Shown here: piece by piece, positions 1 to 59,060 of the stretch
How the letters are laid out: every line of letters starts with the position of its first letter
Position numbering within the stretch: the stretch's first letter is position 1
From: Jimgerdemannia flammicorona
Lineage: Eukaryota > Mucoromycota > Endogonomycetes > Endogonales > Endogonaceae
DNA length: 59,060 bases
NCBI GenBank assembly: GCA_003990745.1
Contig: RBNI01000019.1
Location: 1 to 59,060, forward strand
Reading direction: 5' to 3'
Translations under genes and position numbers: made by a program
The notes under the pieces: generated by a model
Databases searched by the model: none
Seen by the model: only the letters and a program-made list of their open reading frames with translations
What the model was told of the DNA's origin: nothing

Positions 1-497
1 AAAAAAAAAAAAAAACAATATATACTAACTACAATCTAGTATATTTCACCTTGATGTCAAGCTTGATCCATTCTGTATCCAATATATTTCTTATATAAAT
101 AGTTTAACAAAATCATTAAAAGTTGCATCAAAGAGAATAAATCTCAAGAGAAAAATATTCTTGATGTGTTATCTCAGATGAAGAGATAAATTACCAATGA
201 CCAAGTATATTCCCCTGAGTGAGAGATAGATATTTCAATATGGGCCAAAGTCATTCATGAATAGATTGAAAAAAAAATTAAGATACTTAATCTCATTACA
301 AAGTGGAGATTAAAATCTATAACTCTTAGATAGAAGATGATAATAGTATACCACTGAGTGAACAGCAGGGAAGTGAGACCCAGAAGAAATATAGACAATC
401 TTGTAAATATAGAAAACACTATCTTATTCATTCTCATCATTAAACTGGCAGTCAAACTTCAAAACTATCTAGTTAGGATCTATAATCATAAGCTGAC
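1..497. other. Unclassified AT-rich flank with poly(A) edge
   Basis: The window opens with 15 A residues. The rest is AT-rich with stops in every frame, and no domain was recognised. It ends with the 5-bp sequence ctgac (493-497), which pairs with ctggc after element A1 as its probable target-site duplication. Probably older repeat DNA, but nothing identifies the family. Confidence 0.5.
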
Positions 498-869
498 TAT
501 AATAATTTTGCATATTCTACTATGTTCCAGTATCTTTTAATTACTTAGAAATCTTCTCCTAGTACTAAGACTTTACTAGAACATTCTTGTCTTTTCTTAG
601 TACTAAGTCTCATATTTTGACTAGTTATAGAACCTTTTGAAATATTATAGAATATTATTAGTCATCTTTGCTAAGAACTTATTTCTTGGCTTTTCTCTTC
701 TTTTCTGAGATCCTTTCAGATTATTCTTTCAGATTCTGTATAAATATCCTTGTTTTCTGCTTGAATAAAGCTCAGAATATTTTCTCTCAGAATTTCTTTA
801 AGAATACTTAAATCTACAAGTATCTCTTTGAGCTACTTTAAACTTACTAGAACTTCCAGAACCATTATA
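498..869 (+). repeat. 5' LTR of A1 (internally deleted)
   Basis: About 370 bp, matching the 452-bp A-family LTR at 56741-57192 but missing roughly 80 bp after the first 15 bases. It retains the TATA-like gtataaatatcc and an aataaa signal 20-30 bp further on (near 765). It ends in accattata, a C-to-T form of accattaca. Confidence 0.85.
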
Positions 870-949
870 CTTAGTAGTAGTAGTATCATTATACCTTGCC
901 TTATTATATAAATTTGGAAACTCATCACAACTAGTCATATAAGTCCAAA

Positions 950-1800
950 ATGAGTCATGTCAGAGAACTAGCCTACTCTACTATAGGAGAAGTAGAGAGT
1001 ACTAAACCTCAAGTTAATCTGAAGGATATAATTATCACCATGACTTATCAAATCTGATAACTTCAAGCACAACTAGAATATCAGAAGACTAAGACTGTAG
1101 CTACATTATATCTTACTGCTATATCAGTCAGTTTCAAGCCCTTAAGTCAGATATCTTTAATAGTCATTGAGGAGGACTAACTCTAGATATATGGATCTTT
1201 CAATTAGGCCAATACTTTGAACTTCCAATAATTGAAGAAGACATGTAAGTCTAATTTGCCATAACACTTCTTTGAGAGAATGCAGCCATCTAGTAGTGTA
1301 ATTATATTATGACTAATTCCATACACTTAAATACAAGAATTGAAGACTGAAAATCTTTTAAAGAGGACCTTCATTAGTAGTTCAAGTCTGTTAATACTAC
1401 TAAGCTAGTCTAAGATAAGCTAGTAAACATCAAGCAACTCAAGTCTGTATAAAGTTATAAAGTACAATTCCTGTCAATTCTACTTAAACTCCCAGTGATA
1501 TCTGAGAATAAGAAGATAGCTTAATGAAGCCATGAGAATTACTAATAGGTTTGATGTTATTATCTTTGATAACTGCTTTAAACCAAAATACTACAAGAAG
1601 AACTACTTTGAGAATCATCACAAGAACCAACCCAAAGCAGTTGGCCTAGCACCAATGGATCTAGATATCATAAATAAGAAAAATAACAAGCTTACCCTAG
1701 AAGAGAAAGACCATTTGAAGAAATCTGGAGCTTGTTTCTTCTATTACTAAATAGGATATATTGTAACTAAATATTCCAAGAAGACCAGCAAACTCTCAAG
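950..1800 (+). pseudogene. A1 gag remnant with destroyed CCHC knuckle
   Basis: Starts at the first ATG after the LTR and leader. Translation gives a retrotransposon Gag capsid pattern (around 1230-1500: helical, with KLVxDKL and VNIKQLKSV blocks) broken by many stops that read as former CAA, CAG or TGG codons. A nucleic-acid-binding zinc knuckle, C-X2-C-X4-H-X4-C, is recognisable at 1733-1774, but the second Cys, the His and the last Cys are all Tyr now. Those are exactly the changes expected from C-to-T and G-to-A transitions. In the living element Gag would coat element RNA in virus-like particles. Identification rests on spacing and position, with the related copies as guide. Confidence 0.75.
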
Positions 1801-2299
1801 ACCAGTCACCATGTTGTCTAAAGACATATCTGTCAACTCTACCACTAGTCAACCTGAACTCAAGATCAAGAAGCTTTATTCAAAGACCCAGATCTCTCAA
1901 TATTAATCAGAAGGAGTCATTGGCCTTAACCTATATTCTATTAAAGAAGTCACTATTTCAGCAATAGGCTGAACTCTAGTGTCTACTGGTATTGCAGTCC
2001 AATATCCTGAAGGACATTATACCAGAATTATACAGTGATCAGGACTCAGTATTAAATATTATTTAGATATTAGTACTGGTATCATTGATTCAGACTATTG
2101 AGAACAAGTTCAAGTCTTACTTATCAACTAGAAGGATTAAAACTACACCATTAAAGAAGGAGACAGAGTCACACAAATGATCCTAGAAAAAGCCAGTCAA
2201 CTCAAGGTTATAGAAGTCTAAGAACTATCTGAAACCAAGTGAGATCAGAAAGATTTTAGTAGTACTGATCAAGCAGCAAGTCTTACTAAAAATTGAGCT

Positions 2300-4150
2300 C
2301 AAGCTATGCTCATTTTCAAAGATTTAGTTAAAGGAAAAGAAGTTCAAGTACTCATAGACAGCAGAGCTATAGGGAACATCATCAATTAGAACCTTATCAA
2401 AAATCTCAAGATTCTTACAAAGTCTGTATCTAAGAATGATAGTGAAGTTACTATTGACAGCACACTATATCCTATTGAGTCAATTGCTGCTAAACTATCC
2501 ATCAAGATTCAGAAATATTGGGAATAAGTAGACTTTGAGATTATACTACTAGGAGAATATAATTTGATCTTAGAAAAACCCTGGCTTATAAAACACAATC
2601 CAAATATCAATTGGTGCTAAAATGAAGTTATTTTATTTTAAGAAGGAGTCAATATCACTATCAAGACAGATAAGCCTATAAACAAGCAATATAGTATAAG
2701 AAAGTACTCAAGAAGGCAGTGTATACCTTTGTTGCAATAGTCCATCTCAAGAAACAAGACAAGAAGCTATCAATTAATGAAAGTATTAAGTTATTACTTG
2801 AAGAATTCAATGATGACTTTCCAGACTAGCTATCTGGTTTACCACCTGTATAAGAAGTTGATAATGTAATCAAACTGACCCCAGGAGCTGTACTATTCAA
2901 GAAATATATATATCACATATCACTACTCAAAATTGAAGCAGTCAAGAAAGAACTAGAAGAACTACTTATACAAGAAGCCATTCAACCAAGCAAATCTCCC
3001 TATGGCTCACCAGTTCTATTTATCAAAAAGAAGGATGGTATACTGTAAATATGTATAGACTATCATATACTCACCAAGCTTACAGTCAAGAACCAATATC
3101 CACTACTCTTGATTGAACAAATTTTTGATGCTTTTAAGAATATGAAGTACTTCACCAAGTTGGATCTCATGTCAGAATACTACCAAATCTAAATCAAGCC
3201 AGAAGATATTTCCAAGACTATATTCATAATTCTCTTTAGACTTTACAAATTTCTAGTTCTAGTATTTAGTCTTACAAATATACCCACCACATTCCAGACC
3301 CTCATGAATTAGATATTCAAGAATAACTATTTATCTTCTTATTGATATATCTTGATAATATCCAGATCTTTAGTACAACTAAAGAAGAATTTCTCAAGTA
3401 TATCCAAATAGTTCTGAAGATCTTGCAAAAATATAAGGTTTATACAAAGCTCAAGAAGTGTGAATTCTTCAAAGAACAAGTTGAATATCTTGATCACATT
3501 GTCTCTGCAAAAGGAATTCAAGTAGATCTGCACAAGATAGAGATAATTCAAGAATAGTCTATTCTATCAAACCTCACAGAACTCCAGTCCTTTCTTGGTC
3601 TAGCTGGCTACTACTATTACTTTGTTAGAAACTTCTCTAGTATTACTGAGCCACTGAATAACCTCATGAGGAAGATATCTAACTCTGATCATTATGTATC
3701 CTATATCTGGGACCTCTTCTGTCAATAAGCCTTCCAAGAACTCAAGAACTATCTGACCTATACTTCAGTTCTATATAATGCAGATCTAAGTTTGAAATTT
3801 ACCATTATTATAGATATATCCAATTTTGCCATTAGAGCAGTCCTGTTACAAGATAATGATAAAGAACATTATCTTATTATCTTCAAGTTCTATAAGTTAG
3901 TCTTAGCTAAGCAAAGCTAGCCACTCATAAGAAGGAGCTACTGGCAATAATATATACCCTAGACTACTGGTAATACTATTTAGAAGATATTGAGTTTGAT
4001 ATTATCACTGATCATCAAGCACTCAAGTATATTAACACCTAATCTACTCTATCATATCTATAAGTCAAGTAGAGTCTCAAGCTTCAAACCTTCAATCTGA
4101 TGATTATCTATAAGTCTGATAAAATACTTATAGTACTAGATACCTTATCT
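2300..4150 (+). pseudogene. A1 pol remnant: protease, reverse transcriptase, RNase H
   Basis: The aspartic protease lies near 2340-2640; the active-site LIDSGA motif is decayed to LIDSRA at about 2350, and a later ILEKPWL block (about 2570) fits the ILG-W-L element. Reverse transcriptase spans about 2790-3560: KKDG, IDY, TKLDL, the Y-x-x-I substrate region and YLDN at about 3345 in place of YxDD. A frameshift separates the fingers/palm from the YLDN part. RNase H follows at about 3780-4060, with an FTIIIDIS block and a DHQAL-like histidine region. The family makes element cDNA in cytoplasmic particles. Stops and the missing second catalytic Asp rule out activity. Confidence 0.85.
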
Positions 4151-4169
4151 AGACCCCAGACCTCACCAT

Positions 4170-5640
4170 AATTATGCAAGTTACCTTGGCACCTGAATGT
4201 CTAGACCAAATCAGACAAGCTTATCAAGATAATACTATCACCACTAGTGTTTTCTTGAATGAGCTCAAGGATATATATACTATAAAGAACAACCTGATCT
4301 ACCATCAAGACAAAGTCTATCTATGTGACAATATAAATCTCTATTACAAGATACTATAAGAATACTATGATTTTCCACTTATTAGTCTTCTTTAAATTGA
4401 GAAAATAGTCAAGAACATCCAGTGTCACTATTATTGACTAAGTATGATAAGGAAATCAAGAACTATATTTCTAGCTATAATCTTTGTCAGTGCAATAAGT
4501 CTGCTAATCAAGCACTAGCTGGTTTGCTACAACTACTGTCAATTCTAATTAAGAAATTTGAGTAAGTTATAATAGACTGTATAACTCAACTACTATGAAT
4601 CCAATCTGGTACTAGTGCTATCATTGTATTCATTGACTGCCTGATCAAGACAATGGTTACCAAATCAACTATGATCAATATTACTGTACCTGAGATTGCA
4701 AGATCTTCTTCAAGTTCATCTTCCATCACTATAGTCTACTATGAGTAATTATGAGTGATTATGACCCCAAGTTCACTAGTTACTTTTGGTAAATTCTTTT
4801 CAAGACTCTGGAAACCCAATTGACTATGTCTATTACCTTTTACCTACAAATAGATAGACATACTGAGCATATGAACAGAACTCTAGAATAAATATTCAGA
4901 AACTATATTTCTTATGAGCAAGATGATTGGGATCATTACTTGACTTATGTAGAATTTTTATATAACAATATTATTCAATTATCTACTGATCTTTCTCCCT
5001 TTCAGCTACTCTATGATCAAGACTCTGAGACCCTTACAAGTTTAGTCTCTTTCAAGAAATCAGTCAAATACAAGTTCCTACCACTAAGAACCTCACAGAC
5101 AAAATGGACAAACTACTCAAGATTGCTACTATAAACCTCTAGAAGGCTCAACAGTATCAAGCTAAGTATGCTGATAAGAAATACTATAATATTATCTACA
5201 CTATTAGTGGTTAAGTCTTACTATCTACTGAGAATCTCAAGATATAATCTCAAGTTAACCATCTATTGAACAAGTTCTAACCCAAATATATTAGATCCTT
5301 TGAGATTACTAAACAAGTCTCTGCATCCTCCTACTATCTCAAATTATCTGAAACTATGAGAGTATATCCAGTCTTTTATATATTATATCTCAAGATCTAG
5401 AACCAGTTACCACCATACCCTGGTCAAATTTCTAAGCCATCTGTCCCTGTAATTATTGAAGACTATATTGAGTATAAAGTTGAGAAAATTCTTAACAAGC
5501 AAATCCACTACTATTATCCTGAATATCTGATCAAGTAGATGGGCCACTCTGAATATGATACTATCTGAGAACTACTAATCAATCTCAAAAACTCTTAAGA
5601 CCTGATTCAAGACTTTAAGATAAAATATATTATCTAATCT
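4170..5640 (+). pseudogene. A1 integrase remnant with C-terminal chromodomain
   Basis: After a linker (short open stretch 4174-4359) comes the integrase zinc-binding region (IQCHYYW, about 4420), the core with IIDC and FIDCLIK blocks (about 4570-4640), then the GPF-like and VYPVF blocks at 5280-5400. Residues encoded at about 5460-5637 match a chromodomain: EYKVEKILNKQ, a YLIK-W/stop-MGHSEY segment and E-LLINLKNS. The chromodomain defines this lineage (chromoviruses) and in relatives guides insertion to methylated-histone chromatin. At least five stops interrupt it. The copy at 57498-57878 shows the same domain intact. Confidence 0.85.
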
Positions 5641-5934
5641 CTATAGTGACTTTCTTGGATTATTGACAATCTATGGCAATAATCAGTACCTTATATATCA
5701 GAAGTTTACTTTGAGACCCCAGAACTAGCAGAATATCTAGTGAATAAGAAGTCTACTGAAATAAAACTACTAGCTGGATTTGAATCTCTTTTAGTTGATT
5801 AGTCTAATAATAGACCCTCTGCTCTCTATAAGGATGGTCAATTCTTATCAATATGCTGATACAAGTTTGAGAAATTTTGGTTAAGTATATTTAGTCTTAT
5901 ATTACCTAAGAACTCAATGAGGATATTCATTCTT

Positions 5935-5947
5935 AAGGAAGGAGGAA
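5935..5947 (+). promoter_or_regulatory. Polypurine tract of A1
   Basis: A 13-base purine run, aaggaaggaggaa, directly abuts the 3' LTR start at 5948. This is the standard plus-strand priming site of LTR elements. The equivalent tract in A2 is at 57193-57204. Confidence 0.8.
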
Positions 5948-6233
5948 TATAATAATTTTATAGTTATATTTTAGTCTTAGTATTTTTTCATAGTCTTTTC
6001 TTATCTTTTCTTATATATTCTACTATATTTCAGTACCTTCTAAATGTCTAGAAATCTTCTCTTAATATAAAGACTTCTCTAGAACATATTTGTCTTTTCT
6101 CAGCACTAAGTCTCATATCTTAGCTAGTCATAGAACCTTTTGGAACATTTTAGAATATTATTAGTCATTTTTGTCAAGAACTTATTTCTTGACTTTTCTC
6201 TTCTTTTCAGAGATCCTTCTGGATTTTTCTTTC

Positions 6234-6251
6234 AGATCTTGTATAAATATC
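6234..6251. repeat. Left target-site duplication of the LINE
   Basis: agatcttgtataaatatc, 18 bp, matches 7915-7932 at 17 of 18 positions. The single difference is G/A. Confidence 0.9.
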
Positions 6252-7914
6252 TTTTTTTTTTATAGTCACAAGGACTTCTACTTTATTATCAAACTATTTA
6301 TAATATACTAATACACATGAACCCCTTGTCCAATTCCACAGAGAAGCTTCCTTCTCTTCTCACTGGTACTCTGAAATGCTATCAACTCTCCTACCACCCC
6401 AATCCTCTCTCTACTCTTCATACAGATTATCTCCACTAGTTATCTCTGATACCTATAACCAGTATCTCACCCCCTCTACCACCCATTCAACAAGTCCACC
6501 ATTAGCCACTCTTATCTAGCAACTCTTACCCGAAGCATCAGTCATTGACCTTTCTCAAATACATATAGCCAATATCTAGCAAGCTCAATCCAAATGGTCA
6601 GTACCCATCTTAATGTCAGCCACTCATCCTTCAACCTCCCCACCAGTATCCTCTGGAGGTTGCCCCACCTCCTTTCCACCACCAACTCTGTTTAGTATAT
6701 TCATAGCTACATCTCAATTACTCTCCAAAAGTCACCTATCACCTCATACTCTTCTAGCCAATGTTCAGAAGTCTGTACCACTCTCCCCTTCTGCCTAATA
6801 TTCAGATACTCTTTATACTCCCAAGTACCTCCTTTTACCAAGTGATCCAACTAGTAGTTCAATATTACATTATACCATAGAAGTTGCCACCATACTACCC
6901 AAAACTTGGAGAGAACCCTTCTTACTACCTACTTGCCCTATAACTAAATATCATTTCAATTCTACTCTTTTCTAATCTCCACCCTCTGCTATATCTCAGG
7001 TAACAGATCTCTTCTATACTCCTGAAGATACTTTATGCCATCCTCTAAGCAGAAGTTATCCACTGATGCTCTATCTAGCAGAAGATAGTCCCACTATATC
7101 TGGGGTCCCCAGTCCTCCTCTCCCTCATTACTCTGCTATTAGAGACTAATATAGTGAGTTCCATCAGCCACTCCCACCAGAATCTCCTAAATTGTATCCT
7201 CTGACTTTCCTCCAAAGCTACTAGAGATAGTAGGTCTCTAGTTATACTATAGAGAGAGAATTAGGCCTCCTACACCCTTTGTATAAGGGGAACCCACTCT
7301 CTCCCCCTCAACTCACTAGCTTGCTTCAGTCACCATGCTTACTAGCAATAAAGATGCTTGGAAAAATTCATCAGACCCAGGCCTCCCCAGTCTACTGATA
7401 AGATCAATATCTCTCAGCTAATCTGACTCTATCATCTTATCCATATTCAGGTCCTGGCCATCTTTAAAAATCTCTTGACCACCCTTGCCAAAAAGTCCAA
7501 ATAGTTGTCCAGGTAATACAGCTTAGCCAGTCAGTATATATTTAGGACTGTCACCCTCTCTATCAGAGATATATAGTGATCACCCCACTCTAAGAGAGTA
7601 TTCACCCACTCTACCAACTACTACTCTCACCAACTATAAGATAATAAGGAGCCATATACTGAGAAGTAGATCTCCAGATATCAAACAGCCTCTCCTATAG
7701 AAATAATTGTTTCAATTACATCTCTACCTACTATTTATCTCCTCAACACCAAAGTTTCACACTTATGCCAGTTGAGCTTAGCTCCCAAGCAACCCTCATA
7801 CTACTCCACTATACCTTTTAGTGTCACTACATCCTCTGTTGATTCCAGTCTGACCATAATATTATCAGCAAGGCACTCATTTTCCAATTAACCTCTGGAA
7901 TATCTAACTTCTCT
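6252..7914 (-). mobile_element. 5'-truncated LINE (Tad1-like) insertion
   Basis: An insertion of 1663 bp flanked by an 18-bp target duplication. On the minus strand it ends in a poly(A) tail (T run at 6252-6261), as expected for target-primed reverse transcription. Its 5' end lies within the reverse transcriptase palm, so it is dead on arrival. It is richer in C than the host LTR, which makes it look younger or less mutated. Confidence 0.88.
6950..7880 (-). pseudogene. LINE reverse transcriptase C-terminal remnant
   Basis: Reading leftward from about 7875 on the minus strand: LADNIMVRLES, which corresponds to the catalytic YADD block, then an EDV...LKGIVE segment and GCLGAKLNWHKCETL, which matches the SGAKLNWxKSE signature of Tad1/Jockey-type LINE reverse transcriptases. 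A YLEIYFS block (R-Y-L-G-I), an SLIERV block and a LAKLYYL block follow in order. Stops are frequent and the second catalytic Asp reads Asn. The Tad1-like assignment rests on motif style and fungal host; another non-LTR clade is possible. Confidence 0.75.
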
Positions 7915-7932
7915 AGATCTTATATAAATATC
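7915..7932. repeat. Right target-site duplication of the LINE
   Basis: agatcttatataaatatc, pairing with 6234-6251. After it the A1 LTR sequence resumes without loss. Confidence 0.9.
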
Positions 7933-8127
7933 CTTATTCTCTGCTTAAATAAAGCTCAGAATAATTTCTCTCAGAATTTCTTCAAGAATACTTGAATCTA
8001 CAAGTATCTCTTAGAACTACTTTAGGCCTACTAGAACTTCTAGAACTTAGCTACTTTCTCCTTAAGAAACTAGAACCATTATACTGGCAATCATCAGACC
8101 AGAGTTCATTATTATTAGTTTGTACTC

Positions 8128-8343
8128 ATATATACCTCATTATAATCTAGAGAGAGTATAGAAGCTCATCATAACTTAAGAGAGGTTCTATTCTAAGCTT
8201 CAGATGAGATTCTGTCCCAATCTGGTCAGCTTCTATATAATAATCTAGTATCTGCTGAATGCAGCCCCATCTGATGAATTCTGAGTATTCATTTGTAGCA
8301 AATCTATCAAGAGTAATAAAGTCACCATAGGTGAGCTCATATT
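8128..8343 (-). pseudogene. Unidentified decayed coding remnant (about 70 codons)
   Basis: On the minus strand the frame from 8343 reads YELTYGDFITLDRFATNEY, then EFIRWGCIQQILDYYIEADQ, and stays open for about 65 codons except one TAG near the end. Composition is protein-like, unlike the surrounding AT-rich DNA. No start codon or family is recognised. It lies 0.5 kb downstream, in its own orientation, of another remnant (8835-9248), so both may come from one old element. Confidence 0.4.
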
Positions 8344-8834
8344 CTATAGTTATATAGATATTTTAATAACTTTTATAATGAGTATAATGGGTTAATTAAA
8401 GCATTAAACTTATCTACTAAATTGATAATAGAATATATACCAAACAGCAGTAATTCCTTTCATAAATCACTATGGTAAATTCTTTTATATTCTTAATCCT
8501 CTGGCCCACTCCAAAGAAATAGAATAGGGCTCTCCAGGACATACTTGACAATATTGATACCAGAATATAAATATGTATGTATATTAGTCTTTTTATTAGT
8601 TGAGACAATATCTTTCTTCTTAATAGATAAATGATGAAAACTTACCAGAATAGTATGAACTTCTTAAAGAAGCCTCTTTATCTATATATATAATAGGAAA
8701 TCAGAAAGGCAGGACTGGGGATATCAAATAATCTAAACAAGAGCAGTATAAATTTGATGTAGCAGATGAGAGACAGATAAGAAGATTGAAGCTACTGCTT
8801 ATATATAAGACTGAAAATGGGGTCCATACTGGCC

Positions 8835-9248
8835 TTAAAAACTCTTTGATGGTTGATTATCTATAGGCTCATAAGTATCTATTTGATGGTATTCTTCATA
8901 TTTAGCTACTATAGTGTCCACTTTGACCAATGGATACTCTTCAGCTGCTGTAGTGTCTACACTGACCCAAGTATGCTCTTTGTTATTGTTGATAGTTTCA
9001 TTATAGCTGCCAGTATCCAGATCTTAATATAGTGATGAGAATTCATTTTGCTGAGGATCTTCTAGAGAGTCATTATCATCACAATATTGACTATTCTGTA
9101 ATGATAGTGATATAACTACTGGCCCAATTGTTTAGTACTTTCTCCTATTCTATAATAGTAGTGTATTCTGTAATAGTAGAGATGTGATTACTGCCTTAAT
9201 TCTTTTATACTTTCTTCTAACTAATAAGTTCTTCTTTACTAATAATAT
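8835..9248 (-). pseudogene. Unidentified decayed coding remnant (138 codons)
   Basis: One minus-strand frame runs 138 codons to the terminal TAA at 8835, with only three internal stops, each explicable as C-to-T or G-to-A. The start is basic (VKKNLLVRRKYKRIKAV), the rest acidic (CDDNDSLEDPQQNEF), with an internal near-repeat VSVDTTAAEEY / VKVDTIVAKYEEY (about 8890-8975). A basic block before an acidic tail is common at the C-termini of DNA transposases, but no catalytic motif is visible, so this is only a guess. Confidence 0.4.
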
Positions 9249-9591
9249 CTATTTAATACTATAATTGTTTGATTTATAATGAGCAGTATGTGCATGAGTT
9301 CAGTGCCCAGATAAGTGCATATGTAAAGTATGTGACCAGACAAAATATTTATCAAAGTTTTGGCTATAATTAAAGCTAAAGGTAATTTAACTAATATTAA
9401 ATAAGTTATAAAATATTATTAGTATATTTTAAGCTACAAACTCTTTATTCTCATTTTCTATGCTATGCTATCTAAAAATAAAATGAAATACACTACTGGT
9501 GATTTATATGTTTAGTATAGTTACAATATTTCTATTTTGTCAAAAATATAATATATTACTTATATAGCAATCTCTCTTAATTAGTATTACC

Positions 9592-10210
9592 TCCAAAGGT
9601 CATAGAACTAACAATTGCAGTATAGTACATATCTCTAACTGATCTCACTTCAAATATAGTTGGCTTGAACTTAAGTTCAAGTACAGCATCAAGGCCCTAT
9701 AGAATCTCTCCAAATACCTCTCAAAATTCCCCAAAGATTGTAAAGCCAATAGTTGCAATATAGTATATATATTCAAGACTCTATGGTATCTCCAGAAATA
9801 TATCTCAAAATCCCCCAAAGGCCATATGGCTAACAGTTGTAGTCTAGTATATGTCTTCAACCAATATTGCTTTAAATATAGTCAGCTGAAGCTTGAGTAT
9901 AACAGTATTAAGGCCCCATAGTGGGAAACAAAAGACAGTCATTGATGAGACTGACTCAAGTAATATATATAAGTGATCAAGATGGCCTAACCTCTTGTAA
10001 CTCTGAAGTAATAGTACTATCCAGAAATACCTTCTAAAATATCTCTCAAAATCTCTCAAAGGTCATAAAGCCAAAGTTGCAGCCATGTCTCTTACTAATT
10101 TCACTTCAAATACAGTCAACTTGTGCTCAAGAACAGCATTAAGGCCCAATAGTGAGAAGCAAAAGACAGTCATTAATGAGGCTGACTTAAGCAATATAAG
10201 TAATTAAGAG
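9592..10210. repeat. Imperfect direct repeats, units from 9597, 9732, 9814 and 10056
   Basis: Four segments begin with caaaggtcata-like sequence followed by caatagttgcagtatagtayat. The units at 9597, 9814 and 10056 continue with a shared stretch (cttcaaatatagtcagcttg, then cagcattaaggcccyatag), and the last two also share an agtcattgatgagrctgact stretch. The plus-strand frame after 10080 gives a short protein-like run (SEKQKTVINEADLSNI). The minus strand is also partly open because the units repeat a DFERYFxRYF-like peptide. The coding strand cannot be settled. Confidence 0.5.
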
Positions 10211-10301
10211 AATGACCAAGAGAATGAGGTTATTGTAGATAAGGAGAATATTGCTATTCAACTTAAAGATGATCAAAAGTATAACTGAAGAGATTAATTA
10301 A

Positions 10302-11055
10302 TTGAAGATTAAGTTTATTAAGTTCACTAATTACAATTTTTTCTGCAGACCTAATCTTAGTAATTACTTATCATATTACTTTATTGGTAAGCAGTTTGGA
10401 CTAGATCCAAACCTTGGTATAGGATATGTAGTCTTCAAATCTGGTACACATACTTTCAATACTGTATACAATAAGTTTTACAAGTTGATACAGTAGCTTG
10501 CAGACTTATATATCTCAAAGTATATAGAATATATAATTATATATAATTTCAATATCTTGTATTTTACCAGAAATGATTTTTTGCTAACTTGTGTTACTCT
10601 CCAGACCTGACTCTGGGCCTATAGACATCTCTATATTACAAAAACTCATTGCTAGCAATGAGATCACCAAGAACAATATTCAGAAATGCTTAGAGAGATT
10701 GCTGAAGAGTATTGACAAGAGCTTCCTGCAAAGCTATCTAGCTAGTTTATATGTGACTGTTGCTTATATGATGAAGAATCTTATTGTAACAGCTATCAGT
10801 TATTGGATAAATTAGAAGCTTAGTACTTACTTCAAATTAAAAGAGAAGATATATAGTACTATCTGCAATCTAGATTAGTTTATAAAATCAGTTGCTGGAA
10901 TAGCTCCTGCTAACCCCCTTACTGGTGTAAATGGATCCAAATTTAAATCTAGAAAGACAGTAAATGAGGTTACTCTAACTGAGATAGGACTGATACTGAG
11001 TGATAGAAAAGTTGAGGAGATATCTCTAATTAATGATGATGACAAAGATTAGAAT
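10302..11055 (+). other. Decayed plus-strand coding fragments, unidentified
   Basis: Two short open stretches in different frames, 10302-10496 and 10591-10815, plus a continuation to about 11055 with two stops and an acidic end (LINDDDKD). No start context, catalytic motif or family was recognised. Together they look like one old, frameshifted gene or transposon ORF. Confidence 0.3.
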
Positions 11056-11072
11056 TTTCTCCAGTTTGCAAG

Positions 11073-11170
11073 TTGTAGGAAGTTTGTGAGTTGTAGCAGT
11101 TTGTGAGTTGTGAGTTGGCAAGTTTTAGTTTGTAAGTTGCAGTTTGGAAGTTATAGTTTACAAATTGTAT
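11073..11170. repeat. TG-rich degenerate tandem repeat
   Basis: Variations on gcagtttgtgagttgta, with a period of roughly 14-17 bp, recur six or seven times before a T-rich run at 11169-11192. Simple-sequence expansion; no coding meaning seen. Confidence 0.6.
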
Positions 11171-11199
11171 TTTTTTTTTTCTTTTTTTTTTTCTACATA

Positions 11200-14100
11200 T
11201 TATGTATAAGTATACCTTTATTGATCTTTAGTTTTAATATTTATAGCAAAGTTTCACTTCTAACCTGAGTGACCAGCCATTGACAAATGAGTCTGAGGAA
11301 TACAGAGTGTAAAAGTGATGCTTCTAGACCATTCATTAATATAACTAGACCTACTAGTTACTTATTAAATATAAAGATAAATGGCAAAGAAAGGGTGGAG
11401 TATAAAAACAGCTTATAAGAGATATAGTACAGATGAAAGATACCTAAAAGAAAGCATAGTGCAAGGGACTTGTTTAATAGTATGACAGTTGAAGTATACT
11501 ATTTATAACTTGAGATATTTATATATAAGTATTTATAAATAATTCTGAAAATTATTTCCAGACTTCAATCTATTATAAAAGAATTTTGTCTATAAGGAGA
11601 GGGTTCAGTAGAACAAATTATAGACTCTTAGCATAATCTCAACATATTCTTGATATAATAAAACTATTATAAGAGAGTTTTGTCAGTAAAGAGAAGACTT
11701 GGTAAAATGAATATAGACTCTCAGCATAATCTCAATATATTCTCATAATTGTTATTCAATCTTATAATATATAACCTCTTATCAATCTCAGGATGATTTA
11801 TCAAATTTGCATATATTCTATTAAACAAATTGCTTCAATTATATTTATTATAGATATTGTAAACTATTAGTTTATCCTGACATTTGATCTAGCAGACTAA
11901 TTTTTACTTCTTTATTAATATATATTATTCTCAAATATGCTATAGTAGTACAAATAAAGGAAAATAATGAACTACTTGTTAAATGAGCATCAAGGGCAAT
12001 AATGCTCAAAATAATAATACACTAGTCATTTTTCAGATTTTAAAAAATAAATTATATTTACTATAAAGACTAAAATGGTATTATCACTATCTATTAATTA
12101 TAGTGATAAAATAATCTGAGAGTTATTTGCTTGAAAATAAAAAGTATACCTTCATACTATATAACTAAATTATATTGAGAACTAGATTTAGTAGAATATT
12201 AATATATAATATTAGCTTAACTCTCTTTATCTCCCTTTCTCTAAATTATTGCTATCTGCCTTAGAATTTATGATAACTCATATTGGTGATTGAAACTCTC
12301 CTAAATTAATATAATTATTTTGTAGGAACAAAGCAGTAGACATTCAAATCCAATAAAATCACAAATAGTTTATAATATAAATTATAATTATAATAGATGT
12401 CACTTGTGATAAATATCCAAATTGTGAGTTAATTTTTCACACTCTATTATATACTTATACTAAGAATTCCCATATGCATTTCATAGTATTTTGAGTTTGT
12501 ATAAACTGCTTAGATGGCATTATTAGATATATTGTCTGCCTCTCCTCCTCTAAAGATATTTTCTAAATAGTTTATAGAGGCAGTCCTTTTTAGATTTTAC
12601 TTTATTTTATTTTATTTTATTTTGTTTTGAAGATAAAAAAAAAGCAATACTTACAGACTATTAAATATAGAAATGCTTTATCACTGTATGCCTTATAGAT
12701 TAGCATTATTTAATAAATTTATCTCTTTAAAGATTTCTTAACAATTATGTCTTTGATGAAGAAATAATCTGTTAAGTAAAAAGATCACATTATTTAATCT
12801 CAGGTATTTTAGCTTTATCATCACTCTCTATCTCTGATATACCTCAATGATATTGTCAAATGATTTGAAGAAAAAAGGTAGATATGAATATAGTCTTATT
12901 CAAGAAGTTAAAAAGTGATTAATAATTCTAATTATACTAGTGATTACATAAGAGTAGTTTGAGTATAAAAGGTCAATGTATACCACTATATCCTATACTG
13001 AAAGTATAAAAGAGAATGTAATGAAACTATTTTGAGACTTTTTGTTAAGGAGACTATTATCTATATAAACTGATATATATATTGGTTGGTATATAGGTGA
13101 GTAGCACTGATACTAGCTAGCCAATAATGGTTTCAAATATATACTAGATAGTATCTGGATTGCAAATGTCCAGCTCTGTAAAAGATACTTTGAGTGTATA
13201 AACTTACCTTAGTCAAAATAATTGTTGATAGCCTTAATAATAAAGATGATATACATATGTGAGTAACTATATAGTATATATATATAGTATAAAAAACAAT
13301 CTAAGTAATATCCAGAGATAGCAATATATCTTAAATATTGAAGATAGCTTTCAGCCAGAGCAGTAGATCAAGATTATAGTCTAGTGAGTAAGAATTGGAT
13401 TTTTGTCAGTTGCTTGGATGCAATAATAATATATTATCTGTCTATTCAGCTAGTATTTAATATTCTCCAACCTCAAGTGAGGTCAGAGCTATAGTAGAAT
13501 CTAATTGTAATGTAATATAGTATTAGAGACAAATGAGAGATTAGATAACTTATTATTTAAAGAATTTAAAAACTATACTTATAAGAATACTAATAAGATT
13601 AACTGTAGTATAAGTGAGAGTACTGTTATAGAAGTGAAGACAGCCGAAAGAGAGACTACTAGTAGTAAACCAGATAGTAGGACTGGAGGAGAGAGTGATG
13701 CTGATATCTGTAGATATTGTAGCTATAATTAAAGGTCTATAAAGATATATAGTAAGTGCTAAAAGTATATAGCTATTCAATTAGTATATTGATTTTATAA
13801 CTATTAGAGAATAGTTCTGAGGCTAGTACCATAGGTTCAGCAATAGAGAAGTCAGAGTCAAGTTAATTAGTATTGAGATATATATCAGAATAGCCTTCTA
13901 ACTATCTATAGAGGTCATATTTATAATAAAGTCCAGATAAGTTGAGAATTTATAAGAACATATGTGGAGTATCAGGTATAGAGACTGGGAGACCAGAAGG
14001 TATACCTTGAGACTAACAGATAGGTAGTATAATATATCTGAGAAAAGTGTATAAAATTAATTAATATGAATTACTAATGATGATTGCTAGAGTATATTAA

Positions 14101-14547
14101 ATACTGTAGAATATATATTCAGAGTAAAATGTACTATATGTGTGATCACTAACTTTGGAGTATATAGCTGAAACTTAGGCTAGCTAAGACAGGATATAAG
14201 AATAGATTAAATCTGACTAAGCTAGATGGTAGATTGTGTAATTACATTGTATGAATATTTGAGTGATAAATGTTAAGTATATGAATGTTAAATACAATAG
14301 TCATTTTGCTGTAGTTTGAACTGTATTCACAACTATATAAATATTAACTTGTTAATATTTAAAGCTATTTATATTTTGAAAATAAGAATACAAAAGAGTA
14401 AGCTTATATATATAAAGCTTATATACTTTTATTCTAAATATAAGAAAATATTTAATAAAATATGAGAAATATAAATATTAGTAGTTAAAAAGAAAAAAAA
14501 AATTAACTACATATAGTTTAGTGATTCTGATATTTAATTCTATCAGC

Positions 14548-14550
<3 letters not shown>
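11200..14550. other. AT-rich decayed DNA without recognisable genes
   Basis: Long stretch of AT-rich, almost CpG-free DNA with stops in all frames. It contains a (TTTTA)n microsatellite at 12599-12630. At about 13140-13240 a plus-strand frame reads ILDSIWIANVQLCKRYFE, weakly like the LDSG-x-x-x-H protease block of Ty1/copia elements. That resemblance is too weak to call. Most likely old repeat DNA eroded by transitions. Confidence 0.5.
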
Positions 14551-14581
<31 letters not shown>

Positions 14582-14611
14582 TTTATAAATTTTTTTTTTT
14601 TTTTTTTTTTT
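14551..14611. repeat. Two long T homopolymers
   Basis: About 29 T, a short ttttataaa-type spacer, then about 21 T. These may be remnant poly(A) tails of minus-strand retroposons or plain slippage. Exact lengths are unreliable in any assembly. Confidence 0.7.
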
Positions 14612-14734
14612 GATATTAAGTATATAGAAATTTTCTGTCTTTATATTCTCACTTAATAATACTTTCAAACCTTAAACAGGGTCTACTTGCCATTTGTTAT
14701 CTTATTATTAATTTGAAATAAAGGGTGAGCCATC

Positions 14735-15560
14735 ATTCCATTTCTACCATTGCTGCCTCTTATTATTTATCCCTCGCTCCAATATTATTACTCCCTCATT
14801 ATGGCTCTCTAATTTTGCTCGCCATGCGCCGGTTTCGATTCTTCATTATTGCCCATCATTCGCCTGTTTTTCTCCCATACAATAGCTTATCGTTCGCCCG
14901 TTTTGCTCTGTTGATATTGCTCCTCGTTCGCCCGTTTTGCTCTGTTGATATTGCTCCTCGTTCGCCTGTTTTGCATCTTCACTAATAGGCCATCGTTCCC
15001 TTTTTTTATTGTCGCCGTTCGCTTTTTGTTGTCTTAATTTTGTCGTCTTTCTCCCTCGTCCACCTGCTTTGCTCCCTTATTATTGATCGCTTCCCTATTT
15101 GGACCTCCTTTTATTACCCTTCGTTCGGTTATTTTTGGTCGTCATTTGCCTGGTTTCCTCCCGTACTGGTCGTCATTCTCGTGTTTTACTCCTTTATTTT
15201 TGGTCGTCTCCCGAACTGGTCGTCGTTCTCTTGTCTTACTCCTTTATCATTGCTCGTCGCTAGCCTGTTCTACTCTCATACCATTACTCGCCCTTGGATT
15301 ATTTTTCTCTCTTGTTATTGCTCATTGTTCGCCAGTTTAGCTCCTATATTATTTACTCATCGTTTTCTAGTTTTGCTCCTTTATTTTTATTTGTTATTCA
15401 CCTGTTTCGCTCTATTATTATTGTCCGTCGTTCTCCTATTTGTACCCTTATTGTTTCCAAGTTCTTTTGCTCCCTTATATTGTTCACTCTTCGCCTGTTT
15501 TGCTCTTTTAATATTGCTTGTCGTTCGCTCATTTTACTCCTTTATTATTGTTCGTCAAAA
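14735..15560. repeat. Degenerate 33-34 bp minisatellite
   Basis: The unit is close to tcgttcgcctgttttgctcc followed by ttattattgctcc. Three successive units start exactly 34 bp apart (14890, 14924, 14958), and variants fill the interval with about two dozen diverged copies. It is pyrimidine-rich on the plus strand and keeps many CpG (cgttcgcc), unlike the repeats around it. The long open frames here, up to 183 codons at 15040-15591, are a consequence of the repeat lacking stops, not evidence of a gene. Confidence 0.8.
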
Positions 15561-15630
15561 ATGGCATCATTCCCTGTCTCTATTTCAATGAATTGAACGG
15601 AAAATTTCCGGTGCTGAGCTTACCTCGACC

Positions 15631-15894
15631 CTACATAACCAGATCAGGAAGATAAATTTGTATCAAGCTAATTACATCAAATTTAACAGCGCAGTAAATC
15701 GCAACAAAAGGCTCTTCCCGAATGCTCCAGAATTTAATATCATTCCAAACTATTTCTAACATTAAAAACCACGTAAGGGCGTCGTGCAGGCCTACGGAAG
15801 CGGCTCGAGAATTCAAATAGAATCGTGCAGCTTGTGTATTTGTGAGCGATTTCAAAGGACCCTTGGGCCATTGTTCCACAACCCTAAAAACCAT
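15631..15894 (-). CDS. Hypothetical small ORF in unique DNA
   Basis: 87 codons on the minus strand in CpG-containing, non-repetitive DNA. The product has mixed composition with two hydrophobic stretches (WFLMLEIV around residue 45 and FVAIYCAV around residue 65). No family is recognised. No TATA box or splice pair was settled, and it could equally be an exon or chance. The CpG content marks this segment as non-RIP-affected, which is the main reason for listing it. Confidence 0.25.
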   Translation of the reverse strand: MVFRVVEQWPKGPLKSLTNTQAARFYLNSRAASVGLHDALTWFLMLEIVWNDIKFWSIREEPFVAIYCAVKFDVISLIQIYLPDLVM

Positions 15895-16415
15895 GAGGGG
15901 GTTCGTTAGAATTCACAAGTCAACGAGGCAGGAATGTTTTGGGCGTCGTGTGGATTGCGCGGATATCTCGTCGAGGCGTAAGGCAGAGTGAAACGGTAGA
16001 TTGCATAATGCTGCGCCTATGCTGTCCTAGTTTAGCAATCGTTTTCTTCTTCGCACTCATACATCCGTCTATACACATATCGCAAATTCATCCATACTGT
16101 ATTCGTTTTCGCTACCTCCCTCCCCCCGTCTTATCTCTTGTACATCCTTATTCGGGTCGGTTTCACCGCAACATTTTTCTCTTCACCTCATTTCCCAAAT
16201 ACATACATTGACCACAACGACTTAGTTTTCTCGGTTCTTCGTATGGGATTTCGGGACTTAGGGGCGCATAGCGTAGGCTTCGAACAGTACGGCCATACGT
16301 TGACTAAATGAGGCGCACCAACGTAATATCTTCCCTGGGACAAGCCACCGATTTTTACAACGGCGTGGCCGAACACACCAACACCATCACACTCACAAAC
16401 ATGCAAATATCCTTG
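15895..16415. other. Unique CpG-containing DNA, no gene resolved
   Basis: Several overlapping short open frames occur on both strands (15939-16211, 16308-16589, 16188-16406), none convincing. A pyrimidine-rich segment (16100-16200) resembles a fungal promoter leader. Base composition matches the two gene islands rather than the repeats. Confidence 0.4.
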
Positions 16416-16511
16416 TCAACAGATGCCAGCAGTGACAACCTCAATGGAATCGGTGTCCTTGTCAAGGTTTCCGTCGCCCGTGATGAGCTGGAGGATCTCG
16501 TTTACAGCCAT
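16416..16511 (-). CDS. Possible 5' exon fragment beside the B2 breakpoint
   Basis: From the ATG at 16511 the minus strand reads MAVNEILQLITGDGNLDKDT, followed by a few more residues to a TGA at 16416. It is a soluble, acidic protein-like stretch just 40 bp from where retroelement B2 begins. GT donors (gtaagt about 16520, gtgagt about 16390) lie near, so it may be part of a spliced gene truncated by the rearrangement. Not recognised. Confidence 0.2.
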   Translation of the reverse strand: MAVNEILQLITGDGNLDKDTDSIEVVTAGIC

Positions 16512-16559
16512 TCCTTTGACTTACAACGTATCCAAAAGGATCGATCCATCGCCGATCTT

Positions 16560-19500
16560 ATCTATTGGTTTATCTTTTCAACATTGTAGTGGTTTCTTGA
16601 AAAATGGTAGTCTGTGCAATTATAATTAAAGATTCTGGTCTGCAGTATCTCTATCTTTCTTGCTTGTCCAGTAAGTGACACTGAAAGCAATAGTTCAGGA
16701 ATAGTAGAAGATCATTTTATTCTGATGTCTTTTAGCCAAAGAGCTCTTTTCTGGTTTGTTTCTCATCTTAGGATAATAGTAACTATACTTAATCCTTCTT
16801 CAGCATTTCAGAGATTATTATCTTCGAGTAATATTCAGTAGAGATTATTTCAGAGAATAAATTTAAAGAATTTCTCCTATTTGGAGACTTCTTATTCAGA
16901 GGTTCTTTATCAGATATTTGATGACCCAGATTGCTTATACTTCTGCAGCTTTAGTTATAGGTATCTTTGGAGAATAGTTATATTTCTTCTTCCTTTTTCT
17001 ATGTTCAGAGCAGACTATATCAGATGAATTTCTTATTCTAATAATTTTGAAGAAATGTTCAGAGTACTTATATCTTTTTGATATAGGTGGAACATCCCCT
17101 GGCTTGTTCTGTAATAGCTCTAATTATAATGAGGATAGTGTCTTTTGCCCATACATTGTCTTCTGGTCTATCATCTATTAGGTTAATTCATAGGTTGAGT
17201 CTGAGATCATCTCTATCTTTACATTCTTCTTCTTTCTCTATAGTGAATTCTTTATTACTAGTATACTCTTTCTGAATAGTAACCTTCTTTTTCTTCTTTG
17301 ATTACTTAAAACTAATTATCTTGATCTAGTATTTCTTTTCTCTATAGTTGAATTTGAGCACCTATTGGCCAATATCAATAACTATATTAATCTTCTTCAT
17401 CTAGTCAGTATTAAGGATTATATCATATTTCTTGACCACAGCTTTTAGAATAGAGAACTGAATACATCTTCAGAAGATAGTGATTTTTTATACTTCTCCA
17501 AGGAATTGAGTTTAGGCTCTATCTACTACTATAATGCTGAGGTTGGATGGTTTATAAATAGACCACTAGAGGGTATCTATAAATTATTTATCAATTATAC
17601 AGATAGCTACTACTGCATTAATGAGGATTTTTGTCTTCTATCCTCTAATATCTCTATGCAGATATATACTTATCTGTCTTTCTGCAGTCGAAATAGTAAT
17701 TGGTACTAGTTCTTGTTATAGAATTAGAACTTGGCCAGTGGTAAACCTGGTAGTTTTCAATAGTTTATTTGAACTCTAGCAGGTATCAGTTGTAGAAACT
17801 CCAGAAGAGAGACTTCTATCTTAGTTTCTTAAATCTTTTATCAGACTTCATTATAGATATCTCAGGATATAGTTCTTGGAATATACTTTATCTTGGGATT
17901 TGAGACAATAGGCTCTTATTCTTTTTATACTATTTACTCATTCTCTGGTAATAGTGGAACTAAAAGGTGAGAGAAATCAGAGAGATATTTTGACTTACTC
18001 TTATTTATCTTCCTTATCTTCTTTCTGGACAGTCCTTCTGCTAGTATTTCTAGATAGCCTTCCTACAGTTCTCTTTCTTTTCTCAGCTGGGTAGACTCTT
18101 TCTTAGAGATGACCTTGGTTAGATATAGGTCTAGATCTAGATTACTATAGTCTTTATTATTGCTTTTCTTGAAGTATTTGATAGAGTAGACTTTAGTCTT
18201 CTTATACTAGATTGTACTCTTTCAATTTAGTAGTTCTGAGTCTCTTTGGTCACTTTTTTAGTTATTATAATCTGTGACATAGTATCCAAACTGTCTGCAA
18301 TAGGAGTATTGAACTTGAGCTCTATCTTGAAGTAGATATCTTCTTTCTTCTTATGGCTGATAGCTCCTATTGTCTCTGGGTGAGTAGTCTTGATTTCTTT
18401 AAAGTAAGTATCCTTTGTTATTTGGAAGGTAGCTCTGATTTTTACAAGTAGTGAGTTTTTTATTTGTCCAATCAGTTGGTCCAACTTAGTGTTAGAGTTC
18501 TGGATTTTACTTCTCTCTTTCTTCTGATTTTATATATTCTTGAAGGAGTTCTTGTAGGGTTTTAACCAAGAGATCTTTCTTATCATCTTTCTTATTATGA
18601 TCACTCTAGGTAGTTCTTTTTCTGATATTGAAAAATTCTTATACTGTATCAATTTATTCTTCAGGCCTTTGGATATCTAAGATATAGATATACTAGGCAA
18701 TGTTTGGGGAAATCTCATTTATAAAGATCATTAGATCTATATATAATACTCTATTTAGTAGTATTGAACCTGACTATATATATTCTTTTTTGGATTCTGA
18801 TGAAGATTGCTCTATATAATTCTCTGAGATTTATCTTTATCTTCATAAAGAATTCTTGAGCCTTATAGCAGATTTCATTTTATATATTTTTTTAATAAAC
18901 CAGTGAGTCATGGCTTCATATTCTTCTTTCTAATCAGAATGGCTTTCTAAGGTCTACATATATATTATTTACTACTCAGTTGAAATTTCCCTTAGCTGGT
19001 TCCCTAAGTTGGACTTTGAAGATGGTAATTTTTCTCTAGACAGTAAGATTCTTTAGTGCTTCTATTACTTTGATCACATCAGAGGATTCTCTTGAGTCTT
19101 CTTCTGAATATTCTGTAAAGGTTGATATTAGGATGGTCATTTCATCATTACTGTCTCTGTTTCCAATTCTGGTTATGATTTTAGTTCTGATTTACTTTCT
19201 GAGTTATTGCTAGAGCTTAGAATACTTGAGTATCCTGAAGATAGAGTTGTTGGTCTTAAGAAAGATATAGTAGATCTGAGAATTCTTAAAGATATTGAGC
19301 TAAAAATATCTATTGGTCCCAGTAGTAGTGAGATTGATAGTACTTCTGCTGCAAAGAACTAATATTGGGCAATGTGATCTTCAATTTCTTATATATATTT
19401 ATAAAAGTTTAGATATAGTCTTTTATATTTTCTAACTAGATAAGATCTCTTAGTAATAAGTCTACTATAGAAAACAAATATTAAATAGTGTAATCTTTAA

Positions 19501-19800
19501 ATTTTTATTGTTAAAGTTTCTAATAGGGTCATCTGTATTGTCTAGTTGATCTGATTGGATCAGATCTCTTAATAGTGAGTCTCTTAGTACTAGTTGAGAA
19601 TTCTTTATTATACTGACTTCTAGTTAGAATTCTTTTGATACTGAATAATTAGCAAGTCTTGAGGTAATTACTTCTCTTTCTTTCTAAATACTAGTAATGA
19701 CTCATTCTTCTTTAATAGTAGAGATTAATAGTGTGTCCAATGTATCCAGTTTGGCTATTGGGTTCTTATAAGCTAAAAAGTCATATAAATTTTAGAAATC
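16560..19800 (-). pseudogene. B2 gag and protease remnant
   Basis: Aligns by eye with B1 from about 25860 to 29060, region by region: acidic linker (about 17200), protease (about 17500-17700), gag basic tail and capsid (18000-19100). The CCHC knuckle near 18265-18310 has two of its three Cys and the His turned to Tyr (YSYC-RQFG-Y-YVTD-Y). Stops are TAA/TAG/TGA at former CAA, CAG and TGG codons. No function remains. Confidence 0.75.
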
Positions 19801-19820
19801 TTTTCAGTTAAGTCTCCAAA

Positions 19821-20179
19821 TATAATATATTAGCTCAATGAAGACAAATTACAAAATTGAAACTACTATATAGTTTAGCTTGAACTTTTAGTTACTTTGT
19901 CAAAAATCAACAAAATGTTCAATAGTTTCTCTTAGAAATAGGGGTAAATTCTGTTTTATGCATAATATGAATGATTTTGATAATATTTTCAAATTAGACA
20001 GAATCAGTATAATATGGCAAATTAGGTGGAGTTTTGAATAAAGCAGGTTTCTTAAATATGGCAGATGATGTGGATTTTTTCTAAATCAGTGGGTTTTTTT
20101 AAAAATGGCAAACATCTTGAAGTAGTTACTCAGATAAAGTAAATTCTTTCTGAATCAGCAGACTTCTTCTTCTTTATAT
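19821..20179 (-). repeat. B2 5' LTR, distal (U5) part
   Basis: Left end tataatatat corresponds to tgtaacatat of B1. It continues to the B1 insertion point, where target ATAT (20176-20179) is repeated after B1 at 30397-30400. Confidence 0.8.
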
Positions 20180-21518
20180 TGTAACATATCTGGCTCAATA
20201 GAGGCAAATTACAAGGTTGGGAGTTGGTGTAGTTTGGCTTGAGCCCCCAGTTACTTTGTTAAAAGCAACAAAATATCCTTAGTGTTTAGTAGTATAATAG
20301 TCAAAGCTGGATATCTGTGAGTGATTTCCTTATTGGGATGGTTCTCTGGGTGTAGTGGTGACTTGTGAATGGATTTCCTTCTTGAGTCAACTGGGAGTTG
20401 GTAGAATTTCCTGTATAGTGTGAGCAGTGAGATGATCTGGCAATTTGGTGGTCCTCCTTATGCAATTTCTGTATGACAATCTTGTATAGCATGACAATCT
20501 CTGTATGCGATGGTCTGGTGATTTAGCAGTTCTTCTTCTTGGGTAGCAATCTCGAAATGTATATAATTTCTGATGGATAACTTGATTTAGACACAGCTTC
20601 CCTAAAATGGCAGCTTACTGGGAATTATGCTGGCAGCAGATTCTTCTATATTGGGCTCACTGGGAACAAACAACTTAGATGTTGTAGAAACTCAGATGGC
20701 ATGAATCGGGCTCTTCTGAGAATAATAACTCAGATGGTGCAGATTCTTCTTGAATTGGTGGCTTCAACTGGGAAATAACTTAGATGGCATAGATAACTCA
20801 GATGTTATGGATTCTTCCTGAATTGGTGGCTTCAACTGGGAATACAAACAACTGATGACTTTTGGGAAAGGGTCTCTTGGCAAAGTTATGTCAAAGACTG
20901 GCTTCATTTGTATGAATGGATTTACTGTGAAGTTGTGTCAGAAACTGGCTTGAGTAAGGCAGCTTTCTCTTAGGCTTTCTGGGAATGCAGAGAATAACTT
21001 AGAAATGGTGGCAAAGTTCTTTCTTGAACTTGGGTGGCAAACTTGGATTCTTCAGACTTATCCGGCAAGCAAACCAAAAGCAGACTTGTTCTTTATATCA
21101 GAAAGTGGACCAGAGTGGAAAGGAATACTTTACTCACAATCTTCTAGCAGTGGCTGTAGAGTTCCTCTCAAAGTGTAGTAGGCAGACTTGACTTTTACTT
21201 TGGATTCAATTTGGACTGAGGTTTATTCACTCTTATATCTAGGGTAATTTATACAGTTGTAGTTACTATGGGTTACTATGTTGCTAGCTATAGATTGCTA
21301 ACTATGGCAAGTGTTTCTTGGTGGTACAGTGTACCTTGAGGGTATAGTGTATCTTGAGGGTATAGTGTACCTTGAGGGTACAGGTAAACATACTGTTTCT
21401 GATATCTCTGACTAAATATACAGGTTGGCACAGTAAAGCAGTCTTGGTTGCTTAGTGTACTAGATATAGTATGTGACTAATTTATGATTTTGGCAGTACA
21501 ATTCTGTTGCTCATCACA
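20180..21518 (-). repeat. 3' LTR of B1
   Basis: Runs from tgtaacatat (left) to ctcatcaca (right), where the minus strand reads tgtgatgagcaac. It contains three tandem copies of a 21-bp unit (gtaccttgagggtatagt type, 21332-21390) in U3, against about one in the 5' LTR. Confidence 0.9.
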
Positions 21519-21533
21519 TCAGCCCCCACTAAA
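21519..21533 (-). promoter_or_regulatory. Purine-rich tract before B1 3' LTR
   Basis: On the minus strand ttagtgggggctga immediately precedes tgtgatg. The position and G-rich character fit a plus-strand primer, though it is not a pure purine run. The same sequence is conserved in B6 at 54107-54121. Confidence 0.6.
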
Positions 21534-21559
21534 GGATGCTCTGCCCTCAGACAATCCTT

Positions 21560-23060
21560 TAGTCATCATTCCAATATGTATAAACATCTTCAGCATTAAT
21601 ACCTAAACCAGTATTTTCATTTGAGTCAGAGTCACTTCACTTAATAGGTGCTTCTTCTTCTGGAAACAGGATTTTGACATAGTTGATGATACTCCAGTAA
21701 GTGGCAGGATTCATGTTCTGAATGTCATTTAGAAGAAATTGTACTTATATCAAGGCTGAGATATTTCATTTATAGATTGTGTACAATCTGTCTGCAGCAG
21801 TGGTATTTTTCTGGGTGAGGCCAGTGGAGTTTCTGATATAGGTCAGGTCTACTGCTGGGAGGTTCTGCAACTGTTCTCCAATTGCATAGTAGGCCTGCAG
21901 CTAATGGACTTACAGTAAATGTCTGGCCAAAGTGAGGTTCTCTTGATGGGTCTGGATTCGCTGAAGGGAGTTTCTATTGGCTTATTGGAATTGTGAAAGG
22001 GAAACTGGAAGTGATTGGAATGAACTCAGAACAAGGGTCTGGAGGCACTGATCAACTGTCTGATTCATGATGGGAGAGGTATATCTTAAGGCAGTTGATA
22101 TGTACTAGTGTCCTGAGGGTTCATCCATCCATGCTTCTTAAATAGATACTGGTTCCTCTGATGTTGTATACAAGATAAGGTCCTTCCCATTTGGGTTCCA
22201 ATTTGGTGGCAAAATTTATTTAAATCATACTTCTCCAAACTAGTACTTGATCTCCAATCTTGATTTTCTGATCCTTCTGTTTCTGGTTATAATACTTCTT
22301 TTGTCTTTCTTGGGCTTTGATAATCTGACCTCAGGCTTGATTATATAACTGTTCTGCCTTCTTGAGGAGGTCTCCAAGATTCTCATGGTCAGCAGTTCTG
22401 GTTTTCTTGGCAAATATCATTTTGAATAGCTTTTGTTTAGTGGAGGTAGCAGGGGTGTTCTGAATTTCCCATAGGATCTCAGGTAAGCAGAGGTCCTAAT
22501 TAATAGGATTGACTCAGGTAAGTCCTTTCTTGATGGTCTGATTCATTCTTTCTGTCATGCCATTGGTCTGAGGGTGGTAGGATGTGGTCTGTTTGAGGTG
22601 GATCTTGTGAATTCGAGTATAACTTATGATTATGTTGTTGATGAATTCTGTGCCTTAGTTAGAGATGAGTTCTTCCAGGGGTCCATATCTGAGTGTGAGT
22701 CCATGGAGAAGGCCATCAATAGTTAAGACATCTGCAATTTCCATTGGGAAAGCCTTGGGCCACTTGGTCAGATGTTCTACAAATATAAGAATATATTTGT
22801 TTCTTCTTAGTATAACTGGTAGAGGTCTAATTACATCTATTCCCCATCTCTGAAAGATATTGTCTGGTGGTGTAATTGGTTGCAATGGTGCTTGATAGTT
22901 CTTCCTTCCTTGGTACTTCTGGCAGGTATCATATTTCTTAAGTATATCCCAGACTTGTGTTCTGAGATTGGGCCAATGTTGGTGTGTTGTCCACAGCTTC
23001 TCTTCTATATTTGCCTGTCCCTGGTGAGATTTCTGATATTCTTTTCAGATGAGATCTTCT
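21560..23060 (-). pseudogene. B1 integrase and C-terminal extension
   Basis: Zinc-binding region near 22920-23040: the His pair and DTCQKY, where the second Cys of C-X2-C is Tyr. Core: PPDNIFQRWGIDV (first Asp, about 22840), TKWPKAF, then LISN-stop-GTEF (about 22650), where the second catalytic Asp reads Asn and a CAA became TAA, then NGMTERMNQT (catalytic Glu, about 22550). A KWEGPYLVYNIRG block (about 22190) is the GPY motif. Beyond it lies a glutamine-rich extension to about 21560, with no chromodomain. Integrase would insert the cDNA; the lost Asp makes this copy inactive. Confidence 0.85.
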
Positions 23061-23124
23061 TGTGCCTTTATGGTCTGAGGAGCTTCCTTTAGAGTATAGT
23101 TCCTCAGGACACCCATCTTCTGGT

Positions 23125-23560
23125 TTATTGGAGTTGGTAGGAAAGTACATCAACATTGTTGTAAGCTTTCCCTGCTTTGTAGATGATGGTGATTTTGTAA
23201 TCCTGAAGAATAAGAATCCAGCAGGCTAGGATTCCTTGTGATTGAATAGCCATTTGAGAGCTGCATGGTCTGTGATCAGGGTGAACCTTTTTCTGATAAG
23301 ATAATCCTTGAACAGGGTGACTGCCCATATGACTGCAAGATATTCCAGTTTAGTGCTACTATAGTTCATCTGCTGCTAATTGATTGCTCTGCTTGCATAA
23401 GCTATTATATAGTATTATTGATCAGGTCCTTCTTGGGCTAGAACTGCTCTGAGGCCATCTTTAGAAGTATCTGTATACAAGATGAATGGCTTCTGTAGAT
23501 TGGGGCACACAAGGATTAGTGCTGTAGTCATGTGGTTCTTGAGTTCTTTGAAGGCTTTTT
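23125..23560 (-). pseudogene. B1 RNase H domain
   Basis: Minus-strand frames give DTSKDGLRAVLAQE (about 23480-23440), a YASRAIN block, then TKLEYLAVIWAV (catalytic Glu region, about 23350) and TLITDHAALKWLF (Asp-His region, about 23270-23240). This is the order seen in Ty3/gypsy RNase H, which removes the RNA template. Two stops interrupt it. Confidence 0.85.
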
Positions 23561-23599
23561 CTTATAATTCTGTCTATTTGAATAGTACTTCTTTCTTGA

Positions 23600-24545
23600 G
23601 AAGGATTTAGATTAGGGCAGCAATTGGGGCAAAATCTTTGATAAATCTTCTGTAGTAGGATACCAGCATCAGGAATGATAATGTTTCCTTTGGGGTCTTG
23701 GGTGCTGGCTTGTTGTTGATCTTTTCAGTTTTCTTTGGGTCTGCATAAGTTCCTTCTTTCAAAACTATGAATTCAAGGAATTCAAGTTTCTGTTTCCCAA
23801 AGTAGTATTTCTTTGCATTCAGTCTCAAGTGGTTCTTATGGTTGAGCTTGAAGAATTCTTCTAGATAGTGTAGGTGTTCTTCAAAATTTGCTGAATAGAT
23901 GTTAGAATTATCCATATATATAATCAGGCAGTAGTGGATTAAGGGGGCATAGACTGAATTCATTATCCTCTGAAAGGTGGGAGGTATATTGCAAAGTCCA
24001 AAGGGCCTTTGGAGGTATTTGAACAGTTTCTCTGGAGCAAGGAAGGCTGTCTTTTGAATGTCTTTGTGGTCTATGGGAATCTCATGGAATCCTACAAAGA
24101 GATCCATACTGCTGAAGTATCTGGTATCTTATAACTGATCCAAAAGGTCATTGATTCTGGGCAAAGGATAGGCATCCTTTTCAGTGACTGAATTGAGTTT
24201 CCTGTAATCCACACAAAGTCTCCATCCTCCTTTCTTTGATATAATAAGTATAGGGCTGGCCCAGGGGCTGGTAGAGGGTTGGATGACTCCATTGTCTAAG
24301 AGTTCTTGAATGTGCTCCTTTTCGAATGTTTTCAAATAATGGGGGATTCTATAGGGTTTCTGCCATATGGGTGTTGTATTTCCTGTATTTATGCTATAGT
24401 GATATAATGGGTTATATGGCAGGTTGCCATAATCGGTAGTGAAGATATCTTGATATTTGTTGAGAAGTTCTACTAGTTGTTGCTGTTGCTGGAGTGTCAA
24501 TTCTTCTCCAATGTTGGTGGAAGGCTTCACTGTCTCCTGGGTCAC
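23600..24545 (-). pseudogene. B1 reverse transcriptase
   Basis: Two long open stretches (24545-24129 and 24107-23607) in the same frame, divided by one TAA that reads as a former CAA. Motifs in order: [31 protein letters not shown] (first Asp), FSSMDLFVGFHEIP, FGLCNIPPTFQ, IIYMDNSNIYS, then FLEFIVLKEG and FLMLVSYYRRFI. The YMDN at 23907-23918 lacks the second catalytic Asp. Length and order are normal for Ty3/gypsy. Confidence 0.92.
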
Positions 24546-24939
24546 AGAGGGGCCTTTCCTTTCTTCTAGGACCTTTTGCCATTTTCCGATAAGTTTAGTT
24601 CATAAACTTCCCTATGAGTTCGGCTGAGAAAAGGCACCAGGTGTTCTATGATAGTTCCTTTTGGCAAGATGATGGTCTCCCAACTTTGGTTGGTTGCTCA
24701 GAAGTATACTGGATTCATCTTGTCAGGAAATGTGTATCCTTTTATATCCAGGTGTGGGATATCTTCATTGGGTTCAAAGAAGAGATTTCTGGGATCAGGT
24801 GGTGCAAAGATTTCAAAGGTGGTTTGTTCTCCAGGCTCCAGGATGAGATTCTTATATAGTTTGACTAGTTGGTGGTATACTTGCTGGGGAATATTTCTCT
24901 TGAGGTGGTTGACTTGAAGGTGATGTACTTCCTACTTAT
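24546..24939 (-). pseudogene. B1 linker between dUTPase and reverse transcriptase
   Basis: About 130 codons continuing the pol frame with four stops. It includes EPGEQTTFEIFAPPDP, FEPNEDIPHLDIKGY and a TIILPKGTIIEHLVP segment. The segment resembles the protease-like or dUTPase-like beta-rich tails of some retroelement polyproteins, but no named domain is recognised. It is absent from B3 along with the dUTPase. Confidence 0.5.
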
Positions 24940-25345
24940 CCAAGCTTTCAAATCCTTTGGCTTATCTTGTTCCTTCAGTCAGTTCAGAAACTTCTTGTAA
25001 TTGTTGGGTCTTGACCTTCATGAAGACTGCTTGGGTGATCTTCTGTCCTCTAATAATTTGGTACCATTCTCCACTGCTATTGTGTAGGATGACCTTGATT
25101 TCACCTGTATATCCTGGGTCAATGGTTCCTCATTCTATAGTTATTCCTTGTCTGGCAAGTCCAGACCTTGAGGTCAGTTGGATGTAAGCTCCTTGGGGTA
25201 GCTGCATGGCTAATTCAGTTCTGATCATGAAGGTTTTTTCAGCCTTGATAGATTTATCCTCCAGACTGTGAAGATCATATCCTATATCCTCTGTATGGGC
25301 TTTGGTCAGGGGTTTGGCCTTGGGATGCAGCAGGGCATACTGGGC
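24940..25345 (-). pseudogene. dUTPase domain inside the B1 polyprotein
   Basis: About 135 codons on the minus strand with the five conserved motifs of the trimeric dUTPase family in order: IGYDLHS (25264-25288), LTSRSGLA (25151-25172), GTIDPGYTGEIKV (25101-25130), an IRGQKITQAV block (about 25040), and a C-terminal TR-x-AKGFESL that stands for the RGxxGFGS glycine-rich arm. The tyrosine of motif 3 and its preceding Asp are kept. Two stops are present: TGA just before GTID and TAA at the position after TR. The family hydrolyses dUTP to dUMP and pyrophosphate and so limits uracil in cDNA; some retroviruses carry one. Position between protease and reverse transcriptase suggests it was a Pol domain. 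Confidence 0.88.
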
Positions 25346-26128
25346 AATATCCTTGCTGAGTTCAGGCTGACCTCAGACTGAAGCTCCACTAGCAGAGAGC
25401 CTCCAAGCTCTAAGGTTGAGGTGTGGCCATCTGGCTCCAGTAGAGAGGTCTTGGAGATAGTTGATTCCTCTTCTTTCTGTAGGGTCTAGGGCTTCTGTGA
25501 AGTTGGTGACATCTTCTACCCATCCTTGGCAGGTTATATGTCTGATAAGAGCTAGAATGTCTTCTCCTAAATTGTAGATCTTAAGAGTCCTTCTTCCTGG
25601 CTTTTTGGACTGGCTTTTTCATATCTAGCTTTGGTTATCTCCTCTCTTCAAAGTGTGGATTGCAATATCATGACTGAGATAGATCTTCTGATGCCTATAG
25701 TCTCAGCAGTCTGGGTGTCTTTCATGGTTACAATATTCCATTGCTTGGAAATGGTGTTTCTGGTTATTGATCTCTTGTTGTCTTGGGAATTGATATCCAT
25801 CTTGATCATAAGTTGGTGGAAGAGTAGACAAGGAGTATACTTCTGTCTGGGTGAAGAGACCTTACTCTCTGAATTGGTTTTGCAACTTGGTGGTAACTTC
25901 TTGAAAGGTAGTTGACTGTATAACTGTGTTTGGGGGTTCTGGTCTCTAGAGTCTCTGTCTCTCCTATTGGTCTAGTAGATGGCACTGATAGCAGTAGTCT
26001 CAGGGGGAGTGGAAGACCATTTGGTGTGGATATCTTCCTAGCTGAAAAGCCTTTTCTTGGTGAGTTTCTTTCTTAGGAATAACGGTAATTGTGCTGGGTC
26101 CTTCTTCTATATTTCAAGGGTCATTATC
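25346..26128 (-). pseudogene. B1 linker upstream of dUTPase
   Basis: Largely open minus-strand sequence (about 260 codons) with several stops and at least one frame change. It is rich in charged residues and has no recognised domain. Includes a RSISVMILQSTL stretch and LRAWRLSASGASV just before the dUTPase. Its left two thirds are missing from B3. Confidence 0.5.
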
Positions 26129-26530
26129 TTAAGGTAGTGTCCAGCAAGGGTCATCCCAGGGAATGAGTTCAGGGACTTCTTCCTCTTTGGGTACTTCTTG
26201 TTCAGGAACTTCTTGGTCAGGAACTTCTTGGTCAGGAACTTCTTCTTCCTTAGATGATTCTTGTCCCCAAAATGCTTGCACTTCTGCAGCTTCAGCTGCA
26301 GGTGTTTCTGGAACATGTCTGCATTTCTTCTTCTTCTTTCTGCACTCTGGGCAGGCTGTGCCAGGCGATTTCCTTATTTCCATGACCTTGGAGGAATGCT
26401 CAGGACACTTGTATCTCTTGAGGCAGGTAGGGCATCCTTTGAATTCTCCTGCAATGGCTCCAATGGTGATAGAGATGGTGTTCTTGGCCCACACATTGTC
26501 TTCTGGTCTGTCATCCACTAGGTTAATTCA
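26129..26530 (-). pseudogene. Cys-rich linker with pentapeptide repeats (B1 pol)
   Basis: 129 open codons following the protease in the same frame (separated by one TGA). Contains two metal-binding-like clusters: CPTCLKRYKCPEH and, 17 residues on, CPECRKKKKKCRH, each C-X2-C followed by C and H at fixed distance. Then comes an acidic run with three tandem DQEVP-type pentapeptides. B3 retains the acidic repeats and flanks. The role is unknown; a zinc-binding nucleic-acid contact is a reasonable guess. Not a canonical retroviral knuckle. Confidence 0.7.
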
Positions 26531-27112
26531 GGGGTTGAGTCTGGGATCATTTCCATCTTCAGATTCTTCTTCCTCCTCTGTGGTAGACTCTTTACTGCTG
26601 GCATATTCCTCCTGAATAGTGACCTTCTTCTTCTTCTTTGATTGCTCATAGCTGGTCACCTTAACTCTGTACTTCTTGCCTTGGTAGTCAAACTTAAGTA
26701 CTTGTTGTCTAATATCAACAACTGCATTCATTTCCTTCATTCAGTTGGTGCTGAGGATCATATTATAGTTAACAGCTTCATTGATGACAGCTTTGGGGAT
26801 GGAGAACTGAATGTGTCCCAGAGAAATGGTGATATTTTATACTTCTCCAAGGGATTGAGTTCGGGCTCTATCTGCTACTATGATGCTGAGATTGGATGGT
26901 CCATCAATGGGCCATTGGAGAGTGTCCAGGAAATATTTGACAATGACACAGACAGCTGCTCCTGTGTCTATGAGGATCTTCACCTTTTGTCCTCCAATAT
27001 CTCCATATAGGTAGGTGCTGACATATCTTTCAGCTTCTTGGACAGAGATGGGAACTGGTTCTTGCTGTGGGATTGAGACTTGGCCAGTGCTGGACCTGGT
27101 TGTTCTCAACAA
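26531..27112 (-). pseudogene. B1 aspartic protease
   Basis: LIDTGAAVCVI gives the active-site D-T-G at 26960-26968, preceded by GGQKVKI. Then a VADRARTQSLGEV block and NMILSTN-stop-MKEMNAVVD follow, the equivalent of the ILGTDWL helix block with W changed to stop. A lysine-rich and then acidic tail (SKKKKK, EEYASSKESTTEEEE) closes the domain. It would process Gag-Pol. Two stops. Confidence 0.85.
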
Positions 27113-27179
27113 TTTGTTTCAAACTCCAGCTGGTGTCAGTTGCAGAAACTGCAGGAGAGGGACTTCCATCTTGGCCTCT

Positions 27180-29040
27180 TGAATCTTCTACCAGGCTTCA
27201 TTGTAGATATCTCTAGGCATAGTCTTCAGGGTGTACTTCTTCTTGGACTTTGAAGCAGCAGGTTCCTGTTCTTCTTGTTCCATTTCTTCATCTTCTAGTG
27301 ATAGCTCATTTGTCTTGAGAACAAAAGGTGAAGGAGTCTGGGGAGGTGTTTCTACTTGTTCCTCTTCATGTTCTTCATCTTCTACTTGGATGATTCTTCT
27401 GCTAATGTTCCTGGATGGCCTTCCTACAGGTCTCTTCCTCTTCTCTGCTGGGTAGACTGTTTTTTGGATGGTAACCTTGGTAGGGTACAAGTCTAGGTCA
27501 CTGTAATCTTCACTGTTGCTTGCTTCCTCGAAATCTTCAACAGGATGGGCTTCAGCTTTCTTATACTGAGTGTCATTCCTTCAGTTTAGTGGTTCTGAGT
27601 CCCTTCAGTCACTTCTTTTGTTATTACATTCAGTGGCATAGTGTCCAAATTGTCCACAGTAGAAGCATTGGACTTGGGCTCTGTCTCAGACAGAGTATCT
27701 TCTTTCTTCTTGCTGATAATTCCTATTATCTCTTAGTGGATAACCTTGGTTCCTCTGTGGTGGGTATCCTCTGTTATCTTGGTAGCTCTGATTTTTGCAT
27801 ATGGTGAGTTTTTCAATCTGTCCAACCAATCAGTCCAACTTGGAGCTGAGGTCTTAAATTTCACTCCTGTTCTTTTTTTCTTCTATAGCTGGCCTTCTTT
27901 CTTCAGATCTTTCTTGTCCTTGAAGGAGTCCTTGTAAGGCCTTGACCAGAATGTTCTCTTTATCTTCTTTTTTGTCATAATTACTCCAGATAGTTTTTTG
28001 TCTGACATCAAAGAATTCTTGGGCTGAATCTACTTGCTCTTCAGACCTTCTGATGCCTAGAGTGCAGACATGCTGGACAATGTTCAGGGGAATCCCATTC
28101 ATGAAAGTCATTGGACCTATGATATCCTGGTTATTGGCATTGAACCCAGCTATATGCATTCTCTTCTGGATTCTTGTGAAGAAGGCTCTGGGTGATTCTT
28201 CAAGATTCATCTTCATCTCTATGATAGATTCTTGAGTCTTGTGGCAGGTTTTGTTTCCTGCATACTTTTCAATAAGCCAGTAGACCATGGCCATATATTC
28301 TAGCTCATAAGACATTGCTGCTTATTTCTGTCTTGTCAGTTCTGAATTTGGGTCATTTGCTGTTCAGTGGAAAATTCCTCTGGCTGGTTCTCTGAGCTGA
28401 GCCTTATAGATGGTGATTTTTCTTTCATCTGAGAGATTCCTCAGGGCTGTAATTCCTTCAATTCCATCAAGGAATTCTCTGGGGTCTTCTTCTGGATATC
28501 CTGCAAAGTTGGCAATGAGGTGGCCATTTCATTATCACTTTCTTCTGATTCTGGTTCTGGTCTGGATTCTGATTCTGATTTACTTTCTGAGCTGTCACTA
28601 GAGATAGGAGTGCTTGGATATCCTGAGGATGGTGTTCTGGATCTTAAACAAAGTGGAATGAGTCTAGATATTCTTATAGGAGCTACTTCCAACTCTACAA
28701 GGGCTTGTGGTAAAGGTTCTATTAGTGAGATTGATGGGACTAGTATGGGGTGTCTGGCTGTACGATCTCAGACTTGTGTAATAAGATCTTCTAGTTCTTA
28801 TACAAGTTCTTCAAAATCTCCAACAAGACCACCTATATTGTCTGGTTGATCTGGTTGGGGATTTCAGGCTATACTGCCTTCTGGTTCTGGTTGGGATTCT
28901 TCTGATGCTGGGTAGTTAGCAAGTCTTGATGTGATTACTTCTCTTTCTGTCCAAATGCTGGTGATAACTGGTTCTTCTATACTGACAGAGATTGGTGTTA
29001 TATCAAATGTATCCAGTTTGACTGTGGGTTCTTGTGAGCT
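27180..29040 (-). pseudogene. B1 gag with intact CCHC knuckle
   Basis: Frame from about 29030. The N-terminal part is acidic and Ser/Glu-rich (SSESKSESESRPEPESEES, about 28600). The capsid core is at 28440-27854 (DPREFLDGIEGI, then FFTRIQKRMHIAGF and IGPMTFMNGIPLNI), typical of Retrotrans_gag. A CCHC knuckle, CFYCGQFGHYATEC, lies at 27626-27667, followed by a basic segment (AEKRKRPVGRPSRN, an AT-hook-like GRP core) and an acidic tail. One frameshift near 28450 and several stops disrupt it. It would assemble the element RNA into particles. Confidence 0.88.
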
Positions 29041-29065
29041 GAAAAGTCATGTTGATTTTGAAATC

Positions 29066-29083
29066 TTCCCAGTTGAGTCCCCA
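29066..29083 (-). promoter_or_regulatory. Candidate primer-binding site of B1
   Basis: On the minus strand tggggactcaactggga begins 2 nt after the 5' LTR end. The same sequence follows the B3 LTR (35908 onward). Starting with TGG fits pairing to a tRNA 3' CCA end; the tRNA was not identified. Confidence 0.55.
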
Positions 29084-29085
29084 AA

Positions 29086-30396
29086 TGTAACATGCCTGGC
29101 TCAATGGAGACAAATTACAAAGTTGGAGGTTGGTGTAGTTTGGCTTGAGCCCTCAGTTACTTTGTTAAAAGCAAAAAAATATCCTTAGTGTTTAGTGGTA
29201 TAATAGTCAAAGCTGGATATCTGCAAGTGATTTTCTTATTAAAATAGTTCTCTGGGTGTAGCAGCAACTTGTGAATGAGTTTCCTTCTTAGGTCAACTGG
29301 GAATTGGTAGAATTTCCTATATAGCATGAGTGGTTTCCTTATGCAGGATAATCTGGCAATTTGGCAGTTCTTCTTTATGATTTCTGTATGATGATCTTGC
29401 ATAGCACAATGATCTCTATGTGTGATGGTCTGGTGATTTAGCAGTTCTCCTTCTTGGGTAGTGATCTCCAAAAGTATATAATTTCTGATAGATGACTTGA
29501 TTTAGGCATGGCTTCTCTGAAATGGTAGCTTACTGGGAATTATACTGGCAGTGGATTCTTCTGTATCAGGCTCACTGGGAACAAATAACTCAGATGTTGT
29601 GGAAACTCAGATGGTGCAAATTGGGCTCTTCTGGAAATAATAACTCAGGTGATACAGATTCTTCTTGAATTGGCAGCTTCAACTGGAAAATAACTCAGAT
29701 AGCATAGATACTAAGATGTCACAGATTCTTAATAAATTGGCAACTTCAACTGAGAATATAAACAACTGGTGGCTTTTGGGAAAGGGTCTCTTAGCAAAGT
29801 TACATCAAAGACTGGCTTCATTTGTACAAATGGATTTACTGCAAAGTTGCATTAGAAACTGGCTTAAGTAAGGTGACTTTCTCTTAGGCTTTCTGGGAAT
29901 GTAGAGAATAACTTGAAAATGGCAGTGAAGTTCTTCCTTGAACTTAGATTGCAAACTTGGATTCTTCAGGCTTATCTGGTAAGTGAACTAAAAGCAGACT
30001 TGTTCTTTATATTGGAAAGTAGACTGGAGTAGAAAGGAATGCTTTGCTTACAATCTCTTAGCAGTGGCTGTAGAGTTCCTCTCAAAGTATGGTAGGCAGA
30101 CTTGACTTTTGCTTTGGATTCAATTCAGACTGAGGTTTATTCAATTTTGTCTCTGGAGTAATTTATACAGTTGTAGTTGCTATAGGTTACTATTTTGCTA
30201 ACTATAGATTGCTAACTATGATAAGTGTTTCTTAAGGGTACAGTGTACCTTGAGAGTACAGGTAAACATACTGTTTCTGGTATCTCTGGCTAAATATACA
30301 GGTTGGCACAGTAAAGCAGTCTTGATTACTTAGTGCACTTGATATAGTATGGGGCTAATTTATGATTTCAGTGGTACAATTCTGTTGCTTATCACA
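29086..30396 (-). repeat. 5' LTR of B1
   Basis: Left end tgtaacatgcc, right end ttatcaca. It carries a TATA-like tataaatt and, about 25 bp further in transcription direction, a gaataaa signal (around 30140-30168), leaving a long R-U5 of nearly 1 kb. It differs from the 3' LTR by many transitions and by U3 repeat number. Confidence 0.9.
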
Positions 30397-30845
30397 ATAT
30401 CAAAAAGTAGACCAGAGTAAAAAAAGAAGCTCCCAATCTTCTAAGTAGTATCTGTAGAGCAGGTGTTTCTCCTAATTATTGCAATCCTTCCTAGATTAAG
30501 TGGCTTTTAGTAGATATATATCTCAAAGTATATTAGACAGATATGTATGTCTTTTACTTTAGAACTTTTTGGACTGAGATTTATTCACTCAAATCTCTGG
30601 AGTATTTTATACAGTTGTGGTTGCTATCTGGTTGCTATCTGGATAATTATACAATATACCCTAGTGCTATTTTAGGAAGGGAGTGACCAGGTGTGCCTGC
30701 TGGGGATAGGTGTGTCTGCTGGGCACAGATCGACATACCTGATTTGGTATGTCTGGCTAATTATATAAGTTGTGGCACATGTGCATAACTATGCTATGCC
30801 AAGTGTTCATGTCATCTGGCTATACTATGTTATTCGCTCGTCACA
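30397..30845 (-). repeat. B2 5' LTR, proximal (U3) part
   Basis: Resumes the B2 LTR after B1 (gttctttatat | caaaaagtagacc joins to the standard LTR sequence). Ends tcgtcaca, so the minus strand begins tgtgacgagcgaataac. U3 holds two copies of a ggtgtgtctgctgggcacag-type unit (30689-30730). Confidence 0.85.
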
Positions 30846-31738
30846 CAGTATCATCACGTCCAGCATCACATTCTGTTGGGGACAGCCAGCACACTCTATT
30901 TATGGGCAATAACAGGTTTGTCGGTTCGGCTCCACTTCCACTGCATACCCGAACTGCGCATTACATTCCAATCTGGATAGGCACAGCCCATAGCCCGGAA
31001 TGCACAGTCCTTGCATATAGTAAGGTTCACACTCGACAGATGCTTGGTTGGTCAGTAGTAAGGTGGATGACCCGGGCATGCCGCAGCAAAAGACTCAGGC
31101 AAGAGTCACGGAGGATTTCCAGGTTAAGAGGTTATTTAGATTTTGAACGCAATTGAAATTTTCAACTGAGAACTGCGGCTACAGATATAACAACAAAAAT
31201 TTATGGTCTCGTTCCTGCTGGGTATGCCCTACTGGGCACGACATTAACATCATTTTCGCCCGTGCCACCCACACGTCGGTAGGTAGGTAACGGGTTGGAA
31301 CAGGGCATTGTGAAAGCTGCTGCTGTATGGTAAACAGAATAACGAGGTTCAGCGAGCTGGGAATGTCTGTTGAAAGCGTGAGTTCGCGGGATGCTGGGAA
31401 ATTTTTAAGGCAGCAGAGAGTCAGTGTGCTGAATCAAGAGCCACCAGTTCCGGGTAATGGAGCCAATATTGCATAGAGGAGCGGTGCGCCGGTTCCACAT
31501 TTTGGGATCGCCCCGAACTGCGCCACAACGTGTTCCTTGAGTGTAATCTAAAAATTTGTCATCCTAGTTAGGATAGCCATGGAAAAAAATAAAAATAAAA
31601 TTGTAAAAACTTCTCACATTTCAAGGTGTGGCGCACTTATGCGGTGTGACGGAAGAACAGCAATGCTCGTATACTACAAAAGGCTGATGGACCTACTCCC
31701 ACTTTTTGCACAAGAATAACATACCTAACAAATTCCTC
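30846..31738. other. Unique DNA upstream of the Zn2Cys6 gene
   Basis: CpG-containing, non-repetitive sequence with one chance-looking open frame (30770-31156) that starts inside the LTR. An A-rich run (31578-31610) precedes the gene by about 100-130 bp. No TATA box or other site could be assigned with confidence. Presumed promoter region. Confidence 0.45.
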
Positions 31739-33976
31739 ATGGACCTGAACGCAACCTTCGATTCTTCTTTCCGTAGAAGAAGCAACCCTTGCGAATCCTG
31801 CCGCCAAAAAAGACGGAAATGCGTTCCCAACCCGCACGACTACGATGGGCCGTGCTACCGTTGCGAGCGGATGAATCAACGGTGCGTCTACGGGCCGTCC
31901 AAGAAAAAGGAGAGGCCCAAAGAGCTCCAAAAAGATGAGGACGCCTTCGAAGAGAGGGCGAAGATGATAGGGGACGTAGCGGAGCTGCAACGGCAACTGG
32001 CTTCGTTCCAGAAGGATGTGGTGGCGTTGAGGTCAGTGCCCATCTTTCCGGCGTTGGAGGAAATGGTGGGACTTGGTACTGGATTTGGTGGTGTCGAAAT
32101 AGGTAATGATGTTATATTATTATCTTACAATTTAAATATATTACATCAATAGTAAACCCACCACCTTGTTGAAAACACAGATACCCCTGATTCCCCGTGG
32201 AGCTCAGATTCCACCATCTCCGAACCCACTAACGATATCGAACTCTCGTTATCCTCCATAGAAGCAAGCGTTTCTACTTCCGCAGCGACCTTCAGCGACG
32301 ACGCAAGTAGCGACACGCCGGTCTCTCGCCCCATCAAACGTCGTATACCCAACTTGAATCACCAGCCAGTCCTGGAAATGTTCCGACAACCCAACTGGAA
32401 GATAACAATACGATCAGGAGGTATCCGCATCCACACGGACATCCGCACCTTCCAGGACCTCTTGGACTTCGCGCTGCACAACACTGACCGCATGCACTCG
32501 GACGACCCAACAAACCCGCTCTCGTCCGCCTACCTCCTGCGCCACCATCGCACCGGGAACCGGCCTTCCCTGCATGTGACGAAGATGGACTTCGTCGTGA
32601 GCGACACGTGCTTCATCACCATCAAGGACGCAATCGGGAAAAAGGTGACCAAGGTGACGGTGTACACCCCCATTTTGCCATCGGGGGTGGATCATGCAAT
32701 AGTCCAGCAGCTCTTTGGCGGCTACTTCGAATGTATGAACACCCTACTCCCGCTCTTCTACCGCCCGACATTCTGCAAGTTCTTCTACGACCCGCAGGAT
32801 CTTATCTCCTCTGCCGTCACCAACGCAATCTGCGCTATCATGTCATCGCGACATTGCGAGCACGTGAGTGAGATATTCATGGGCTTGCAGATCAACGCGG
32901 AAGAGCAGAGGAAGGTATCGGACCATTTCGCTGCCAAGGCGAGGGATCTTTTGAGCGAGGTATTCGATGAACCTCGGTTCGGCACGATGGTCGCGATGGG
33001 GCTCCTAATGCAGTACATGCTAGCCTCTCTGAATCCGTCAAGGGTGTGGATGTACACGACCGCGGCGTTGAGGATGGCCGAGGAGCTCATGCCCCTGTAC
33101 CTGCTGGAGCCCGGTACGGATGACCTGGACCTGCTGGCCGAACGCGAGATGTTCAAGCGCCTGTTTTACTTCTTGAACGTCATAGGTGCCAAGATCCAGT
33201 CCATGCAGGACCACGGCAATTGGTACATAATTGAATCCACGTGGAACCACATCCGAGTGCTGGGTCAACCCAAGCCGCTCCCGGGAGAGGAGGGCCTTGT
33301 AGCGCGGGCCGTTTCCTGCTTCGCCTTCGTAATCGAGCTGGGCAACTGTCAGGTCACCAACGATTTGACGGACATGCAGTATATCTACGCTAAGCTCACC
33401 GACAAGCTCTCAATCGAGTCGTGCTCGCGTATCGAGACCTCGTTCATCCGCTGGTACAATAATCTCCCCGCCACATACCGCGTCACCCCAAATATATTCC
33501 AGTATCCGTCGCCGGAGGAGCTCGCCCGCGCAGACCCCTATACCCTCAACCTGGCTCTCTTCTTCTACAACTGCTGGCTCAGGCTGCACGCCTACTTCCT
33601 CCCCTCCCTCGAGCCCGGCGATTCAAACGCCCTCGCCGCCGAATCTGAGGCCACCAAGCTATCGTTCCGTTCGCTAATCATCTGCATCAAGTCCGCCAAT
33701 ATTGTCACTGCCATTTCTGAGCACATGTTCGCGCGATGGTGCTGCATGGTAGACCTGGAGAGCCTACTACATGCGAGCGACGTGCATCTCAGGATGTCCA
33801 GATCGAAGAACATCAGGCTCGCGGCCATGGGGAGGGAAAATTTGAGGCGGAGCATGGAGATTGTCAAGGGGATCATTTGCAATGTACCCGGAAACAACGC
33901 ACACGTGTCAAGGTTTTATACGTGTTTGGCCGGGTCGTTGGCGACATCGTTGGCCAAGTGCGGGATTCATTTTTGA
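31739..33976 (+). CDS. Zn2Cys6 fungal-specific transcription factor
   Basis: Two exons, 31739-32102 and 32181-33976, with intron 32103-32180 (gtaatg...cacag, phase 1), encode 719 residues. An in-frame ATG at 31706 would add 11. The binuclear zinc cluster is at residues 18-49: Cys 18, 21, 28, 39, 42 and 49 (C-X2-C-X6-C-X10-C-X2-C-X6-C), with the basic QKRRK between Cys 21 and 28. A short coiled-coil-like stretch follows (about 75-100), then a Ser/Thr/Asp-rich linker (122-175) and the long helical fungal transcription-factor middle region (about 290-560), including a GGYFECMNTLLPLFYRPTF block. Expected to be a nuclear DNA-binding regulator; its targets cannot be told. No stop or frameshift is seen, and GC and CpG content are far above the flanks. 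aataaa at 34185-34190 may end the transcript. Confidence 0.88.
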
Positions 33977-34750
33977 ATCGAGCCGAAAAGTAAGGGATAA
34001 GTGGGAATGCTGGCAAGTTTTAGTCTTCTTGCTTTTGGAAGGAGCGGCGTTTATGGTGTGGCGATGGGGCAAGTTATCGTAGGAGACATTTTTGTGTATT
34101 TTAATGCATATAAATACATTATCGGTATTTTGAGGAATGCCCAATTGAATTAGAATAGACTGACTGATGCAAGTTGGGGAATCAAATAAAGGAGAAATTA
34201 TGTTAGTAATATTGGCCACACAAAACAAGCTTTGTTGAAAACCACATGGTACCCATATAAGAAGAGTCAGGTTCAAAGCCAGGTAAAATTCAAAGATAGC
34301 TCAGCTATTTTTTGTGGTTTTTAAATTTCTGGGTCAGCCATTTTTCGAGTTTCAATAATTTCTGGGTCAGCTCAAAGGTGTACATAGGTCGGGTCAGGTT
34401 GCAGAGCTCTAGCCGCCTCCATCTCATAGAGTGAAACCAGCAAGGACCCTACCGCAAGCCCATATATACTCGCAAGCTTGCCATAGGTGAGTTGACAGAT
34501 CTCTCTGCAGATGCCTTCCACAACATTCTACGAGACGCGTTTGTGACTCCCGAATAGACCAGTTGCATTTGGGTCTGGGTGCATTCGGAAGAGCCGGGAC
34601 CAGATGCAGCTGAGCCTCATAACATCATACGTGATTTTGTCAGCATGGTACCAGGATATGGGGGCAAATTAGGGTAGGAATTAACTGGTTGCTGCTGAAC
34701 GTGACGAGGAATGTAGACCTCACCCTTGTGCCCGCACTGTCTGAATATAC
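33977..34750. other. 3' flank of the Zn2Cys6 gene
   Basis: Unique DNA. Contains a candidate polyadenylation signal aataaa (34185-34190) about 210 nt past the stop, and a duplicated atttctgggtcagc motif (about 34325-34372). The right part holds a possible orphan exon (34441-34557). It ends at the B3 LTR. Confidence 0.5.
34441..34557 (+). pseudogene. Possible orphan terminal exon
   Basis: A cag at 34438-34440 (acceptor-like) is followed by 38 open codons ending at TAG: QGPYRKPIYTRKLAIGELTD, then LSADAFHNILRDAFVTPE. Codon use and composition look protein-like and CpG is retained. No upstream exon could be found before the preceding stop, so it may be the tail of a gene broken by B3 or by the rearrangement. 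Not recognised. Confidence 0.25.
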
Positions 34751-35905
34751 TGTGACGCGCGAAACGCATAGTATAGCCAGATGACGTAAATACCATAGTT
34801 ACCCTATTGCTGCGGAAATTGTATAAATAACCAGAAAGCCAAAGAAGGCAACGGACAGTCAATGTCTGCTGAACAGTAGATGTCTGCTGTACAGTCAATT
34901 TCCACCCCAATTCTAGAGTTAGCCATGTAGCAACCAGATAGCAACCAACTAGTATAAAATACCCCAGAGATAAAAGTGAATAAAAATCAGTGTGAAAAGT
35001 CAAAGAAAAGCAGAAAGCTTCCTTTTCCACTCTGGTTCACTTTCTAATACAAAGAGAAGAGTCTGAAAAGTTCAAAAGCAAAAGACAAGTCTGCCTACTA
35101 TACTTTGAGAAGAACTCTGAAGCCACTACTAGGAGATTGTAAGCTTACTTTCCACTCTGATCCACTTTTCAATATAAAGCTTTGAAGAGAAACCCACTGC
35201 TTAGAATAAGTCACTATTTTCAAGAAGTCTACTGATTCAGAAAGAATCTACACTATTCAAGTTATTTCTTAGAGAGCTCAATATAGGAATCTTATCTCAA
35301 AGTCAGTCTATCTGATGCAAATTACAGTAGAGCCAGTCTTCAATATAACCCCACACAAACAAAGCTAGCCTTTGACATAACTTTACTAAGAATCTGTATC
35401 ATCTCAATCATCCGAGTTATCTGAGTTATTAAGTTACCTGCCAAACTGAGTTATATATCCAAGTTATCAATTTATCCACCAAACTGAGTTATCTATCAAA
35501 AAGCCCATTAAGGAATACCACCAAGATTGTCACACTAGAAATTACATACTTTTGAAGATTGTCACACTATACAAGAGACTATTATATAGAAATCATATAC
35601 TTTTGAGAGATCATCCACTACTCAAGAAAGACACCACTAAATTGCCAGTCATCTTGTATAAGAAAACTACTCATGCTATATACATATAAATCATTACTAT
35701 ACTCAGAGAACTGTCTCAATAAGAAAATCACCAGAATCAACTATCATATTTAGACTTAACTATTATATAACTAAACATCAACAAGGATATCAGAAATCTT
35801 AGAATATTTTATTGCTTTTTAACAAAGTAACTTGGAGCTCAAGTCAGACTATATCAACTTCCAACTTTGAAATTTGTCTCTATTGAGCCAGATATATATA
35901 TTACA
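34751..35905 (+). repeat. 5' LTR of B3
   Basis: tgtgacgcgcgaaac...tattaca, 1155 bp. U3 contains three copies of an acagtcaatgtctgctgt-type unit (34855-34905). TATA box tataaaa at 34953-34959 and gaataaa near 34977. Putative primer-binding site tggggactcaactg starts at 35908. The first 60 bp retain several CpG, unlike the rest. Confidence 0.88.
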
Positions 35906-35989
35906 TTTGGGGACTCAACTGAGAAGATTTCAAAATTGATGTGACTTTTTAACTCATAAGAACCCACAGTTAAACTGAATATATTTGAT

Positions 35990-37800
35990 ATAATACTAAT
36001 CTCTGCCACTACAGAAGGACTAGTCATTACTAGTATTTTGACAAGAAGAGAAGTAATTATCTCAAGACTTACCAACTATCCTACATTGGAAGAATTTTAT
36101 TCAGATATCAGTACAGTATAGAATTCTCAGCCAGTACTAACAGACTTATAATCAGATCAATCAGATTATACAAATAGTCCTGCCAGAGTCTTGATGAGCT
36201 TATATAATAACTTAAAGATCTCATTATACAGGCCTGATTTCCAGCAGAAGTTCTACCAATTTCACTCATTGAGCCTCTACTGTCAGCTATCACAGAACTA
36301 GAAGAACAAGGGGTAGTTTCTTCAAGAATGTCCAGATCCATTGCATCTTACCTAAGATCTATAATACTATTCTTAAGATACTCAAGTATCCTGAACTTCA
36401 GCAATAATTCAGAAAGTAAACCAGAATTAGAATCAGAATCAGAACCAGAACTAGAATTGAAACCAGAATTAGAATTAGAAGATAGTAATAATAAAATGGC
36501 CACCTTATTGTCAATCTTTACAGAATATCTAGAAGAAGACCTGAGAGAATTCCTTAATAGAATTGAAGAAATTGCAGCTCTGAAGAATCTCTCTCCTGAA
36601 AGAAAAGTTGCCATCTATAAGATCCAACTCAGAGATTCAACTAGAGGAATTTTCACCTAAGCAAGAAATGATATATATTCAGATCTTAGAGTAGCCATCT
36701 ATATAGCACTAATCTGGCTAGCAGAGTATGAAGTCATGATCCACTAGCTCATTGAGAAGTATACAGGAAATGAGATCTGTCATAAGGCCTAAGAATCAAT
36801 TATAGGAATTAAGATGAATCTTAGAGAATTGCAGAGCACATTCTTTATAAGAATTTAAAAGAGAATGCATGCAGCTAGATTCAATGCTACTAACTAAGAC
36901 ATTTTAGGCCCAATGATCTTCATTAATGGGATTTCCCCAAACTTTGCTCAACATATCTATATCCTAGGCATCAGAAGACCTAAAGAGCAAGTATTATAGC
37001 TCAAGAATTTTTGATTTCAGACAAGGAACTACCTGGAGTAACTATGATAAAAAGGATGATAAGAAGGACCTCCTGATCAAGGCCCTATAAGAACTTCTTC
37101 AAGGATAAGAAAGACCCAAAGAAAGAAAGCCAGCAGAAAGACAGGAATGAAATCTATGACCTCAGTTCTAAGTTGGACCAATTGGTCAGACAAATTGAAA
37201 AATTCACTATATATAAAAATCAGAGTTACTTACAAGATAACTAAGGGTACTCACCATAAAGAAAACAAGGATACCCACCCAGATATAGGAGTTATCTGTA
37301 AGAAGAAAGAAGATATTCTGTCTGAGATAGAGCTCAAGTCCAATATTTCTACTATAGATAATTTGGGCACTATGTCACTGAATGTGACAATAGAAGAAGT
37401 GACCAAAGAGACTCAGAATCTTCAAATCAAAAGAACAAAACTCAAGACAAGAAGACTATAGCCCACTCTGTTGAAGACTCTGAAGAAAAAAGTAATAGTG
37501 AAGGTTACAGTAACCTAGACTTATATCTAGTTAAGGTTATCATTAGAAATACAGTCTATCTAGTAGAGAAAAGGAAGCAATCTGTAGAAAGACCATCCAG
37601 GAATAGTAGCAGAAGAATTATTCAAAAAGAAGATAAAGAGCATAAAGAAGAGTAAGTGGAAAAACCTCCTTAGTCTCCCTTACCTTTTATTCCTAAAACA
37701 AGTAAACTACCTTTAGAGGATGAAGAAATAAAGCAAAAAAAATGAGAGCTTGCTTTCTCAAAGTCTAAGAAGAAGTATATTCTGAAGACCATATTCTAAG
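35990..37800 (+). pseudogene. B3 gag remnant
   Basis: Acidic Glu/Ser region at 36400-36490, then capsid core (LREFLNRIEEIAALKNLSP at 36540-36600; IGPMTF-like block near 36910). The CCHC region at about 37335-37385 reads as a decayed knuckle, followed by a basic then acidic tail to 37760. Many stops and frame changes. Matches B1 gag over its whole length. Confidence 0.8.
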
Positions 37801-37899
37801 ACATCTACAATGAAGCTTGGCAAAAGATTCAAGAAGCCAAGATAGAAGTTTCTCTACTCTAGTTTCTACCACTGACATCTGTAGGAGTCTGAAACAAAT

Positions 37900-38850
37900 T
37901 ATTAAAAATCACTAGATCCAGAACAAACTGAGTTTCAATTTTATAATAAGAACTAGTCCCAGCTACTATTTAGACTATAGGAAGATATCTCAGCACCTAT
38001 CTATATAGAGATATTGAATGACAAAAAGTGAAGATCCTCATTGAAATAAGAGCAGCTGTCTGCATTATTACTAAATATTTTCTAGATCCTCTCTAGTGGC
38101 CCATTGATGGACTATCCAACCTCAGCATTATAATAGCAGATAGAGCCTGAACTCAACCCATTGGAGAAGTATTGAACATTACTATCTCTCTGAGATATAT
38201 TCAGTTTTCCAACTCAAAAGCTATTGTTACGAAAGCTGTTAATTCTTAGTACCAATTAAATGAAGGAAATGAATGCAGTTATTGATATCAGGCAATAAGT
38301 ACTCAAATTCAATTACTAAGGAAAGAAGTGCAGAGTTAAGATGACCAGCTATAAAAAAAAGAAGGTCACTATCCAAGAAGAATATACCAGTAGTGAAGAA
38401 TCTACTACAGAAGAAGAAGAAGAATCTGAAGATAGAAATGACCCCAGACTCAATACACAAATCAACTTAGTAGATGACAGGCCAGAAGACAATGTGTGGG
38501 CAAAGAATACTACCTCTATTACAATCGGGAGCTATTGCAGGATAAATCAAAGGATGCTCCACCTATTTCAAAAGACACAAGTGCCTTGAGCACTCTTCTA
38601 AGATTATTAGAACAAAGAATTCGCCTGGCACAGCCTGCCCTGATTGTAGAAAAGAAAGAAGAAATACAATTACACTTCAAAAACCCCCATAGATGAAGCT
38701 GCAGAAGTATAAGTAATTTGGGGTCAAGAAATGTCTGAGGAAGAAGAAACATCTGAACAGGAGGTTTCTGAACAAGAAAAGCTCCTTGAACTTGTCCCCT
38801 GGGATGATCCTCACTGGATACCACTAGAAGATAATGATATCTGGAATTTT
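37900..38850 (+). pseudogene. B3 protease and Cys-linker remnant
   Basis: The protease active site is decayed (LIEIRAAVCII in place of LIDTGAAVCVI, about 38035). The acidic tail is open at 38341-38530 (VTIQEEYTSSEESTTEEEEE, then RPEDNVWAKN). The Cys clusters are largely destroyed, but the SEQEVSEQE repeats and the PWDDP block (38740-38815) are kept. Confidence 0.75.
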
Positions 38851-39244
38851 GAAGAAGGATAAAGTATAGTCACCATTATTTCAAAATGAGAAACACACCA
38901 GAAAAGAGCCTTTTGGATAGGAAGATATCTATATCAAATAGTCTTCCACTCTCTCAAAGACTACTACTATCTGTATTACTTACTAGATCAATAAGAAAGA
39001 CAAAGACCCCACAGACCAAAAGTCTCAATTACAATTGCACAAACAATCACCTTCTATAAAACTACTATAATACTAAATAGTCAAGCAAAGAGATAAGGTC
39101 TCTTCATCTGAATAGAAGTATAACTCTTGGTCACACTTCCTTCAATCTATGACTAAGATAGATACTGATTCCCAAAACAACAGGAGATTAGTAACCAAGA
39201 ACAGTGTTTTCAAGTAATGGATATTGTAGTCCACTAACATTAGA

Positions 39245-40180
39245 GAAGAATTAATACCTCAGCAATAGCAACAACTAGTAGAACTCTTTCATAAATATTG
39301 AGATATCTTCACTACTAATTATGGCAACCTGCTATACAACTCATCATATCACTATAGTATAAATACTGAAAATGTAACACTCATTCACCAGAAGCCTTAT
39401 AGAATATCTCATCACCTAAAGATATTTGAAAAAGAATATATTCAAGAACTCTTAGATAATAGAGTCATCTGATCCTCTACTAACCCCTGTGTCAGTCTCA
39501 TACTTATCATACCAAAGAAGAGAGAATAGAGAATCTGTATAGACTATAAGAAGCTCAACTCAGTCACTAAAAATGATACTTACTACTTGCCTAGAATTGA
39601 TGACCTCTAGGATTAGTTAAACAATGCCAGATACTTCAGCAATATAGATCTTTTTGCAGGACTTCATAAGATTTCTATAGATCTCAAAGACATTCAGAAG
39701 TTAGTCTTTCTTGCTTTAGGAAAACTGTTTGAGTATCTCTGAATACTGTTTGGACTTTACAATATACCCCCCACCTTTCAAAAAATAATAGACTCAGTCT
39801 ATGGCCCAATGATTCATCACTGTCTAATTATATATATAGATGATTCTAACATCTATTTATCAAATTTCAAAAAACACCTATATCATCTAGAAGAATTCTT
39901 CAAGCTTACTCATGAATTATCTGAGGCTCAATACCAAGAAATGCTACTTTGGAAAACAGAAACTTGGATTTCTTAGGTTCTTAGTTTCAAAAGAAAGAAT
40001 CTATACAGACCCAAAGAAAACTGAGAAGATCAATAACTTGCCAGTATCTAAGATTCTGAAGAAAACACTATCATTCCTAATATTGGTTTCCTATTATAGA
40101 AGATTTATTGAAGACTTTGCCCAAATCACTGCTCCAATCCAAACTCTTCTAATAAATAAAGTATCTTATAAATAAACCAA
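39245..40180 (+). pseudogene. B3 reverse transcriptase remnant
   Basis: Starts within nine bases of the junction that replaces the dUTPase. Motifs: KPYRISHHL, RICIDYKKLN, FSNIDLFAGLHKI, FGLYNIPPTFQ, and YIDD at about 39832-39843, so the catalytic pair is kept here although lost in B1. FLRFLVSKE and SYYRRFIEDF follow in the open stretch 39912-40175. Several stops and one frameshift. Confidence 0.85.
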
Positions 40181-40189
40181 ATCACAAGA

Positions 40190-42150
40190 ACTAGTCTTCA
40201 AAGAACTCAAGTACTGTATGACTACAGCACCTATTCTTGTTCAGCTCAATCTACAGAAGTCATTCAACTTATATATAGATATATACTTCCAAAGATGATC
40301 TCAGAGCATTTCTAGCCCAAGAAAGACCTGATTAATAATATTATATAATATCTTATATAAGCTTAGCTATCAATTAGCAGTAGATCAACTATAGTATTAC
40401 TAAATTGGAATATCTTACAGTCATATAGATAGTTATTCTGTTCAAATATTACTTTATTAGAAAATGATTAACTCTGATAATCAACTATACTGCTCTTAAA
40501 TAGCTATTCAATTATAAGGAACCTACTAGAATTCTTACTTGCTAGATCCCTATCCTCTAGAATTACAAAATCACTATTATCCATAAAGCAGAAAAGACCC
40601 CCAATAATATTAATATACTTTTCTACTAATCTCAATAAATCAGAAGAAGTATATACTGAGAAACTACACTCTAAAGGCAGCCCCTCTGACCATCAAAGTA
40701 TAAGATCACATTTGGAAAGAACACTAGAATGCTTACTAAGAACAGATGAATATAGAAGAAAAGATATGAACAATGTATCATCAATGGCCCAATCTCAGAA
40801 TACAAGTTCAAGACATGCTTAAGAAATATAATATCTGTTAGAAATAATAGAAGAAAAAGAACTATCAAGCACCACTACAATCAATTAAACCACTAGAAGA
40901 TATCTTTTAAAGATGGAGAGTAGATATAATTAGACCTCTACTAATCATACTCAGAAGAGACAAATTTATCTTCATATTTATAGAATATCAGACCAAATGG
41001 CCTGAGGCTTTCCCAATAAAAATTACTGATACCTTAAGACTCCTCCATAGACTCACACTCAAATATAGACCTCCAGAAGAACATATCTCTGACTAAAGCA
41101 CAGAATTCATCAATAATATAATTATAAGCTATACCTGAATTCACAAGATCCATCTCAAACAAACTACATCATACTACTCCCAAATCAATAGTATGACAGA
41201 ATAGATGAATTAGACCATTAAGAAAAAACTTACCCAAGTTAATCCTACCAATTGAGATCTCTATTTATCTGAGATCCTATGGAAAATCTGGAACATCCCT
41301 AATACTTTTACCAAAAAAAAGCTATTTGAGATGATGTTTGCTAAGAAAACCAGAACTGCTGACTATGAGAACTTTTTGGAAAGACAGAATAATTATATAA
41401 TCATACCTGAGCTCAGATAATCAAAGCCCAAGAAAGATAAAAAAAAGTACTAAAATCAGAAGCAGAAGAATCAAAAGATCAGAATTAGAGATTAAATACT
41501 AGTTTGAAGAAGTATAATTGAAATAAACTTTACTACCAAACTAGAGCCCAAATGAGAAGGATCTTATTTTATATATAATATTAGAGAAACCAGTATCTAT
41601 TTAAGAAGTATGGATAGATGAACCTTAAGGACATCAGTATATATCAATTACCTCAAGATATATCTACACTATAAACCAGAGAATTGACCAGTACCTCTAG
41701 ACTCACATCATCAGCTCCTTCCAAGCTCTGCTAGTTCAAATATTTCAGTTTCACTCACTTGAAGAAACCTCAATATAATTGATCCAAAAGCATCAAGAAA
41801 GCCTTGCTATTACATAAAGATTATAATAGATTTACTACCTGCAGGTCTTCTACAGTATCAGACCACACTATTGTAAGAATTACTATATATAGAAGAACTA
41901 GCTGATATAGTCTGCTGAGAAGTCCGAACTGCAAAAAGACTCTATACTTAATATAAATAAAACAAAGAGGCCTTGTTACAAGCCCACTTTTAACTAACTA
42001 ATATCTGCCAGATAAATGAGATAACTTTTCAGAGTGTCCTCAATAAGTAAACTTTTTATTTCTCAAAGAATCTGAGGAGAATTCAGAATTAGAATAGAGT
42101 TATCCTGACTTCAACAGAGATGATAGTACTGGTATTAATACTGAAGATAC
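40190..42150 (+). pseudogene. B3 RNase H and integrase remnant
   Basis: RNase H blocks at 40270-40600 (DDLRAFLAQE, TKLEYLTVI, LIINYTALKQLF). Integrase core at 40900-41200: QRWRVDIIRPL (first Asp), ISDQSTEF (second Asp kept) and MTE-stop-MNQT (Glu kept). The GPY-like block EGSYFIYNIRETS is near 41560, then a C-terminal extension to about 42150. No chromodomain. Confidence 0.8.
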
Positions 42151-42156
42151 CTATAT

Positions 42157-42618
42157 CTACTAAACAGTTAATATCTACTATATAGTTAATATTCACCCCA
42201 ATTCTATATTTAGCCATATAGTAACCAGATAGCAACTAACTTGTATAAAATACTTCAGAGACAAAAGTGAATAAACCTCAGTCCAAAAAGTTAAAGAAAA
42301 GCAGAAAGCTTCCTTTTTCACTCTGGTTTATTTTCTGATATAAAGAGAAGAGTCTAAAAAGTTCAAAGGTAAAAGACAAGTCTACCTACTATACTTTCAG
42401 AAGAACTCTAAAGCTACTACTAGGAGATTATAATCTCAATTATCACTCTGGTCTACTTTCCAATATAAAGCTTTGAAGAAAAGCCTACTGCTTAAGAAAT
42501 AAGTCATTATTTTTAAGAAGTCTACCAATTCAGAAAGAATCTGCACTATCTGAGTTATTTTCCAGAGAGTCCAATAGGAATCTTATCTCAAAGCTAGTCT
42601 ATATGATATAACTTCACA
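42157..42618 (+). repeat. Partial 3' LTR of B3
   Basis: Begins inside U3 (ctactaaacagttaat, matching 34855 onward) directly after the end of the internal region, and stops inside U5 at about 42618. Both ends are missing. tataaaa lies at about 42244. Confidence 0.75.
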
Positions 42619-42639
42619 GTGTATTGGAACTTGGACAGT

Positions 42640-44640
42640 ACTGAACCTGATACTATTCAATATTGTTTTAAACCCTAGTAGGTATTAGTTATAGAAACTA
42701 AAGAAGAGAGACTTCTATCTTGGCTTCTTGAAACTTTACCAGGTTCATTGTAAATATTTCTAGATATGATCTTTGGGGTATACTTCTTCTTGGACTTCAG
42801 AATAACAGGCTCTTTTTCTTGCTCTATTTCTTCATCCTCTAGTAGTAGTTCATTTGTTTCAAAGACTTAAGATAATAGGAACTGGGAGGTATCTCAACTT
42901 GCTCCTCTTTATATTCTTTATTTTCTTCTTGTATAATTCTTCTGCTAGTATTTCTGAATAGTCTACCTATTTATCTCTTTCTTTTCTTGACTAAGTAGAC
43001 TGTTTTTCTAGAGATAGCCTTAATTCAGTATAGATCTAGATTACTGTAGTCTTTATTATTGCTCTTTTCTTCAAAATCTTCAATAGGGAGAGCTTCAGTC
43101 TTCTTGTACTTTGAATTCTTTTGATATAGTGGTTTTAAGTCCCTTTAATCACTTCTTCTGTTGTGATATTCTATAGCATTGTATCCAAACTGTTTATAGT
43201 GGAAATATTGAACTTAGGCTCTATCTCAGACTGGGTACCTTCTTTCTTCTTATGACTAGTAGTTCCTATTATCTCTAGATAGATAGTCTTGGTTCCTTTA
43301 TAGTGTATACCCTCTCTTATCTCATAGGTAGCTCTGATTGTTATATTTAGTAAAGGTTTTAATTTGCTCTCCAACTTGGAGTTGAGGTCTTGAATTTCGT
43401 TTTTCTCTTTCTTCTACTCCTTGGTTGGCTATCCTTCTTCTGGTTTTCTATATTCTTGAAGAAGTCCTTGTAGGGTTTTAACCAAGAGATCTTCCTTGTC
43501 AGCTTCCTTAATATGATCACTCCAGGTGATTCCTTGTCTGACATTGAAAAATCCTTGAGCTATATCTACTTAATCTTTAGGCTTTCTAGCATCTAGAGTA
43601 CAGATATACTAGATAATATTTAGGGGAATCTTATTCATGAAGATCATTGGACTTATAATGTCTTAGTTGGTGGTATTGAACCTGGCTATATACATTCTTT
43701 ACTGGATTCTAGTAAAATATCCTGGAGGAGCCTCTGATATTTATCTTTATCTCTATGATAGAATCTTAAGCCTTATAGCAGGTTTTGTTTTCTGCATATT
43801 TTTCAATGAGCCAGTGAGTCATGATCCTATATTCTTCTTCCCAGAATAGTACTATATAAATGACTATTTTAAGATCTGAATGTATATCATTTGCTATTCA
43901 GTTGAAAATTCTCTTAGCTAGTTCATTAAGTTAAGCCTTATAGATAATGACTTTTCTTTGAGCAGAGAGATTCTTTAGAGCTATGATTCCTTCAATTTTA
44001 TCAAGAAATTCTTTAGGATATTCTTCTGGATATCTTGCATAAGTTGTTATTAAGATGGCCATTTAATTATCAATGTCTTCTAGTTCTGTTTTGGTTCTGA
44101 TTCTAGTTCTGATTCTGGTTCTAATTTACTTTCTGAGTTATTGCTATAGTTTGAGATACTTGGATATCCTGAAGATAGTATTATTGGTCTTAGGTAAGGT
44201 ATATTAGATCTGAGGATTATTAAAGAAGCTATCTCTAATTCTTCTGATTCTGTGATTCCTGATCCTGGTAGTGGTTTAATGAGGAAGACTTATGAAGCTT
44301 TTAAGAGAAACCAGAATTGTACAATGAGGTCCTCAAATTCTTGTATAAGCTTGTTGAAGTTTCTGGTAGAGCTGTCTATATTTTCTGATTGATCTGATTG
44401 ATCTGGTTGGGTCAGGAATCCTGGTGGTATATCTATTAGTACTGGTTAAGAATTCTGTACTATAGTGGCTTCTGGTTGGGATCTCTCTGAGGCTAAGTAA
44501 TTGGCAAGTCTTGAGATGATTACTTCTCTTTCTATACAAATGCTAGTGATGACCTATTCTTTCATAGTGATAAGAATTAGTATTGTATCAAATATATCTG
44601 ATTTGGCTGTTGGGTTCTTGTGAGCTAAAAAGTCACTTAT
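42640..44640 (-). pseudogene. B4 gag remnant
   Basis: Same layout as B1 gag in reverse: acidic and basic tails (42800-43020), knuckle (about 43160-43205), capsid (43560-44000), Ser/Glu-rich N-terminus (about 44090). The knuckle has lost all Cys and His to Tyr or His (Y-FHY-KQFG-Y-NAIE-Y). Numerous stops. Confidence 0.78.
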
Positions 44641-44678
44641 ATAGATTTAAAGAAAATCTTCCCAGTTGAGCCCACAAA

Positions 44679-45947
44679 TGTAATGTGCCAGCTCAATGAA
44701 GACAAATTACAAGGTTCAGGATACTATGTAAATTGGCTTAAGCCCCTAGTTACTTTGTTAAAAGTAACAAAATATTCTATGATCTCTGGTATCCTTATTA
44801 GTGTTTAGCAGTATAATAAGTCTAAATATAATGGTTTATTTTCTTATTAGAATAGTTCTTGAGTATAGTAGTAATTTTGTATAATGGTCTCTATAAGTGA
44901 ATTTTCTTCTAGGATAGTAATTTGACAGTTTTCTTTCTGAGTAGCAGATAATCTTTATATAGTACAAGTGGAATCTTTATGTGATTTCTGAGTGATGATC
45001 TTATTCATTATGTGGATGATTTGGCAGACTTTCTTATTGGGCAGCAGATTACTGGAAAATAGTAGATGATATAGATTACTCAAAAATAGCAAATATTGTA
45101 GATTCTTTCTAAATCAGCAAAATAACTTGAATGATATAGATTCTTCTAAATTGGTGAGTTTCTGGGAAATAGCATGAATGATACAGATTTTTCTGAATCA
45201 GTAAATTACTTAAAAATGGTGGCTTTTCCTTAAGTAGTAGGTTGGCAGATTTCTTTTCTTAGCTGACATAGTTACATTAAAGACTCCTTCATTTGTATGA
45301 GATTATATTGAGGGACTGGCTTCACTGCATAGATAGATCTTATACTAGACTGACTTTGTAACAAGGTTTTAATAGTGGTGAAGTTCTTTATTCAAACTTA
45401 GCTGATTTCCCAAATAGTAGTAAAGTTCTTTACTCAAACATAGTGGCAAATCTTGAATTCAGACTTGTTCTTTTTACAGAAAGTGGACAGGAGTGGAATA
45501 AAGAGAACCAAGCTCACAATCTACTAGTAGTAGCATTAGAGTAAGCATTTCTGCTAAATGTTGCAATCCTTTCCTTAGATCAAGTAGCTCTTGGTAGACA
45601 TATCCCTCAAAGTATAGTAGATAGACTTGTCTTTTGCTATGGTTTATATTTTGGACTGAGGTTTATTCTCTCTTGGCTCTGGGGTATTTTATACAAGTTG
45701 GTTGCTATCTCAGTTACTATCTGAATAATTATAGAATGCACAGTATGGCTAATTATAGTGTATGACTTCCTCTGTACCCTCAGGGTTCAGTACCTTCAGG
45801 GTACAGTACCATCAGGGTTCAGTTGTTCTCAACCTGGCTATTTGTGCTATTCATGTATTTTCTGCAGCAACTGGGTAACTATGTGGGTTGCTATGGTGTA
45901 ATAAGTATTTACTTCATCTGGTTATACTATGTTGTTCGCACGTCACA
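44679..45947 (-). repeat. 5' LTR of B4
   Basis: Left end tgtaatgtgcc, right end cgcacgtcaca (minus strand tgtgacgtgcgaac), 1269 bp. U3 has about four copies of an agggttcagtaccttc-type 17-18 bp unit (45772-45825), different from the U3 repeats of the other copies. Confidence 0.88.
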
Positions 45948-46057
45948 ATATTATAAAATATAAAATTAGAATCTTTTCTTTAAACATAATATCGGAGGCC
46001 AAAAATAATAAATAAAAAGTATTAACCCTATAAATGAGAAACACTTTATACACGATT

Positions 46058-46070
46058 AGGTGGTATATAA
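46058..46070 (+). promoter_or_regulatory. TATA-like element of the Crinkler-type gene
   Basis: tggtatataaggt lies about 165-175 bp before the chosen ATG, with a second ctataaat at about 46030. The short gap (45948-46233) between the B4 LTR and the gene must contain the promoter. Confidence 0.35.
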
Positions 46071-46233
46071 GGTGTACTGCAACAAAGCCAGACAAAGTGA
46101 ACATTGATCCAGGGGCTTGGGCGGTCTCGAAGATGTCATCGGTTGAAAATTAAGACTGGTATTTTCGTCACCCTTTTTAAAATAACAAAAACCCGCTCCT
46201 ATTCATTTTTCTCTATTGACCAACATCATCTAT

Positions 46234-47923
46234 ATGTCAGTTACGCAGAATTTGACGTTATGGCTCTGTTTCGAAGAGAAGCCAAGATCTTTCCAGTTTC
46301 CCGTTCAATACAAGCAAAACCCTCCCAACTTGGATGCTCTCGCTGCCATCTTGAGTGAAAGAGGGCGCTTAAAAACCGTCAATCTCGACGCCTTTGACAT
46401 TGAGTTCTTCCACGATGATAACCACAGCGAGTCCCTTCCCGGTGGCATTCTCGTTACTGACCTGACGACAACCGACATCTCGCCTCTCTTCCTCCGATAT
46501 CCTTTCTCTGGTGACCGTGGTTAGTTAGAATTTCTCCTTTTCTCCATTTCGTTTCAATTTCTCCATTTCGTTAGGATTCAGGATTTTTCCAGTTCACTTC
46601 TAGAGTTAGTATTCAATTCCTTTTCCGCTTCTGACCCTTCTCTGTAGTGCTTGTCCGTTACCATCTCTCGAATTCCAAGGGTTCGACCCTGCTCAACCAT
46701 AACACTGGCATGTGGTATTGTCTTCGGCAAAAGGTTTACAAATATTTCGAGGTGTTACAAGACGGTGACCCGGAATTTTACTTTGTCCCGCATTTGGGTG
46801 AAGGAAAGGACGGATTCGACATCGAGGATGCGTTTATGTTGAATTCGATCGTTTCAGAGGCTCCTGTGAATGACGGAAAACGTGAGATTAGCTTAGTGAT
46901 TAGCATAAAAGGTCAGTTTAAGATCCAGAATTGGATGCAGATTTGGAAGCATGAATACTTACTTACCTTGTATTCTTATTTGACAGGAAAGAAGGCTTAT
47001 GTGGAATATACGTTTAAAGAAGTGTCCAAGATTTTCGCGAAGGAAGAGTGGAATAATCTCGCAAATGCGCCTAAATTCGACATTGGTAACACCTTAATAT
47101 TTTATTATGCCTGGGTTCGTTGTTATTCGTTATCACGATTAATAACCTACATTGATGTGAATCTTCAGGCAGTCTTTCCGAACCGCCATTACAACCTTCA
47201 GAGGAAGAGTTCAAAGCATTCGTCGACCAGCTCAAGCAGAAGAATCAAGTCTTTTGCGGAGATATCCCGAACGATGCCACAGCCCGCGAATTCATCTCTA
47301 TCTTCATGACAACCGCTATTTTTATGATCCAGTGTCATATGAAGGAAACTGACCAGAATTTCACGATCGACGATTTGCGTCTGCTAGTCGAAGAAATCCT
47401 CAGCGGCACTCGCGGCTTTGGCCTCGTTGACTACCTCGTCAAGTATCTACAACTCGTGGTCATGGTTAATGAAGCTAAGCACAGAGATTTCGAACAGGGA
47501 GCAGCCCAAAATATTGTTCAGATGCATAGTGCACTTGAGGTGTGGAAACGTGGAACATATTCAATTCGTCCATTATTCGTCTAAGATGGCCTACTCATAT
47601 CTCGTATTTCTTCTCAGAAACTGAACAAAAAACGCAGGCTCAATCAGACGAGTGTCTCATTCGTCATGTATGGAATTGTCACTACGGGTAAAAATTGGCG
47701 TTTTCTTCGCTGGACTGGTTCGTTGGAGGGGCCACTCATTGAGATTTCCAAGGATTACAGTACCGGAGAATTTGATGGAGAAATGGAGGGATCGAAATTA
47801 ATCCTTCGTCATATCATACGAGTTCTTTTGGCAGCAATCGAACATGTGAAATCTATGGGGGTCACGGAATCTGAGGAAGGCCAATCTGAGGGCAAGAAAC
47901 AACGTCGCCGCTGCAACGAATAG
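46234..47923 (+). CDS. Crinkler-type effector-like protein, PD-(D/E)XK nuclease-like
   Basis: Five exons: 46234-46519, 46648-46881, 46987-47085, 47169-47539 and 47618-47923, all with GT-AG introns of 78-128 bp, encode 431 residues (441 if the second donor is at 46912; both keep frame). The N-terminus (LTLWLCFEEKPRSFQFPVQY, then a conserved DIEFF...LPGGILV) resembles the ubiquitin-like header of Crinkler proteins. The C-terminal half fits the PD-(D/E)XK fold: GLVDYL with Asp294, VNEAK with Glu308-x-Lys310, Gln320 in GAAQN, then MYGIVTTGKNWRFLRW. Such proteins are described in fungi and oomycetes as putative effectors or in-cell conflict nucleases. No signal peptide is seen. The active-site set looks complete, and no stop or frameshift is present although repeats lie 290 bp upstream. 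A nuclease role is inferred, not shown. Confidence 0.78.
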
Positions 47924-48016
47924 GAGTACATATTCCTCCGCAAGATTCGATACATGTCAACTCAAGTTCCCTTGGATCTTTTGTGCATTTAAATAAGTTT
48001 GCTTCAATCTTCTTGT

Positions 48017-48022
48017 AATAAA
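48017..48022 (+). terminator. Candidate polyadenylation signal
   Basis: aataaa about 95 nt past the stop of the Crinkler-type gene, followed by AT-rich sequence. Confidence 0.45.
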
Positions 48023-49346
48023 AATCATAGTTTGCTATTCAAAATACTATTGATAATACTATGTGTGATGAGCTCAAAGTACTCGCTTATTTTTCTTATG
48101 GTTGGGGTCTTTAATAGGTTGGCCCTTCTACTAGGGCTACCTTTTCAATATTGGAAGTGATCGTCTCGTTTAGGCTCAAAGTTTAATAGATAGTTCAAAT
48201 AATGCGGGAATCAAAGCTATATAATGGCGCAAGGTTGTGTCCGACAGATCGTCGTGAAGCAATCTCTATTGTAGGTAAACAACAGTAACTGTTGCAGATA
48301 AATAATTAAATCAATTAATCATCAGTAGAAATATTGTAGAGCTATTGATATAAAAATAATTACTTTATTAAATTTACCTATAAACTTACAATTATTATTA
48401 TTATTATTAAAATAAAATACTAAAAAGGAATAATATTAAATTCTTAATAAATAAATAGAAAAATTTTAATATACTAGAAACTGATTAATATATTAAATAA
48501 TAAAATAAATAAAAACTTATTAAGTTTAAAATATCATAGATATAAAATATAAATAAATTAGAATTTATAAAGAGTTTAATATTACAATATAATTATAATT
48601 AATACTTAGTATAACAATTATTAACAAATTTAGTTGTGAAATTATAAAATAAAAAAAAAGACTATATAAAACCTATTAATAAATATCTAATAAAATCTGT
48701 TAAAAGACTACTTATAATTATTTATATATAGAATGTTAAATAAATTGAATTTACTTAATTTATATTAAATTTACTCTAAATTAAAATATTAAATTAGAGT
48801 TAAAATTAAAAATTTTATAGTTATAATATATGTATATCAGTAGGATTCTTATAATTATACATTTCTTATAAGGGTAAAATTTTACAATTATAGAATTCAT
48901 ATTCACATTTATAAGATTAAGTAACTACGAACTATAGTATTATACTATATCAAAAATTAAATTTAGATACTAAGATCAAATATCAATTCTATAAATTCTA
49001 ATTTCTAATTTAGATTCTCATTATATTATTTGAGTTTTATTATTAAATAGTACTAATATCAGATTTTTTTTATTTTAATTTTTTGATTAATACTGAGAGT
49101 TTTATCTTTTAATATATGTATAATTTACTTTTAAAGTTCTTAATATAGTTTTTTTTTTTTTTTCAGAATTTACTTTTGTAAAAATAAATTATAATTTTAT
49201 TTAGTTTTTTTTTTTTTTTCAGAATTTACTATTGTAAAAATAAATTATAATTTTATTTAGTTCTGTTTTGATATATTATTTTTTTTAAATTATTTATAGT
49301 TGGATATACTAATAGATTTCTTCTTTTTCTTTTAAAGTATATATAT
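48023..49346. other. Very AT-rich intergenic DNA
   Basis: To about 48290 some CpG remains. From 48300 the sequence is nearly all A/T with no open frame. It contains an ATT microsatellite (48390-48407) and a 56-bp tandem duplication at 49149-49260. Nothing else was recognised. Confidence 0.6.
49149..49260. repeat. 56-bp tandem duplication
   Basis: A T-run followed by cagaatttactwttgtaaaa and ataaattataattttattta occurs twice back to back, with a single base change. Confidence 0.85.
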
Positions 49347-49774
49347 TATGATAAGTGAATAATATAGTATAGTCAGATGATATAATTACTCAATATAGTA
49401 TAGTTACCTATACCTAGTTACTAATATCTATTACTACTTATAATTTACCAAAGATACCTAATCAGGTTTATTAATTTATATCCTATAGATGTAAGAGGGT
49501 TACTTGTTAGAGTAACTGTTATGTAGTTCTGAAAGGGTTTTCTAAAAGTTCTGGATATTCTGGAAGACTGTTTTCTTAAGGCCAAGATCAATTTCATATG
49601 GAGTATGTCCTCTATACTTATTGATTTCAAGATTGGGTTGACATCTCAACCAAAGTCCATTTTTGGACTAGTTCTGGATATTCAGGATTTTCCATATTTC
49701 AGAAAGTTCAAGAAACTAAGACCAGCTTAGTTGAATTGGCATATTGCTGCAGACAATACCAAATTAGGAAATTT

Positions 49775-50122
49775 TGTAACAGAGTTAGGAATGGGACCTA
49801 ATAAGGAGTAGATTTACTTAAGAGTAGTTTGTAGGTTATTAAATAGATTTATTTGCTATTTATAATATTACTATACTAGGAGTAGTTGTATAAAGGGATA
49901 TTGTAGAGAAGTGCTCAGAAGTTGTGTTCAGATTGTTCAAGTCTAAGATTCTGAGGTCTGGGGGAGGGGGTATTTATACTAGTGAGGGGCTATCTGGGCT
50001 ATACTAGATATAGGTGTAGCACTTAGTGCCTTGCTGAGTTGGAATGCAGTTATGTAGTATAAGTATGATCTGACATATCAAGGGATTGTCTGACTGCTGA
50101 GTTAGTTCCCAGTTATATCAAA
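49775..50122 (-). repeat. LTR-like block of family C
   Basis: On the minus strand it runs from about tgatataactggg to aactctgttaca, with tataaataccccc in the middle and a C-rich stretch after it, as in an LTR U3-R junction. Only one copy is in the window, so LTR status is unproven. Confidence 0.45.
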
Positions 50123-50167
50123 CAAGGCTAATCTAACTATACTATGATAGCTAAGCTATCTATAGAT

Positions 50168-51262
50168 TTAGATACTGTCTGGGTAGTCTTTAATGACATC
50201 ACTATTGATGATGTTATCTCTGATGAAGTAGTCATCTAGGAAGAGTTGTTCATAGATTAATTCTCCTTATTTGCTGAGGTAATAGTACATTGGGACTTCA
50301 TCACTGTCCTACAGGATAGCATCATCAGTCTTATATGCTGGGTATAGAGTTGGTGGATGAAGGAGGGGTGCATCATCTTCACTTTCATCAGATTCACTGT
50401 CTGCATACCTTCTATAGGTTATGGCACTATGAGTAGTGGGGTTATAGTAAGCTGGCAGCTGTGGTTCATGTCACTCATACTCGAGTGATGGAGTGGTTGG
50501 TTCAATCTCGAGAGTTGTCTGAAGGTACAGATTATGTTCTCCAGTCTCTTCATTATAGTTGAAGTAATCAGAGGTAAATGCCAGTTGGTATTTATACCAG
50601 TGGTCATTGTCCCAATAAGTTTCATAGGTAGTTATGAACTGTTGTAAGTTCATCAGCAGTATTGGTGGAGTGATCAGGGTTGGCAGGGATCCTTGGCTTG
50701 AGGTCATGTTGACATTAGAGGGATCATTGTCTTCTACTTCATCTTTATCAAATCAGATTATTTTGTAGATGTCCTTCATAGTGTATCCAACTTGAGATAT
50801 TTGCAGGATATGATTATTGGGGTGTGGGAAGGTTCTGTCTATGGTCTGAATATATTTGAGATACTTGTAGTTGAGCTCTTATATCATATCATTGATTTGG
50901 TCATAGGACAGAATAGCAACCATTTTGGCAGTAGTGACTCAGAGGCAGGGAATAATGCTATACTCATAGAAGAGTTCTTGATGTTTGCGGGCAATGAGTT
51001 TCTGGTGTTGAGACATCTGGGTAATATCTATATTATGGTAGTGTTCAACCATGTCTTCTAGGAGGCGGCCAATCTGGAGGTAGCTTGAGATTTGTCTAAT
51101 TCAGTGGGCTTCGCTAAGTATGTTCAGGGCATTCCATCAGGCTTCCATGAAGTAGAGGGGTGCTAAGCTATGGATATTTATGAGGGGCAGAGGGAGTATG
51201 ACTCAGTTGACAATGGCATTCCAAATGTTAGTGTGGATGTGGTTATAGATCTCAGTGGTCAT
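50168..51262 (-). pseudogene. Decayed 365-codon ORF of unknown function
   Basis: From ATG at 51262 one minus-strand frame extends 365 codons to TAA at 50168 with nine internal stops, mostly TGA in places where Trp would fit, and no frameshift. The product is rich in aromatic residues and Asn/Ile, e.g. EIYNHIHTNIWNAIVN, RLLEDMVEHYHNIDITQMS, TYETYWDNDHWYKYQLAF, with an acidic ESDESEDD segment near the C-terminus. No transposase, Gag or polymerase motif was recognised. It may be the Gag-like or accessory protein of family C. Confidence 0.5.
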
Positions 51263-52663
51263 GTTTGTATGTTCAGAAGTTATGATTGTTTGTTTGGTTT
51301 GTTTTGGTTCACTGTTTCAACATATCTTAGTACTCAGTATATATGCATTTGGTCCTAATTGGTAAAATTCTGTTTGTGTAAATCTTGTGTTCCGTGACTT
51401 CATGTTGACTCAGCTTTGTGTGCTGTAACTTCTATTTGACTCAGCTTTGTAATCTTGCAGGTGATTTCCAGATTTGTTCAGAGGTCACATGTAATTTCAG
51501 TAGCTTGATCAGAGGATGATGTGTGATTTCATTAGCTTGGAGGTTGTGCACTTATAATAGATATATCTGTGCCCTTTAGTTACATCTAGTTATTTTATTT
51601 TCAAAACTGTATTACTGTATATTCTATAGTTAGCTATATATCAATCAGATAGTAATTCTAACTATATAAAATACTTCAGTAATAAGAGTGAATAAACCTC
51701 AGTTTAAAAAGTTAAAGAAAAGCAGAGAGATTCTATTTCTACTCTGGTTCACTTTCTGATATAAAGAAGTTTACCAAGTTTGAGTAAAAAACTTTGCTTT
51801 AATTTGAGTGAAACCTGCTGCTTAAGGAAAAATTTATATTTTTAAAGAAATCTGTCATATTCTCAATCTAATATAAGATGTATATTTATAGTAAATATTC
51901 ATTTATATAAATAAAGTAGTCTTTGATATAACTTTATTAAGTTAAGAAGAGATGTCTACTGATTTAGAAGAATCTATACCATTTAAGTTATTTAAGAAGT
52001 CTGTCTGTATTTTCAATATAAAGCCAGTATAGTATAAGATATATCCTTATAGTGAATATCTATTTGCATAAATAAAGTAGTCTTTATTATAACTTTGCTC
52101 AAGAATTTACACTATCTAAGTTATCCAAGAACTGCTATTTTTAAGTAATCTATATTATCTGTCATTTTAAGAACTCTTTATAAGAAATATCATCAAGATT
52201 AACAAATTATTACACAGAAATTATGTAAGATAACTAATCACACTATATAGAGATTATCATGTAGAAATTATATACTTTTTGGAAATAAGATTATTATATA
52301 GAAATTTCATACTTTTAGAATCTGTTATACTATATAGAGATTATTATATAAATAGTTACTACATTCAAGAACTATCTCAAAAAGAAAATTAACTACTTGA
52401 TATCTAGATTTATCTATTATACTACTAAATATTAAAGATATTAGAAATTATAGAATGTTTTATTATATTTTAACAAAGTAACTATAGGTTCAAGCTAATC
52501 TAAATAGTTGTCCTGATCTTGTAATCTATCTCTATTGAGCCAGTATATTAAATTTGGAGACTAAACTGGAAAGATTTTCTTTAAATCTTTATAACTTTTT
52601 AGCTCACAGAAATCCAATAGTCAGACTGAATATATTTGATATAATACTAATCTCTATTACTAT

Positions 52664-54106
52664 TGTAATATACCTGGCTCAATGGAGGCAAATTACAAGA
52701 TTTGGGGTTGGTGTAGTTTGGCTTGAGCCTCCAGTTACTTTGTCAAAAGCAACAAAATATTCTAAGATTCCTGAGGTCCTTGGTGTTTAGTGGTATAATA
52801 GTCAATCTGGATACAGTAGTAGTTCCTCTATTTGTGTGGTAGTCAATTTATGCGGATTTCCTTATTGAGACAGTTCTCTGGGTATAGCAGCAATTTGTGT
52901 GTAAATGGGTTTCCTTCTTGGGTCAACTGGGAATTGGTAGAATTTTGTGTGTAGTACAATGATCTCTATGATGGTCTGGCAATTTAGCAGTTATTCTTCT
53001 TGAGTGACGGGCAATCTCTGTGTAGCACAATGATCTCTAAAAGTATGCAATTTCTGCATGATGATCTCTTGTGTAGCATGATGGTCTCTGTGTAGTGTGG
53101 TGGGCTCCTTATGCAGGCTTCTCAATTTAGCATGGATTCTCCTAAATTGGCGGGCTTCTGGGAATAACTCAGTGGTTCTTCTGAATTGGCTTACTGGGAA
53201 TAATGCTGGCAGTGGATTTTTCTGAGACTCACTGGGAACAAACTAATGACTCAGGTAGTGTAGATAACTCAGATAACTTGGATAACTCAGATGTTGCGGA
53301 TTCTTCCTGAATCGGTGGGATTCTTTGGGAATGCAGATAACTCGAAAATGGCAGTTTCAACTGGGAAATATAACTGGCAGCTTTGGGAAAGGGTCTCTTG
53401 GCAAAGTTGCATCAAAGACTGACTTCATTTGCACAAATGGATTCAGTGCAAAGTTGCATCAGAAACTGGCTTGAGCAAGGTGGCTTTCTCTTAGGGAGTA
53501 GAAAGGCAGAAATCTTCACGATTATCTGGCAAGTGAACCAAGGGTTTCTCTTCAAAAGGCAGTGAAGTTCTTCCTTAAACTTGGCAGCAAACTTGGATTC
53601 TTCAGGCTTAGTCTGACAAGCATACCAATCAATCTTTGTATCAGAAAGTGGACCAGAGTGAGAATAAGGAGACCAATGCTCAATCTTTAGAGGCTTCTTT
53701 GGTTTGTACTTCAATTCAGACTGAGGTTTATTCACTCATATCTCTGGGGTATTTTATATAAGTTGGTTACTATCTGATTGCTATGTGGCTAACTATAGAT
53801 TTATATCTTCTGGTAATGTTTGGGTGTGTCCTCCAGGTATAGGTGTATCCACAGGACATGAGTGTGTCTGCAGGATATGAGTGTGTCCACTGGATATGAG
53901 TGTGTCTGCTGGACACAGGTGTGTCCTCAGGATATGGATAAACAACCCTGGTCTGATATCCTGGCTAATTATAAGTGTGGTGTGATTGAGTAACTAATAC
54001 TGGAAGTCACATCATGCTGAGAGTCTATGTCATCTGGCTAAGTATGCTAATTGTTTGTATCATCTGACTAAGTTATAATTCAGATAGTATGTTTTGGTTT
54101 GTTATA
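52664..54106 (-). repeat. 3' LTR of B6
   Basis: Left end tgtaatatacc, right end tttgttata (from atcaca-type end), 1443 bp. U3 carries about six tandem copies of a 22-23 bp gtgtgtctgctggacatgag-type unit at 53818-53940, the longest array among the family-B copies here. Confidence 0.85.
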
Positions 54107-55457
54107 TCAGCCCCTACTGAAGGATAGTCTGTCTCAGACTATTCTTCAGTCATCATCCCAATAGGTATAAGTAGCTTCAGTATCTATATCTGTTCCACAT
54201 CTTCATTGTCTGTACTAGGGTCACTCCATTCTAAAGGCTCCTCCTCTTTCTTGAGAAATAGAGTCTCAACTTGGTGGATGATACTGAGGTAGGTGGGCAG
54301 AGTCATCTTTTGGAGATCATTTAGAGAGAACTGGGCCTAGATTAGAGCTGAAGGATTTCATTTGTAGATTGTATATAAGCTTTCTGCAGCAGTAGTATTC
54401 CATCTGTTCAGGTCAGTAGTATTGTGGACATAGGCCGGTCTGGGAGGGGGAGATTCTGCAATTGTTATCTATTTGCAAAATATGTCTGCAGCTATTGGAC
54501 CTGGAGTAATCTCTCAGTCAGAGTGAGGTTTTCTTGATGAACCTGGATTCTCTGAAGGTATGTTCTATTGGGTTCTCTAAACTGTGGTAGGGGAACTGGT
54601 AGGGCTTGAAGGGAACTGAGGATAAGGGTCTGGAGGCAGTTATCAATTCTCTAGTTCATGGTATAGAGAAAGGTATATCTTGAGGCAGTTGATGTGTACT
54701 AGTGTCCTCAGGGTTTGTCCATCCATACTTCTTAAATAGATGCTGGTTTCTCTGATGTTATATATAAGATAAGGTCCTTCCCACTTGGTCTTCAGTTTGG
54801 TAGCAAAATTTGTCTCAATAATTCTTCTCCAAACTAGTACTTGATCTCTAATCTTGATCTCCTGATCCTTCTGCTTCTGGTCATAGTACTTCTTTTGTCT
54901 TTCTTGGGCTTTGATAATCTGAACTCAGGCCTGATTATGTAAATGTTCTGTCTTTTTGAGGAGGTCTCTGAGATCCTTATGGTCAGCAGTTCTTGTCTTC
55001 TTGATAAACACCATTTCAAATAGCTTTTATTTGGTGGAGGCAGTAGGGGTGTTTGAATTGCCCATAGGATCTCAGATAAGCAGAGGTCCCAGTTGGTGGG
55101 ATTGACTCAGGCAAGTCCTTTCTTGATGGTCTGGTTCATTCTTTCTATCATGCCATTAGTCTGTGGGTAATATAATATAGACTATTTGAGGTGGATCTTG
55201 TGAATTTAGGTATAACTTGTGATTATGTTGTTGATGAATTCTGTGCCTTAGTCAGAGATAAGTTCTTCTGGGGATCCATATCTGAGTATGAGTCCATGGA
55301 GAAGGCCTACAATGGTCAAGGCATCTGTAATTTCCATTGGGAAAGCTTCAGGCCACTTAGTCAGATATTTCACAAATATAAGGATGTACTTGTTTCTTCT
55401 TCATGTAACTGGTAGAGGTCCAATTATCTACTCTCCATCTCTGAAAGATGTTATCTG

Positions 55458-55469
55458 GTGGTGCAATTG
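55458..55469. repeat. Left target duplication of the retroposed sequence
   Basis: gtggtgcaattg, identical to 56681-56692. B1 has a single similar site (ggtggtgtaattg) here, confirming a later insertion. Confidence 0.88.
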
Positions 55470-56680
55470 TTTTTTTTTTTTTTTTTTTTTTTAACAGACT
55501 CATAGTCCTACAGATTTTTATTAGAAGGGAACCTAGACTATATAGGCCAAAACCCTCCCCTACCACATACCGAACAATATCCCCCCATTAACCTAGGCTA
55601 TTAAATTGTCCAGCAGTCTCACCACTCCAGCTATGCCTGTTAAACACCAGCTACATTGACCCCCATGACATAGATCAGACTTGTCTGCTCACCAGGGCTG
55701 GATCATCATTTACATGCAAGAGGACACCTATGTGTCAGATCTAGCAGTGCCAGGACTGAATAAAGAATAGCCTCCTGAACCCCAAAAGAAAGCCCAAGGC
55801 AAAAAAAAACCCCCCAACTAACCAACAGAGAGCAAAGCAGATTCAAAGCAGGTGAGTAAAGGACTTACATGCAGAACTATCTGCAAAGGACTTACACATA
55901 GGCTATGGCCAGAAAAGACCCCACTCCCACTCTCCGAGCCTGCGGGCCTTGATCATGTTACCGTATTAACTCTCAGTTTCAGTCAGGTACTGCCAAATGA
56001 GGAAGACCCCACTCTCCAAGCCTGTGGGCCTCAATCGTATTGCTGCATCAGCTTCTGGTTCCAGTTGGATACAGCCAGGATACCAGCCCCTGCACCACTT
56101 CACCTCCGACTAGCCAATCAAAAGGCCCCACTGAAATATTATCTACCTCAGCCCCGATGACCACCCCCAGCCTGGCACCCTACTGGTTCACTGTTATTAC
56201 CTTTCCTCCTATCTGTAACAGCCATCTTCCCTTCCATCCCAACAACACCTAAAAAAACCATCACTTACACCAGAACCATGCTTACCGGGAAGCTTGCCAA
56301 AGCCAGAGGGCTCCACCACAGATACTGAGGACCTACAGATAACCTATACTGGGCACTTGATGCCCAAGGTCAGCTGACTCTCTATGTAACCCATGATACA
56401 CCAAGACAATACCATGTTGGTGACAACAAAAGGAAGAAGGTGCTGCACCAAAATGGATACACCCCAGATGCAGCTGAAGGCACCAGAAACCACAAAAAAG
56501 TGGAGAAGACACCAATCTGAAACTGATAAAGGGGCAATTCATCACTATTGCCCTCCTCCCACCATGCCCATATAGGCACAGCAAACTAACCTGAGGTAGA
56601 GGGGGTAATAATAGGGGAAAAGAAACTTGGAAGGTTGCCTACCAAATCTTATAACCAGTAAGGTAGCGGAGAAAGGGGTA
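55470..56680 (-). mobile_element. Poly(A)-tailed retroposed sequence, unclassified
   Basis: A 1211-bp insertion flanked by a perfect 12-bp duplication. The minus strand ends in a poly(A) of about 22-24 (T run at 55470-55492), preceded about 25 nt upstream by AATAAA (tttatt at 55517-55522). It is GC-richer than its host and keeps some CpG. Open frames reach about 100 codons (55852-56160 on the other strand), and no LINE protein motif was found. It could be a non-autonomous element moved by LINE machinery or a processed copy of a cellular transcript. Confidence 0.75.
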
Positions 56681-56692
56681 GTGGTGCAATTG
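56681..56692. repeat. Right target duplication of the retroposed sequence
   Basis: gtggtgcaattg; B6 integrase sequence resumes directly after it (attgcaaaagtgctt). Confidence 0.88.
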
Positions 56693-56740
56693 ATTGCAAA
56701 AGTGCTTAGTAGTTTTTCCTTTCTTGGTACTTCTGGCAGG

Positions 56741-57192
56741 TGTAATGGTTCTAGTTTCCTTAGGAGGAAGCAGCTAAATCTGGAAGTTTTAGTTGGCCTA
56801 AAGTAGCTTGAAGAGATACTTAAAGGTTCAGAATTTCTGGGAGAAAATATTCTGAGCTTTATCCAAGCAGAGAATAAGGATATTTATACATGATCTGAAA
56901 GAAAGATCCAGAACGATTTTGGAAAGAAAGAGAAATGCCAAGAAATAGGTTCTCAGTAAAGCTGACTAATACTATTCTACAATGTTCCAAAAGGTTCTAT
57001 GACTAGCTAAGACAAGATACTTGGAGCCAAGGAAAGATAAGAATGTTTTAGTAATGTCTGGGCACCAAGAGAAGGTTTCTAAGCAAGTAGAAGGTGGTGG
57101 AATATAGTAGAATTTTCAAGAAATGATAAGAAAAGACTAACTAAAAGATGCAAAAATATACTAAGACTAAATATGACTGTAAAATTGTTACA
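56741..57192 (-). repeat. 3' LTR of A2
   Basis: Minus strand tgtaacaattttacag...accattaca, 452 bp with clean TG...CA ends. TATA box (tttatac in plus orientation) about 56879 and a Pol II signal ataaagctc just after it. Best reference LTR for family A in this window. Confidence 0.9.
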
Positions 57193-57204
57193 TCTCTCCC
57201 TTCT
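57193..57204 (-). promoter_or_regulatory. Polypurine tract of A2
   Basis: On the minus strand agaagggagaga directly precedes the LTR start tgtaaca. Confidence 0.85.
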
Positions 57205-57497
57205 TAAGAACCAACATCCTTGTTGAGTTCTTAGATAATACAAGATTAGATATACTTAACCAAAATTTCTCAAACTTATATCAGTACATTGACTGAGATT
57301 AGTCATCCTTGTATAGGGCAAAGGGCCTATTATCAGACTAACCAACTGGAAGGGGTTTGAACCCAGCTAGTACATAGCTTCATTTCAGTGGACTTCTTGT
57401 TCATTAAATATTCTACTAGTCCTGAGGTTCCAAAGTAAACTTCCAATGCATAAGGTACTGGTCTTTGCTATAGGTCATCAATAATCCAAGAAAGTCA

Positions 57498-57878
57498 CTA
57501 CAGAGATTGGGCAATGTGTTTTACCTCAAAGTCTTGAACTAGATCTTGAGAGTTCTTAAGATTGACCAGTAGTTCCCAGATAGCATTATATTGAGAGTAA
57601 CTCATCCACTTGACTAGGTATTCAGGACAGCAGTAGCAGATTTGTTTGTCAAGAATTTTCACAGCTTCATACTTGATATGGTCTTCAATAATCACAGGGA
57701 CAGAAGGCTTAGGAATTTGACCAGGGTAAGGCAGTGACTGGTTCCAGGTCTTGAGGTGTGACATATGAAAGACTGGGTGTACTCTCATGGTTTCAGGTAG
57801 CTTGAGGAAGTAGAAGGATGCAGAGACTTGTTCAGTGATCTTGAAAGGTCCAATATACTTGGGTTGGAACTTGTTCAA
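57498..57878 (-). pseudogene. A2 integrase C-terminus with intact chromodomain
   Basis: 126 open codons. PKYIGPFKI (GPF module) and VHPVFHMSHLK occupy the first 45 residues. After a PSVPVIIEDH linker, the chromodomain reads YEAVKILDKQ, then PEYLVKWMSYSQYNAIWELL and NLKNSQDLVQDFE (about residues 68-120). Its Tyr and two Trp provide the aromatic residues expected for methyl-lysine binding. The frame upstream is closed by TAA at about 57897, so this is the end of a broken Pol, not a gene of its own. Confidence 0.85.
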
Positions 57879-59040
57879 AGGGCAGTTGACTTGAGATTAT
57901 ATCTTGAGGTTCTCAGTAGACAGTAGGACTTGATCTCTAATAGTATAAGTGACATCATGGGGTTTCTTGTCAGTATACTTGGCTTGATACTGTTGAGTCT
58001 TCTGAAGATTCACAGTAGCAACCTTGAGTAGTTCATCCATTTTGTCTGTAAGGTTCTTAGCAGTTGGAACTTGTATTTGACTGCTTTTCTTGAAAGTGAA
58101 TAGACTTGCAGGGGTCTCAGGATCTTGACCATGGAGTAACTAGAAAGGGAAAAGACCAGTAGATGATTGGATGGCATTGTTATATACAAACTCTACATAA
58201 GTTAGGTAGTGGTCTCAATTATCTTGCTCATAAGAAATATAGTTTCTAAGCATTTGATCTAGGGTTCTGTTCATGCCCTCAGTTTGTCCATCAGTTTGTG
58301 GGTGAAAGGCAGTAAATATAGCCAATTGGGTTCCTAGGGTCTTGAAGAGAGTTTGCCAGAAGTGACAGATAAACTTGGGATCACGATTACTGATAATTAC
58401 TCATAATAGGCCATAGTGATGGAAGATGGACTTGAAGAAGATTCTTGCAATCTCAGATACAGTAGCATTGGTAGTGGTTGGTTCAGCTACCATAGCTTGG
58501 TCAGACAGTCAATAAATACAATGATAGCATTAGCACCAGATTGAGTTTATAGTAGTTGAGTTACAAAGTCCATGGTAACTTGCTCAAATTTCTTAGTGAG
58601 AATTGGTAGTGGTTATAGAAAACTAGCTGGCACTTGGTTGGTATACTTATTGCACTGATATAGATTACAGCTGGCAACATAATTCTTGATTTCCTTGACC
58701 ATGCTTGGCCAACAATAGTGGCATTGAATGTTCTTAACAGTCTTCTCAATTCCCAGGTGACCAGCAAGAGGGGAGTCATGGTGTTCTTGTATAACCTTGT
58801 AGTGTAGATTAATGTTTTCAGGTAGGTAGACTTGATCTTAATGATAGATCAGGTTGTTCTTAACAGTATATATATCCTTGAGCTTATTCAAGAAAACTCT
58901 AGTGGTAACTATGTCTTCTTTATAAGCTTGCCTAATTTGGTCTAGGAATTCTGATGCCAAGGTAACCTGCATGATTGTGGCAAGATCTGGATATCTTCAT
59001 AAGGCATCTGATACTATAAGTATCTTGCTAGGCTTATAGA
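57879..59040 (-). pseudogene. A2 integrase core and zinc-binding region
   Basis: Reading leftward from 59000: linker (MQVTLASEFLDQIRQAYKED), the HHCC domain (HDSPLAGHLGIEKTVKNIQC, then CNLYQC, about 58790-58640), and the core from TMDFVTQLL (first Asp, about 58560) and VFIDCLTKL (about 58500). Later parts show frame changes and stops (about 58450-57900). Less damaged than A1 over the same interval. Confidence 0.8.
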
Positions 59041-59060
59041 TGATTTTTTTTTTTTTTTTT

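Follow-up and report, generated by a model that had tools for sequence, protein, structure and literature searches.

Betaretroviruses and non-primate lentiviruses carry a dUTPase, which in the betaretroviruses follows the order zinc knuckle-dUTPase-protease (PR), and a role in keeping uracil out of the cDNA has been proposed for these retroviral enzymes. Badnaviruses are plant DNA viruses without LTRs and integrase that replicate by reverse transcription; some of them, such as Dioscorea bacilliform virus (a match in the BFVD database), have a dUTPase within their polyprotein, as in the locus described here.

Among LTR retrotransposons, excerpts of the work on Postia placenta describe Gypsy elements in which the dUTPase lies at either end of Pol (N- or C-terminal) or between PR and reverse transcriptase (RT), and suggest independent acquisitions (PMC2864245). 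Earlier fungal elements with a dUTPase, reported in 2008, are cited in the same excerpts: Tmt1 of Tuber melanosporum and those of Phanerochaete chrysosporium, which, as far as the citing paper tells, share with our element the presence of the domain in a fungal LTR retrotransposon. The bdelloid rotifer elements Juno, Vesta and TelKA are described in part of PMC5408684 as having the dUTPase between PR and RT; its place is the same as here, although these are animal elements with varied ORF3s. According to excerpts of the respective papers, dUTPases are also present in planarian elements (PMC6431247), the dUTPase family PF00692 is enriched in Entomophthora muscae together with retroviral domains (PMC11105155), and the betaretroviral dUTPase has been likened to that of fungal chromoviruses (PMC2774666). 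The text of PMC4531489 does not mention retrotransposon, fungi, fungal or Ty3, and that of PMC3248453 does not mention dUTPase.

The original prediction for this locus, a dUTPase placed between PR and RT of a Ty3/gypsy element, had allowed for novelty in fungi. That possibility is set aside by the published Postia elements, and its premise that Ty3/gypsy Pol normally has no dUTPase may hold as a rule, but with known fungal exceptions. The arrangement is thus known in fungi, while the details of the layout, namely a dUTPase on the Gag side, a candidate second barrel and multiple families, are less expected. What is added here is a dUTPase-bearing element family of very high abundance, with 5,262 candidates at first look in the genome, in which selection on the domain is shown across the copies.

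Organization of the element in the window

The window, i.e. the whole stretch of 59,060 nucleotides of Jimgerdemannia flammicorona DNA that was analysed, contains the features listed in Table 1. All five predicted dUTPase motifs are present, in order, on the minus strand, and the piece read from position 25372 downwards matches PF00692, the trimeric dUTPase family, over residues 21-142 (about 25312-24947; E 7.6e-24, 84.4 bits, with a cut-off of 22 bits). The surrounding gag-pol unit was likewise recovered through its LTRs and Pfam matches to gag, PR, RT and RNase H. The order of parts is gag/zinc knuckle, PR, a Cys-rich stretch, a mid part, dUTPase, linker, RT, RNase H and integrase (IN), which bears out the placement of the dUTPase between PR and RT.

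Table 1. Features of the window, in window coordinates.
Feature	Position	Strand	Evidence and remarks
dUTPase domain	24929..25372	-	five motifs, PF00692 match; 3 in-frame stops
Whole LTR retrotransposon	20180-30396	-	paired LTRs, gag-pol domains
5' LTR	29086..30396	-	1311 bases; ATAT outside at 30397-30400
3' LTR	20180..21518	-	1339 bases; ATAT outside at 20176-20179
gag with CCHC zinc knuckle	27536..28525	-	PF00098 7e-5
Aspartic protease (PR)	26606..27055	-	PF13975 1.1e-7
Cys-rich stretch, Zn2Cys6-like half motif	26261..26500	-	PF00172 about 0.02, under cut-off; kept in relatives
Linker, dUTPase to RT	24617..24931	-	possibly a second, non-catalytic dUTPase-like barrel
Site of -1 frameshift-like heptamer	24581..24587	-	altered in window copy
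Reverse transcriptase	23610..24503	-	PF00078 2.7e-23; -1 frame relative to dUTPase
RNase H (ends approximate)	23199..23618	-	PF17917 4e-29
Integrase region, GPY/F-like end (by eye)	22061..23044	-	PF13683 0.0019, below cut-off
Related, more decayed copy	36505..41672	+	no dUTPase or linker; mid part ends about 39234, RT starts about 39230
Remnant of family A type: dUTPase (1919-2272), protease-like stretch (by eye), RT	1919..3773	+

Both LTRs have TG..CA termini, and the ATAT flanks form a 4-base target-site duplication, which is weak on its own in AT-rich DNA; with these LTRs and the order PR-RT-RNaseH-IN, the element is assigned to Ty3/gypsy. The integrase core PF00665 was matched in two relatives, above the cut-off in one (6.1e-9) and just under it in the other (3.3e-7). 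PosPlaTy3-5, compared by its description in excerpts of PMC2864245, is likewise a Ty3/gypsy element of a fungus, its dUTPase lying between PR and RT, and comes from a genome with several dUTPase positions. The dUTPase tree of that work is described as covering chromodomain elements; the one 146-residue stretch searched after the integrase of our decayed window copy gave no Pfam match.

The window copy is dead, being broken by stops and frame changes, a feature that went beyond the original prediction; the stops within its dUTPase are one TGA, one TAG and one TAA. The LTR pair is 87.6% identical (1132/1292 aligned bases), with 146 transitions and 14 transversions, and the observed/expected CpG ratio is 0.036 within the element vs 0.26 across the whole window. 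This low ratio and the 10:1 excess of transitions between the LTRs indicate that the repeats have decayed strongly by C-to-T change, which makes the divergence of the LTR pair an imperfect clock.

The Cys-rich stretch between PR and dUTPase resembles half of a fungal Zn2Cys6 cluster, with PF00172 E values of 0.015-0.044 in all eight relatives scanned, all of them below the cut-off, and the mid part that follows holds another Cys/His motif. The fungal setting that had been proposed is in agreement with weak matches to fungal transcription-factor and Zn2Cys6 domains.

The dUTPase as a trait of the family

The genome (134.8 Mb in 7,754 contigs) was searched with the dUTPase piece, and the best 150 of the 5,262 first-look candidates all matched, with 80-86% identity, the window's own copy aside. 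In a sample of 30 of these loci, the window copy included, PR, Cys-rich part, mid part, dUTPase and linker were found in order in every case, and RT in 29; L046 showed no RT within its flank, and of the others L036 is cut short and L043 lacks part of RT. Since these loci had been picked by their dUTPase, a second sample of 30 was picked by RT alone, overlapping the first in four loci, among them the window copy. Here dUTPase and linker were present upstream of RT in 29 loci, the remaining one (L066) starting at a contig end. The dUTPase is a constitutive domain of this abundant Ty3/gypsy family, hereafter family B.

These counts also bear on the idea that a single copy received the domain by insertion of a separate host gene or of some other sequence. 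The related copy on the plus strand of the window, which has neither dUTPase nor linker, would be in favour of it, but the absence of both makes this copy look like the product of a deletion, and its six best RT matches (72-75%) include four loci (C4943, C2740, C3467, C2759) with a dUTPase among the matches listed, the other two (C2462, C3397) being absent among the dUTPase matches listed. We therefore read the missing segment as a probable deletion; the alignments around the junction are too diverged for naming a breakpoint. With dUTPase and linker in the same place in 29/29 readable RT-selected loci, a host gene or other insertion confined to one copy, the case that would have undone the original prediction, is ruled out.

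Outside the genome, three relatives with PF00692 were found in the protein database, where a longer query gave no match among 689 candidates at E 0.001, and four loci of viral contigs matched at 37-38% identity.

Selection, reading frames and proposed role

Median dN/dS of the dUTPase was 0.139 in the 24 of 30 dUTPase-selected copies that have no gaps. Of these, 21 have a dUTPase-linker block free of gaps and gave values of 0.144 for the dUTPase and 0.191 for the linker, with 0.965 and 1.514 in two shifted frames and 0.865 on the other strand as controls. Choosing this set by protein similarity lowers dN/dS. Of the RT-selected copies, 22 of 30, after leaving out eight with gaps, frame breaks or a contig end, gave 0.215 for the dUTPase and 0.223 for the linker, with controls of 0.884, 1.023 and 0.819. 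In these 22 copies, residues R69, S70, D85, Y88, Q114, R136, F141 and S143 are kept without exception, while D33 (21/22), G71 (17/22) and G142 (20/22) are less constant. Comparison of the copies thus indicates that the family B dUTPase evolved under purifying selection.

Stops inside the domain are found in 12 of the 22 RT-selected copies, as could be expected of a passenger domain that was captured and then propagated without function. Such a reading is highly improbable given dN/dS values of 0.14-0.22 vs 0.82-1.51 in the control frames, and given the value of 0.151 in 19 copies of a second family (family A, see below). We infer instead that function was kept during the spread of the family and that copies decay afterwards. 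At residue 225, in the linker (numbering from the first residue of the dUTPase), a stop recurs in 10/21 dUTPase-selected and 4/22 RT-selected copies, the remaining RT-selected copies having CAA or CGA; either this site is a hot spot of decay, or a broken subfamily has been spreading.

Selection could also maintain the domain for a structural or regulatory task within the polyprotein, other than dUTP hydrolysis. There is a precedent, according to an excerpt of PMC4261571, in the dUTPase-related gene of bovine immunodeficiency virus, and the adjoining linker may itself be a non-catalytic relative; nevertheless, the catalytic Asp, Tyr and Gln and the Arg/Ser of motif II, needless for structure alone, are invariant in the 22 RT-selected copies, and we consider this explanation unlikely. 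An enzyme that is active in life is what the domain most likely represents.

The frame of the dUTPase is shared, in the dUTPase-selected loci, by the mid part (30/30), the linker (27/30), the Cys-rich part (25/30) and PR (24/30, with another frame in the other six), while RT occupies the -1 frame in 24/29; loci that depart from this layout probably reflect decay. That gag is in the dUTPase/PR frame was seen only in the window copy. In all 22 RT-selected loci the dUTPase-linker frame is closed by a stop 843 bases past the dUTPase start, and in nine of them the -1 frame has its longest open stretch from +770 onwards. Among 39 copies, 22 of them RT-selected and 17 dUTPase-selected, 20 have one in-phase X XXY YYZ heptamer within the overlap, at +785, reading GGGAAAT or GGGAAAC. 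The latter heptamer is a slippery site used by retroviruses. The other 19 copies lack GGGAAAY, the commonest forms being AGGAAAT (nine) and AGGAAAC (five), as would be expected if a CpG at the start of the heptamer had decayed. The dUTPase thus lies with PR, upstream of the change to the -1 frame, GGGAAAY being the candidate slippery site. The integrase frame begins where that of RT-RNaseH ends: among the 15 of 22 loci in which the anchor word was found, the boundary reads AATGA, a stop overlapping a start, in 13 and AATAA in two, AATAA being the form of the window copy, and no slippery heptamer was detected at this frame change in the 22 loci.

Taken together, we favour, with a probability of about 0.7, a dUTPase that is a constitutive and selected domain of an abundant Ty3/gypsy family, made together with Gag and PR and acting on dUTP. 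As part of the upstream polyprotein, it would be packaged in the particle and released by PR cleavage, and the freed protein would form a trimer converting dUTP to dUMP; with dUTP lowered, RT would build no uracil into the cDNA. This last function, keeping uracil out of the cDNA, is suggested by the conserved active site and by selection, and corresponds to the original proposal. The position upstream of the frame change would mean synthesis at the level of Gag, not at the lower level of RT, and the layout predicts a high dose of enzyme in the particles. The presence of the domain in a fungal element offers a test of how important retroelement dUTPases are for cDNA quality.

Linker, other families and origin

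While a first structure model was poor (mean pLDDT 34.5), that of a relative has the trimeric-type dUTPase fold. The linker, when compared with the dUTPase profile, gave an hhalign E value of 0.058 and a probability of 0.9%, and 1 of 150 column shuffles scored equally high; in a joint model its strand order resembles that of a dUTPase, the fold search barely covering it. Against solved structures its best match was an unrelated one (E 1.2), and Pfam gave none. These data are suggestive only of a second, non-catalytic dUTPase-like barrel. A broader reading, which we regard as speculative and rather doubtful, would be that of two dUTPase-fold barrels, an active enzyme and a degenerate linker, both synthesized at the level of Gag, ahead of a GGGAAAY -1 frameshift, with IN perhaps expressed from a third frame through AATGA. 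If true, the gypsy-type PR-RT linker would be an old dUTPase-like domain and the dUTPases now adjoining it later gains or re-duplications; no report of such a barrel as PR-RT linker was found in the open-licence literature searched.

At least four divergent dUTPase-bearing families (A, B, D and E) are present in the genome. Family A provides the top-scoring PF00692 matches, and the 14 of its 20 cut-out loci that were read by eye have the order zinc knuckle, dUTPase, protease; Pfam gave PF00098, PF00692 (1.1e-36) and PF08284 (4.2e-10), in that order, in one of them. The dN/dS value cited above corresponds to 19 of these 20 copies. The dUTPase of one copy (L004) shares 50-52% identity with those of plants, algae, algal viruses and Entamoeba, and about 30% with that of family B. 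The second dUTPase of the window, different and more decayed and not foreseen in the original prediction, belongs to another element of this type. Loci of families D and E (L083-L087) show, in the first (C892), a zinc knuckle below cut-off, PF00692 (2.8e-29) and a PF13975 protease (2.1e-13) downstream and, in the second (C2049, C3613, C4209), a dUTPase about 40% identical to that of family B, with PF00692 at 6.1e-29 in one locus and, by eye, a linker and RT start after the dUTPase in C4209. Families A and D have the order of the betaretroviruses, whereas in family B the dUTPase comes after PR. With several divergent families in one genome, repeated capture or shuffling becomes a concrete question.

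Trees of dUTPases (17 and 13 rows), whose reference rows include no fungal dUTPase, placed all element rows together with support of 50/52, and gave p-AU 0.119 for families A and B as one clade, with long branches meeting; with so few rows they cannot tell one capture from several, nor the source. Searches for a host dUTPase, which introns could hide, gave no host gene among the best 150 candidates for PF00692; a segment of the Chlorella enzyme gave a best 150 of matches all at or below 50% identity, many at family A places; and of two motif patterns, one had six matches, the four that were read looking like elements, and the other none. A captured host dUTPase, as originally proposed, is a candidate source. 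A retrovirus-like or pararetroviral source would agree with the two best BFVD fold matches, both badnaviruses in which the dUTPase is also within a long polyprotein. Yet the solved structures that score best by sequence are 2okd from vaccinia (90.4 bits) and 8cga from M. tuberculosis (80.4 bits), with lower scores for 1f7d (FIV, 63.0 bits) and 1duc (65.2 bits), which we take to be the EIAV dUTPase, and the trees resolve no source; a viral origin seems quite improbable.

Other related gag-pol fragments were observed in the window at 16576-19131, 43079-44053 and 54655-55467, all on the minus strand. Between two decayed elements, an open frame of 606 codons (32156-33976, plus strand) lies in DNA of about 54% GC and shows a weak match, below cut-off, to a fungal transcription-factor domain (PF04082, E 0.0029).
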